A stretch of DNA of 64,000 nucleotides, taken from contig JAWHQI010000001.1 in the NCBI GenBank assembly GCA_033032865.1, positions 1,324,001-1,388,000 of the forward strand, given 5' to 3'. This document shows positions 1-64,000 of the stretch, one piece after another. Position 1 is the stretch's first letter. The number at the start of each line of letters is the position of its first letter. Position numbers and translations under genes: made by a program. Origin of the DNA: Dactylorhiza incarnata. Its lineage: Eukaryota; Streptophyta; Magnoliopsida; Asparagales; Orchidaceae. The notes under the pieces were generated by a model, which saw only the letters and a list, made by a program, of their open reading frames with translations, did not search any database and was not told the origin of the DNA.

Positions 1-292
1 CCATGGCTTGGGACTGTGTAAATATGTTTGTAGGAGCATAAATTGACTTAGTAAATTAAATGTGAATTTTTAGGGGTATTTAGGTGTATTTCTTCCTAAT
101 AAATGAAAGTGCCCCCTTTCCTTAATAAAATAATATGCAAGGTCATATGACCTTGTATAACTTTGTTATACTATCAGTGGATGTATTAGGGATGAAATTG
201 TGCTATAGTAATTTTGTTATAATTTATTGAAGTTTCATTCCTTGTGTAGGAATTTTTAAGTACTTGCTAGCTTAAGGGAATTTAATTTTGAA

Positions 293-760
293 AAATATCA
301 AATCATAGGGATTTGTCATGATATTTGGTGATCTGTGATTTTAGGTTACTCTATACCCATGATAATTGTTTGGAAGCTATTGGAATTGTATTTCATATAC
401 TTCATGTAGAAATTGAGATTTACATTACTTGAGTATTTAATCCTTTTAAAATACCAAATCATAGGGCAATGTTATGATACTTGGGAATCTGTCATTTTAT
501 GTTAATATGTGCCCATGACAACAGTTTGGAAGCTTGTAGATGTGTAATTCAAGTACCTCATGTAGAAATTGATAATTGCTACCTTTGAATGTTTAATCAT
601 TGTAAAATATCATATCACATGGTAATGACATAATAATTTGGCAGAGGACTCTAGGACCCCATTTGGACACTTGGTAATTTTTGGAGAATTTTCAGAAATG
701 AAATACTATTTTTCCTAATTAAAGTGGCATTTTGGTAATTATACAATTATGATGATATAG
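293..760. repeat. Degenerate tandem repeat, period about 156 bp
   Basis: The phrase AAATATCAAATCATAGGG recurs in changed form at about 293, 448 and 605. Each copy is followed by a similar order of words, including a CCCATGA block, TTTGGAAGCT and TTCATGTAGAAATTGA. The copies are clearly related but diverged, with roughly 2.5 units visible. Confidence 0.6.
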
Positions 761-2012
761 TAGGCCAAATGACATCCTAGGGTCATGATACTCAGTGAAC
801 CACCTTGATATTGGATATTATTTTACTGAAAATTTTCATGTAGCATGTATAGTCATTTTGAGGGTAGTTCATGTGTAATTTGGCTTAAGGCCTTAACTAC
901 TTTAAATTATATTAAATACCAATTTAATATGGAAAATTATGGAAATTGGAGCATACCCTATTAAGGTCAGTGGGAACCTTGGATAATTATTAGAGACCCC
1001 ATTGATGAATTTTTAGAAGGGTTCCCTTATGGGGTTGATGGATAGTTCAAATTTGTGGTCTGCGTTTAGTAAAAACAGAATTTTGAGTTCTAGACAATTC
1101 AGACCCCTAAGTGAGGTTTAGGAGGTATATCCAATCAGTAAATGAGATGTAGCACACCATGATTCAAGGAGGGTTAATCCTAGGGATACTTGTGGGGTGG
1201 TGCTGGAGTTAACGTAGAAGGAATGAAGGTACGTCCAACCCGATTGGGTGGGACGGGGGATGAGCTAAGTCACTTTAACTATATGTAATGATGAAGGGTG
1301 AACCAAACATTGATCACCAACTAAAGTAATTGTCTTGAAGTGGATTGTGGGGTTGAGCCCATTGATCTGTAGTACCGTTAGAGGCCCCTTATGGAGTACA
1401 CCGCGGGAAGTCCAAGATTCACCCTAAATATAACACGAACTAAATTGTAGGCAAGAGTAGCCTAAGTGGATATGCAGACTGGTATGGATCTCCTCCGGGA
1501 AGGAGGTGGGTTGGATCAGCTGGTGTGTTAGTCCCTGAGCTGGAAGCTCGGGTGGGCATGTTAATACCTATTACTTATTCAATTAGTGGCGAGTCTTCGG
1601 TACTAGGCTAGTCGTGTCACCGACAGTAGTACGTTGACTCGGGTGAGGGTGTGGTTTAGAGGGCCGGTAAGTTTGAGTACCGCGGTCTGGAGGACAATCC
1701 CTAATAACCCACCCCGACCTTAAAGTCTGGTGGATTCCAGCAAGAGTACGCAGGAGCTCCGCTGTTGTGTTCTTAGCGTTGAGGCGTACATGAGGTCTAG
1801 GCTTGGTAGTGACCATACCCGCCTAGGATGTGGAGTGCCCGATCCACTGCCACCGTGAGCCACGACGGTCGGTACCCGAAAGGTTGGCTTCCTTTCAAAC
1901 AAATTGGGAACTATAAAGGTCTGTGCGCATAGAGTCGTGTGGGTGAGTCACATTGCATAATTTCATTAAAACATCATAATCATAGCACAACATAACATAC
2001 ACATAACATACC

Positions 2013-2103
2013 CCCATCATATAAATTAGTATGGGCTCTTTTATATGATGGGCTACCTGGACATCTTAACTTATATGTCGTATGAGCGTTCATATAAGTT
2101 AAG
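2013..2103. other. Two back-to-back perfect hairpins
   Basis: CCCATCATATAAA (2013-2025) pairs perfectly with TTTATATGATGGG (2040-2052). CTTAACTTATATG (2065-2077) pairs perfectly with CATATAAGTTAAG (2091-2103). Both have 13-bp arms and loops of 13-14 nt, and they are 12 nt apart. Such structures could act in RNA or mark miniature-element scars; no function can be assigned. Confidence 0.6.
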
Positions 2104-2869
2104 GTACGAATCTGTGATGATAGTTTAGATTTACTTACTGCACTGCGTTTCCTTTCTACTTACTGCTTATTTCATTACTCTACTTTACTGCCTTATACCT
2201 GCACTATACTGCTAGCTAGATTTTACTGCTTTACTTATACCTGCTAGAGTAGTGCCATGTCACCACCTTCTTGTTTACCCCTTGTTTGTCCTCCGCTTCT
2301 TCCTCCCGCTCGGTGCCTAGGAGTCGTGGAGGGAGGCGAGGACAAAACGGCTTAGTCTTTATGACTAACGGTCGGTGTGACCGCAGGAGTCCGAGGAGGC
2401 AGAGTTGTCCCACGCGCAGCAGGACGAGATGGCAGGACCTGAGCAGCAGATGCAGCGCACTACCACGATGCCACAGGTTGATGATTAGATAGTTAGATTT
2501 CCGCTTTTTGAGAGCTTTTGTTGTAGAATTCTGCATGTTGTAGAGAGAGAGAGATAGTACATTACTTTGCACATGTATCGGGTTTAAGCCCCTTTAATTG
2601 TACTTCTCTTATGGACTTTCTGTTTTCATTATTTATGATGCTGTGATTGTGGACATGCCTTCTTTTATGTACTTACTTTTTGGCATATTTTACTTATGAT
2701 CGTATAGCCGGTAGGGTTGGTGCTGAGCGGTGTTAGTCAACCCGAGTGTTGGTGACACTGCAAGGCAGCGATTCTGGGCGAAGGTCCACCTCAACCGTGC
2801 GATGCGGGAGAGGCTCGAGTTTTCAAGTACCCGAGCGGGTTTTGGGAAAAGAGACCTTACACAGTGTCA

Positions 2870-4446
2870 GCATCTTGATGATCACTCAGATTGACATCAG
2901 CAGCATTATCATCCTCCTCCCCCTCAGAGAGAGCATTCTTTTCTGTTGAGTCCAGGAATGCTGGGACAATGAGGTGAAGTTAGATTGAACTACTTAGAGG
3001 TTCTAAGGATAATAATGTAAGATTTACCTAGAACTTCATCTTTCTCTGCAGGAGGAGCATTCTGCACCTCCTCCTCAGATAAATAAACTTGAATGGATGA
3101 ATCTAAGAATTCTAGAATAAGAATACTAAAGTTAGATTTTATGATTCTGAATGTTTAGGCTGGGTTTTTAGGGCTTATCTATAACCTGATCTTTATCAGC
3201 TGATGGCTCTTGTGGCTGCTCCCCCTTAGATGGGGCATCAGATGAACCTTGTGAAGGTAATGACCACAGGGCTGGTGCATTTTTAGGAATGTTTCTTATT
3301 CTTTCTTCAAGACTGAAGATAATTGTGTCAATCTGACCTTGTAAATTTTGAGGTGATGGTTTTGTGTTCACATCATCATCATCATTGATTTTTGTAATAT
3401 CAATGGGTGATGGTTCTTGTTGATACTCCCCCTCAGATGAAGCACACACCAGTTCTTGAGGATTTGACTAACTATTGTTATTAGCTATGATTAATGAGTT
3501 AGGAGGAGTTGAATTAGTTACCAGAAGTTATGACTTTGTCCAGCTGCTGTGGATGGACAGGTTCAGTTGGCAGGTCATTTGGTGTAGCCTCTTTGTCAAG
3601 AATGTTGTGTGACCCAATGTCAGCACCAGCATCTTCATCTTTGTCTGAATGATCAGACTCAGAACTGGACATAATCAGCCTTGTTTTCTTAGAAGATGAG
3701 GGGATTGTCTTCTCTTTTCCTTTAGTTTCAGAGGGCTGACTCATAGGTAATACCCTGGTGAATCTTTCTAAAGTCTTGATGTTCATTCTCTTGAGATAGT
3801 GAAGATTTGCTCCTTTGGATGTTTTGAACTTGTCATGGTGGGTTTGCAGGAGGTATAAGGAGAGAATTCTTCACATATTGGGTGCCTGAAGGCATTCCTT
3901 TATTCTTTGAAAGATGACCTCTCCCCAAGAGTTTTTTTTTTCAGAATTATTCTTGTCATGAGGTCAAACATGTATTGTGAGATTGTATCATGAGACCCTG
4001 GTTTGCAAAGAATGGCTTTTCCCACAATATCTGATAAAAGTTTTCCCTTTTGGTTGAAAAATTTCCTCTTCAATGAGCCAATTTTGGCATCATTGTACTC
4101 AGTCCATTTTAGAGCATTTTTCTTGTCCTTTTCAGAGATGCCATCCTCCTCACTTGGACTGCAGGATGGAAGATGTAATGCTTTTTGTAGTTTTGTTGGG
4201 GTTATCTTGATTCTATCTTCTCCAATCTTTGACTTGAGGGAGCATTTGGAGGTGGACAACTTGACATTACCAAACCATTCCAGAACTTCAGTTCTGAGAA
4301 TGGCACAGGGTTCAGATAGTAGAAATTCTAGGCCTTGGTCTTCTAGGAGTTGAATCACTCACTTAATTTTTTTCTGGAGCATGGGCAAACCCATGCCTTA
4401 CTATCTCATATCCTTCAAGAAGATCTTTAGAGCTTTTGGGATCCAT
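2870..4446 (-). pseudogene. Sirevirus env-like ORF, frameshifted remnant
   Basis: This lies downstream of the minus-strand copia pol remnant, where Sireviruses carry an extra env-like ORF. A start at 4446 opens with MDPKSSKD. Frameshifts then move the reading to 4358-3900, a basic segment with FGNVKLSTSK and MFDLMTRIILKKK, followed by two hydrophilic blocks at 3786-3514 and 3449-3168. The last block repeats an S-x-GE-x-QEPS phrase (SSEGEYQQEPS, PSKGEQPQEPS). The DNA for those phrases carries GGGGGAG polypurine motifs. No intact frame remains. Assignment rests on position and composition, since env-like proteins of this group are poorly conserved. The far end is cut by the 1-2861 tract. Confidence 0.55.
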
Positions 4447-4635
4447 TGCAGTGGTGGAGGAATGCGCTGGGACGGAAGAGTAGGTAATTCGTCTTGGCGG
4501 CTGGAAGAGAAGGGTCGAGTGCTTTTCACTAATCAGATTGGCTATTTATATGGCTTAAGACTTAGGTAAAATTAAACCTAGTAATTGGATTTGATTGCTC
4601 TTATAGTTGTAAGTGTAAATGAAACTACATCATAA

Positions 4636-4925
4636 GGCTGAGTTCGTCGAACTCAAACTGAGTTCGTCGAACACAAAGCTGAGTTCGTCAAACTCAAACT
4701 GGAGTTCGTCAAACACAAAGCTGAGTTCATCTGAAACTACATCATAAGACTGAGTTCGTCGAACACAAAGCTGAGTTCGTCGAACTCAAACTGGAGTTCG
4801 TCGAACTGAAGACAAAATCTGCTGAACTGGCTGGAAGACTGAATTCATCGAGATGAGGAGCAATTTCGTCGAACTGAAACACGACGTTGGTCGAACCCAG
4901 GAAAGAGTTCGTCGAACTGAGACTT
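4636..4925. repeat. GTTCGTCGAAC motif cluster, Sirevirus pol/env spacer
   Basis: About a dozen copies and near copies of GAGTTCGTCGAACTCAAA or GAGTTCGTCGAACACAAA lie between pol and the env-like ORF, including a direct duplication joined by CTGAAACTACATCATAAG. The same TTCGTCGAA core recurs in the other Sirevirus copies of this window, in LTRs, in gag and after pol. It is an element-family cis repeat of unknown role. Confidence 0.75.
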
Positions 4926-5113
4926 TTCCCAGCTTCCTAAGTGCAACCTGAAGCTTAGCTGAAACATATTGTTCTGGTTAAGCTGATCATACTACTTTAA
5001 AATCATTAGAGATAGGATTACTTGAATGCCTAATCATGTCTCTCATAGGGTTGATGTGTCAATATTTTAAGTTATATCAAATCAAGATTGGAAGAATGAA
5101 GTGTTTTACACTA

Positions 5114-6017
5114 TTATACTTTTAACATTCCTAGTTCAATCTTGAAGGCATTAAACTTGGCCTCATCCAATGGCTTAGTGAAGATATCAGCCACTTGACT
5201 GTCAGTGAGGACAAATTCAAGGCAGATATCTTGAGACTCTACATGTTCTATTATAAAATGATATCTCATTTCTATATGCTTAGTCCTGCTGTGAGAGACA
5301 TGATTCTTAGCAATTGAGATAGCACTGGATGAGTCACAATAAAGAGGAGAGTTACTTACCTTGAGGTTGTAGTCCTTTAGTTGGTGTTGAATCCACAATA
5401 GATGTGCACAACAGCTCCCTGCAGCAATGTATTCAGACTCAGCAGTGGAGATAGCCACACTTGTCTACTTTTTGCTGCTCCATGAAATCAACCTTCTTCC
5501 TAGGAATTGACAAGTGCCACTTGTGCTTTTTCTGTCTTCTTTGCAGTCTGCAAAATCTGCATCTGAAAATCCAGTTAGTTCAAAATCATTATTCTTAGGG
5601 TACCAAAGGCCAAGATGTAGGCTGCCTTTAAGGTGTCTCAGAATCCTCTTTGCAGCCGTGTAGTGAGATTCCTTAGGACATGCCTGGTACCTAGCATACA
5701 CACATGTAGCATACATAATATCTGGTCTACTAGCAGTTAAATATAACAGGGATCCAATGAGCACCTGTACATGGATTCATCAAAGTCCTTGCCCTTCTCA
5801 TCTTTGTCCAGGGAAATGTTGGACCCATGGGAGTTTTCATGGTGGAAGCTGATTCCATCTCAAACTTCTTGATAAGCTCCCTAGTGTACTTGGTCTGAGA
5901 AATGAATATACCTTCATCAGACAGTTTTACCTGGAGGCGTAAAAAGTACTTGAGCTCTCCCATACTGCTCATCTCAAACTCCCCCTGCATTAGGTTGGCA
6001 AACCTTTTGGAACAGAC
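5114..6017 (-). pseudogene. Ty1/copia (Sirevirus) pol 3' end: RT C-terminus and RNase H
   Basis: The minus strand encodes the end of reverse transcriptase (KRFANLMQGEFEMSS, FISQTKYTRELIKKF) and copia RNase H ([67 protein letters not shown]). The reading frame changes between about 5764 and 5735, and an in-frame TAG sits at 5464-5462, where homologues have glutamine (SWSSKK-stop-TSVAISTAES). Homology stops at about 6017, where a 158-bp tandem repeat begins, so integrase, protease and gag are missing. It matches the pol at 40250-43423 closely. This is a dead 3' fragment continuing into the env-like remnant at 4446-2870. Confidence 0.9.
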
Positions 6018-6021
6018 ATAA

Positions 6022-6360
6022 GTCAATTCGGAGTGCGTATGGTCACTGTACCCCAATGACTTTATTGTGACACATTACGATACTCAAAATGGTCGTTTTC
6101 TCCAAACGACCTCGGATCCGAACGAAACAAATTCCGTTACACTCGTATTGACCATACGAGTCTAACGGAATTGACGGAAGTCAATTCGGAGTGCATATGG
6201 TCACTGTACCTCAATGACTTTATTGTGACACATTACGATACTCAAAATGGTCGTTTTCTCCAAACGACCTCGGATCAGGATGAAACGAATTCCGTTGCAC
6301 TCGTATTGACTATGCGAGTCTAATGGAACTGACGGAAGCCAATTCGGAGCACATATGCTC
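6022..6360. repeat. 158-bp tandem repeat, about two copies
   Basis: GTCAATTCGGAGTG starts at 6022 and again at 6180, with a third, diverging start (GCCAATTCGG) at 6338. Each unit contains GGTCACTGTACC, CAAAATGGTCGTTTTCTCC and ACTCGTATTGAC. The array begins exactly where the copia pol homology ends, so it marks a junction with another repeat, possibly the LTR or leader of the gypsy fragment to its right. Confidence 0.8.
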
Positions 6361-6624
6361 AACAAATAATTCTGACGTTGTGGTGAAGCATGATGCTACC
6401 CAAAACAGTCATTTTTCTAAATGACCACCATTTTTGTGGTGGAGCTTGGGTTTTGGTTTTCGATGACCCGGCCTAAGTTTCTCCAAGGGTTCAACTGAAC
6501 CGGCTAGACCCTATTTAAGAATTAGAATGTTACAAGATGAGCGCTGTAACAACCCCCGTAGGGACCAAGGCCCTTGCCAGCACCCAAAATACAGTCCCCT
6601 AAACACCACCTAGACTAATGTACT
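6361..6624. other. Noncoding spacer, no feature recognised
   Basis: No protein-like frame is visible. A short phrase (CCCAAAACAGTCATTTTTC) resembles part of the preceding 158-bp unit, so this may be a decayed continuation of that repeat. Confidence 0.4.
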
Positions 6625-7243
6625 CATGGGCATCCAGAACTCCGACGTGCTTCGCAGACTCAAACCGTTTTTCCCAAACATGGGAGATCAGATGCAGTAC
6701 TGTGAATATCATCGTGGGTATAAGCACAGTACCGAGGAGTACGCCTGGATGAAAGAAGAAATTGAGAACCTCATCCGACAAGGCCACCTCGAGAGGTTCC
6801 GGTAGAACTAAGTGCCAAACCGGCACGCGCCACCGCGAACAGGAAGAGATCATCCACCTCCCACCATGGGGCATATAGGGAAGGCAGATGGTGGGGGAAG
6901 TCAAAACAATAGCGGGATCACCCTTCTCTGCCGCCCAAGTCCTTTCCATCACCCAGTTAGAGAAAGGTTCTCACAACCAGAAGGTATAGTAGGTCGTTGC
7001 CATCAGCTTCGGGGATGAAGATCTGGAGGAGTTGCGTCTACCACACCAAGACCCCCTCGTTATTAGCGTGGGAATTGACAACCCCTGCTTTAGTGTTAAA
7101 AGAATATTGATTGACAGTGGGAGCTCAGTAGATGTCATGTTCACATCCACTCTCCATAACATGAAGATCGCAAATGGGCATCTCAAGCCGGCTGCATGGC
7201 CTCTATACAGCTTTGACAATGGCCCCGTGCCAGTGCAAGTGTA
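6625..7243 (+). pseudogene. Ty3/gypsy gag-protease remnant
   Basis: From 6680 the plus strand reads MGDQMQYCEYHRGYKHSTEE followed by MKEEIENLIRQGHLERF. That is the YC-x2-H-x3-GH-x-TEE pattern and LIRxGxLxxF block of gag C-termini in the Tat/Ogre-like gypsy lineage. A stop follows near 6803, then HPPPTMGHIGKADGGGSQN. In a second frame, 7032-7243 encodes a retropepsin: DPLVISVGID, ILIDSGSSVDVMF (catalytic DSG) and a following F-x-N-G-P-V segment. Stops and a frameshift near 7000 disable it, and it ends at about 7243 with no reverse transcriptase. Lineage is judged from motif style only. Confidence 0.75.
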
Positions 7244-8453
7244 ACACCTGGATTGTAACAAGTAATAAAACAGTAGGTCCGGTCGGGACCCCACGCCATA
7301 TTGAGATCACAAACAAAGAGTTACATAATAATAACCATCCATCTATCAATTAGTCATCACAGAGGTAAACACTAGCGGAAGTATTTTTATTCATTAACAA
7401 GAATGTACTATAACACTAGGAATGTACACATAACCCTTGTCTTGGCCTTAAGGCCTTACATGTTTTTCAACAAAAGTGTATATACGCTACACGGTTAACA
7501 TACTTCGGCACGCAGTCCGACACTACATGAAAGCTATAAAAATACTTCGGCCTTCGAGGGCCATCCCAGCTTTAAGCTCCGTGCACGCCATTTCCTGCTC
7601 AACTCACCAGTATCTGAACCATCCACAAAGAAGCGGTAAATGAGGGCCAACTTTAGGCTCACCATAAGTGGTGTAACGACCCCACACCCCCGACCATCTA
7701 GCCAACAGCGGGGCGGCGGTACAGCTATCCTTCAAGAACGTCGTACAAGCACTACATATATATATAACAAAAAAAAAGTACAACTACACTAAGTAGAATG
7801 GAGTTCCAAGCACAATCAATTAGTCTAGGTTGAGCATCACAGTAAGCAAGCCTAGATATGCACATGTTGTTGGTTAGTCTACCTGAAGGTTCCTTCAACT
7901 GCCTAAGCATGAGGCTAACAAACATCAATCACAATGTTTGTACGCACGACCACACATTTTCATGCTCTCACGATATGCTTAGGTGAACTCTTCCACGAGC
8001 AGTTCCACTAATCCATGCCCCACCAACTTGAATCCCAATTGAACATTTTACTAGTCAAGCAGTTCTGCATTGACTCTTTCTCAAGATAACAGTGATGCTC
8101 TCCTCAAGCTCTCGAGCTGAACAACATGGTGTGGGTTCGATTTAGCAAATGCCTATTATTCAAATCACCGTGTCTAGACAAACACAGTGTGGGAACAGCT
8201 TTACCTTGGCTCATGCATCAACAAACAGGTTACACACCCAATCTACTAGAAAAGACATAGGCTTCACGATGGTAACCATCGTAGTGTACTTCACTACGGA
8301 ATAGGTGGAGAAGGTTTGCATTATCCCACCTCCAGAACATGGTTTCTTTTGAGTGTTTCAAGAGATTCCTTAGTCCAACCTCTGGCAATGCAACAACGCA
8401 TTTCTTGGAGTCTTCTCCAGCACGCAAATCAAGCATCACCAATCTGGACCACC
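7244..8453. other. Noncoding retroelement-like tract with a possible ORF fragment
   Basis: Most of this looks like noncoding LTR or UTR sequence; phrases such as GTAACGACCCCACACCCC suggest a minus-strand element. On the minus strand, about 8455-8233 stays open as a 70-odd-residue stretch (WSRLVMLDLRAGEDSKKCVV, then ALPEVGLRNLLKHSKET). It has a protein-like composition but I do not recognise it. It runs into the CACTA miniature element at 8454. Identity of both the tract and the ORF is uncertain. Confidence 0.25.
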
Positions 8454-8992
8454 CACTACAAGAAAATTGACATTTAGTGATGAAAATTTTGGTCAGTAAA
8501 TATTGCGGTTTGGTCACTAAAGATATTTAGTGACCAAATTTAATCCGACGCCGTCACAAAATGTCTTTAGTGATCAAATAAATTTTCGTCAGTAAATATA
8601 TATATTTAGTGACAAAACAACTAATTTTCTTCACTAAATGTACACTTTTAATGACCGCTGATTTTCGTCTCTAAATATACATTTATAGTGACAACTAATT
8701 TTCGTCACTAAATGTGCATTATTAGTGACAATTATTTTTCATCACTAAATGTACATTATTAGAGATAACTTTTTTCGTCACTAAATATATTTAGTGACCA
8801 AATTTATTTAGTCACTAGTTGTACAATGCAATAATAACGCCTTTTGGTTACTAAAATTATTTATTTAATCATTAAATACAATAATAAATAAATTAGTCAT
8901 CTCGTAAAAAAATCTCATGAATGAAAAAAGAATATTTCTTTTAAATTTTATTAATAGAAAAAAGGTGGGAGTTAGCCAGTTTTCTTATAGTG
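8454..8992. mobile_element. CACTA-type miniature element, 539 bp, with 3-bp TSD
   Basis: The left end CACTACAAGAAAATTG and right end CAGTTTTCTTATAGTG form an imperfect terminal inverted repeat of the plant CACTA (En/Spm) type. ACC flanks both sides (8451-8453 and 8993-8995), the 3-bp target duplication expected for CACTA. Inside, TTTAGTGAC/GTCACTAAA words recur on both strands at short spacing, the usual subterminal transposase-binding arrangement. There is no coding capacity, so it is non-autonomous and would need an unlinked CACTA transposase. Confidence 0.9.
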
Positions 8993-8995
8993 ACC

Positions 8996-9406
8996 AGTTG
9001 CAGATGGGCTTCACACAACATGCCTAAATCCGCAAACCAATCAGATTTCTATGTGCAAATATATGTCGGGGACGGACACAATTGACCCGGTGGAGGTCAT
9101 GCACTTTGCTAATTAGCAAAGGAGACTCTTCCTATGCAAATATATCAACATAAAATAGGAAATCATGACCTAAGACCGGAGAGAAGGAACGTTACACTTG
9201 ATAATTGTTTGGCGCCATGAATCAGAAATCTAGCCGATTGAATAGGACAGCAATGGACTGCACTCTGTGGATCTGAAAACGGCTTGCAATTCGGAGCTTC
9301 GGAGCTCCAACAATGGTCGAAAGAAGATATTCTTCTTCCATTATCTTTACTTCCAAAAAGCTCTCCAAATCTTTAAAGTTAAGATAATGACTTATCAATT
9401 CACTAT
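8996..9406. other. Noncoding, nothing recognised
   Basis: No gene, repeat unit or element end was recognised. If the CACTA element is removed, the minus-strand ORF fragment at about 8455-8233 extends a short way into this region before meeting a stop. Confidence 0.4.
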
Positions 9407-10425
9407 TGATGCGCGAATCCTACAGACCGCTATAGGCGGTAACAAGACCGCGGCACGAAACGGCAGTGTACCGATCGTTCAAGTAATATAAAATGAGGAG
9501 AGAATCTCCGAGTATCGAATCTCAAAGGAACACAATAAGGTGGAGTTATCTATCGAGGAAGGACTTGAGATTGAAGTCCTTTAGGTCGGATGGATTGCGG
9601 AAGGCTTGGATTGGATTACGGAAAGCAAAAGAAAAGAAACTAAACTACTCATATGCAGACCGCTATGCATTGCTTCGCCGGGTGGATGGAAACTATGCAG
9701 GACGATATGCACTGCTTCGCTAGGCGGCTGGACGAGAAGGCAAGTGGATGAGGTGAGTGTAACTGCGAAAAGGTTTGAGGGTCGTAAGCAACTCTTGGCT
9801 AGCCGGATCGATTACACGGTCCGTTAGCACCGCTTCGTTGCGTGGATGGATGAGTAGGCTTGCGGATGGAATGGGTCACACTGTCGGAATGATGGTCGCA
9901 AGCACCTCGTCACAAAGTTCAACCAAGATCACAGGTGTATCATTCTATAGTGATTCCAAGCATAAACACAAAGAACTTTCATAAAAGCATAATGAAAGCT
10001 AATAACAATTAAAATAGGTTTAAGCAAGGTTCATCATCAAGGTATAGGTGATTTTTTCCCAAGCAACCATAAAAGAGGAGAATAAGGGTAGAGATACAAA
10101 CAACGATCGAGACTATGCCGTAGAAATGGGGGGATGCACTGGGTTGTCAATCCATGTCCTACAATTCATTCATCGATTGCGTCCAGGATCTCTGAAGCTC
10201 TCACCACCTCTAGCCCGTCTTCTCGAGTGTCTACGTTGTCCACGACAATCCCCTTGTTCTTCCTTGCAATTTGGCTAATATGGAGCGGAGATCACCTTCT
10301 TGTGAGCTTAAGATGATGGGGAAACACTATGGAGTGATACCCTTCCATGGAAGAAGAAAAATGGCGGAACTGGAGCTCTTGGGCACGGGAAAGATGATCG
10401 ATCCTGGATAGGGAGAAATATGCAG

Positions 10426-10433
10426 CTTTTATA
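10426..10433 (-). promoter_or_regulatory. Candidate LTR TATA box
   Basis: The minus strand reads CCTATAAAAGCTGC, a strong plant TATA box, inside the LTR. Transcription would start near 10400 and run toward lower coordinates. The palindromic GCACGG cluster lies just upstream, a plausible enhancer position. The other LTR lacks this segment. Confidence 0.55.
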
Positions 10434-10449
10434 GGAAAACAGACAGAAA

Positions 10450-10740
10450 TTAGTCACGCACGGTCGAACGCACGACCGTGCGTGGACCGTGCGATATTAA
10501 AGGTATAGAAAGCTCAGGAAGATGAAGCAGATCGCCCGTGCGATTTTAAATGCACGGGCAAATCCAGACAGCTCGAAAACATGCTCACAATAGGAGATCG
10601 TGCGTTTAGTTCGCGCACGGACGAACTGCCCGTGCGTGAAAAAATCGCATGATCAGGGACATAACACCTTTCTGAGCCGCAGATGAAAGCGCACGGTCGC
10701 ACCGATCATGCGTCAAGGAAATGCACGACTGTGCGATTCA
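10450..10740. repeat. GCACGG/CCGTGC palindrome cluster in LTR
   Basis: Short GC-rich inverted words are packed here: GCACGGTCG and CGACCGTGCG, then GCCCGTGC and GCACGGGC flanking a 10-nt AT loop (about 10530-10556), then TCGCGCACGG, GCCCGTGCG and GCGCACGGTCGC. The surrounding LTR is AT-rich, so the cluster stands out. It sits directly upstream of the minus-strand TATA box. Confidence 0.65.
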
Positions 10741-11046
10741 TGCAGATATGAAATCTGGGCAACATGGATGATCTGCCCATCTGCACAGCAAATAACACGG
10801 CCATCGAAGAGCTGGGCATACGCTTCCAGCTCAATCTAATCACAAAATAAAGACACGGGGAGCACATTGTGCTTGCCTCCAACAACGAAGCATGCAATTG
10901 CACACCGCAAAGGACAAACACATTACACTTCTAGTGAAAGTGTGTCCACGTGAGATATAATTAATTAAGGACTAAAAAGTGTAGTGCAAATGCAAGAAAA
11001 CAAGCCCAGATGAGTCCAAAAACCACTATATAAATGGGACTCATCA

Positions 11047-13047
11047 CACCCCCCAGACCTACTTGTTTGCAAGTCCCGAGCAAACTAATCCTAAGAAGGT
11101 GGGAAAATTGAATAGCTAGCTTAAAATTACAAAATGGAGTACCATGTGAAGTCGCATGCTCACGAGCATAAAAAAAATAGAGAAGATTTTTAATTATACA
11201 AATAGTTAATATATTTCTAATAGAGTTAATATATATTACTTATACTCAAATTGGGAGTCACAGTGAATCATCCGGTCACACATAGGGAGAAAGCAACAAT
11301 AATCTCTAAGAGACGCATTGCTAAAGAGCGGGACTCAGGACAACCTCCAAAGAAATCCATCAATGTCGGTGACCATAAGCTTGCCCGGTCACATTCTCTC
11401 CACGACACTAGATTGGTTCATAGCGCGAGTCGGTATGACTTTAGGTTTTAAATGGGGCTTGGGTTATGGTGAGATAAACAAAGATAAACATGAAGGCTTG
11501 ACACACCTAAACCCAAATGAGCTTGAATGCAAGTGAACCACACCCCCAGACTTAGACTTTTGCAACATGGGTGTGTGCACCGCCTACTCCCAATCATAAA
11601 TTTATACAAAGATTTTTCAATTAAGCTCATCTCTTTTTTCTCTTCTTTTTACTTCATTTATTTTTCTCATTTTTTTCTTTTTCAAATCTTTTTCAGCAAA
11701 TTGAGCAATGAAGCACAACCACATTTTCACAAAAGTATCACAACATCAACACCCCAAATAAAAAAGAACTAAAGCTCAAATTTGGGTGTGCGATTAGGAT
11801 TGATTTTAAGATTTGGTGAGATAAAAGTGGGGCTGAATCAAAGAACAGGTAGGCACATTTGGGCTAACGAGGATACGATGATAGGAATGGCACAAAGGCT
11901 CAATCGGGACAAAATGATGGCCTACGTCATTCTAGCGCAACAGAACTATCCTATGCCTATGCTTCAAGAATCGCTTGGGGCATGTTCTTATCCACCGAGA
12001 AAGATTATCCTTCCTCCCGGCTTGAGCAATACTCGTATAGCAATAGTTAACACACATCCCTATGATACCGCTTGATTAACACAGGATTCAGCATTTGAGT
12101 AGAGTAAATAATATTTACACTAATAGAAATGTATAAAACTAATAGTATAAAAAGAAATCTAATCTACTCAAATCTCTATACTTACGTGAGTAGTTGACTA
12201 GGAACACCGGAGTCAACATTTTACTCCACTACATAATTTAAACGTCAACACAATGATTTTCCCAATCACACAAAAGAATGATTTCAACTCATGACGCGTC
12301 AACAGCTAAGTACACACTCAAGTGGGTGGTGTGGTGTGGTGAAACTGAACAACTACAATATATCTGAAATAGAAGCTTCTAACATGTTATGCAATAGTGC
12401 ACGTGAGTGGGCACATAAAATGGCTCTCCCCCAAATTTAAATTAAACAATCCAACATAAGATGAAATTATGAAAATTAAATAAATGGCTAGGGGGGAGAA
12501 AAGTTACCCATACTCAGAAATGAGCATACCTAAAGATTTGGCATGTAAACCAAGACAAAGATCAGCATCCGCCATCCAGAAGAAGGACCTGCACGGGTGA
12601 GCTCTGCCAAAAACAAAAGAAAATATACAAAATAAAATGAAATACCACTATCTAAACTAAACTAGATGAAATAAAAATGCAGGAAAAGTAAGATAACTAC
12701 TGGAGTTATTGTCCTCCTAGCACGACTTATTCAAAACTTTAAGAGTTCTAGCTAATGGGAGTATGAAAAAGGAAATGAACAGGTAACTGTTCTAGTGTGC
12801 GTGTCGGTAGCGGGTACCGATACGACGACAGAACAATTACTCCCCTACCTAAATATAAATAATACCTGCTCATCACAGGTAGAGGGAATAAAAATTAATA
12901 AGAGGAGGAGGAGTACTCCTCACAAATCTCACCAAAAACATCCTTGCCCAGAAAGGTGTCGTCTTCAGGGAGGCGGTAGGAGGAGAAGTCAATGAATGAG
13001 GCTTCCTCTATGGAGGAGGTATCAACCTCCTCACAAGAGAGGATACA
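11047..13047. other. Internal noncoding region of the minus-strand LTR element
   Basis: This lies between the 3' LTR and the acidic ORF. It begins with the polypurine tract on the minus strand, then AT-rich sequence with CT-rich runs near 11630-11690. No conserved retrotransposon protein domain is visible in any frame, so protease, reverse transcriptase and integrase are absent. The plus-strand open frames here look fortuitous. Confidence 0.5.
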
Positions 13048-13773
13048 CTAATCATTGACTTGAGCAAAATGCTCCAAGTCCTCCTGAAGTACCTTTGAAG
13101 ACTCAACCTGCACAGGCTCAGATGAAGAAGGGGGGTCAGGAAATAAAAGAGAAGAGTGACTTAAATAATCAAAAATCGGGGGAGTGGTCCCGGTCTTACT
13201 CCCAGCAGGATCCAAGCATAGATCACTGTCGATATCATATGAGTCGTAGCGAGGGGAGTCCGAAAGCTCGAGGTCCTCGGAGTTGAGTTGGACCTCCTCA
13301 TCCGATAAGGAAGTGTGAACCTCCTCAACAGAAAGGCTTTCCTCCTCATCCCACCTCGGTGTGTCATCGTGTTCCAAGGAGTCACACTCCCCATCGGAGA
13401 GAATAACATCCTCGTCCCACTTTGGCGCATCCTCAGGCTTCAAATGAACTTCCTGCCTAACATCATCAACCAACTCACCAAAAATAGGTGTAGATAGTTC
13501 TTGCAAAGAAAGCGGAGGAACATAAGTAATAACATCATCAGAGAAAATGTGCACAAATTCCTCCGGGGGTGAATCCAAAATGAGTGATGAATGTGTCGGG
13601 AGAGAAGTCTCCAACATGTCGTCACACCGATCAGCAGAAAGTCTGATGGTGATATCTGCAGCCGTCCCCCATAGACAAGGTGGTACTGCGAATATATCAT
13701 CAGAATCAGAATGAGCATTCAAATGAGAGGTGGATGGAACGATAAGAACATCAGGTTCATCCTCCTCCTCCAT
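13048..13773 (-). CDS. Acidic ORF of non-autonomous LTR element, 241 aa
   Basis: This intact frame starts MEEEDEPDVLIVPST and is extremely rich in Asp, Glu and Ser. Its middle repeats a phrase, DAPKWDEDVILSDGE then DTPRWDEEESLSVEE then DSPRYDSYDIDSD, spaced about 25-30 residues apart. It follows a CCHC knuckle in another frame just upstream, so it probably represents the gag C-terminal region or an extra ORF of the element. There is no protease or polymerase signature. The function is unknown; an acidic tail on a nucleocapsid-like protein is one possibility. A frameshift may have separated it from the knuckle. Confidence 0.45.
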   Translation of the reverse strand: MEEEDEPDVLIVPSTSHLNAHSDSDDIFAVPPCLWGTAADITIRLSADRCDDMLETSLPTHSSLILDSPPEEFVHIFSDDVITYVPPLSLQELSTPIFGELVDDVRQEVHLKPEDAPKWDEDVILSDGECDSLEHDDTPRWDEEESLSVEEVHTSLSDEEVQLNSEDLELSDSPRYDSYDIDSDLCLDPAGSKTGTTPPIFDYLSHSSLLFPDPPSSSEPVQVESSKVLQEDLEHFAQVND

Positions 13774-13974
13774 CTAGCGCTGAAATTCTGCGCAATCTTT
13801 CAATGCGTGCTCGGTGCTATGACAACACAAACACCATTTACCATTACTCCTCGGTCTAGACGGTCCGGAGAGGAATATAAAAACGGTAAATGGGGTGAAG
13901 AAGAGTGACCATAAGACTTGGGTACGGTGTATGAAGTACCGTAAGAGGACGGTGCTCCATACACTGGGCCTCAT
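13774..13974 (-). pseudogene. Gag CCHC zinc-knuckle remnant
   Basis: The minus strand encodes WCLCCHSTEHALKDC, matching C-x2-C-x4-H-x4-C, the nucleocapsid knuckle of LTR retroelements. The frame stops before the acidic ORF at 13773. Upstream residues do not resemble a gag core, so only the knuckle is secure. Confidence 0.55.
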
Positions 13975-14297
13975 GAATTATGCCCACTATCTCCAGCGGG
14001 GCATTTATCACTAGATTGATTAAAATCTACACACCATCTACAAAGGATATTAAAAGCAGAAAATATGGTGTAGTGGGGGAAGAATTCACCAAAAAATAAA
14101 TTTCTTTGCAAAAATTAACTACACGAAAGAAATAAAAAATTGAATGCCTGCTTTAGATAAATCACAAAATATATAAGGAATAAAGAAATTTAAAATGACA
14201 AATTCTAAGAACTAAAACAAAGAAGAAAATGGTATAAACAAATGGAGAAGGGCTTCTATCTCTCGACTCCCTCTCCAGAAACTCACACGAATGTGTT

Positions 14298-14322
14298 CCC
14301 CGACAACGACGCCAAAAACTTG
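14298..14322 (-). other. Primer binding site, tRNA-Asp type
   Basis: The minus strand reads AGTTTTTGGCGTCGTTGTCG and then GGGGAAC immediately after the LTR end (…GCGCATCA). Plant Athila/Tat-type gypsy elements use a TGGCGCCGTTGCCGGGGA site complementary to the 3' end of tRNA-Asp; this differs by two transitions. It fixes the element as minus-strand, with 14323-15469 as its 5' LTR. Confidence 0.7.
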
Positions 14323-15469
14323 ATGCGCGAAACCTACACACCGCTATAAGCGGTAGCAAGACTGCGGCACGAAACGGCAGTGCACCGATCATTCAAGGAA
14401 TATAAAACGAGGAGTGAATCCCCGAGTATCGAATCTCAAAGGAACACAGTAAGGTGTAGTTATCTATCGAGGAATGACTTGAGATTGAAGTCCTTTAGGT
14501 CGGATGGTTTGCGGAAGGCTTGGATTGGATTATGGAAAGCAAAAGAAAAGAAACTAAACTACTCCTATGCAGGCCGCTATGCACTGCTTCGCCGGGTGGA
14601 TGGAAACTATGCAGGCCACTATGCACTACTTCGCTAGGCGGATGGACGAGAAGGCAAGCGAATGAGGTGAGTGTAACTGCGGATAGTTTTGAGGTTCATT
14701 AGCACCTCTTGGCTAGGCGGATGGATTACATAGGCCGTTAGCACCGCTTCGCTGTGCGGATGGAAGAGTTGGCTTGCAGATGGAATGGGTCGCACTGGCG
14801 GAATGAGGGTCGTAAGAACCTCGTCACAAAGTTCAACCAAGATCACAGACGTATCATTCTATAGTGATTCCACTCACCAAGCATAAACACAAAGAACTTT
14901 CATAAAAGCATAATGAAAGCTAATAACAATTAAAATAGGTTTAAGCAAGGTTCATCATCAAGGTATATGTGATTTCTTCCCATACAACCATAAAAGAGGA
15001 GAATATGGGTAGAGAAACAAACAACGATCGAGACTATGCCATAGAAATGGGGGGATGCACTGGGTTGTCAATCCATGTCCTACAATCCATTCATCGGTTG
15101 CGTCCGGGATCTCTGAAGCTCTCACCACCTTTAGCCCGTCTTCTTGAGTGTCTACGTTATCAACGTAAATCCCCTTGTTCTTCCTTGCAATCCGAATAAT
15201 ATGGAGTGGAGATCACCTTCTTGTGAGCTAAGGATGATGGCTCACCCTTCCAGCTCAATCTAATCATAAAATAAAGACATGGGAGCACATTGTGTTTGCC
15301 CCCATTAATAAAGCATGTAATTGCACACCACAAAGGGCCAACACATTTCACATTTAGTGAAAGTGTGTCCACGTGAGATATAAGCAATTAAGGACTAAAA
15401 AGTGTATTGCAAATGCAAGAAAACAAGCCCAGATGAGTCCGAAAATCACTATATAAATGAGACTCATCA
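14323..15469 (-). repeat. LTR (5' LTR of minus-strand element), 1147 bp, internally deleted
   Basis: It has the same TGATGCGCG start and ACTCATCA end as 9407-11046, and aligns with it except for a missing block of about 490 bp. The block is lost between GATGATGG (about 15240) and CTTCCAGCTCAATC. It contains the TATA box and GCACGG palindromes, so this 5' LTR has no recognisable promoter. A second purine tract (minus strand AAGTCTGGGGGTG) abuts its outer end, as if this LTR had also served as the 3' LTR of another internal region. Confidence 0.8.
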
Positions 15470-15484
15470 CACCCCCAGACTTAC

Positions 15485-17046
15485 TGAAAGTGGAGGTTAG
15501 ATCTTAACTTACTCTAGAGGGGGGTGAATAGAGTATTAAAAATTTTTATTAGTTTTTAAAGCGGAATTAAATTACTGATGTATATATATATATGTGTAAT
15601 GCAAAGTGTGATCTGAGTTTGAATAAAGAAAAGCACACAACACAGAAACAATACAAAAAATCACAAGCACAGGGGACACAAGGAATTTATAGTAGTTCCC
15701 CAATAAATCTGGGTACGTCTACTCTTCTACCACAGCTGGTAGGATATCCACTATGAGTTTTTGATAAGGTGTCCACACACCACAGAGCTTTTGATAAGGT
15801 GCTCAAGACTAGGGGTTTTTGATAAGGTGTCCACACACCAATAAGCTTTTGATAAGGTGCGTAAAAACCACACACGGATTTTTTTGATAAGGTGTCTTGC
15901 CACCACTGTGTAAACTTTTGGAGGGAGAATTAACCCTGTACAAGATAAGGTAAGAAGGTTTAGAGTGTTCTTCTCTGTCAATATTTGAGAGAAGATAAAA
16001 GGTGTTGAGGATGAAAACTCCCCCTGTCTATTTGAAGTTGTTGACAGCTTGAGGATGAAGCTTTCTCTAAAACAGAACTCTTTTGTAGCAGATTAATCTG
16101 GAAGAAGTAAATCTTCAGATTGTTGTTGCTCTTTGGAATATTTGAACTTACAGCAGATCTGAGAGAATGAATGTTGTTCTCAGAGAGATGAAGATGCTGC
16201 TTTTAGGAAGAAGAAGACTGAAAGTATATGTTCTCTGTGTGTATATTCTTCTTCTTCTTCTTCTTTCTCTAATCCTTCTGTATTCTTGTTGTTCTACAGA
16301 ACTGTATGTCTGAGAAACTCTTTTGAATAACTGTATATGATGTCTGTCTAAGGGAGTATACGACTATTTTTGTATATATTTTCTTCTGTGATGGATTTCT
16401 AATTTGAAATTCAAATCATCTGTCTGTAAGGAATATATTATTCTGGCTTAAATCCTTCTTGGAACTGTAACAGCCACCAAATGATTTTGGCAGGTCCTTT
16501 TTGATTCCTTTGATGTGAAAGATGTCATAGCATTAAATGTCAACGACTATTCTTGTCTTGGAATAGAAGTAATAAAAGAATATAATAAATGAATAAGATA
16601 TCCTTACTAAACTGACTGAATACGTCCAAAAGAACTTGAATAGATCCGTTAAGGTCGTCGATCTGTGTTCAGAGAGTTGACAAAATAACTGATATAGATC
16701 ATCTGGACTTGTATTTGTCGAACTGAGCTTTCTTATAAAATTTGTCGAGCTCTGGCTGGAATTCATCGAACGCTGCTTGCCATTTGTCGAACGCTGCTCA
16801 GAGAATGTCGAGCGCTGGAACTGGCTATAATTCTTCAGTCTGCTGAGAAGAATTTGTCGAACGAAGCCAGTCATTCGTCGAACGCCAGTCGCCATTTGTC
16901 GAATGCTGGGAACTTAAATCTTCCTTAAGTTCTAGCTAATCAATCATCCTAAATACTTGACCCTTAAGCTATACAGTGGGGTCAACTTGATCCTTAGTTA
17001 AAACATAGTGATCCTAGCCCAAAACAGTAATAGGGTTGTTCCAACA
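15485..17046 (-). repeat. Sirevirus family A LTR, 1562 bp
   Basis: On the plus strand it begins TGAAAGTGGAGG and ends TTGTTCCAACA; on the minus strand it opens TGTTGGAACAACCCTATTAC like the LTRs at 29244 and 44475. It contains GTCGAACG repeats (about 16720-16905) and GTTTTTGATAAGGTG direct repeats (15757-15890). A purine tract, AAATAGGGGGAGAT, precedes it on the minus strand (17060-17047). The sequence CTTAC flanks it at 15480-15484. It is not homologous to the LTR at the other end of the same element. Confidence 0.9.
15757..15890 (-). repeat. TTTTGATAAGGTG direct repeats in LTR
   Basis: Five copies of a unit of about 32 bp containing TTTTGATAAGGTG lie in tandem, joined by CCACACACCA-type linkers. 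The equivalent repeats in the other family A LTRs read CACCTGATCAAAAACC on the plus strand at 37609-37725 and 45679-45795. They fall inside the LTR near its 3' end. Confidence 0.7.
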
Positions 17047-17440
17047 ATCTCCCCCTATTTGGGTTAGGATACTATTTGACAATTAATCAAATAAATACAA
17101 TAGAAAACATAAACAACAGAGCATAAAATATATGTATCTGATAGAATGAAAAATTCATTTCAGCGGATTGAATAAAACTAGTGCTTTGAGTTCATTACAA
17201 TCAAAATGTTTATCAGCACCAAAAATAAATAAGTCTTAACCTCTTTTACTTCTTTGCTGATGGAGGTTTGAAGATGATTATCCTGTTTGGATCTTCAGAC
17301 TTCTTCTTGCTTATGTAGAGATCTTGAGCTCCCAGTATAGTTTGAGATTTAACATGAGGGACAAAAGCTCCTGGGTGCTTTTCAAGATATTCTTCAGCAT
17401 TGAATAACTCTTTGGAGTTGTACTTATCAAGTTCTTTCCT
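17047..17440 (-). other. Sirevirus 3' untranslated spacer and polypurine tract
   Basis: Between the env-like stop and the 3' LTR. The PPT AAATAGGGGGAGAT at 17060-17047 directly precedes the LTR on the minus strand. No further gene is seen. Confidence 0.7.
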
Positions 17441-19894
17441 TCAATAATCAGACATGGTAGAAATGTTTGTAAAATCTTTACTTTCTGATTTTGCTTTATT
17501 AATCTGGGCATAAGCAATTGATTCTTTGAGTCTTGTCATTTGAAATAATCTTTGCTCTTCAGGATCTGGAAGATAAGGAACATATTCTGAATTATCAACT
17601 TGATCTTGAAGATCACTTTGAGGATTTCTGATCTTGTGGAAAGATCCATCAAAAATATGAAGTTTGTATTCTGAAGATATTTGAGGTGAAACAATGACTA
17701 GACTTTCTTGTGAAGCAACTGCTGATTTCTTAGAAGGAGGATTACTGGCTGATCCTGATACTTGAGATCCACTGGAACTACCAGATTTCCTTGAGTGCTG
17801 AGAGATGGGCTTCTGAGAAGTAGAAGAAGATCTTGCTGAGCCTGCTGATCCTGCTGGAGGAGGAGGAGGATGGTTATATTTGACAGGCTTGTCAGAATAG
17901 TAACCAGTCTTTCTCATCCTCTTTCTTCTTTTATTCTCATTCCTTGAGAATTTCATCCAATGAGGTGTATCTTTGTCAAGAGTAATGTTATGAAGAACAT
18001 AATAGGGGACATCATTCTCAGGATTTGGAGGCTTGGGAACAGCCTTTGACTTTGCTTTTCTTTTCTTTCTCTTCCTTGATAGAGTATCATCAGAATCACT
18101 GTCATTTTCTTCTTCGTCAGAATCAGAAGAGGGAATTGGATTATCATATAAATCATTGATCATTTTAAGAGCTTTGATTCTTTGTTCTTCAGCTTCATAA
18201 GCTTCATCTTCTGCTCTCCAGATTTCATCAAAGTCTGGAATAGGTGATTCATCAAAGATAAAATGTGGAACAACAAAGCCTTTGAAATTTTCTTCTGGAA
18301 TAATAACTGATACTTCTGCTGGATCTTGAACTTGAACTGTCTTAGGAGCTGGCTCTGTAGTCTGAACTTTAAAACATTTGATAATCTTTTTCAACAGAAC
18401 TTTATCTATAGGAGCATTGTATGGAACAATTGCTCTAGAATAATCTTGATATTTTGGCAGAACTGAATAGATGGGATTGAACTTAGATAGCAAATGAATA
18501 ATATCTAAAGAGGGATGAATATAAATATTATTAATTTCTTCTATGGCTGGTATTCCAGATGCTTCAACTAAATCAAGCATTTCTAAATCAGAAATTTGAA
18601 CTGATGTATCTGTATCTTCAACAAAAATTGTGGCCTCTGAAATTGGAGCTTCTAGAGCTTCTTCATAAGGCATCTCCCCCTTCCTAGCTTCAGGGAGACC
18701 TGAATTTAGGCCCCTAGAAGAAGGGACAGAGATGGAAGAGGGAATTGAAGATATAGTAGAAGAGAGTTCAGAGATTGCTTGAAGAATTGGAGCAATTTTT
18801 GCATCCAATGTGGAGTCAAGAGTAGAAAGAATGTTATAGACTGGAGCAAGTTTTGCATCCAGGATTTGATCAATTTTTGGAAGAATATAGTCAAGAATTT
18901 GATCTGCAACAGATTGAAAATGTAAAAATAACATTTCAGGTTGTTGAGATGAAGGTGGTTGAGAAGAGGATGGAAGGGGGGTTGGTACAAAAATGTTTGC
19001 AACATTTGCATGTTGTTGAGGGATGTTAGAATGAATGGGGCAAGAGTGATGGATGGGTGAATGATAGTCATCATGCATTGGAGATGGAGGTGGAGAAGTA
19101 TGAGTGGTTAGAAGGGTAGATGAGGATGGAATGTCATCAATGAGTGTGGGAGAATTTGGAGGTGGAGATTGTGCAGGGGAAATATTTTGAGGTGGAGATG
19201 GGAGAGGAGAAGAGGAAACAATAGGAGGAGGAGAAGAGGCTTCTAGAAGGTGTGAGGGAGTGACTGGGTCAGTCCTTGTGCCTTCAGAAGTTTTCTTCTT
19301 TGTAACTGCTCCTGTGTTCTTCTTGATAAATACTCTGTCCCATTTAGCAAAGAGAGCTGAGGTCAGCTTCTTGCTAGCATTAGGATTATTCCTAACAAGG
19401 TTTTTTGAGAATAGTCTATACATTGTCTTGTAGTTAATGTGAGCAAGTCTCTTGTGCCATTGAACACAAAGAGACCCATTCTCACTAGCTACTAGACAAA
19501 CAGATGTAAGAGAATTACTGCATATAAAGTCTAAGCAATAAACATTCTCACTCCTAGTGCCTAAGAGAATGGTTTCGAAGTCTTTAGACTTTTTAATCAA
19601 GCACTTGTCATTGTTGAATTCAATGACATATCCTAGATCACATAGTTGACTTATGTTTACTAGGTTGTGTTGCAACCCTTCAACATAAGCTACCCTTGTA
19701 ATTGAGACTATGCCATTGGAGATCATACAATATCCTTTGGTGATTCCCTTTTCTGACCCTCCAAAGATAACTTGGGGTCCATTCTTCACAGCCTTGTAGT
19801 CCTGTAGAAGATTTCTTGTTCCTGTCATGTGCCTTGAGCACCCACTGTCCAAGTACCAAATTTGGTTGAGGCTGGTACTTGAACTATCCTGCAA
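17441..19894 (-). CDS. Chimeric ORF: copia protease + pre-integrase domain fused to Sirevirus env-like protein, 817 aa
   Basis: Residues 1-168 are the start of a Sirevirus pol: WYLDSGCSRHMTG (aspartic protease active site DSG), HNLVNISQLCD, and HKRLAHIN of the GAG pre-integrase domain. At about residue 168 (near 19387) homology to pol stops. The frame continues as a different protein, ALFAKWDRVFIKKNTGAV, a Pro/Ser-rich region with long SSPPP-type runs, alternating hydrophobic segments, and an acidic C-terminus with basic stretches (SRKRKKRKAKSK). The second part contains SSRGLNSGLPEARKGEMPYE, whose vestige survives after pol at about 43740-43790. Integrase, reverse transcriptase and RNase H are missing. 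The join is in frame, so a novel fusion protein could be made, but a two-element deletion is the simplest origin. The listed start is the first ATG; gag is in another frame. Confidence 0.8.
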   Translation of the reverse strand: MQDSSSTSLNQIWYLDSGCSRHMTGTRNLLQDYKAVKNGPQVIFGGSEKGITKGYCMISNGIVSITRVAYVEGLQHNLVNISQLCDLGYVIEFNNDKCLIKKSKDFETILLGTRSENVYCLDFICSNSLTSVCLVASENGSLCVQWHKRLAHINYKTMYRLFSKNLVRNNPNASKKLTSALFAKWDRVFIKKNTGAVTKKKTSEGTRTDPVTPSHLLEASSPPPIVSSSPLPSPPQNISPAQSPPPNSPTLIDDIPSSSTLLTTHTSPPPSPMHDDYHSPIHHSCPIHSNIPQQHANVANIFVPTPLPSSSQPPSSQQPEMLFLHFQSVADQILDYILPKIDQILDAKLAPVYNILSTLDSTLDAKIAPILQAISELSSTISSIPSSISVPSSRGLNSGLPEARKGEMPYEEALEAPISEATIFVEDTDTSVQISDLEMLDLVEASGIPAIEEINNIYIHPSLDIIHLLSKFNPIYSVLPKYQDYSRAIVPYNAPIDKVLLKKIIKCFKVQTTEPAPKTVQVQDPAEVSVIIPEENFKGFVVPHFIFDESPIPDFDEIWRAEDEAYEAEEQRIKALKMINDLYDNPIPSSDSDEEENDSDSDDTLSRKRKKRKAKSKAVPKPPNPENDVPYYVLHNITLDKDTPHWMKFSRNENKRRKRMRKTGYYSDKPVKYNHPPPPPAGSAGSARSSSTSQKPISQHSRKSGSSSGSQVSGSASNPPSKKSAVASQESLVIVSPQISSEYKLHIFDGSFHKIRNPQSDLQDQVDNSEYVPYLPDPEEQRLFQMTRLKESIAYAQINKAKSESKDFTNISTMSDY

Positions 19895-19902
19895 AAAGGA
19901 GT

Positions 19903-22448
19903 TTAGTTATCCTTAGGAGCCCAAATAGCTTTGGGTCCTAGGAACTTGTTAGCATGATGAAATGACCTTACACTAGCTGCACACTTTGCAGGAAGGCTCA
20001 TCTTTGCACATGGCACATTAGGATTGTGCCAACAGTCTATGGAAAAGTGTCCTACTTTACCACAGCACCAACATTCATGAATGTTGTATCTCCTCTTCTG
20101 AACATTTCTTATGGGGTGTGTAGCACAGTCCACATGTTCAGGAGGAGAGACAACAACTTTTCTCTTGTTTCTTTCAGCAAGGATTTGGCTGAAAGTCAAT
20201 TTGTGGACAGTCTTAGAGGTTTTTGTATTAATGGCATCAGCTTGCTTTGGCTTTTGTGCAATCCAAGTTTTAATGGCATTAGACACTGAGCAATTAGACA
20301 TGTCCACTGATTTGACAGCAGTCATGTTCTTGGCTGAATCAACCTTAGAAGAGTTTGCTTTCTTATTCTTGAATGAAGGGGCTGATGTGCCAAATACAAA
20401 TGGTCCAGGTTTGGCCATTTGAATTTCCTCATGGGGAGCCTTCATAGCACTCAATCCCATTCCCTTTCTTCCACTATGTGAAGTAGTGTTTTTCTTCCTA
20501 TAGGTACTTCCATTCTTCCAGTGACCATACATGCTTTCATGGCCATACCTGTTGGAAGGGAGTAATACCTTTTGAACGGTGGTTTGAGGCTTAGCCTTAC
20601 CCCTGCTCTTTTCTCCACTCCCTTCTCCTACTTCCATTTTATTGAATCCTAGTTCTCTCCTATTGGATTGAGAAGAGGAGTCAATAATAGGGAGCACATA
20701 TTTGGCTTGGAGAATTGAGCCACTAGGCTTCTTTCTTTCACAAACTTCTCCTCAAGATCCTTGATGCCCTTGTTCTTCAGGGATATGGTGCTCATATGGG
20801 TGATAGTTATCCCCTTCAGATGGCTAATTTCCCTATACATCTGACTCATCTTGGTAGAAGATTCAGTGCATTCTTGTTTTTCCATCTTAAGGGAATCAAT
20901 CTCTTGGGCTTGCCTCTTGGCTAGCTTTTTGCTCCTTTTCAGAGCTTCCAAGAGAGCATCATACTTGTCAATCAATTGATTGACATCTACCTCAGCTTCT
21001 GAATCACTTCCACAAATTGATGAAGGTGCTCCAGATTCTGGACCAGTCTCATAATCAGAAGAAGATATGGAATGAATTAATACCTGTTCATTTTCAGAGA
21101 TATTCTGACTGTCCTCCTCATCAGTGATGGCCATGAGACCTAGCTGAACATTGTCCTCTTCATCCTCCTTTATATCACTGTTTGAGTGTGATAGAGGGGC
21201 CCTGACTCCAACCTTGGCAGCAGGATAATATTCATCCTTTTCTGTTGCAAAGAGCCCTATGTAGGCCTCTTCATCATTCTCTGAATCTGAAGTTGAGGAT
21301 TCAGATTCACTCCAACTTTTTTCCTTTCTTTGCTAGGAAGGATTTTTCATCCTTCCTATCCTTTTGGTGATGATGCTTCTTATCACTCTTCTCCTTTCTT
21401 TTGGCTGGACAGTCAGCTATGACATGTCCAGGTTTGCTGCAGCAATAACAAATAATGTTATTTGAAACATGTTTACTAGATTTGGAATCATACCTGTCAC
21501 CCTTTGGGTGCTGTCTTTTAGGTTTCATGTGGTCTTTCTTGGAGTGTGATGAGGAGGAGGGCTTGTTCTTCCATTGCTTCCTCCTCATCATCTTCTTGAA
21601 CTGCCTTGAGAAGGCAACAAACTCTCCATCAGAGGAAGAGCTATGTGAGGTGCTGATTTCAGATTTTTCAGATTCAACACCTCTCCTTGGAGGAGACACA
21701 ATCCTGCCCTTGCTTTTCTTGGAGCTGTCAACTTTGAGAGCTACAGATTTCTCCCTTGCCTGAACCCTTGTTTAGGTGTCCTCTTCCTTTCTTGCAGGCA
21801 GCTCCATCTCATAAGAGAGCAGCTTTCCAAACAGTGTATGAGTGGGGGTCTCACCAAGCCTAGCCACTTCCCTGATAGCACAGATTTTTGTGTCCCAATC
21901 CCTTATTAGAGATCTAAGGAACTTATCATTCAGCTCATAATCAGTGAACACTCTCTCATAGGTTCTCAGCTCATTGACTATTCTGAAGAACCTCTCATAG
22001 CACATAGAGATGCTCTCCTGGCTGAGCTGCCTGAAGGCTTCATACTCTTGGTTAAGGAGTGACTTTCTATCATCCCTCACTTCAGTTGTCCCTTCCATAT
22101 ATACTACTAATGTGTCCCACATTTCCTTGGCAGTAGTGCAGTGTATTAAGTTTTGAAATGTGGAATCATCAATAGAATTAACTATGATGTTCTGGGCTCT
22201 TTTGTCCATGGTGAACAATGCAAGTTTATCCTTGGTCAAGTCATTGAAGGTCTCAGGCACTCTTCTTGTTGGATCTATGGTGGAGGAGTTTGAAAGGTGA
22301 AATGCCCTTGCTTTACAGTTATGTAGATCCTTGGATCAGATGCTTCCATAAACAATCTAACCCTTTGCTTCCATATGCCAAAGTTTTCTTTGTTGCATAT
22401 GGGCAACTTCATGGATCCCATCTCCTTCTGCAATCCAGAGGAAGCCAT
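19903..22448 (-). pseudogene. Sirevirus family B gag, frameshifted
   Basis: An ATG at 22448 opens with MASSGLQKEMG and NFGIWKQRVRLFMEA, the copia gag N-terminus. After a frameshift near 22270, 22260-21772 carries the UBN2-type gag core (FNDLTKDKLALFTMDKRAQN, ELRTYERVFTDYELNDKFLR). Then 21699-21307 holds a CCHC knuckle, CYCCSKPGHVIADC, in a basic region. 21134-20649 is a coiled-coil-like stretch (LLEALKRSKKLAKRQAQEID). 20697-19903 holds a second knuckle, CWCCGKVGHFSIDC, just before protease. Two separated knuckles and a long gag fit the Sirevirus lineage. Several frame breaks make it non-functional. Confidence 0.8.
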
Positions 22449-22512
22449 TGGATTGATAAGACTATTCCTTTATAGGATCTGGTCAGACAGTTATGTCCTT
22501 CTTGACCAACCT

Positions 22513-22526
22513 GGCCTGATACCACT
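22513..22526 (-). other. Primer binding site, initiator tRNA-Met type
   Basis: The minus strand reads AGTGGTATCAGGCC right after the LTR end. TGGTATCAGAGC is the usual copia site complementary to initiator tRNA-Met; the last positions differ here. It confirms the minus orientation and the 5' LTR at 22527-24176. Confidence 0.75.
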
Positions 22527-24176
22527 TGATAGTTTATATAGGAAGTAGTCTTAAACACCTAGAGGGAGGTGAATAAGTTTCTTTTATTTTAGGCTTAGTG
22601 TTTTCTGAATTTAGGTTAGCAAATTATCAAGCACAGAAAGCACAAAGAAATTTATAGAGGTTCCTCAAGACAGGGTGTCTTGAGTAGTCCTCTTTCCCCC
22701 TTCGCTTTTCTAACAATGAGTTAGACAAGGCCAACTTCTCCAAACTCAGCTCCAAGAGCCTACAGCACAGATCTCACAGGATCTCTCAGGTTTTCCCAAA
22801 CACTACCTCAGGCACAGCAACCCTACCTCAGAGGAATCCACCTCCTACAACTCAGACCACCTCCTGGTCCTACCTCAAGCTGACCTCTCAGCTCTACAAC
22901 TCAGGCCAATCAGCCTTACACACTCAGGCAATAAAGCCCCACAGTCTCAGAACCCAAAGGCTCCTACAAATGATATAATAAGGTTTACAAATTGAAGGAA
23001 GAATAGATCAAGCCTTGTTCTTCTTCTTCTTGACATCTGTTGTTGCAGACTTGAACCAGGGAGAAGTGCAGCTCCAACTTGATTCTTCTTGATCAGCCCT
23101 TCAGATGATGGACTTGATCTACTTGCTCTATCTTGAGATGAATCAAGATAAGCAATCTCTTTTCTCCTTGCAGCCTTGTGTAAGCTCAGTTCTTGGATGC
23201 CGACAATGGAACAGTATGTTCTTGAGTTTGTGTGCTGGAGAGTAATAACAAAAGTCCTTTGCTCAACCCTAACTTATTCCTTTTATACACCACTGACCCT
23301 CAACGGCTCTTAGCTGTCCTCCTGACAGGTAGCCCTGCACAAAAAGCCCGACCGGGCCGGGCCGGTACCGGGCCTGAAGGGCCCGGGCTTTTGCCAACCG
23401 GGCCCGGCCCGGGCTTTATTTGCAACCGGGCCGGGCCGGGCTTTTGCCCATGGAAGGGGGCCTGCCTAGGCCCCCAGGGCCGGGCCGGGCCGGGCCCTGG
23501 CCAGGCCCGGCCTTATGGCTGCCATGGCAGCAAGCTGCCATGGCAAAAACCGGGCTTTTCAAGAGCCCGGTAACCGGGCTTTGCCCGGCCCGGCCCGGGC
23601 CGGGCACCGGGCCGGGCTTTTGCCTAATATGGGGGCCCAGTTAGGCCCCCTAAGCCCGACCTGGCCCAGGCGGGCTTTGCCCGGGCCCGGGCCTTGCCGG
23701 GCTTTTCCCGGGCCGGGCTCGGGCCGGCCCAGCGGGCCCGGGCCTTTTGTGCAGGGCTACTGACAGGTATGGGAGTGATTGGTGGACCCCAATATGCATT
23801 TCTGCAGCTTGTGCCAAAAGCAGAACCCGCCAGATCACTTTTGAATCCGTCTCAGCGGTTGGGCTGAGATGGTCAGCCGTCTCAACGGTTGCTTCTGTCC
23901 CGTCTTAGCGGATCCGCTGAGACAGACAATTGTCTCAGCGATTTTCTTCTATCTGCAGCTCAGCTTGCCCATACACCTTCTCAGCGGCTCCTGGTCTTGT
24001 CTCAGCGGTTCAGCAGAGACAGAGAGCTCGTCTCAGCTGATCATACATTACACCATGGTGTGCCCTTGTCCCATACTTATGAGATAGAAATAGGATTTAT
24101 CAAATACAACTTGTACTTAACATTGAGTGTGAGGTCTCTTCAAATCAAGAGAACATTGGGGGTCATTTTCCCAACA
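22527..24176 (-). repeat. Sirevirus family B LTR (5' LTR), 1650 bp including a nested element
   Basis: On the minus strand it starts TGTTGGGAAAATGACCCC and ends ATATAAACTATCA. The right flank CTTAG (24177-24181) differs by one base from CTTAC at the other end of the chimeric element. It shares no visible homology with the family A LTR at 15485-17046. A GC-rich hAT miniature element (23330-23759) is nested within it. Confidence 0.8.
23330..23759. mobile_element. GC-rich hAT-type miniature element, 430 bp, perfect 8-bp TSD
   Basis: The ends TAGCCCTGCACAAAA and TTTTGTGCAGGGCTA are perfect 15-bp inverted repeats. CTGACAGG is duplicated exactly on both sides (23322-23329 and 23760-23767), the 8-bp signature of hAT. 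The body is almost entirely CCGGGCCGGGC, CCCGGCCC and GGGCTTTTGCC words on both strands, far GC-richer than its host LTR and able to fold strongly. It has no coding capacity. It inserted after the family B LTR was in place. Confidence 0.95.
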
Positions 24177-25147
24177 CTTAGTTATTCTCTCCCTTTTATA
24201 GGAAGTTTGGAGTAAGAATGAAGTATCAATAGATAAGTGACCAATACCACTTGATGGGTAATAAAGTATTCATGATCGAGCGTGCAAGTAGTAAGGATAG
24301 TGGAAAACATGTTTCAAGATAAATAAACATCTTTATAGGGGTTTGAAGCATAGTAAATGAGTAAGAGTTTTGTTTTAGAAAAAAATAGATGTTTTAGCAA
24401 GTGAAGGCCGAGATCACAATATCATTTGTTATCAAAAATATAATAGCACTTGTTTTAGAAAGTAAATGAGCAAAAGTGAGTAGTCAATTTAGTTTGACAT
24501 TAAAAGCCTCGGTCTGTCATTATCCTTGAGCTGTCATTAGCCAAAGTAGGTTTGCCCATATCACCACTCTTAAATATTGGGAGCTCATTGGAGGTTCCAG
24601 TTACTGGCACAGAAACGTGCACTGGCGCAGAAACCTGCAATGGCAGAGAAAATCGGTCATCAGCGAGAACCGCAGATTCAGCGAATTGTACAATCTGTAG
24701 ATTTTGAGGGCTCTGACAACCGCCAGCTAGATATGAATGAAGAAAACCAAGGACTGTTGCGACCGACGGTCAACGAGAGGAGGGTCAACAAGAGGAGGGA
24801 CACAGTCGATAAATGAAATACTCATATAGATAAGTTCTAGGATTATTTTAGTCTTCACTTAGCCAAAAAAATAATTGTCATTAACATCAATATATTACAA
24901 TCTCTATTAGTTACATACCCGGATCAATTGTTTACAATCTATGATTAATGATTTATAAGTTTGAGATTTAGAATTTAAGGTTTAAGAACTCACAATTTAA
25001 GAATTAAATTAGGATTTAAAATTTACATTAACTGCAGTTGCTTGCGCAATACATTGCGTTCATACAATCTTGAACACCTGTAACAATTCTTAGGTTAGAA
25101 CATGAGTATTCCCTTAAGCATTGTACGTACATTCTTTCAAATGAAAT
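24177..25147. other. Noncoding, possible LTR fragment
   Basis: No gene was recognised. CTCCCTTTTATAGGAAG near 24190 resembles the TATA neighbourhood of the LTR at 10426. A cluster of CTGGCGCAGAAACCTGCA-type words lies at 24600-24660, so this may be part of another LTR. A 79-codon open frame at 24577-24816 overlaps that cluster and has no recognisable domain. Confidence 0.3.
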
Positions 25148-25150
25148 TAA

Positions 25151-25345
25151 AGGTGTGTTTGGTTCGGCTTATTTGCTCCGGTGAGTTTGGATAAAAACGT
25201 CATTGTCATACCAAACATTTTATGCTTATAACTAGTTTCTTTTCTTGATAATGATAGTAACATTTGTCATACCAAACATACATTCTATGACAATGACGAC
25301 TTTGTCCAAACTCACCGGAGCAAATAAGCCGAGCCAAACGAAGCC
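25151..25345. mobile_element. Tourist-like (PIF/Harbinger) MITE, 195 bp
   Basis: It is flanked by TAA on both sides (25148-25150 and 25346-25348). The arms are long inverted repeats: GTTTGGTTCGGCTTATTTGC with TCCGGTGAGTTTGG on the left, and their complement CCAAACTCACCGGAGCAAAT with AAGCCGAGCCAAAC on the right. The central 80 bp also pair in part (ATGACAATGACG and CGTCATTGTCAT). It sits about 170 bp past the PUB stop codon, so it may lie in or near that gene's 3' UTR. Confidence 0.85.
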
Positions 25346-25517
25346 TAAATGATGTCCAAAAAAGTATAATTTTTACAAGTAACAAAGAAATAAAAATTAA
25401 ATAAAAAATACAAATGAAAGGCAGTTGTGTAGACAATTGAATTGAATTTAAAAAAAAAACAAATAAAAAATGAAGGAACATTTGTACAGCCACCAGAATT
25501 CACATTCATCCTGTGTT

Positions 25518-26310
25518 CTACCATCGGTTCTTCGTCTTCCAAAATGAGCTCAAAGTCCTCACAATCCTCACTGACCTGGATTTAGCAAAAAGCTTATTAG
25601 TCTCCTGTGTCTTCTCGACATGACCAGCCTCACCGGCTTCAAAGCAAGCTCCGGGAGGCGCCGCGGGCTCCCGCTGCCGCCGCTCCCTGAAGAGCTTCAG
25701 TAGCCTCTGCGCCTTCTCTCTGCCTCGGGGTGTGCCGTTCGCAGACACGAACACAAGAGTTGGGATTACGCCTTCCTGCAGAACTGCGCGGCAGCATTTC
25801 TCGTCTCGATCGCATAGAATCAGAAGGCATGACATGGCCTGCTCTTGGACGGCTGGATGGCCGACGATCAACGCGGTCGCTATCGAACAGATGAGCTCCG
25901 GTGCAGAGACCATTTCGTTCAGCGCCGAGTCCCATGATGCTATGTTGGCGAGGATGGCGAGGGCCTTCTCGGACCAGACGGGATCTGTAGGTGCTGCGGA
26001 ATCGGAGAAGAGGAAATGGAGGACGTCGATGATGCCTGCGTTCACAAGATAATCGATGGAGGGAGGGTGAGAGGAGAGATTGAAGAGACAAAACAGGGCG
26101 TCCTGCTTGCAAGAAATGCTGCCGGAGGATTCCGGCGACAGAAGCTGAATGAGAACGGAGACGGATGGGCTCGAGCCAATTGCGGGCTTTGCTCGCTCGA
26201 GGCAGGAGAGGTTGAGGCATAGTGCGGTGGCCGACTCGCGGGTCGAGAGGTTTGACATCATCTTATCCAGTAAGGGAATCACGCCGGCAGACAGAATCGC
26301 GTCTTTATTC
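25518..26310 (-). CDS. PUB45-type U-box E3 ubiquitin ligase, last exon (ARM repeats)
   Basis: This exon continues the ARM repeat region after the splice: NKDAILSAGVIPLLDKMMSN, ATALCLNLSCLERAKPAIGS, CKQDALFCLFNLSSHPPSID, LVNAGIIDVLHFLF, AVLQEGVIPTLVFVSANGTP and RGREKAQRLLKLFRERRQRE. These are the conserved ARM blocks and the GTPRGREKAQ tail of plant PUB6/7/45-type proteins, with a basic, Ser-rich C-terminus ending KTKNRW. Splice acceptor TTCTAG at 26311-26316 joins in phase to the exon ending 27681 (AG|G, Arg). The frame is open with no stop until 25518. ARM repeats in this family bind substrates. This exon is much more GC-rich than its surroundings, in contrast with the AT-rich intron. Confidence 0.9.
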
Positions 26311-27680
26311 CTAGAAGACGGGGCCACCCAAAGGAAAAAAAAGTGAGGGAGCAACCAAAAGAAGAGGCTTCTCTGCTTATGAATTATTATCCTCATTTTC
26401 GTGGATTCCACAGATGTGAAATTACAAAAACCTCTCATGTAAGTTTATATTTCATAACATCTATGCACAAAAGGACCCCTGAAAATTTACTCAAGGGGGT
26501 CTATTTTTTACATGGTTATGAAATGTAAACTTATAAGGGGGGTTTTTGTAATGTCAAAAATAAAAGTCCTGCAACCTGTAATTATGCTAACTTATAGGGA
26601 AAGTTTTGGTAATTATTCCTTTAGAATAATTACACTACACTGAGCGTATCATATTGTTAGATAGTGCATACACTATGCTAGTAATGTATGCGCTTAGATC
26701 TGCAGTGCACGCGATGATGAGAAATGTTAGTCACATTGTCTTATTCGCTATATTAGTAGCATAAACGATATACTTGCATAACATATATACTAGTAATATA
26801 GCATATACAACAAGATTGCGAAGTAAGATTGAAGAGGTATTTCAAGTCAAGAATAGCCTAAGGTAAGGGTCTCCTCACATTATATTTTTGAAGAACAATA
26901 AAAACTAGTGAACTATAATATAATTTCCCGCATGGTAGCAATATAAAAGTTTCGACATAGTAAAATCATCTTTTAGACCTTGAAATCATCCATGACCTCT
27001 TACATCAGCCAGATATATCAATGAAAACGAACTTTGTCTTCATAACTTCAATCGGTTCATCAACACCAGCTGAGTCTCTAAAGGTGAAAAAAATCTAATG
27101 TTGAAAATGTATATAATGAAGCATTTATTTATTTCCTAATCATTATGACGCAAGTATATGGTCGGGGGCGAATATACCGAGATATCAATAAAAGGCAATA
27201 ACGAAGCCTTAGATAAAATACTACAATTTTCTTATTTGTTATTGATAATATAGTGTATACGTAACAATATAGCATATATGACGGCCATGGGACTAACAGT
27301 TTCATAGCTATTCGCTATGAGCGAATACGCTATCTATCCACGTGTCACAATATGATACGATTATACAGCTTAAGGAAAATGCGCCGTGCCTAGCATAAAT
27401 TTACTCTAAATTTTAACTCTCCCTCTAATATAATTATTTCCTAATATATTCTTCATGCCTTAATGGATCACTCTAAATCTTCCTTTAATATAATTATTTC
27501 ATAATTTATTTTTTTCTATTCTACCGCATATCAAACTTAACATTCTCGTGTGATCAACTTAGATATTGACAAACATTTTTATCAATTCATATAAAAGCTC
27601 GCTGGATTACTTGCAAATATAAATTCTTACCACTTTTAAATGATCATATGCCAAAAGTTTAGACTGAAAAAACTTCATAC
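26311..27680 (-). other. PUB intron, 1370 bp
   Basis: Donor CAG|GTATGA (27681/27680) and acceptor TTCTAG (at 26311) obey GT-AG rules, and the flanking exon phases match. The intron is AT-rich and holds a foldback element at 26421-26552. No exon-like frame is visible in the rest. Confidence 0.85.
26421..26552. mobile_element. Foldback/MITE hairpin in PUB intron
   Basis: ATTACAAAAACC, TAAGTTTATATTTCATAACA and the ACCCC block on the left are mirrored by GGGGGTC, TGTTATGAAATGTAAACTTA-like sequence and GGTTTTTGTAAT on the right, giving an imperfect hairpin with arms of about 60 bp. The words ATTTCATAACAT and ATGCACAAAA also occur in the hairpin at 58449-58588, so both belong to one family. Outer ends and target duplication are not clear. 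Confidence 0.7.
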
Positions 27681-28777
27681 CTGTCATTATGGAGTGCCAA
27701 GTTGAAAAGAGCTAATGCACCAACCTCCTGAGCTTTCACGTCCCCCTCATCGGCAGATGATTTCAGAAACTGTACCAGTGCTTCTACGAACCGACTCGCG
27801 CCCATGTATATCCTCGCCTCCCCATCATCCTTGAGCAAAAATCGGATCTTCTCGACAACTTCATGTTTCCTGGTCCGACTCGTGCTATCACGCAGGGCCT
27901 CGAGCAAGCTCTCGTAACTTTCAAACTCGTCATCTTCACCATCTATATTACTAGCAGCGCAGGGATCATCTGGAATAGTTTCATTGAGGATGCCACCACT
28001 TTCCTCCGGCGGAATCACCTCCCCTGATCTATAATCAGTGGCAACACCCTCGTCACAAGATTTGATCCCCAGGTCAAGAGCTGCCGAATTTTGCTGACAC
28101 CAACTGGCAATCAGGCCTTTCAACCCAAAATTTGGGGTTAATAAAAAATGAGTGAGCTTCTGTTGTGTCTTTGGGCAAGTATTATGTCCGTCCTTAAACC
28201 ATTTCTCGATGCAAACACGCTCATAAGTCTGTCCAGACGAAATAATGACGGGATCGTGCATGAGCTGAGAGGAGATTGGGCAGCGGAACTCTTCAGGGGG
28301 GGTCGGTATTTCTCCGGATCGGATGTTACACGGCTCAAAAGTAAAAGAAGTGAGCTTAGGTAATGGGTTTCCAAAGGCAATTTTCATTCCATCAGAAGAG
28401 ACTGGGATAGTAGGAGAACATGGGTTTGACTCTTGGGAGGATGAATCAACCTGGAGATCGCTTCTGAAAAGCTTGGAGTACTTTCTAGTTAGGTGCAGTA
28501 AGTATGATACAATTGATTCCTTGCGCTTGTCTTCCTCTGCGAGAGCCCTTTCGATTAATTTCTTGAGTGCTCTTCTCTCGGAAAGTACGGCTCGGGAAGA
28601 CGTAATTCCCAGCTTCAGCACAGCTTGATGAAAGACTTCGAGTTCAATGCCGTCACTTAAATTACTACCGGAATTCTTCTCCCTCTGAAGCAATGAGATC
28701 ACTTCATCACCTACTTTCTTCTCCCCCTGATCCAGTGTAAATACAGTTTTTTCTAGCTCATCCACAATCTCCATTAT
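27681..28777 (-). CDS. PUB45-type U-box E3 ubiquitin ligase, central exon (U-box)
   Basis: This exon carries the U-N-terminal region (IMEIVDELEKTVF, LGITSSRAVLSERRALKKLI, EEDKRKESIVSYLLHLTRKY), then the U-box at about 28303-28085: EEFRCPISSQLMHDPVIISS, QTYERVCIEKWF, CPKTQQKL, LTPNFGLKGLIASWC. A U-box recruits E2 ubiquitin-conjugating enzymes, so the product should be a cytosolic or nuclear E3 ligase. The first ARM blocks follow (SLLEALRDSTSRTRKHEVVE, VGALALFNLALHNDR). The acceptor is CGAATCAG|ATAATGGAG at 28778/28777. Reading can extend a few codons upstream, but those residues (VFPLSNQ) do not fit the family, whereas the preceding exon ends exactly at IGCQ. No stop or frameshift is present. 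Confidence 0.9.
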
Positions 28778-29243
28778 CTGATTCGACAAGGGGAATACAG
28801 TGTCAGTTCCTTAGATACATAATGTCATCTCATCAAATATATTGTAAAGCACAACGAAATTTAAGTTCAAGTGAAATTATTTTTTAAACTATAATATATG
28901 TGTATATATATTGATGGGGATCACCGGCAGTTTCAGCCGCAGGACCAACAATAGAGACCAGACCACCGCAGGAAAAAGAAGACATTGTTTGGACTGGAAG
29001 CAACCGAAGACGTCGATTTTTGCCTCCGTTTGCAGTCAGCAATCGACACTTGGGATATGGTAAAACAACATCATATGATTCTGTGATGGGGTAAGTGGGT
29101 GGGATTGGGATAAGGTTAAGCAATGAGCTATGGGCGTTGGACCGGTTGATTGGGGTCGGGATAGGGTTGAACATGTTTCAAGTTCCCTTTGACAGGACCG
29201 GTAGAATCGGGTCGGGATCGCGATCCTGAAGATCCTAAGATCA
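28778..29243. other. Intron sequence flanking the Sirevirus, GATCC-rich edge
   Basis: No coding sequence was found here, including the missing PUB N-terminus. The last 60 bp are rich in GATCC and CGATCC words (GGGATCGCGATCCTGAAG). The same style continues at 46056-46185 beyond the Sirevirus, so the element inserted into this repeat. Confidence 0.6.
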
Positions 29244-30308
29244 TGTTGGAACAACCCTATTACTGATTTGGGCTAGGATCACTATCTGCTGACTAGGATC
29301 AAGTTGACCCCAATGTATAGTAAATGGGTCAAGAGTTTAGGCTGTTAGAACTCAAGAAATCATTAATGTTCTGCGTTCGACGAACTGCATACTGCGTTCG
29401 ACGAACGGCTTGCTCTCTGCGTTCGACGAACGACTTACATCCTACGTTCGACGAACGGCATGCTCCTGCGTTCGACGATCTTCAGTCTCAGCGGCTCAGC
29501 AGTCGACGATTTTGCTCAGTTCAGCGGTCGACGAACTCAGCTCTGCATTCGAAGAATAACTATCAGATGTTCAGATCGACGAAATATCTTCACAGCTCAA
29601 CAAATTTAATTCTTCTAGCCAGATTCATTTGAGGTCGACGAACTCAACATTGTGTTCGACGAAAATCTTGAGATCGAGGAAAATTTCTCTACAGCAGATT
29701 CATTTCAGACAGATTATATTATTCATTCTCTGAACTCAGATCTCTTCTGCAACGGTTCTATTCTTCCAGACAAGTAAGGATAATATATTTCATTTTATTA
29801 TTTCGAGATTATAGCCGTTGACATTTCTCGAAAAAGGACATTTCATGGAAAAGGAAAGAGATATAAGGCGTGTCAGAATTATGTTTCCCAGATATATTTA
29901 TTCCTTAATTCAAGGGATTTGATTTTCAAATATTATCAAAAGAAAAGGGAAGAAGATATACAGTATTACTTCCATAGTTTCACGACAGGAACATTACAGA
30001 ACATAACACAAAATAGCTGTACAGGAAGAGAAAGAAAGAAAGTTACAGGAAGAGAAGAAACATAAGAAAGCATTCACAGATCTTCTTATTCCTCAAGCAG
30101 CACTAATTTACTGAGAACAACTTCATCAACAATACTCTCTCAGTCATCAGCTGCAAGATCAGATCTTCAAAAGAGCAACAAAAATCTGAAGAGCTTATTC
30201 TTCCAGATTAATCACTTATCATGGCGTCGCCTAGGCGACGCCTAGGCGTCCAGTCGGCCGATTGAAAACAAAGCGAAAGCCGCCTTATTTTTTTTAAAAT
30301 TAGGGGTA

Positions 30309-30549
30309 TAGACAGCGGTTTATATATAAACCGCTGTCTATTTGTACAATAGACAGCGGTTTATATATAAAAAATAGACAGCGGTTTATATATAAACCGC
30401 TGTCTATTGTAACATTACGTGTACAATAGACATCGGTTTATATATAAACCGCTGTCTATTGTACAAATAGACAGCGGTTTATATATAAACCGCTGTCTAT
30501 TATACACGTAATGTTACAATAGACAGCGGTTTATATATAAACCGCTGTC
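30309..30549. repeat. Left palindrome array of the composite element
   Basis: Six TAGACAGCGGTT half-sites (one changed to TAGACATCGGTT) alternate with five AACCGCTGTC half-sites. Each full palindrome is GACAGCGGTT, a TATATATA-centred spacer, then AACCGCTGTC. Linkers are TATTGTACAAATA or contain ACATTACGTGTACA. The array lies just inside the left end, where transposase-binding repeats are expected. Confidence 0.9.
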
Positions 30550-31015
30550 GAATAGGGATATAAACGAAAGAATTTACCCCGTCTTTTTACTTTTTACCGT
30601 CGCTAGATCGTTTGCTGCTCTGTGCGAAAACCCTAAAGGCGATTTCTCCTCGACAAGTCGACATCTTCCTTAGGTTCGTTTTTACGATTTTTTTCTTGCT
30701 CTTCTAATTTCTAAGTTGGAATGGTATAATTTCTAAGTTGAATAGTATAATTTCTAAGTTGAATGATCATTTCATAATTCATATTTTCCTACTTCCTAGT
30801 TCCTAGTTCCTACTGCTTATATAGTTCTGTATTTATATGTGTGATTGACTTAATGTGTGGTAGACCGTAGACTAGTATTACCTCAATATCATTGCGGTTT
30901 TATATGAATTTTGTTTAGGTTTTTTGGATGGTTTAGATTTTTTTTAGGGCTTTCTTATTACAGGAAAATGACTGATAAATGATCCTTATCAAAGTCAACA
31001 AGAGGCTTCACTAAA

Positions 31016-33790
31016 ATGATGAGATTGAATAAGCTTAGAGCAGAGGGGAAGAAGATTTTTATTTCTGTTAATGATGATGGCCACATTATTCCCGGGCCTG
31101 AGTGTAATAAATTGATGAGTCTATTTGGTTCTCTTGTGAGGATGTATGTTCCAATCACATATGCTAGATGGAAGGAAGTTGATAAAGAAATTAAAGATCG
31201 AATATGGGAAGAAGTAAATGTACGTAATTTTGTTATTAGCGATTAAATATAAGTTTTTTTTAGTTATTTATTAATATTATTGTCTATTATTTTCAGAATT
31301 ATTTTGATAATGTTGATGGTGTTCGTCATGAATTGATGAAAAGCATGGGTGAAAGTTGGCGGTCGTGGAAATCTAAACTTTATGTTCATTACGTAAAGGA
31401 TGTTGATTTGGAGCATCGTTACAATGTTCCAGTCAAGTATAATTTTATACCTCTTGAAGATTGGAAAATTTTTGTTGACAATCACACCACTCCGGAAGCT
31501 ATGGTTATGTGTTCTTATTTCTTAAAAAACTCAATGTTTTATTGCATTTACTAACTTTGTAAGCATTATACTCTAAGTATTAACAAATATTTATTTGTGT
31601 AGGAGAAAAATAAACTTAACACAGAGAGAGCAAAAGCGCAGAAGTCGTTTAATACTACTTCCAGAATGGGTTATTCTAGATTAGAAAAAAGAATGGTATT
31701 AGTATTTACTATTTAGTTCTCTACTTCTCTCTTGTATATTTTATTTTAAAAATGTGTTTTTTCAATAATTTAATTGATAATTTATTTGCATTTTATTGTC
31801 AAGATTGAACAAGGTGCAAATGCACAAATTTCACGTGCGGAGCTATGGAAAGCCAGTCACAAATGAAAGACTGGTGAATACATTAGTCAGGATGCAGCTG
31901 ATTTGGCAGCTAAAATTGTATGTTTAAATTATCATTTCATCATTTGTAAATTTTCATTTCATCAATCATCATTTGCATTAATATTTATTGATTTCACTTA
32001 GGATGAGGTCTCGAGCCAAGAGTCTGCTGCAAGTGCAACAGAGTCACAGGTAAAGGAACATCCGGGCAGAGTAAGAGCTGGTGGCAAGTTTTCCACCATT
32101 AAAAGTTTTTTCAAGAATAATAAGCGGAAGGAGAGCACAATAGCTCATATTGAAGATGTGGAATCTATTGTTCAAGAAAGATTGAGCCAACAACAAGAGT
32201 TATGGAGGCAAGAACAACAACAACAACAACATGAGCAGGCCTTTCAGAGCTAACTCTACCAACAACAAGTGCATCAAGCAGAGATGGCTAGCATGAAAAA
32301 TCAAATCGATGAACTTATGCGCATGTTTGGTGCTAGAACCGAAACGTCTCAGGTATTATTATGTATTTATGTTTAATTATTTATACTTTTATGAAATATC
32401 ATGTTACTTATCTTTATACTTTTATTTATAGTTACCTTGTTATTTTTGGTTTGTCAGCAGACACTTGTATTAGCCTCACAAGGGCCTGAAACATCACATC
32501 AACCCGAAACGTCACATGGGTGTTTACCGTCTTCGGTATTATAAATTTATAATTAATTTTTTTTATTTTTATAATTAGTATTTCGTCTTCGCCTCTTCGG
32601 TGTCCGAAATACTAAATACTAATTATTTTTATTTCCACAGAATGCCAATGATGTCATTGTCCTGTTACCCAATTTCATTTCTACGATGGAGAAACAAGAC
32701 AAAATAATAACTCTTGTATTAGATCCAAATGTATTTGGAACTAAAGAAACAACACGTACATACTTTGAAGCTTCTGAGTTGTTTGATTTTCTTAAAATTG
32801 AACAAATTGGAGTTAAACATCATATTATCATGTATTGGGTGAACAATAATTATCAAATATTACAAACCTAAGATTTTTAGTTAATATATATATTGATTAT
32901 GATTTATGAATTTACATGTTTTTTTACAGGTACATAGATTCACAACTAAAGAAGTTTAGATACACAAGAAATGTATATTTTCATAATCCGACATCTATTT
33001 TTGCTTTTAATGATAAGTTTGCCAAGGAGCGTATTAAATCACGAAGACAAAAGCTAAAAAATAGGCTTGCTCAACTTCAACCGGATTCTTTATTATTTTT
33101 GCCATATCATAGAGAGTAAGTATCAATAATTATTGCTATTTTTTATTGTTGTTCAAGTTATTACTTATTAATGATTTATTGATTTTATTTGTTAATTGTT
33201 ACACAGAATACATTGGATGTTGGCCATTATTGAAAAAGATAACAATATAATTTATTGGCTTGATCCTTTAAATAAGGACATTCGTGACGATATAAAAAAT
33301 GTCATTGCACTGTAAGTTTATTAATTAGTATTTTCCCTATTTGAAATTTAGATTCTGCTGTAAACTAATTTTTTTTAATATTTTATGAAGTGCATTGAAG
33401 GATTTGGCAAATAACCGGAAAGTCAAATTTCATAAACCAAAGGTTTTACAGTGGAAGCCGGTAAGCTATAACCTATATGACTATATGAGTATATGTTAAA
33501 TAATTATTTTCATATTTACAATTCTAAATTCTAATGTTTACTATTTATTTATTTATTTAGTGCCCTAAACAACCGGATAATATTCAATGTGGGTACTATA
33601 TCATGTGCTACATGATTGACATAGTTGATGCTCTTAGAAGTACGACAATGTCATCAGGGGTAAGTTAACTGCATATAGTTTCATACATGATAAATGATAA
33701 TAAATGTGTTGAATTTATTTTAACAAATATTTTTGTTTTTATTAGAGATCTATGATGTAGTGGATGAATTTTCGCCTGAGAAAATAGATA
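31016..33790 (+). pseudogene. Transposase_24 (Ptta/En/Spm-like) fused to Ulp1-type cysteine protease, multi-exon, with stops
   Basis: Exons can be followed by GT-AG borders: 31016-31219, 31297-31503, from 31603, then further small exons. The first part has the plant Ptta/En/Spm domain: WKEVDKEIKDRIWEEVN, then NYFDNVDGVRHELMKSMGES, KNKLNTERAKAQKSF, ISRAELWKASHK and ISQDAADLAAKI. A Gln-rich coiled-coil-like region follows. The C-terminal part is an Ulp1/SUMO-protease fold with the catalytic His (IHWMLAIIEK), Asp (IIYWLDPLN) and Cys (NIQCGYYIMCYM). In-frame TGA (31863) and TAA (near 32250) break it. Such proteins are known from CACTA elements; here it lies upstream of a hAT transposase on the same strand. 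Confidence 0.8.
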
Positions 33791-34061
33791 ATATGTAAAA
33801 TAAGATTTGTGATTATATAATCACTACATGTGCGACATGAAAAACGATTGAAAGTTAGAAAGTAGAAACATATATTGTTTTATTGCTAAACAAATGTAAT
33901 TGTGTAATTGTGTATGTGTTAGTGTGTTGCTTTATACTTATGTAGAAAACTATAAATAGAACTGTATGAAAATTGTAATTGTAATTGTTTATGGAAATTG
34001 ATGTATGCACTATTTGTGTAACTCTGAATTTTATAGCTCTTGTTTCAGTTGTTTGTGAAAG
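33791..34061. other. Spacer between the two composite-element genes
   Basis: An AT-rich 270-bp gap separates the Ulp1 end from the hAT start. It contains no element termini, so the two genes do not look like separate nested insertions with intact ends. Confidence 0.5.
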
Positions 34062-36611
34062 ATGGAAGACCAAAACATCAACAGTCTTGCTCCATCCGTT
34101 GATAGCAATGAGCTTGACCCAAAAACTGATCCTAAAAGAAAAACAAAATTCAAAGGATCCTGGATGGAAGTATGGACATTGGCCTGACATAAAGGATAAA
34201 AATATCATTAAATGTAATTTGTGTGATAAAGTATATAAAAGTGGGATCAAAAGATTGAAACAACACTTATGTGGCGGATATGGAGATGTGACAGTATTTT
34301 AAGACTACTTCAGAAATAGCAACTGAGATGTATGCAACTTTAAATGATAAAAAAAAGGACAAGGTGAATTTGACAGCTGATGATGATAATGTAAGTGAAC
34401 AAGAAATAGAGCGAGCAGGTTCTCAAAATGTATCTCCGGCATTATATACAACTAAAAGTTCATTTGTCCCAAGTTCTGGGACAAGTGCCAAAAAGAGAAA
34501 ATTACTCCACCTTCCACAAAAACGGGGCCCTATGGATGCTCACGTAAGACGTGCTCCCGAAGATGTAGTTGATGAAAGACGTGCTAAAGGTCCTGCACAA
34601 ACTACTATTGAGATATGTTTTAGATCTCCTGAAGAGAAAAAGAGAGTTGATGGCTATGTTGCAGATTGGTTCTATGAATGTGGAATTCCTTTCAATGCTG
34701 CAAAGACACAAAGTTTTGAAGTAATGCTTGAAGCAGTTGGACAGTATGGGCCTGGTTATAAAGGCCCTAGTTATCATGATTTACGAGTCCCTTTGTTAAA
34801 AAATACAAAAGAGAAAGTTAAGGAGATGAAAACAAAGTATCGGGAGTATTGGAGGAGATATGGTTGCACTCTTATGTCAGATGGTTGGACGGACAGGAGA
34901 GGGAGACATTTGATCAATTTCCTAGTTAACTGTCCAGAAGAAACTTATTTTATGGGTTCCGTAGATGCATCCGGTCATATTCAAGATGCGACAATGCTAT
35001 CAGAGTTGCTTGATAGTAAAATAACCGAGATAGGAGCAGATTGCGTTGTTCAGGTAACTTTTTTTGGTTATTTTAATTTTCATATTTCATGTTTAATAGT
35101 CTACAACTATAGACTATAGAAGTATAGAACTTTACATATATAAAAAGTTATGTTGTATGCAGGTAGTGACTGACAATGCCTCCAATTATAAGGCAGCTGG
35201 TAAAATTTTAATGGAGAGAAGGCCCACATTATTTTGGACTCCTTGTGCAGCTCATTGCATTGATCTAATGCTAGAAGATATAGGCAAGCTGCAACAAAAC
35301 AAAATGGTGATAAGAAAGGCAAGGATGATTACAAATTTCATCTACAGGCACACTCGTTTACTTGATGCAGTAAGGACTACTATTGGTGGAGATCTAGTCT
35401 GGCATTCAGTGACTAGATTTGCAACATCATTCCTTACTCTACAAAGTGTGCTTAAGCATGAGGAGAAGTTGAAATTATTCTTTGTGTCGCCTTCATGAAA
35501 TGCTGCTAATCTGGCAAAAACCGAAGCCGGAAAACAAGTTGTTGCAGCAATACTTTCAACTGTTTTTTGGAATGGAGTAAGAGATTGCCTAAAAGGAGGA
35601 AAGCCACTAATAGTCGTGTTGCGATTAGTAGATGGTGATGAAAGACCAGCTATGCCTGAAGTATATGTGACAATGGAAGAAGCCAAACAAAAGATCAAAG
35701 ATCATTTTGATAATAAAGAAAGATTATATAAAAAAATTATTGACATTGTTCAAAATAGGTGGACAAATCAAATGGAGCAACATTTGTATAAGGCGGCTTT
35801 GTTTCTAAATCCAAATAAATATTTTGAATATGAGGAAAAACATCCCGATGATACTTGAAAATTTCAAGATGCTTTCAATGATGTTATTGCAAGACTAGTG
35901 CCCGATCAACAATTGTAAGACAAGATTGCAGAGCAAGGCACTAACTATAAAGCATCTCGAAATAGTTTTGGAAAGCCTATGGCTATTAGGCAACGAACCA
36001 CCTTAAATCCAAGTGAGTATTGATTACGTTTTTATTTTTTCTTAAGCTACTTATATGTTATACTAATTTATTTTTATCTTAAATAAATAGTGGATTGGTG
36101 GGGTGCACATGGAGAACCGAATGTTGACCTTACAAATGTAGCATTGTGCATACTTGGCTTATGTTGTTCTTCTTCTAGTTGTGAGCGCAACTGGAGTACT
36201 TTTGAGTTTGTAAGTATACAAAAATTTAATTTAAAATTGAACTTGTTTTATCCACTAACAAATAACAAGTTTGCAACTATCTTGATTCAGATTCACACAA
36301 AGAAAAGAAATAGATTGGAGCATCAAAGGCTTAATGATCTTGTATACATCCAATACAATCATCGTCTACAAGCACGATTCCAAGAAAGACGTGAAAAAGG
36401 AAGAAATTACAACCCTTTAGTGCTTGATGAGCTAGATTGGAGTAGTGAGTGGATGATGAACAAACCGGAGGAAGCTTTAGTTTATGATGATGATGATCTC
36501 ACATGGGAAGCTGTAGAGAGAGCTATTGGGACTGTGGCTCGAAATTTACGAAGTGGTGCTCAAGTTAACCTTGAACAAATATTTGAAGGGGATTTGGGGA
36601 TGAAGATCTAG
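34062..36611 (+). pseudogene. hAT transposase (BED finger, DUF659, dimerisation domain), decayed
   Basis: A start at 34062 gives MEDQNINSLAPS; a frameshift near 34150 leads into a BED-type finger (IIKCNLCDKVYKSGIKRLKQ, HL) and another near 34298. Then GIPFNAAKTQSFEVMLEAVG, CTLMSDGWTDRRGRHLINFL and VVTDNASNYKAAGKILMERR form the DUF659/RNase H-like core, with an intron at about 35055-35160. CAAHCIDLMLEDIGKL follows. After another intron come the dimerisation motifs WWGAHGEPNVDLTNVALCIL and SSSCERNWSTFEF, then HTKKRNRLEHQRLNDLVYIQ. Stops occur near 35498, 35858 and 35920. The domain order is complete for a plant hAT transposase, but this copy cannot be translated whole. Confidence 0.85.
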
Positions 36612-36998
36612 ATCATTTTAGCGTTGCAAATGATGATGAAGATCTTGTTGATAATTACGGGTAAATGACGAGTACCTCAAACCAACTAAGTTCATGCAAT
36701 GCCAAGGACGATTTACTAGATGATGATTCTATTTGATCTAAAAAATTATTAATGCTACATTGCTACTGTGTATCAGTGTATGATGATCGTAACATTTTGG
36801 TATTGAGTGAAATGGTTGTGAATCTTGTGATTGTCAATTTGACATTATATATATTGATTCTAAAATCTGAATGTTATTTCTATTTGATTCTGAATGTTAT
36901 GATGCTGAATGAAAAAAAACTGTGTATCTGAATGCTGAATGACTTATGGAGTTCTGGGAGTGTTGGAAATTCTCTTTCAGTCTTTTAAAAAAAAAGGG
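36612..36998. other. 3' flank of the hAT gene
   Basis: AT-rich noncoding sequence with no ORF; it probably contains the transposase 3' UTR before the right palindrome array. Confidence 0.5.
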
Positions 36999-37246
36999 GA
37001 CTATAGACAGCGGTTATTTCAATAACCGCTGCCTATAGTCCCCTGGCAGTGACTATAGACAGCGGTTATTTCAATAACCGCTGTCTATATTCACTGGCAG
37101 GGGACTATAGACAGCGGTTATTTCAATAATCGCTGTCTATAGTCACTGGCAGGGGACTATAGACAGCGGTTATTTCAATAACCGCTGTCTATAGTCCCCT
37201 GCCACTGACTATAGACAGCGGTTATTGAAATAACCGCTGTCTATAT
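36999..37246. repeat. Right palindrome array of the composite element
   Basis: Five palindromes, each TATAGACAGCGGTTATT, a short spacer and AATAACCGCTGTCTATA, are separated by CCCCTGGCAGTGACT-type linkers. The outer half-site GACAGCGGTT is identical to the left array, but the spacer is ATTTCAAT instead of TATATATA. One unit has CTGCCT and one ATCGCT as point changes. Confidence 0.9.
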
Positions 37247-37936
37247 TCTTCATTTGTTTTAAAAAAAATTTTAAATGTCGCCTAGCATTTGCTCGCCTTA
37301 TTGTCGCCTAGGCGTCCGCCTTGTCGCCAAGGCGTCAAGGCGGTCGGGGCTCGCCTTGGTACGCCTTGACGTCATGAAAAGAACATTCAACAGAAAGCCT
37401 TGGTACGCCTACAGGAAGATCAATTTCTTTCAACAGAAAGCTCCATCCTCAACTGTCAAGCATTTTATATCAGACAGAGGAGTTATACAACATCATCAAA
37501 TCCACTAGAGTCTTCTCTCTGATTGTTGACAGAGAGAACATTCAAACCCTTCTTATCCCCTCTTGTACAGGGTTATAACTCCCTTCAAAAGTTAACCCAT
37601 TGGTGGCAGGGCACCTGATCAAAAACCTGTGGTTTGGTTAGAGCACTTGATCAAAAGCTCACTTGATGTGTGGACACCTGAACAAAAACACCTTGGTGAT
37701 AGGGCACCTGATCAAAAACCTAGTGCATCCTACCAAGTGTGGTGGAAGAGTAGACGTACCCAGGTTTATTGGGGAACTACTATAAAAATCTTTGTGTCTC
37801 TGTGCTTGTGATTTTCTGTGTTGTTGTGTTGTGCTGATTTTTTTTATTTAGTTTTTATAAATCACTCTATACACATATATATATCACTAATTTAATTCCG
37901 CTATAAAATTAAGGGAAAAGTTTTTAATACTCTATT

Positions 37937-37959
37937 CCCCCCCCCCCCCCCCCCCCCCC
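37937..37959. repeat. Poly-C tract, 23 bp
   Basis: A run of 23 C sits near the 3' end of the 5' LTR, where the 3' LTR has only about nine (CACCCCCCCCCTCTAGAG). It may be slippage during reverse transcription, genomic slippage or an assembly error. Confidence 0.8.
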
Positions 37960-37993
37960 TCTAGAGTAAATCTAAGATCTAAACTCTCCTTCA

Positions 37994-38166
37994 ATTGGTA
38001 TCAAAGCGTGGTTGATTATATTAATCACTTTCAACTGATATCAATTGCACTTTCAATTGGTATCAGAGGGTAGTTGATTTTTACAGGCTAACACCTGAAT
38101 CATAAAGATCAATTAGATTTTAAATTTTTCTAGAATTTTATTTTATTTTATTTTTGTTAAAAACTC
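37994..38166 (+). other. Sirevirus primer binding site and gag leader
   Basis: ATTGGTATCAAAGCGTGG directly follows the LTR end, matching the initiator tRNA-Met site used by copia elements. Similar phrases (TTGGTATCAGAGGG, CTGATATCAATTGC) repeat within the next 70 bp, perhaps a local duplication of the site. Confidence 0.8.
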
Positions 38167-40215
38167 ATGACACAGAACAAAGAATATTCTAGCACAAGAC
38201 CTCCTATGTGCAATCTCAGTAAGTTTGCACTATGGAAGGCAATGATTAGGATGTACATGAATTCTATTGATGAGGAAATTTTGAATGTTATTTTGACAGG
38301 GCCTCCAACACCTACAGCAACAACTAGTGCTGAAGCGACAACTAACAATAATGTTGTTCCACCTCCTGAGTGGACTGAAGCCCAGAAAAAGCAAAGAAGT
38401 GCAGATGCAAAAGCTATGAACATTCTGGCACAAACAATGTCTGATGACATTTTCTAGAAAGTGGTGGAATGCACCTCAGCGAGAGAAATCTGGATCTCTC
38501 TCAACAATATGGTTGAAGGATCAGCTGATGAAAGAAAGGACAGAAGATCCCACCTTATTTCTCAATATGAGAATTTCAAAAAGGGAGAATCTGAGACAGT
38601 AGCTGATATGTATAACAGGCTCAACCTCATAATCAATGAGCTGAAGACTTTGGACAAAGTGATCTCCATCACTGAGATCAATGATAAGATCCTTATGTGC
38701 TTCCCCAGCACATGAGACTCTAGGATCTGGCCAATCAAGGAAGCCAGAAGCCTTAATGAGATCTCAACTGAGAGCTTGTTAGGCAAACTCAAATCCTATG
38801 AGCAGCTTATCAAATCTAAGGAAGCTGAACAATCTACTTCATCTCCAGCATCCAAGAAGGAGAGAAGCATAGCTTTTCAAGCTGAAGAAGAAGAAAAGGC
38901 TCCAAAAGATGAGGAGTTCATAAGCCTTTTAGCCAAAAGGTTCTACAAGATGGCTAAGAAGGACTTCAGAAAGAAGGACTCCAGATCAAGGGAAAAACCA
39001 AGGTATGATAAGTCAAATCCTAAAGAAATTATTTGTTATGGCTGCAGGAAACCTGGACACATTCTGCCAGACTGTCCAGAGAATCAGAAGAAGGAGAAGA
39101 GAAAAGAAAAGGAAGATAAAAGACACTCCAGCAAGTCTTCCTCCCACAAACACAAACACGAGGGAAGAGGATTTGTAGCAGAAACTTGGAGTGAAACTGA
39201 ATCAGAATCATCATCCAGCTCATCTGATGATGAAGAAGAATCAAAGGAGAATGATCAATGTCTGATGGACATTTATGACTCAAGCAGTGAGTCAGTAAAT
39301 GCATCTTCATCCAACTCTTCTGATGATGAAGATGATGAAGAAAAAAAGAATTTCTGCATGATGGCTATCAATGCCTCAGCAAACAACTCAGATGAAGAAG
39401 AATCAGAATCAGAAGCTGACAATGATGCAGATCAGGTAATCTCTAATTTTGATTTCAATTCAATTGAATTCAAAGATGAATTCAAAGTTCTTTGCTTAGA
39501 CTTAATAAAATCTGAGAAGGAAATAATCACTCTAAAAAATAAGCTAGCTGAAATGAACAAATTAAGTGAAGATAATGTTATTCTTAAGAAAGAATTGAAT
39601 GCCTCTAGAGAACATATTATTCTCATTGAGAATAAACTTTCTGAGGCTAAGAAATTTGAAGAATCCCTAAATGGGAGAAACATCAAACTGATGGACATTA
39701 CAAGCACAGTAAATGCCAGATTAAGTGACAAATTAGGCTTGGGTGCATCATCAAGTGAGTTACCTCTGATTAAGAAGAACATACTGTCTACACCTATAAA
39801 ATTCATTTCTGCTAAGAGCAAAGAGGTTGTAGATGCAAATAAAAATATTTCAAGTAAGACTGTTAAGAATAAAGGAATTCAGCAGAATTCGTCGAACGGA
39901 GCTCGACGAAAGGAATTCACTTCGTCGAACGGAGCTCGACGAACTCTGAAGACAGATTTCCTGTATAGTTATTATTCGAACGGCGCTCGACGAAAGCATG
40001 TCCATTCGTCGAACGGCGATCGACGAACTCAGCCCAGTTCGTCGAACGGAAATTATACAGAAAATCTGAAAAATTCTTATTCTTCACATACTAACAATCC
40101 TTTCACTGAATGGATAATACCTCCAAGGAGATATCATCCACAAGGTTATAAGGACCAACCTGAAATGTCTTTTATTTTAGAGTTTTGTGGTGTAATACAA
40201 AAGGACCCAAGGTAG
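38167..40215 (+). pseudogene. Sirevirus gag, two nonsense codons
   Basis: The frame starts MTQNKEYSSTRPPMCNLSKF and runs through the gag core (ARE-IWISLNNMVEG, RRSHLISQYENFKKGESETV, INELKTLDKVISITEINDKI), a CCHC knuckle (CYGCRKPGHILPDC), long Ser/Glu/Asp-rich acidic blocks and a coiled-coil-like stretch near 39450-39650. Near the C-terminus SSNGARR is repeated, encoded by TTCGTCGA/TCGACGAA hairpins. Stops at 38455-38457 (TAG) and 38713-38715 (TGA) interrupt an otherwise continuous frame. Both fit single C-to-T or G-to-A changes from Gln or Trp codons. The frame ends at 40215 and pol continues in another frame. Confidence 0.9.
39888..40052 (+). repeat. TTCGTCGA...TCGACGAA hairpins inside gag coding sequence
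   Basis: Four near-palindromes and one half copy occur in 165 bp. Each has arms TTCGTCGA and TCGACGAA around a 7-nt loop such as ACGGAGC or ACGGCGA. They encode SSNGARR or SNGDRR repeats. The same core is repeated after pol and in the LTRs. Confidence 0.85.
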
Positions 40216-40249
40216 TCTGGGTCAAAAACAACTAGTTTATTTTTCTGTT

Positions 40250-43200
40250 TTGAAGGTACACAGCTATCCAAGCAAGAATGAACAATGGTATTTGGATAGT
40301 GGCTGTTCAAAACACATGACAGGAAACAAGGCCAACCTGAACAACTACAAGGCAAAGCTTGGACCCAATGTGATCTTTGGAGACTCCAACTGTGGACAAA
40401 CCAAAGGCTATGGACAGATCAAAGTTGGAGCAGTGACCTTCAAAGAAGTAGCCCATGTCAAGGGTCTGAAGCACAACCTCATCAACATAAGTCAGTTATG
40501 TGATGAAGGTTATCATGTAACTTTCAATCATTCCTTATGTCTTATTACCAATAATAAAAATATTATTGTATTATCTGGTATTAGACATGGAAATATTTAT
40601 TTAGTCAACTTTGACTCTGCCAATTCTGATATTTGCTTATTCAATTCTATAAGTAAAACAAATGAATTATGGCATAAAAGGCTTGGACATATTAACCTTA
40701 GAACTATATCTAAGTTTTCTAAGGACAATCTTGTTAGAGGACTGACTTTTGGTACATACAAGAAGGAAGGACTCTGCAGGGCTTGTCAATTAGGTAAGCA
40801 AACTAGAAGTAGTTTTAAATCTTTATCCAAGAGTGATTCACCTAGGATTTTATATTTGCTGCATTTGGACCTTTTTGGACCTACTGCAATACAAAGCCTA
40901 GGAGGGAAGCATTACTCTCTAGTGATTGTAGATGACTTCTCAAGATTCACTTGAGTGTTCTTTCTTAGGAACAAGTCTGACACCTTCAGTGTTCTGACAG
41001 ACTTTCTCAGGTCCATCAAGATTGAGTACTCTACTGTAGTTGCATTGATCAGAAGTGATCATGGCACTGAGTTTGAGTCTCTTCTGATGAAAGAATTCTG
41101 TGGAAAAGAAGGGATCAGACAGTGTTTCTCTGCTCTTAGAACTCCTCAACAAAATGGGGTAGCTGAAAGGAAAAATAGAACCCTTATTGAATCAACAACT
41201 ACATTGCTTGCTGATGCTCACTTGCCACTCTCTTTTTGGGCGGAGGCAGTGAACACAGCAAATTATGTGTTGAATAGAAGCCTGATACATAAACTTAAGG
41301 GCAAGACTCCCTATGAATTACTTAAGAATAAAAAGCCTAAGGTTAACTATTTTAAGATATTTGGATGTAAATGCTATGTGCACAACAATGATAAGAAGTA
41401 TCTCAGGAAGTTTGAAGCAAAAGCTGTTGAAGGCATTTTCCTTGGATATTCTCTTTCTAGTAAGGCATATAGAGTTTACAACAAATCTACTCTTAAGATA
41501 GAAGAGTCCATGCATGTATCTTTTGATGAGACTAACATGTTACTTGAGGAGAGGAACACCACCTCTACCAAAAATATTTTGCAGGTACCAGCTCTATGTG
41601 AAGAGCTAAATGGACTAGATCTACAGAAAGAAGAATCACTACTTCCATCAACTCAAAATCTTGAAGATAGTGAAGAAGAAGATCATCCAGATCTTGCTGA
41701 CAGCTCAAATCAAGTGACAGCTGAACAAATTCCTCAAGTGGATATCATTGCTGAACCCACTCCAACTGTTGATCACATCACAGTTAGAGATCATCCAATA
41801 TCACAAGTGATTGGAGATATTTCAGCAGGTGTTCAAACAAGACATCAACTACACCAAAATCAGATGCACACTTGTTTCCTATCACAAGTTGAACCTCAAA
41901 CCATAAAAGATGCAGAACAAGATCCAAACTGGATTCTTGCAATGTAAGAAGAGCTCAACCAATTTGAAAGGAACAAGGTATGGGATTTGGTTCCAAGACC
42001 AAAAGGCCATCCAGTTATTGGCACCAAGTGGGTCTTCAGGAACAAGCTTGATGATCAAGGCAACATAGTCAGAAACAAAGCAAGATTGGTAGCTCAAGGA
42101 TATTCACAGGAAGAAGGAATTGACTATGATCAGACCTTTGCTCCTGTTGCAAGACTTGAAGCTATAAGGATCTTTCTGGCCTTTGCTGCATTCAAGAAAT
42201 TCAAGGTATATCAAATGGATGTAAAGAGTGCATTTCTAAATGGAGACATCAATGAAGAAGTCTATGTAGAACAACCACCAGGTTTCATCTCTCCAACTCA
42301 CTCATCTTATGTATTTAAGCTTAATAAAGCTCTCTATGGTCTCAAGCAAGCTCCTAGAGCATGGTATGAGACCTTAGCTAGTTTTCTTTTAGAGAATAAC
42401 TTCTGTAGAGGCATAGTTGATAAAACCTTATTTTTCAGGATACATAAAAATCAAACTCTACTAGTTCAAATATATGTAGATGATATTATTTTTGGCTCTA
42501 ATGATTCAAATTTATGCAAAAGATTTTCTAACCTGATGCAATCTAAATTTGAAATGAGTAGTATGAGAGAATTATCATACTTCCTTGGTCTTCAAGTGAA
42601 GCAAACTCCAAATAGCATATTCATATCACAATCCAAGTATGCTAACGAATTAGTGAAAAGGTTTGATATGTCTGATGCTTCCACCATGAAAACACCCATG
42701 CCCTCAAATGCTGTTGTTGATGCTGATGAATCAGGGAAACCTGTTGATCAGAAAGTATATAAAGCAATTGTTGGCTCTTTGCTTTATTTAACAGCAAGTA
42801 GGCCTGATATAATGTTTGCTACTTGTATTTGTGCTAGGTTCCAAGTTAACCCCAAAAAATCTCATCTAATTTTATTAAAAAGAATTTTGAGATATATAAA
42901 GGGTTGTCCTAATCTAGGACTTTGGTATCCAACAGCATCAGAATTTGAATTAACTGGATTCTCAGATTCTGATTATGCTGGATGCAGAGTAGACGGGAAA
43001 AGCACATCAGGAACTTGCCAGTTCCTTGGTGATAGGCTTGTGTCTTGGTTTTGTAAGAAACAAACATCTGTGTCTACATCAACAGCTGAAGCTGAATACA
43101 TAGCTGCAGGCAGTTGCTGCTCATAAATATTGTGGATACAAAATCAGCTCCTAGACTATGGTGTCAATCTAAATAATTCAATTATAATTTGTGATAATAC

Positions 43201-43423
43201 TAGTGCAATATCTATAGCACAAAATCCAGTTCTCCATAATAGGACTAAACACATAAAAATTAGGCATCACTTTATCAGAGATAATGTGGATAAAAATAAA
43301 ATTTGCCTACAATTCATCTCTACTAATTTGCAAAGAGCTGATATTTTCACCAAGCCCTTGGATGAAAAGAAACATATTTTCTTTATAAATCAGCTAGGAA
43401 TGATAGATGGAGATTCAATCTGA
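40250..43423 (+). pseudogene. Sirevirus pol: protease, integrase, reverse transcriptase, RNase H; three nonsense codons
   Basis: Domain order is complete for Ty1/copia. Protease: WYLDSGCSKHMTG. GAG pre-integrase: LWHKRLGHINLRT and CRACQLGKQTRSSF. Integrase: HLDLFGPTAIQSLGGKHYSL, RSDHGTEFES, TPQQNGVAERKNRTL, with the D-D-E pattern visible. Reverse transcriptase: [51 protein letters not shown] and [10 protein letters not shown]. RNase [46 protein letters not shown]. Stops occur at 40952-40954 (TGA where Trp is conserved), 41945-41947 (TAA for Gln) and 43124-43126 (TAA for Gln). Otherwise it reads through, so the insertion is moderately young. Confidence 0.95.
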
Positions 43424-43439
43424 TAAAAATTAAGTTTTC

Positions 43440-43575
43440 TACTTACTCAATCTCTTCATCGAACTGAGATCGACGAAATAAAGTTTTTCGTCGAACGGAG
43501 ATCGACGAAGTCATCAAGTTCGTCGAACCGAGATCGACGAAAACTCTTTTTTCGTCGAACCCAGTTTTGATGAAG
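43440..43575 (+). repeat. TTCGTCGA hairpin cluster after pol
   Basis: Four units such as TTCGTCGAACGGAGATCGAC followed by GAA lie just downstream of the pol stop, with the arm and loop design of the gag copies but changed loops. Here they are noncoding, so the motif is kept apart from any protein constraint. Confidence 0.85.
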
Positions 43576-43699
43576 CTTTTATTTTCTGGCCTGTCATCAT
43601 TATCAAATCTTTTTTATTTTAGCTGAATGCCTACAGAAATTGCTTCTCTTTCCAGTTCCTTTGCACTTGATCTCTATTTTATTTTGCAGGAACAGTAGC

Positions 43700-44474
43700 A
43701 ATATAACGATGACATCCTTCGCTACCTCCTCAAAAGTCCCTTCTTCTAGGGGCCTAGCTCCAGGTCTTCCTGAAACTAGGCAGGGGGAGATGTATTGAAG
43801 AAGCTCCTTGTTGTCAGGGGGAGATACTTTCCTTTTTGACAGGGGGAGTTATTTATTTTCTGAAGATGCTCAAGCTTCAAGAGAAATGTTTTCAGTTCTA
43901 TGAAGAACTCCATATGATGCAATTTTTGCTCAGGGGGAGATGTTCTATGAACTAGGCAAGGGGAGAAAGCTGAAGAAGCTCCAGTCTCAGGGGGAGATGC
44001 TCTCAGGCTAACATATTTTATGAAAGAAGGAAATGATGCATGAAGAAGCTTCATATATTGCAAATTCAGAATACAGCTTTTGATATAGAAGAAGCAACAG
44101 ATACAGATTCAGATTATGACAGATTTAGGAGAAGATGTTTTGACAAGATTCAAATTCTGATTGGTAGCAAAGCACATTGAGAAATATTTGTTTTTATGTG
44201 TTAAGAGCAGATTCAGTTCAGATCAACAATTCAGAAAGCTGAAATATAGCAAATACAGTTCATACAATATCAGATTTCAGAATTCAGAAAGCAGATTCAG
44301 AAAAGACAAAAGGTTTTTATTAGTTTTATTTTCATTGAAATGTTTCAGAACTCAGAATATTATTTATTTTATATCTGATGAACTATTTAAAATATATCAG
44401 ATATATATATGTTCTGTTGTTTTGTTTGTTTTTAATTTTTGTCAAATAGTGTCATAACCCAAATAGAGGGAGAT
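43700..44474 (+). pseudogene. Env-like vestige with multiple polypurine tracts
   Basis: From about 43710 the sequence encodes TSSKVPSSRGLAPGLPETRQ followed by GEMY, matching SSRGLNSGLPEARKGEMPY in the chimeric ORF at 17441-19894. Frames then break. GGGGGAG motifs recur at about 43783, 43817, 43842, 43933 and 43990, with a GGGGAG at 43961, and the PPT AAATAGAGGGAGAT adjoins the LTR at 44461-44474. Several translate as QGEM phrases. Multiple PPT-like motifs before the 3' LTR are a described Sirevirus hallmark. Almost the entire env-like ORF is deleted. Confidence 0.8.
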
Positions 44475-46055
44475 TGTTGGAACAACCCTATTACTGATTT
44501 GGGCTAGGATCACTATCTGCTGATTAGGATCAAGTTGACCCCAAGGTATAGTCAATGAATCAAGAGTTTAAGCTATTAGAACTCAAGAAATCATTCAGGT
44601 TCTGCGTTCGACGAACTGCATACTGCGTTCGACGAACGGCTTGCTCTTTGCGTTCGATGAACGGCTTACATCCTGCGTTCGACGAACGGAATGCTCCTGC
44701 GTTCGACGATCTTCAGTCTCAGCGTCTCAGCGGCTCAGCAGCTCAGCGGTCGACGATTTTGCTCAGTTCAGCGGTCGACGAATTCTTCAGTTCGACGAAC
44801 TCAGCTCTGCATTCGAAGAATAACTATCAGATGTTCAGATCGATGAAATATCTTCACAGCTCAACAAATTTAATTCTTCTAGCCAGATTCATTTGAGGTC
44901 GACGAACTCAACATTGTGTTCGACGAAAATCTTGAGATCGACGAAAATTTCTCTACAGCAGATTCATTTCAGACAGATTATATTATTCATTCTCTGAACT
45001 CAGATCTCTTCTGCAACGGTTCTATTCTTCCAGACAAGTAAGGAAAATATATTTCCTTTTATTATTTCGAGATTATAGCCGTTGACATTTCTCGGAAAAG
45101 GACATTTCATGGAAAAGGAAAGAGATATACGGCGTGTCAGAATTATGGTTCCCAGATATATTTATTCTTTAATTCAAGGGATTTAATTTTCAAATATTAT
45201 CAAAAGAAAAGGGAAGAAGATATACAGTATTACTTCCATAGTTTCACGACAGGAACATTACAGAACATAACACAAAATAGCTGTACAGAAAGAGAAAGAA
45301 AGAAAGTTACAGGAAGAGAAGAAACATAAGAAAGCATTCACAGATCTTCTTCTTCCTCAAGCAGCACTAATTTACTGAGAACAACTTCATCAACAATACT
45401 CTCTCAGTCATCAGCTACAAGATCAGATCTTCAAAAGAGCAACAAAAATCTGAAGAGCTTATTCTTCCAGAGTAATCAGCTACAGGAAGATCAATTTTTT
45501 TCAACAGAAAGCTCCATCCTCAACTGTCAAGCATTTCATATCAGACAGAGGAGTTTTACAACATCATCAAATCCACTAGAGTCTTCTCTCAGATTGTTGA
45601 CAGAGAAGAACATTCAAACCCTTCTTATCCCCTCTTGTACAGGGTTATAACTCCCTTCAAAAGTTAACCCATTGGTGGCAGAGCACCTGATCAAAAACCT
45701 GTGGTTTGGTTAGAGCACCTAATCAAAAGCTCACTTGGTGTGTGGACGCCTGAACAAAAACCCCTTGGTGATAGGGCACCTGATCAAAAACTTAGTGGAT
45801 CCTACTAAGTGTGGTAGAAGAGTAGACGTACCCAGGTTTATTGGGGAACTACTATAAAAATCCTTGTGTCTCTGTGCTTGTGATTTTCTGTATTGTTGTG
45901 CTGTGCTGATTCTTTATTTAGTTTTTATGAATCACTCTATACACATATATATATATATCACTAATTTAATTCCGCTATAAAATTAAGGGAAAAGTTTTTA
46001 ATACTCTATTCACCCCCCCCCTCTAGAGTAAATCTAAGATCTAAACTCTCCTTCA
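44475..46055 (+). repeat. Sirevirus family A 3' LTR, 1581 bp
   Basis: It starts TGTTGGAACAACCC after the PPT and ends CTCTCCTTCA. Its 5' part carries at least eight GTTCGACGAAC or GGTCGACGA motifs (44600-44945). CACCTGATCAAAAACC repeats lie at about 45679-45795. It lacks the 7.2-kb insertion found in the 5' LTR and so gives the pre-insertion reference. Confidence 0.95.
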
Positions 46056-46185
46056 GATCCGGATCGCGATCCCAGTCGTAGATGTGCCGATTTAGATCCT
46101 AGGCAAGATCCAGATTGATTTATAAAATATGGATCGTAGAATCGTAGGATCCTACAATCCGGATCACGATCCTGATAACCATGCC
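46056..46185. repeat. GATCC-rich repeat, target of the Sirevirus
   Basis: Words such as GGATCGCGATCCC, GGATCCTAC and ATCGTAGGATCC repeat on both strands. The left flank (about 29195-29243) has the same composition, so the two form one interrupted repeat. Confidence 0.6.
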
Positions 46186-46299
46186 TGCATGTTATGTAGC
46201 AGTGGGTCTTTTTGTTAGTTCATGTCTGGACCGAACCTAACCGACAAGAGGACCATCAACTCCAACCTCAACTCTTAAATCACACTAGCAAAGTCTAAC

Positions 46300-48335
46300 G
46301 ACCGATGTTAGATTGGTTCGAACAGATAAACCTTCAGTTCGATGATCTTCGTGCTCGCATTGATACCCTCAAAGACCAGGACAGTCAAGCCACTCCTCGG
46401 AGGAGAGAGAGCACTTACCATCCCACCTGATGATCATTATGAAGAAGAGCAGGGTAAATCCCTATTAGTGTGTTAGGAATCAACCCCCGCGAGAGCCCGC
46501 CCCACCTATGAGGCTAACCCCTGATCACATTCATGATTATTGACCTGGGCTCGCGCATGATAGACAATTCCGTCCTTGCGATGGCTATCATCCTAGAAAA
46601 CCAGCCCCTCATGATCGAGCCCTGAACCACTTTGATTACGGGTGGGATGACAACTATGACAGTAATCCCGAGCCGTGTAGAGGATCCACACATGCTGAGG
46701 ACGACATCACTCATCGTATACATATTGACGCTCTTACCTTCGACGGTCACCTAGACCCAAAGGCCTTTAGCGAGTGGCTACAAGAAATGGAGCGTTATTT
46801 TGAGTGGCACAATATGATGGATGATCGTCGCGTTAGATTCGCTAGAATGAAGCTTATAGGTTAGTCGAAGATCTTCTGGATTAGCATGGAAAAATATCTC
46901 GATCAAGACGGGTACTGCCATATTATCCATTAGGAGAACATGAAGCATCGATTAAAGGACAAGCATCCTTCAGCTACTATCAGAGCCAATTGTTAGATCA
47001 GCTTTGCACGTTGCGCCAGGGCAAGTTATCTGTGGTTGAGTACACGTCTCGATTTGGAGAGTAGACTATAAGGAGTGATCTACGTGAGGAGAATAGCGCC
47101 ATCGCTCCCCAATTTCGTTCTAAACCAAGTTGAGTTATCCAGGGAGACTATTCCCCATCGCTTCGATGTAGTATAGAAAATTTTCCAGATTACCCTCGAG
47201 TACGACCATTACCTTAGATTAGTATGTACCCATTAAGTTCCCTCCAGGTGGTCGCCATCGAACCTCTCACGGTCACTCGACTAGGGAACATCCAGTGCTA
47301 CAGTTGCTCCAGCAGAGGCCGCATGGATACCTAGTGCCCCACGAAAAATTTACTAGTTGAGGAAGGTGAGCCCAATGTTGATGCTTAGGAGACCATTGAT
47401 GAGGAGATTGTTGTTACCGTCGAGGATGGTTGGGAGAGCGATGTTGAGCGCTCCCTTGGGGTGGGTGTTATTTGACGTTTCCTCTACACCCTCGCGTACT
47501 GATGAGGATTGATGTCATATGACGATTTTCTAAATATTTTTCCCCAATGCAGGCGGTCCCTGCAAGCTAGTCATAGATAGCGGGAGTTATGTGAATATCG
47601 TGGCCCAGAAAGCCTTAGAATGGATGCAGGTGACTTCTGACCATCATCCCCATCCCAACTGTGTGATATACATCAACAGGACGGACATATAGGTTACCTA
47701 GAGGTGTTTGGTTCTGATTTATAGCGTCTTTTTCAATGATCGTGTATGGTGTTACGTAATCCCGATGGACGTCGACTATGTACTGGTAGGGAGACCCTGA
47801 CTCTTTGGTTGTGATGTCACGTGCTTCATCATTCGAACATGTGTGTGTCGTAAGATTACGTGACACCAACCCATCCCAAGAAGTCCAAGGATCGGGTTGC
47901 ACCCTCTATTAGCACGAGTTCATCAAGGTCGTTGCATATTCTACATCGTTGCGAGTTTATGAGAGAGGGCACCAATGCTGGTATACTTATAATGGCCACC
48001 AACAAGGCTTCTAAGGACCTTACGGAGATTCCTGAGTCGACCACTGAGGTTCGGTTTCTTCTCGATAAGTATGTTGACATTATGTTGGATGACATACCCG
48101 ATGAGTTACCTCCATTGTATGACAACTCGCTCGTCATAGACCTAACGTCGGGAGCTTCGCTCCCAAATCTACCACATTACCAGATGAATCCTAATAAGCA
48201 TGTTGAGCCCAAGAGACAGATTGATGAGTTGTTAAGGAAGCAGTTCATTCAAGAGAATCTGAGTCTGTGCACGGTTCCTGCCCATCTCACCTCGAAGAAG
48301 GATGAGAGATGGCTTATGTGCATTGATAATAAGGT
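46300..48335 (+). pseudogene. Ty3/gypsy gag-protease-RT remnant, chromovirus-like
   Basis: Readable blocks in shifting plus-strand frames: IDALTFDGHLDPKAFSEWLQ, EMERYFEWHNMMDDRRVRFA and RMKLIG (gag core, 46725-46865); a cysteine knuckle remnant near 47290; GGPCKLVIDSGSYVNIVAQK (retropepsin DSG, about 47550); RVWCYVIPMDVDYVLVGRP; and from 48106 LPPLYDNSLVIDLTSGASLP, YQMNPNKHVEPKRQIDELLR, KQFIQENLS and DERWLMCIDNK (start of RT). Many stops lie between blocks. The RT breaks off at about 48335, where a hAT element is inserted; only a short doubtful continuation follows after 51441. Confidence 0.8.
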
Positions 48336-48664
48336 TGTAAATATCGAATGTCGGCGACATATCTGATTGAGTTTTTAAATGTCGGATATCAGATGTTGGC
48401 GACATATCGAATTAACTTTTTAAATGTCGGATATCGGAAGTCGGAGATATTTTAAAATATCGGATTTTCATATCTCATAAGTAAAAAAATATTAAAATTA
48501 AAAACAAGCATAAAAAGTTTACGAACATCGAGTTATGTATATGCAAAAATAAATTAAAAGAGTATTCAAAATAAAATATTAATAACACACCGCAATTATT
48601 ATTAACAAGTACAAATGAATACATTGTAAAATATATTCAATATTATATAATAATTTTATTTAGA

Positions 48665-49023
48665 AAAAATGGGAGTTGCGGAGATGAGAATGCTTAGGTG
48701 GATGTGTGGACACACGAGACTGGGTAAAATTAGGAATGAATTTATCAGGGATAAGACAGGAGTGACACAATTGTAACGAAGATGTGAGAAGCTCGATTAA
48801 GATGGTTCAGACACGTCCAAAGGAGACCATAGAGCCATCGGTTAGGCGTTCTGAGAGTTTAGCTACTAGGCATGTTAAATGGGGGAGAGTGGACCAAAAA
48901 AGTCTTCGAATGAAACTATAAAGAAAGACATGATGTACTTTGGCATTAGTGAGATTATGACTAAAGATAGGGCGCAATGGCGACAAATGATCCATATAGC
49001 TGACCCCACTATGGTGGGATAAA
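48665..49023 (+). pseudogene. LINE (L1-type) reverse transcriptase C-terminal tail
   Basis: The plus strand reads MGVAEMRMLRWMCGHTRLGK, IRNEFIRDKTGVTQL, then with broken frames SGPKKSSNETIKKDMMYFGI and MTKDRAQWRQMIHIADPTMV. This is the very common C-terminal end of plant L1-like ORF2, with the RMLRWMCGHTR and AQWRxxIHIADPT signatures. It is 5'-truncated, as LINE insertions usually are. A short poly-A-like region follows near 49040-49080. Confidence 0.8.
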
Positions 49024-49233
49024 GGCTCGAGTGTTGTTGTAAAATTAAAATTTATAGTAAACAAAAAAGTTTTAAAACTAATTATTTTTAATTAATTATA
49101 GATTTTTTTCATGCTTAACAAGTTTATGTTAAAATATATAAAAATAATCAAATAATAAATAGGTTGAAATTTTTAATATTTTTTGTAATATGAAATAAGA
49201 AAGATATAGTGAGAAATAATTAAAAAAAACATA

Positions 49234-50073
49234 TTAAAGAGAACAAAATAATAAGTTCAGTCGATTTAAATCTATATAATACATATAGATGATTCGAACG
49301 ATATATCGAAAAAAACACGAATATATCGGCCTATAATTTACAAAAGGACAATCTATTGTACCCTTCCGATCTGTCCATGCATCGATCATGATAGTGCAGC
49401 CATTCAATTTGCAGGTCTGCATGAATGTGCCCAATATCTCCTTCGTCCTCTCCACCTCCATTCATAAAATTTTCTCTCTCAACTCATAAATGTAGGCATC
49501 TTCATCCCAGGTCTGCATAACCCAATGACATGGGCCATCTGCTGGAAGGAGGAATTATATATGGCATTAAACGGGATCCCGTTTTCATATGCGCATCTAC
49601 CTATGTACACGTCAGCAACATCCCTGGCTTTCTTTTTGTACTTGCTCTCTATCGTGCTCTGTTGGGAATCTTTTTTCCTTGGTAGACTTCGTACTTGAAT
49701 GAACAAAATAGTCCATTGGACCCTTGGAACCTGTGCTCCTACGTATAACAGTCTCCTCTAATTCATCATCGTGTACTCCAACTACCACCTCATTCAAGCT
49801 TGCTTGTAACTTTGAACTCTTAGCTCTCTTACTTTCCAAGTTAGAGTTTAGGACCGACTCAGCCTTCGCCTTAATGTCGGCGGGAACTTGAGGGCATGGC
49901 TTAACATTACCCTTCCACCCAACCAAGTGATGCTTGAAACGTGTAATTCCACCCTTCACTGTCTGCTTATAGTAGTTGCATTTAATTCGGTGTGTCGTTT
50001 GCAACCAACTTCTCACCAAATGCCCATAACGGATCTCCACCAATTGGTACCAATGATACGGGCACCCCACTAG
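49234..50073 (-). pseudogene. hAT transposase N-terminal half (BED finger, DUF659 start)
   Basis: From 50070 the minus strand reads HRIKCNYYKQTVKGGITRFK and HHLVGWKGNVKPCPQVPADI, a BED zinc finger whose second Cys is now Tyr (CNYY). Then LNEVVVGVHDDELEETVIRR and GPMDYFV follow, and after frame changes CAYENGIPFNAIYNSSFQQM (49600s) and CTIMIDAWTDRKGT (about 49400). The C-terminal dimerisation domain is missing. Frame changes near 49690 and 49470 and the mutated finger show it is dead. Confidence 0.75.
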
Positions 50074-50099
50074 ATCCAGCAGAAGAAGTCATTCTAGGG

Positions 50100-50640
50100 A
50101 ATATGAAATGAAAGAAATATTAACATAAATAAATATTTTACATAATTACATCCAGAAAAGCCCCCATAACTTAATTAGATCGTTAAATCTTCAGTCATCT
50201 TTCAAATTATCCACGCAACATTTTATTTATCCAACAACATTTTACATCATCACTAGTATACTAGTGTACGAAGTTATAACTATCATTTAAAGTAGAGAAC
50301 CCAGATATCAAAAGGAACAAAGCATCCAATTATTATTCAAAGTATCCAACAAAGCATCCAAGTAGACTATTACCCAAATATCATTCAAAGAATCAGTACT
50401 AGTATCAGAACAAAGCATCCAACATTTTATTTATCAAAAGGCACAAAGCAGCAAGGCAACTAGAAAATGAAGTTGGATATATACATGCATCATCGGTTGC
50501 AAAATGAAGTTGGATAAATAATTACTAATATGGGTATTTCAAATCATTTGTTGACCAACAAAACCATAAACGGGCCAAATAAAAATAACAAATAGCCACC
50601 AAGCAAGGAGCAATGCAAACATGACAGCCTATTCTAATTC
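50100..50640. other. AT-rich leader of the hAT element
   Basis: No gene. Short words such as AACAAAGCATCCAA repeat several times at 50310-50430, a degenerate local repeat upstream of the transposase. Confidence 0.4.
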
Positions 50641-50651
50641 TAACTCTAACA

Positions 50652-50935
50652 GCCACCATGCTACAACAACCACAACCAGCAAGGCAGTCGGCCAATAAGG
50701 CAGTAGGGAGCAAGGCAACAGGGCAGCAGGACAACCTATTCTAACAACCACCATGCTACAACAACCACAACCAGCAAGGCAACCGACCAATAAGGCAGCA
50801 AGGAGGAAGGCAGCAGGACAACCTATTCTAAGTAACAACCACCATGCTACAGCAACCACAACCAGCAAGGCAGCCGACCAATAAGGCAGCAGGGAGCAAG
50901 GCAGCAGGAAAACAGGGCAACAACAACCAGCAAGG
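50652..50935. repeat. Minisatellite, period about 93 bp, three copies
   Basis: ACCACCATGCTACAACAACC begins copies at 50652, 50747 and 50838, each followed by AGCAAGGCAG, CCAATAAGGCAG and GCAGGACAACCTATTCTAA. The minus-strand frames across it give Leu/Val/Ala-rich repeats, which I regard as a by-product of the repeat and not a protein. Confidence 0.75.
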
Positions 50936-51235
50936 CAACCACAACCAGCAAGGTAACCAGCAAAGCATGAGAAAACGAAAAATGCAGAGCGAGAGAATAA
51001 GAGGGAGAGGTAGGGAGAGGAATACACAAGCCGAGAGAGTGAGAGCACCAACCGAGAGAGTGAGAGCAACCAGCAGAGAGAAGAATGAACCAGAGAGAGC
51101 AACCAGCGATCTAGAGTGTTGAGAGCACACGAGAGAGAAAACAACCAGCGAGTGCGAAAGAGTCGAGGGAGAGCACCAGTGGAGAGCGCGAGGGAGATCT
51201 AGGGCAGGAGCGGCTCGTAATGAAATGAACCGGGC

Positions 51236-51252
51236 GGGGGGGGGGGGGGGGG
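51236..51252. repeat. Poly-G tract, 17 bp
   Basis: A run of 17 G near the right end of the hAT element, preceded by CCGGGC. It could form G-quadruplex DNA or be an assembly weakness. Confidence 0.75.
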
Positions 51253-52370
51253 AGTTAAAGAATTGTAAATAAATAAATAATAATAAAACCGATATTTACC
51301 ATTTTTGGGACTGGTATGTCGGTTATAACTGATATATCGGTTCGTTATTTTCAAACCGTCACAACTAAAAAAATGGTTACGCGTTGTTTTAGCTCCCAAA
51401 CCTTTATGTCGGCCGACATGTCGGGCGATATCTACAACCTTGGTAATGAATGATAAATTGTATAGGAAATGATGCAACATGGGATAAACACGGATCCAAG
51501 GAAGAATAAAGAAAAAGAAAGCTATGGTTGGTTATTATTTCTTTAGTTTGCATTAATTTTTTTACGCACAATTATACAAACTTACGTACTTTATGGATGA
51601 TGATGCTTATAGATATATCATGTTGACAATGAAATATTCTAAATGCTTACAAATTATAGTCTTATCAGGTTTAAATGATGATGAAGATATGTTTGTAAAC
51701 CATAGTTTTGGCACGATAAATGAATAAATATTACAATTAAATGTTTATAGTTACAAATGATAGCATGAATATGTAGAATAACAATGACACATTTTAAGTG
51801 AAAGACTATAATGATGAATAAGTATAAATATGAATAAATGATAAAAAAGAAAAAAATATGAAAGATGCATTGATGCAATGGGCTATGCTAAGGGATAACC
51901 CAACCAGGGAGGTGAGGTGAATAACCTCCCGTCATGAAAATGAAAAGAAAAATGAACGTGCGAGTTCAAGGGTGTAATGAATAATGAAAGCACGTTATAT
52001 AAATGAATAAATAAATGAAATGCCAATTTATCCTTAACATTGCCCAAAATAGAAAATAAAAGAAACAATGAAAAGAACAAAGAGAAAGAAATGACGCAAG
52101 GAAGGAAAAAAGATAATATGAAAAGATATTGAATGAAAGAGAACTGCAAAAGAAAGAGAAGACTATAAGAAAAGTTAAGAGGAAATATAGAAGGCAAAGA
52201 ATAAAAAGATAAATATGTGATAAATAAAATAAAGAATTAGTAGAAAAATAAGTAAAAAGTAGTATAAAAATACGAATGTATCCTAAAGTAAATCCATTAT
52301 AAATGTGAATGTATTTCCTCTTTGTTAATGCTTATATATTGTTGGCTCTTTGTTGATTATATGAAAACAG

Positions 52371-53446
52371 TGGAACCGGATAATAGAATGATAGGATTGC
52401 CCTAAACCGGGCATACATATATAACGTCAAGAATAAAATAACATAAAAAAACACATCATAATTAATTTCAACTCTCCCCCTCAAGTTGGGAATATATATT
52501 GATCATTCCCAACTTGTTTGTGTTGTCCTTGAAGTTGTCGCTGTATAAACCCTTGGTGAAGACGTCCGCAAGCTGATCGGATGAGTTCACAAAAGGAGTG
52601 CAGATATTCCCTTTGTTTAGATGATCCTTGATGAAATGTCTATCAACTTCCACATGTTTGGTTCTATCATGTTGCACTGGATTGTGCGCAATACTGATGG
52701 CGGCTTTGTTGTCGCAGTAGATCATGATAGGATTGTTCCCCTGAAGGCCAATGTCCCGAAGGAGAGTCCTCAACCACAATCCTTCACAAACACCTTGTGC
52801 CATTGCCCTATACTCTGTCTCTGCACTTGATCATCCGAGGAACGATGCAAAGCATCAACCGGAAGAGCCGAAGATGGAGGGGCCGAAGATCCGGGAAGAG
52901 CACCGGATTGAGACGAGGGAGAAAGTGTGGACGGATCTGGGCTGGAATGATCCCCCATAGAGAAAAAAAAAACTGAAGATCTCAAGAGAAAAGAGAGAAC
53001 ATCCAACGGGTGCAAACTAAATCTGAAAAAACGGAGAGAGCACCCGAGGATGGAAGAGGGGCTTCTCCGGCAGCCCCCATGGAGGACAAAACAGCAAGCC
53101 GAAGGAGACGGCGGAGCAGGGGAAGACGCGTCGGCCGACTGGAGAGAGCGTCGGCTAACGCATCCAGGGACGGGAGATCGGCGAGAGGAGGCGGGGCTTG
53201 CTAGCGGCGAGAGGAGATCGGAGCGCTAGCAGTCGAGCGCTGAGCAGGCGAGCAGTCGATCGGTCGAGCGGGGACGCGAGCAGACGAGCGGCGCGGGGAC
53301 GCGAGCAGGCGAGCGGCGGAAGATTCCTCGGCTTTGATACCAAGTGGAACCGGATAATAGAATGATAGGATTGCCCTAAACCGGGCATACATATATAGCG
53401 TCAAGAAAATAAAATAACATAAAAAAACACATCATAATTAATTTCA
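52371..53446 (-). mobile_element. Short-LTR Ty1/copia derivative with large internal deletion, 1.08 kb
   Basis: LTRs of 100 and 102 bp (52371-52470 and 53345-53446) are nearly identical: TGGAACCGGATAATAG to AATTAATTTCA. On the minus strand the PBS TTGGTATCAAAGC lies at 53344-53331 beside the right LTR, and the PPT (AACTTGAGGGGGAGAG) lies at 52487-52471. What is left inside is a GC-rich leader, the first codons of gag and the last part of RNase H. No target duplication is evident. Confidence 0.85.
52468..52965 (-). pseudogene. Copia gag start joined to RNase H end
   Basis: From about 52958 one frame reads MGDHSSPDPSTLSPSSQSGA, typical of a copia gag N-terminus. Around 52830 it meets RNase H sequence in another frame: SAETEYRAMAQGVCEGLWLR, MIYCDNKAAISIAHNPVQHD, RTKHVEVDRHFIKDHLNKGN and QLADVFTKGL. 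All of protease, integrase and reverse transcriptase is deleted, and the join is out of frame. The last codons overlap the polypurine tract before the LTR. Confidence 0.85.
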
Positions 53447-53542
53447 ACTAAAACTTCATTTTTATTAATGATAATGTTTCCTTCGTGTGACAAGGACTTC
53501 AAGAGGTAAGAAAGGTAAGTGCTAAAGAAATAAGAATTCACT

Positions 53543-53704
53543 TAGTCAATTATGACTAACATTTTATATTTTAGGATAAAGAAAAGAGCGAGGAAGACAA
53601 CTCTAAAGGTTTATCTATTAAAATAGTCAATTATGACTAACATTTTATATTTTAGGATAAAGAAAAGAGCGAGGAATACAACTCTAAAGGTTTATCTATT
53701 AAAA
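53543..53704. repeat. 81-bp tandem duplication
   Basis: The unit beginning TAGTCAATTATGACTAACAT starts at 53543 and again at 53624. The copies are almost identical (one visible change, GGAAGACAA against GGAATACAA), so it is a recent event. Confidence 0.9.
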
Positions 53705-53930
53705 GGGAAGAGTTTTAAATCGAGGTAAGAACTTTTATAAATGTCATGTTACGATGTATAGTTTATTTCTTTTTACATCCTAAAATGCTCAGCCCCTTGT
53801 AGAAGAGATGATAAAATTCCGCTATGTAATTACCGATAAATGATTTTGTAAATTCATAGTAGGAAGTAAAAGCATAAAGTAAATTGTGACGGTTGAGTTG
53901 GGCCGTTACACTGGATGTAAGAATAAACCT

Positions 53931-54296
53931 TAGAGCTTAAGTTCCTGCTCACGAACATTAAGATTTCAGGTATGTGAGAACGTATAACAGGAGCACTGTT
54001 TCACTGATATTGTAGTTTCTTTTGACATGAAGAGTGGCGCCGTCAATCTCAATTCAAGGGCATAACTAAGATCAGCATACCACAACAGGCTACAAAAATA
54101 TATTTATTGTTGTTCGAGACTGGAAGTAACAGGAAGAAAAGGATGCATCCAGTACACAAGATAATTGCACGAGCAAAATGGATGTTAATATTTGCAATAA
54201 AAGAAGGCAGATAACAATAGCATGCAAAAGTCTATTTAGAAGTAAATAAAAATATTACAATGGTACTTTCATTTTACTTTAACATCTGAAGTGCAC
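53931..54296 (-). other. PUB intron sequence next to the donor site
   Basis: No transposon or coding signature is visible. The donor CAG|GTGCAC is at 54297/54296. Confidence 0.5.
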
Positions 54297-54404
54297 CTGA
54301 CAGCCTATGGCTTGCGGAACTATGTTTTGCACGTTCTTAAGACTTTCCTGAAGAGCACATCTTGCCTTCTCAAATTTCATGAGGATGGACTCTCCTGTTA
54401 TAGC
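54297..54404 (-). CDS. PUB45-type U-box E3 ligase, upstream exon (36 codons)
   Basis: The minus strand encodes AITGESILMKFEKARCALQE followed by SLKNVQNIVPQAIGCQ. This is the conserved block of plant PUB6/7/45-type proteins lying between the N-terminal exon and the IMEIVDEL segment. It is bounded by a good acceptor (ATTTTATTTTCAG|GCT, 54405/54404) and donor (CAG|GTGCAC). Its length of 108 bp and phase 0 at both ends join exactly to the exon at 28777, giving QAIGCQ|IMEIVDEL. No frame damage is visible. The partner N-terminal exon (expected to encode the protein start) was not found between 54405 and 64000. Confidence 0.85.
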
Positions 54405-56035
54405 CTGAAAATAAAATGACAATGTATCAGCCTTGTTGGGATCACAAAGTACTCATTTAACAAGCACAGATCTTGATACAGGTGCATGTATCTCAAAACC
54501 ATCAAAAAAGGTCAAAGTGACGCCCAATTTTACTTCAGAAAAATAAAATCATGGGATAAACCAAGACAGAGTGGCACAAAATTTAATAGTCAAATATCTC
54601 TATCGTCAATATGAATTCATTACATCATATCATCTCAATCGAACGACTCTTGAAACACCTGAATCGGCTTGGATGTCCGGGAACCAAATAGGTACTCCGG
54701 AGCTCTAGACAAGTCATCCCTTCCATGGTCACATGGGGGCATGGCTGTGACCTTCCTGCCCACCACACATCCATTGTTTCAGGCAGCAATCAGACCTTCG
54801 GATGGCTGTTACAGAATAAATGTTGAATTTAAGAGCAGTAATTGGGAATGAATGCAAGAAGAAGAAATGTAGCCATCTGCGCTAGAGCAATAAAGAAGAA
54901 TGAATGTTGGAATAAGGAGCAATAGACGTAGAGTCCTTAATGGTGGGAAAAAAGTAGGCGTGGTAATATAAACTTAAGACTGCGAATTTATTTCCTAAAG
55001 TAGTAGTTTATTTTTTTTCCTATGTAAGAAGGCATAGTACTAGAAATAGGAAAAAATGTAATCAAGTTTTCAGACAGTTAGCTGGGCAATGCAAGAATTT
55101 TTGTCACAAGTTTGTATCTCAGCCAAGTGTCAGACTAAGGAGAAATATTTCCCCTCTCGAGTGTTATCTCAAGATCCCTCGCTGACTACATCTCTAACAA
55201 TTTGGTTACTCATTGCTTGAGGCAAACTCTTTCTAAATGCCCACAACTTGATCTATGGCAGACTCCTCACATTTTGAAGAGTTGGAGAAGCCAGTGGCAG
55301 TCTTATCGTTCCTTGTGGGTCGCATCAAAGACTCCTTGGCCGAGGTCCTTGTGTTGGTGCTTGAGGTTCATTCTCACGCTACTTCCAAGGAAATTTCTCC
55401 TGCTCCTGTCCCACCCAAAACTGCTACTAAGGCCCCTCCAAGAGATAGGAACCAGTATTTTGGTCGGAAGTGGTCTTCTCCTCTTGAGTTAATCCGTCAT
55501 ATTAAATATCTTTGTATACACCATCATAAAGACTACCCCATGGGAATGAGCAATATTCAGCTTTTATTATTCGACTCTCACCATTTATCATGGTAACCTA
55601 GACAAAAACCTAGATGTGTGATTCCACAGCTCCTTCTCGAATGCTTTAACGGCCTGTTCTGCAACAAGCTCAATAGCATTGCTCGTAGCCCAACTCGGTG
55701 AATGGTGTCTTATTTTTATTGTTTCACGGACCGAAAATTTATACTGATCAAACTTTCAATGAGCTTTTGCAGAGTTTTTCACTGACCAACAGATTTCCAC
55801 AAATAGATCTAGATAGATTCTTCCAACGTCTCGATAATTTTCCACAAATTGATTGCTCCTTGACGAGCATATGATGTGTAATGACCCGCATAAGCTGTCA
55901 CAAATGAAAACATTGTTCCTTATCGGAGGTGGGGGTTAGCATAAAATAATTTAAATTTGAGCCAATCTAGAAATTATGTTGTGCAACATAAATATTGTTA
56001 TATCTACAAGAATGGACTGGCACACTGCAGAATGT
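54405..56035. other. Upstream sequence with an unrecognised 114-codon ORF
   Basis: No PUB N-terminal exon is visible. A plus-strand frame at 55255-55596 reads MADSSHFEELEKPVAVLSFL and continues through SLAEVLVLVLEVHSHATSKE, a Pro-rich piece and PLELIRHIKYLCIHHHKDYP. It starts with a helical, Leu/Val-rich stretch and ends at a stop after HHLSW. It has protein-like composition, but I do not recognise a family, and it may be a fragment of a repeat-borne gene. The rest holds nothing recognised. Confidence 0.25.
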
Positions 56036-58282
56036 TGATACGTATTGATGCGTATGTTGTCATGTGGTGCCTTTGTCCTCTAATGGGGCCTCAATCTATA
56101 TAAAGAACCCCTTAGGTAGTGAAAGTTATCTTTGAGTATTAGTCTTTAGATCTCCCGTTGGAGAGGGTTGTGTTATGGAGGACCCAGCCTCCAGGTGCTT
56201 GGAATGAGCTTGGGTGCTTGGCGAGAGCTTGTCTCTCAATTAGTCAATTGTATCTTTTATTTCATGCAATGCAAGCTTGTGTTCTTTGTTTTAAATCTTG
56301 ATACGGCTATCCCGTATCAATTGGTCCGACTTGCCGCTAAATTGCGGTTTCTGACGGAACCCTAATTTGGAACTTCCTCCCTCTCTAGCCGACTGGCTTT
56401 CCCTCTCGCACACGTCGACCACATTCACCCTTCTGTGTGAGCCGAGTCCCTGCGCGCTCGAGCTCCCTCCTCTTTCAGTCGCACAAAAAGGATCCTGTCT
56501 CCTTGCGTACAAACATCTGCCACTCAGCCGAACCCGATCCTCCCGGTTTCCGCTCGACGCCGCTCGATCCTGATCGCCTGCAATCATCGCACGGACACTG
56601 CACGTCATCTTCCGCTCGCGTGCCTCCTCCTTGTGTCCAGTCTGCATCCAGCGCATTGTCCCTTACTCCGCACAACCCAAATAGCCGACAACGCCTCCTG
56701 CACCCTTCCGGCGGACTCCAGCAACATCCAGTGGGCCGCCGCACTTTCCTCTGCTTCCCAATAGCCTCTAGCACCGCCTGCAACATTCCGACAGCCCTCT
56801 ACCACACCCAATTCAGCCCCTCCTGTTGCTCTCCACATCCTCCAGCCCAGGCTGCTGTCCAACCACCCCGACGCCATTTCAACGCCCGTCGACGCCCACC
56901 GACACACCCAATTCAGCCTTGTCTCCGTCATCTTCCCTTTCGCGCCTTCGTTCCATGCCCGTGACTCGCTCAATGGCCCTCCACGCCAACGAGAACGCCT
57001 TTGGTGACTCCCATAGCTTGGATCAACTTGAAGCGCGGCTTGATGATCTCACTCTCCTCCTTCGAGAGCTCGCAACCACAGCGGTAAACCGCCAACCGGC
57101 CCCTTCACCACTACCACTGCAACCCCTTCGGTCCGTCTGGACTACTTGTGGTTTCTCCACCCCGCGACAAACATCCACCCGGCCCATCTCCGTCGATCGA
57201 GATCCCTGTGTTCAACGACACGGAACCTCTCGGTTTCATCGCTTGCGCCGAACAGTTCTTCGATCTCCAGTCCACCCCCGCCAACCAGAAGGTTCCCCTG
57301 ACCACTATCTATATGGAGGGTTCGGCGCTCCATTGGGTGCGTTGGACGTGTCAACAAGTTCCAAACCTATCATGGCCCATGTTGAAGGAGGAACTCTTTC
57401 GTCACTGACTCACTATGACTCCCGACAGGCGGGCAAGGCCTACGAGCACCTCAGCTCTGTTCTCCAGTCTGACACTGTGGCGACTTACATTGAAGAGTTC
57501 ATCGAGGTCGCCACACATGTACCGGGTCTATCCCCTGGCCACTACCTGGGATACTTCCTTGGGGTCTCCAACACCACCTTTGGGCGCGCCTTTGGGTCCA
57601 CAATCAGGCGACTCTTTATTGCGACACGGAGTAAGCTCGTTGCATCGAAGAGGAACTTTACACCACCCAGTCGTCTTCCTCGACCCGACCACCTCACGAG
57701 ACGTTTCCGCCGAAATCTCTGATGCCTTCTTCCCGGGCGGATCACCTGCCCCCGCTGATAGGCTTGCCTCCTCTGACGCCAGCCCTGTCTCCACCGATGC
57801 CCCACCTACACTAGCACCCCGACGACCCCACTATTTATCTCACGAGCAGCGCCTCGAGCTTCGCCGAAGGGCCTTTGCTTCCGCAGCCAATAGCTATACT
57901 CTCCCACCCACGTCTGTGCTTTCAAAGACTTGTGTGTGCTGGTGGGCTCTGAAAATGACGGTCCTAAATACGGGGACTTGGACCACTTGACGCTTGCGGA
58001 TGACCCCTACATACCTCCACCTTGAGGACAAGGTGATTTTTTTCGAGAGGGGAGTGTTGATACATATGTTTTCATGTAGTGTCTTTGTCTTGTAGTAGGG
58101 CCTCCATCTATACAAGGATCCCCTTAGGTAGTGAGAGTTATTCTCTATTTGGAGAGGGGACTACTTTGGAGGACCAGGCTTCGGGTGCTTGGCGAGAGAT
58201 TGTCTCTCGATTGTACCTTTTATTTCATGCAATGCAAGCTCGTTTTCTTTGTTTTAGATCTTCATACGGCTAGCTCGTATCA
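56036..58282 (+). mobile_element. Gag-only Ty3/gypsy element with perfect 5-bp TSD
   Basis: LTRs at 56036-56319 (TGATACGTATTG to CCCGTATCA) and 58058-58282 (TGATACATATG to CTCGTATCA) share most sequence, including TTTCATGCAATGCAAGC. AATGT flanks both sides (56031-56035 and 58283-58287). A purine tract, CGAGAGGGGAGTG, precedes the 3' LTR. The internal part holds gag but no protease, reverse transcriptase or integrase, so it must have moved with help from another element. The sequence after the 5' LTR (ATTGGTCCGACTTGCC) is the likely primer site, though I cannot name the tRNA. Confidence 0.9.
56955..57990 (+). pseudogene. Ty3/gypsy gag, frameshifted
   Basis: Starting MPVTRSMALHANENAFGDSH, the frame has a helical LDQLEARLDDLTLLLRELAT region. 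A shift near 57150 leads to SIEIPVFNDTEPLGFIACAE, QFFDLQSTPANQKVPLTTIY and MEGSALHWVRW (gag capsid core). A stop near 57407 and another shift give SDTVATYIEEFIEVATHVPG and LSPGHYLGYFLGV. A last frame has LSHEQRLELRRRAFASA, where the knuckle region would begin. The order is right for a gypsy gag, but at least three frame breaks occur. The 5' leader (56370-56950) is C-rich. Confidence 0.8.
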
Positions 58283-58448
58283 AATGTAAAGAGAAGTAAA
58301 CTATCAGTAATATTAAAACAGTTGTACATTACAACATAGTACATATATATATGGGCATTTACCGGGACCTCCCCTCTAAGTTTGCAAAATTACAGATTGC
58401 ACCCCTCTTAATAATGAAATTACAAAAACCTCCCCTCAATGTTACAAA

Positions 58449-58588
58449 ACATAACATTTACCTCCCCTGAAGTTCACATTTCATAACATTCATGCACAAA
58501 AATACCCCCTTCGGAGTACATTTTCAACGGGGGTATTTTGTGCATGGATGTTATGAAATATGAACTTTAGGGGAGGTAAATGTTATGT
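58449..58588. mobile_element. Foldback/MITE hairpin, second family member
   Basis: ACATAACATTTACCTCCCCT and following bases pair with AGGGGAGGTAAATGTTATGT. The inner arms TTTCATAACATTCATGCACA and ATACCCCC pair with GGGGGTATT and TGTGCATGGATGTTATGAAA. Arms are about 60 bp, loop about 19 nt. The outer sequence GGGCATTTACCGGGACCTCC at 58352 may be one end of a larger element. It shares ATTTCATAACAT and ATGCACAAAA words with 26421-26552. Confidence 0.8.
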
Positions 58589-58692
58589 TCTATAATATAT
58601 ATATGTATATATATGTATATATTTATATATATATGTATATATATGTACATGTACATATATGTATATGTATATGTATATATATATGCCCTTGA
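58589..58692. repeat. TATATG/TACATA microsatellite
   Basis: A run of TATATATG, GTATATATAT and ACATGTACAT words about 100 bp long directly follows the foldback hairpin. Confidence 0.85.
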
Positions 58693-58758
58693 ATATACAA
58701 TACAAAAGTAGGGCATTATGATACATCCATAACATACTAGACTCTACCACCACTGTGA

Positions 58759-58931
58759 CTAAACTACACGAGCCCCAAGTCCATCACTTTGAGCCTCCCT
58801 TCTCTTGTTGCATTCATCTATCTTCTCTAGAGCTTTCGTGATGACCTTAACCCAAAGCCGATATTTTTGTTCCTTCATTTGTCGTCGCCTTCGTCTGATT
58901 ATTAGTAATTTCTTCTCTCTTTTGCTGGTCC
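58759..58931 (-). CDS. Possible terminal exon of an unrecognised gene
   Basis: After a candidate acceptor (CATTTTTAG|GACC at 58932/58931), 57 codons stay open: TSKREKKLLIIRRRRRQMKE, QKYRLWVKVITKALEKIDEC and NKRREAQSDGLGARVV, then a stop. It is strongly basic and helix-prone and looks more like a real protein end than chance. I cannot name a family, and no partner exon was found. It could be a host exon, a captured gene fragment or chance. Confidence 0.25.
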
Positions 58932-60617
58932 TAAAAATGTTTTGATATAAAAGAGTCAGTCATAATGACCAAGTGAGATTTTACCTCTTTACTCACTTGT
59001 AAAATCAAAGAAATGTTAGTATTAAACCATATAAGAAATGTACAGAAATGAAGCATATATGTAATAAAATAAAAAATAAGAAATAAGCATTGATCTTCAA
59101 TTCGGAACTATCATTAACATAGTATTTCATTATGTTCATTATAAAGTGTCCTCATAGGTTTCACTACATAGGGTAAGAGCATGCATTCATCTAATTCTAA
59201 ACCTTATTAGTAACTTTTTTAACTTTCATTTTATTTCAATCATTTGACAAGTTTAAGGATAACTTAATCTTTTCTTTTCATATACCCATTTTTTGGTGTT
59301 TTAACATAGTCAAATCATATTGGTTGAAGGCTGTCAATTAAGCATGGAGTCCCTATGAGACACTTGAACCAAAGTATTATCATCATATCGATTCAGGGCT
59401 ATTGAACAAGTATGGAGTCTCTATGGGACACCTAAATCTACGTCTCATCATATGCAAATAGTTCATACCCACCTTGCAAGGGATATGACGTAGGACGAAT
59501 CTATAGGCGGCGGATAAACGATGCCCTAACCCTACATGCGACGTTAAGACTCATGCAATGAATGTGATGAGACCTAAACTCCGTCTATAGTAGGGTAGGG
59601 TACATGTGAGCACAACTACACTTGCAACTTAATGTGGCATGTGTAGGATAACTCGAATTCTTATGACTAAATACAACACATGTAATGACCGGAGGAGTAA
59701 TCAAGTCAAGTAATAAAATAATAAGTCGCAAGTAAATAAATTCAACACAAGGCAAAATTATTTCTTTAGGGCAAAACAAGCTTCGGTTTTCCTCCTCGTG
59801 GAGGGCCAAAACCAAGAGCATGTGACGAATTGATCCTGCAAATCACAAGAATAATCCAAAACAAACAACCACAATCCAAGGGATCCAAACAAGTATAAGA
59901 TCACAACAATATTTTAATAATGAAAACAAGAGTCCATACAACAATAAAATACTCACAAAAGTATTGGGGCTGCCGAGGTGAGGAGATTCAGTGATGTATG
60001 GCACAATATAGACGATCCGGCGGGGAACAAGGGGATGAAATGACTGGACTGCAGCTGGATCTGACTGGTTGGGATGGGATTAGGATTGTAGGGCAGAGAT
60101 CTGAAGGCTGGTAGCTTCTTGGAGCTTCACAGGGGGCGGCAGTGGGATTGGGGTGGTGTTGGGACTGTGGAGGAGGGAGAAAAGAGGGGTTGGCGGGCTA
60201 ATGGGGGCTTGGAGAGGCATCTGTATGCAGGGAGAGGGAGTGGTGGAGGGCTTGGGGCAGTTTGGAGGTGGCGGCAAGGGGGATGGGTGAAGGAACAAGG
60301 AGGGCAGATCACGGATCTGCCTCCTGGGCATGGAAACAGTGGGGAAAATTTTGGATCTGGGCTTGCTGGGCAGAAAACAAGGTAAGGGGGCGGCTGGACC
60401 TTGGGGGGACTTTGGAGGTGGCGACTAGAGTTATGGCTTATGGGAGGATGAAAATGAAGGTTATAGATAGATAATACCTTGGGGAGGAAGAAAACCACCT
60501 AGAAGTCGTCACTTATGGCCTCACGGAGTCTTCACCGTGAGGGGATTGCCGGTTTATGGGAATGATCTCTCCAAAATTTGCAATAGCCTCCAAGAAGCCT
60601 CTATACTCTTATTTATA
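58932..60617. other. Noncoding, probably 3' LTR of a minus-strand gypsy element
   Basis: This follows a gypsy integrase end on the minus strand, so LTR or 3' UTR is expected here. A minus-strand TATA-like AATATAAATAAGAG lies near 60620. G-rich 60100-60430 gives a Pro-rich minus frame that I regard as chance. No LTR pair could be established by eye. Confidence 0.35.
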
Positions 60618-61333
60618 TTAAAACAACATTAGGGCATCCATTACATCAACGGCTATGATTGTGCTGTCTGGCGTGATTATGCATGCGTGGACCACAATAT
60701 CAATAATGCTCGCAAGAATCCACTGATGTGTTGGTAGTCCCGGTGCGATCACTAGTGCAGACGGTGGAGCCATGGACGACTGGCTCAAAGGCAAGTAGGG
60801 CTGAAGAGTGGAATGGGTGCGGGACTGAGGATGTGGAGGTGTAGGCTCAAAAGGATGTGGAGATGTAGACTCAAGAAGATCTCCATGAAACGAGTCCACA
60901 TACTCGTGAGGCTTGTAGTATAGCGTCAGGTCCTCAACATTAAATACGGGATGGATACTCATGTTCGTAGGGATATCAAGATCATAAGTATTTGCTCTGA
61001 TCCTTCTCATGATTGTGTAGGGATCCATTCGCCTAACGCTAAAACTTTTAGCAGGCCCCCGAAGGACCCTCACAGTGCGGATTCTCACCATCACCTGCTT
61101 GCCTTCATGAAATATTTGTTATTGTCAGTGAACATCTGCATGCGATTTAGAAGATTTATTACCAGTATTGATCATCCGCCAGACCGACTCATGAAACACA
61201 TGCAAACGATGAACAAACGACTCAGCAGACACATGCAAATGAAGATCAAACAACTCAACGGACTCATGCAAATGATGCAAATGAAACACGACAGACACGA
61301 CGCGCTCTCTAGGGGCAATCTGACAATGACCTG
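60618..61333 (-). pseudogene. Ty3/gypsy integrase C-terminus and pol end
   Basis: The minus strand from about 61333 reads IAPRERVV, then HLHHLHESVELFDLHLHVSA and ESFVHRLHVFHESVWRMINT, then (after stops near 61120) IFHEGKQVMVRIRTVRVLRG, PAKSFSVRRMDPYTIMRRIR, ANTYDLDIPTNMSIHPVFNV and EDLTLYYKP. That is the end of gypsy integrase: the LHxxI helix, the EGxxVMVRIR strand, and the NAY-x-DLP-x-MxIxxxFNVEDL tail, as in chromoviruses without a C-terminal chromodomain. The LHxxHES phrase appears duplicated. A Pro-rich extension follows to 60618. Confidence 0.75.
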
Positions 61334-63396
61334 AAAATCTCTAAAATGAGGTGGCATATCAGGAGGCTCTTTGGGTGGAATGTACAAGTATTCGTCGAGT
61401 GGGCAACGAATACCTAAGTAACTTCTTAAGACATTGGTAGTGAGTGTGGAATCATGATATGCCAAATATCTCCTAAGGGATGCAAATCATCAGGAGGCTC
61501 ACCGGGTGGTCAATAGAAAAATTCGGCGTGAATGACGCCTCACCCGAAGGAACATCGTAGATGGTGACAAAAGAGCGCAACGCAAGGGTGTGATGGGTAC
61601 CTCTCAAATGATAAAGCCCGTCAGGTGGCTCACCAGGAGGTGTATATGAAAAGTCATCACGTGCATGATGATCACTAGTGCATGATGATCACTAGTGTAA
61701 AGACACAAACTATCCATGATAGAGTGAATGCATTTTGGGAGGGGAAGCTTCTCAAATGAGACTCTTTGAGACTTAATTCTAAGGAGGTCAACAATGTCAG
61801 GATGGCCCTCCAAGAGGAAAGCACCAATAACGGTAGTGTCCATCAATATGGTCATGATCCTCCAAATGAGTATCGTCGAAAGAGGTGATGTCCCCAAAAA
61901 TGGGTGAGACAACCACTAAGAGATCGACACTAGGCTCACGACTCTCGGTCGTGATGCGGCTCGAGACAATGCTAAGGGGAGAGTGGGAAGAGCCTATACT
62001 CAAGTGTGGGTGACATAGGGTAAAGCTCTAAATGAAAACTAAGGTTAGATGCAAATGCAATGACCAGCGAATTCAATCTTGCAAAATAACACGTATGAAC
62101 TATATAACATGATTTCACAGCAATTGAATTAAAAGCATTTAAAAATAAGGAAACAAAGAGAAGAGTATGAGCACGAGAGTGCACGAAATCAAATACTATT
62201 TAAATGAGAAATCACAGACCAAAATGACTGAAACAAGATTTACAAACGACTATCTCTGCAAGTAGAGAACAAACACAAGACCCAATGCTTAAAGAAATAA
62301 TAACACACCTTGAATTTGCAATATACTGGAAGGGGAGGGCTTTTTGGAAGGCAAGTCACGTGCCGGGCCTGATTTAGGACTTCAAGAGCAGGGCCCGACT
62401 GTTGGACAGCGACGGCAGCGGCTGGAATGACCTTGGAGAGCCGGGAATTGGGCCAAGGAAGCAGCAATCGGCAAAAGTGCTGCTGAAAAATGGCTGTCCG
62501 GGGAACAGGACAGCAGCCAGGGCGCGCAGGGAGGCGGTTTTGGCAGCTGGCAGCAATCTCCCTGGTGGCAGAGGGCTGTAAGGGGGTTTCAGAACCCTGG
62601 CAGGAAGGGATAGGTGGCCCCACGTGAAGGGAAAGGCAGAGTAAGGGGCTGGGAGTTGGTGTGGCTGGGAGGGAGATTGGGGGTTGGTTTTAGAGGGTAA
62701 CGTGAATGGCAGTTGGATAAAGGAATAAGAAGAGGTGGATTTTTAATTATATGGGGGAGGGGGGAATGTGGATCAACGTGAAGTTGGATAAGGGGAAAGG
62801 AGGAGAGGTTTGGCTGTGCGGTGGAAGTGGGGAAAGTGGGCTAATTTTTTAGGAGAAGTTTGGGTGGCTCCACAAGAAGTATAGGGGAGAAAATAATGGG
62901 GGGAGGCCGGCTGCTATGAATGGCGAGAATGAGAGAGGGGTGTGTGTTGATTTTAGGAGTTAATTCCTAAAATCTAGGAGAGTGGAAGTAGTAGGGGTAA
63001 TGGGGCAGTTATGGAAGTGGTTATGGGTGGTGGTGGTTGCCGGCAGGGTGGAGGTTGGTGGTGGTCGGAGGTGGCTGCCGGTGGTGGTGGTGGACGCCGG
63101 AAATGTTTACATTTCCGGCGAGAAATGTAAAGTGATAGGAAAACGATGGAGAAGAGTGGAGGATCACCGGAGACGTTTTCCGATGATCGCCGGAGATGAA
63201 AATTGGGGATAAAGGGCTGTTTTTGGATTTTTGTAGGGCTGATTTTGTGGGACTTGGCTAGTGGAGAGGGAGGTGTGCTTGGGGAGGAGGAGGGGGTGGT
63301 GGCTCCACGGCAAAAAATAATGGGGGAGTTGGAGGTGGTAGGTTGCTACTAGCAGAGGAGGTAAATGGCTTAGGCCGGCTGCTGCTTGTGGAGGAT
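61334..63396. other. Noncoding or heavily decayed retroelement sequence
   Basis: A phrase TCAGGAGGCTCACCGGGTGG recurs in changed form near 61358, 61492 and 61622, encoding PPGEPPD on the minus strand, so part may be a degenerate coding repeat. A 17-18 bp duplication, CATGATGATCACTAGTG, lies near 61664-61697. From 62300 the sequence is G-rich on the plus strand with no recognisable frame. Confidence 0.35.
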
Positions 63397-63419
63397 GGGG
63401 GGGGGGGGGGGGGGGGGGG
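63397..63419. repeat. Poly-G tract, 23 bp
   Basis: A run of 23 G inside a G-rich plus-strand region. It is a candidate quadruplex or an assembly weak point. Confidence 0.8.
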
Positions 63420-64000
63420 TATGGCCGGTTGCTGCTTTGTGGAGGAGGGTTATGAGGCCTAGGCAGAGTCTAGGAAGAGATATTGGGAGTGGTTGGCTGT
63501 CTATTTAGGGAGGGGATGGCCGCTGGAAAACTGGTGGAGTATGGCCGGCCAAGTGTGGAGGGGATTCCAAGCTTCACGCTCGGGGTCGGCTTCGGCACCG
63601 AAATGACCAAAGGAAGGCTTCAATGCTTCAATCCTTCAAAGCCCAAAATGAGAGCACTCGCCCTCTATTTATAGACTCTAAGGGGCAACATACACGGCTA
63701 TCATTGATCGATCGTCCCGACTCAAAAAATGCACAAAATACCGCTCGAAATAAAAAATGACAAGAAATAAAAATACTATGATTGGCGAGCCGCTCGCGAT
63801 GAGCGGTCCCGATCGTAACTGCACACGAGGTCATCGTGAGTAGACCTGAACGGGTCGGGCGGGCTGCTCCCCATCAATGGGTCAATCGGTATAATGTCGA
63901 GGACTGGATCTCTAGCCAAAGGGGACACTAGGTCTAAGTGAGGTGCGGAGGATGGATATGCCATCACAGTGTCACTGGGCCGCTCGTCCTCACCCTCGTG
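63420..64000. other. Noncoding end of window with a minus-strand TATA box
   Basis: The minus strand reads GAGTCTATAAATAGAGGGCG at about 63680-63661, a good plant TATA box that would fire toward lower coordinates, fitting an LTR promoter of the minus-strand gypsy element. No gene was recognised. Confidence 0.4.

What the first reader, a model, noticed from the sequence alone, without database searches (positions are those of the whole stretch)
30215..37408. Two-gene composite DNA transposon mixing hAT and CACTA parts
One insertion contains, from outside in: GCCTAGGCG-type hAT-like ends, CACTA-style palindromic subterminal arrays, then a Transposase_24-Ulp1 gene and a complete-order hAT transposase gene, both on the plus strand with only 270 bp between them. 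The hAT-like ends lie outside the arrays, so this is not simply a hAT element dropped into a CACTA element. No TNPD-type CACTA transposase or CACTA termini were seen. It may be a hAT lineage that acquired a DNA-binding/SUMO-protease module along with its binding sites. I know of Ulp1 genes in CACTA and Mutator-like elements, but not in hAT.
Basis: partly seen in the sequence, partly recalled or inferred. Interest (0 to 1): 0.88.

Follow-up and report, generated by a model that had tools for sequence, protein, structure and literature searches.

The report
hAT transposon carrying CACTA-like Ulp1 module
A 7.2-kb insertion in a plant retrotransposon holds, inside one set of mirrored ends, both a hAT-type transposase gene and a SUMO-protease gene of a kind reported in other transposon classes; it is likely one mobile unit, and the second gene would help it escape silencing by the plant.

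Summary
The other LTR of the same Ty1-copia element is an empty site and shows that about 7.2 kb of foreign DNA lies in the 5' LTR, 30215-37408. It holds a Transposase_24-Ulp1 gene and a BED/DUF659/dimerisation hAT gene, both on the plus strand; six-frame Pfam scans show no other transposase. The same order on both sides, with both genes inside, argues for one element rather than a chance nest. The likely right end is 37381; 37382-37408 looks like repair filler.

Not shown: an 8-bp target duplication, a hAT-type TIR, or a second copy (genome search did not complete). That the ends are hAT ends is inferred from the only transposase present. I read the Ulp1 gene plus arrays as a predicted TnpA/VANC-like anti-silencing module. 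Papers I saw place Ulp1/C48 genes in MULE, CACTA and Crypton elements; none I saw placed one in hAT. New variant of a known kind, resting on one decayed copy.

The parts
30215..30228 (+). Left terminal inverted repeat, CTTATCATGGCGTC; begins exactly where LTR homology stops
   Evidence: 12 of 14 match to the right copy; 42 of 20000 random trials reach 12 or more; break point
30228..30286 (.).
   Evidence: 5 motifs in 30215-30300, 0 of 5000 shuffles as many
30287..30299 (+). A/T tract ATTTTTTTTAAAA, mirrored at the right end
   Evidence: 13-nt match; 5000 random pairs reach at most 10, 5000 shuffles at most 12
30308..30549 (.). Left array of palindromes of GACAGCGGTT, 11 units
   Evidence: folds with z -27.9 as single-stranded DNA
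30983..33798 (+). Gene 1: Transposase_24 plus Ulp1 (C48) SUMO-protease domain, about 12 exons with hand-set junctions; in-frame stops at 31864 and 32251; start codon not secure
   Evidence: Pfam, Ulp1/SENP5 alignment, stops
34063..36611 (+). Gene 2: hAT transposase (zf-BED, DUF659, Dimer_Tnp_hAT), 4 exons with hand-set junctions; in-frame stops at 35496, 35856, 35916 and two frameshifts in the first exon
   Evidence: Pfam, 116 plant and algal relatives, alignment, stops
36999..37248 (.). Right array of palindromes of GACAGCGGTT, 10 units, 52-bp period
37257..37269 (-). Right copy of the mirrored A/T tract
37279..37367 (.). Right cluster of AGGCG/CGCCT motifs
   Evidence: 9 motifs in 37265-37408, 0 of 5000 shuffles as many
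37368..37381 (-). Right terminal inverted repeat, CTTTTCATGACGTC on the minus strand; likely right end of the element
37382..37408 (.). Likely repair filler: TTCAACAGAAAGC as in the LTR at 37429 and GCCTTGGTACGCCT as in the element at 37353
   Evidence: both strings located
29244..37993 (+). 5' LTR of the host Ty1-copia retrotransposon, split by the insertion
44475..46055 (+). 3' LTR of the same retrotransposon; the empty site is at 45478-45480

Best explanation
The insertion is likely one DNA transposon, about 30215-37381, whose mirrored four-layer ends enclose both a hAT transposase gene and a Transposase_24-Ulp1 gene; the hAT enzyme likely moved it, and the Ulp1 protein is predicted to bind the palindromic arrays and lift silencing. 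Shown: the empty site, the two genes, the mirrored ends, the matched arrays, and no other transposase domain in six frames. Inferred: that all parts came in one step; that the BED finger reads the AGGCG clusters and the hAT enzyme cuts at the 14-bp TIR; that gene 1 acts as TnpA does on Spm subterminal repeats (activation with loss of DNA methylation) or as Ulp1-bearing VANC proteins do on their own motif arrays; that the protease part removes SUMO from silencing factors or from the transposase. This copy cannot make either protein whole, because both genes carry stops.
For: Empty site. Both genes by Pfam; Ulp1 active-site positions kept in the alignment to SENP5 and Ulp1. Ends mirrored in the order TIR, AGGCG cluster, A/T tract, array; end-to-end alignment score 255 against a maximum of 100.5 in 100 random pairs, much of it from the arrays. 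All 21 array units lie in the two arrays, which flank both genes. No inner hAT termini above controls. Similar decay: 2 stops in gene 1 and 3 in gene 2, against about 2.8 expected in total from half the LTR divergence and 5.6 from the whole (rough). Precedents for the mechanism: TnpA activation with demethylation (PMC10398659, passages), VANC binding to motif arrays with loss of methylation (PMC5735166, passages), Ulp1-bearing VANC genes (PMC13317346, passages).
Against: One copy only; no second copy could be sought in plant DNA (13 unanswered genome-search runs). No 8-bp target duplication: ATTAATCA against AACATTCA agree at 5 of 8, and the combined TIR+TSD sum of 15 is reached in 32 of 200 random controls. 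The TIR does not fit the hAT consensus that I recall. Of 116 relatives of gene 2 none lists an Ulp1 or Transposase_24 domain, and none matches the gene 1 region. The one relative of gene 1 found, P0117, shows no hAT part. The A/T tract is low-complexity and was picked after looking. Binding, cutting and anti-silencing are untested.
Confidence: 0.55

Rival explanations
1. A chance nest: a CACTA-like element that lost its tips, a hAT gene and an outer AGGCG-ended element came together in several insertions.
For: Transposase_24 and two-orientation subterminal arrays are typical of CACTA elements (PMC2613891 passages); nests are common in plant DNA (recalled); the hAT and Ulp1 genes are not found together in any of 116 + 1 protein hits.
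Against: No CACTA tips at the array borders within 2 mismatches; no inner hAT termini above controls; TIR, cluster, tract and array are mirrored in the same order on both sides; similar decay of both genes.
Confidence: 0.25
2. One element, but the ends belong to another or unknown superfamily, and the hAT gene is a passenger.
For: TIR CTTWTCATGRCGTC does not fit the hAT consensus that I recall; no 8-bp duplication.
Against: The only transposase domains found in six frames are the hAT ones; short TIR followed by many copies of a short motif is a layout that I recall from hAT elements such as Ac.
Confidence: 0.13
3. The segment was pasted into the LTR by break repair and is not a transposition product.
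For: Scrambled right junction with copied filler and no target duplication.
Against: The left break falls exactly on a 14-bp sequence repeated inverted near the other end.
Confidence: 0.07

Closest known systems
Plant hAT elements (DUF659/BED lineage; grapevine Hatvine families)
   Same: Transposase domains and order; hAT elements of grapevine (Hatvine-6) also carry captured sequence (PMC2528002, section 10)
   Different: Extra Transposase_24-Ulp1 gene, long palindromic arrays, TIR unlike the recalled hAT consensus, no 8-bp duplication seen; grapevine hATs of high-copy families have 8-23 bp TIRs and 8-bp duplications
CACTA (En/Spm) elements with Ulp1, such as Cactavine-2, -3, -4, -5 and -13
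   Same: Transposase_24, Ulp1 and subterminal arrays in both orientations; TNPA recognises such arrays (PMC2613891 passages; PMC2528002 section 10). I recall a near-identical motif, GACAACGGTT, for Ipomoea Tpn1; the one search for it found no paper that prints it
   Different: No CACTA tips, no TNPD/Tnp2 domain, no 3-bp duplication, hAT gene instead
Kaonashi/VANDAL MULEs with VANC-Ulp1 (KIU) genes
   Same: Ulp1 gene and dense short motifs in one transposon; anti-silencing reported for VANC (PMC5735166 and PMC13317346, passages)
   Different: MULE transposase; no MULE transposase or VANC domain (DUF1985, DUF287) turned up in Pfam scans here
MarCry-1_FO (Crypton fused with a Mariner element) and C48-bearing Cryptons
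   Same: Precedent for a fusion of superfamilies and for C48 peptidases in transposons (PMC3212892, passages)
   Different: Other superfamilies, fungi and oomycetes; MarCry rests on four copies with TIRs and TA duplications, here there is one copy

Membership tests
hAT | BED finger, RNase H-like core (DUF659) and C-terminal dimerisation region | tested here: met
   acidic positions D273, D334, E646 kept (catalytic role recalled)
hAT | Short TIR of the YARNG type (consensus recalled) | tested here: not met
   TIR is CTTATCATGGCGTC / CTTTTCATGACGTC
hAT | 8-bp target-site duplication | tested here: inconclusive
   ATTAATCA / AACATTCA, 5 of 8; right junction appears rebuilt by filler
CACTA (En/Spm) | CACTA termini | tested here: not met
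   no match within 2 mismatches at either border
CACTA (En/Spm) | TNPD/Tnp2 transposase | tested here: not met
   no such domain in six-frame Pfam scans
CACTA (En/Spm) | Subterminal arrays of a short motif in both orientations, and a Transposase_24 protein | tested here: met
   21 motif units in two arrays; PF03004 E 4.1e-9 in gene 1
KIU/VANDAL MULE | MULE transposase and VANC domain (DUF1985) | tested here: not met
   not among Pfam hits; gene 1 was also scanned spliced
Transposon-borne anti-silencing system | Protein binds its arrays and lowers their methylation | not testable with these tools
   needs bench work
Real mobile family | Independent full-length copies with the same ends and content | not tested
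   The genome search did not answer in 13 tries; no second copy within the window; the array pattern had 0 matches in viral contigs

The most novel reading that the evidence does not exclude
A new transposon architecture: a hAT transposase joined in one unit with a TnpA/SUMO-protease anti-silencing gene and that gene's own binding arrays, which would make hAT a further superfamily, after MULE, CACTA and Crypton, to carry an Ulp1 module, here together with its DNA targets.
Probability: 0.4. Interest if true: 0.75.

Novelty: new variant of a known kind. Interest (0 to 1): 0.58.

Why it matters
Transposons of several superfamilies carry Ulp1 SUMO-protease genes, and the precise role of the Ulp1 part is unknown (PMC13317346, passages). 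If a hAT element took up such a gene together with its arrays, the Ulp1 module would look like a portable anti-silencing kit rather than random gene capture. Gene and putative targets sit in one 7-kb unit, so the idea can be tested directly.

Tried and rejected
Second copies. Self-comparison of the window found none. The array pattern in viral contigs gave 0 matches; a hAT relative (P0001) in viral contigs gave 2 pattern matches, neither confirmed. The genome search 'own' answered 'busy or cannot be reached'. No plant genome collection was at hand.

Fused gene models. A joint query of both genes returned 116 proteins, each with DUF659 and none with an Ulp1 or Transposase_24 domain listed; none of the 116 matches the gene 1 region by tblastn. 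Gene 1 alone, and its protease part alone, each returned the same single protein, P0117 of the orchid Platanthera zijinensis: 69% over 62 aa and 76% over 37 aa, inside a gene model named geranylgeranyl transferase. The search needs shared 5-residue words, so absence is weak evidence.

Target duplication. In a grid of TIR plus 8-bp duplication the top sum is 16, which is the GCCTAGGC palindrome itself and is reached in 5 of 200 random controls; the 30215/37381 pair scores 15, reached in 32 of 200. So the duplication is not supported; the TIR rests on the separate test anchored at the LTR break.

Rejected: CACTA element proper (no tips, no TNPD); plain hAT nested in a CACTA (no inner termini); right end at 37408 (bases after 37381 resemble LTR and element copies).

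Papers. Ten searches. I opened passages of PMC2528002 (also section 10), PMC2613891, PMC5105172, PMC3212892, PMC13317346, PMC8903248, PMC5735166 and PMC10398659; the rest I saw only as listings. None that I saw reports an Ulp1 gene in hAT; most subscription papers are missing, so this is not proof that it is unpublished. PMC9016345 (KIU systems) is not held; I know of it through PMC13317346.

Not done: no phylogenetic tree, no structure prediction, no Rfam scan.

Full report
Where it sits. Self-comparison shows a Ty1-copia element from 29244 to 46055. Its 5' LTR is split and its 3' LTR (44475-46055) is whole. Homology stops at 30214 and resumes at 37409; the empty site reads AATCA-G-CTACAGG, with the G unmatched. 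A related third LTR near 16.1 kb is also empty at this place. The two LTRs differ by K2P 0.033 over 1546 aligned sites, so the insertion is at most that old if the LTRs evolve evenly.

Genes. Gene 1 reads across about 12 exons on the plus strand, with junctions set by hand. Spliced, with stops as X, it gives Transposase_24 (E 4.1e-9) and Peptidase_C48 (E 5.8e-7), both above the curated cut-offs; unspliced it gives no significant hit. Its protease part aligns to human SENP5 (E 1.9e-6) and yeast Ulp1 (E 0.0014) with the His, Asp, Gln and Cys positions kept (their catalytic role is recalled). Gene 2 has zf-BED, DUF659 (E 5e-60) and Dimer_Tnp_hAT and resembles Hermes transposase weakly (E 0.0008). 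It belongs to a widespread lineage: 116 relatives, mostly flowering plants, best 59% identity to Telopea speciosissima. In an alignment with 9 of them D334 and E646 are invariant and D273 nearly so (catalytic role recalled). Six-frame scans show no other Pfam domain at E 0.01. Both genes are broken: stops at 31864 and 32251 in gene 1; stops at 35496, 35856 and 35916 and two frameshifts in gene 2. Five stops compare with about 2.8 expected from half the LTR divergence and 5.6 from the whole (rough, since the script took the least interrupted frame of each exon). Both genes may thus have been whole on arrival; this is consistent, not proof.

Ends. Read inward, the left side gives CTTATCATGGCGTC, a cluster of AGGCG/CGCCT, ATTTTTTTTAAAA, then palindromes of GACAGCGGTT. 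The right side, read inward from 37381 on the other strand, gives CTTTTCATGACGTC, a longer AGGCG cluster, ATTTTTTTTAAAA, then palindromes of the same motif. The TIR agrees at 12 of 14, its left copy being fixed by the LTR break; 42 of 20000 random trials do as well. The clusters hold 5 and 9 of the window's 60 motifs. The 13-nt tract match exceeds all 5000 random pairs (maximum 10) and all 5000 shuffles (maximum 12), but it is an A/T run picked after looking. All 21 units of the array motif lie in the two arrays, 11 left and 10 right. Folded as single-stranded DNA the left array has z -27.9. The end-to-end alignment scores 255 against at most 100.5 in 100 random pairs, much of it from the arrays. 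This mirror, with both genes inside, is the main argument for one element.

Junction. Bases 37382-37408 hold TTCAACAGAAAGC, also at 37429 in the LTR, and the start of GCCTTGGTACGCCT, also at 37353 in the element. I read this as filler from break repair, which would have erased the right target duplication. The data neither show nor exclude an 8-bp duplication: ATTAATCA and AACATTCA agree at 5 of 8, and the TIR+TSD sum is not above random controls.

Why probably not a nest. CACTA tips are absent at both array borders within 2 mismatches. Around gene 2 the best TIR-plus-duplication sum is 15, inside the range 14-16 of 12 random controls. Copies elsewhere are the real test, and the genome search failed 13 times. 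Against a stable pairing of the two genes: 0 of 116 gene 2 relatives list an Ulp1 or Transposase_24 domain, and the one gene 1 relative, P0117, has no hAT part; proteins are poor witnesses of neighbouring genes.

How it would work. TnpA recognises Spm subterminal repeats (PMC2613891, passages) and activates Spm in step with DNA demethylation (PMC10398659, passages). VANC proteins of VANDAL elements bind arrays of a short motif and cause loss of methylation (PMC5735166, passages). Some VANC genes carry an Ulp1 part whose precise function is unknown (PMC13317346, passages). Gene 1 with its arrays has the same layout. I therefore predict an anti-silencing and end-pairing role for gene 1, with the hAT enzyme cutting at the TIRs. 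The arrays could also feed hairpin RNA and attract silencing, which would give such a gene a use. None of this was tested.

Known and new. Grapevine work reports ULP domains in MULE and CACTA families and captured sequence, not ULP, in hAT (PMC2528002, section 10). Some Cryptons carry C48 peptidases, and a Crypton-Mariner fusion rests on four copies (PMC3212892, passages). None of the papers I saw reports a hAT-Ulp1 element. The find is a new variant of a known kind, provisional until a second copy is seen.

Noticed in passing
window 49237-50031 (-): A second, different hAT (BED/DUF659) gene fragment: most of the fetched hAT proteins match it by tblastn. No AGGCG cluster lies near it.
   Followed up: partly
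window 17441-19894 (-): An 817-aa frame of a second copia-like element starts with Pol_BBD and GAG-pre-integrase domains and then runs on for some 600 aa, rich in Ser and Pro, without any Pfam domain.
   Followed up: no
window 29238-29243 and 46056-46060: The host copia element is flanked by GATCA and GATCC, an imperfect 5-bp target duplication.
   Followed up: no
window 25157-25339, 26417-26556, 58616-58683: Stretches that match their own reverse complement (76-85%), possible MITE-like palindromes.
   Followed up: no
P0117, residues 89-185 (Platanthera zijinensis): Part of an Ulp1 gene close to gene 1 has been taken into a gene model named geranylgeranyl transferase, suggesting a related element in orchids.
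   Followed up: partly
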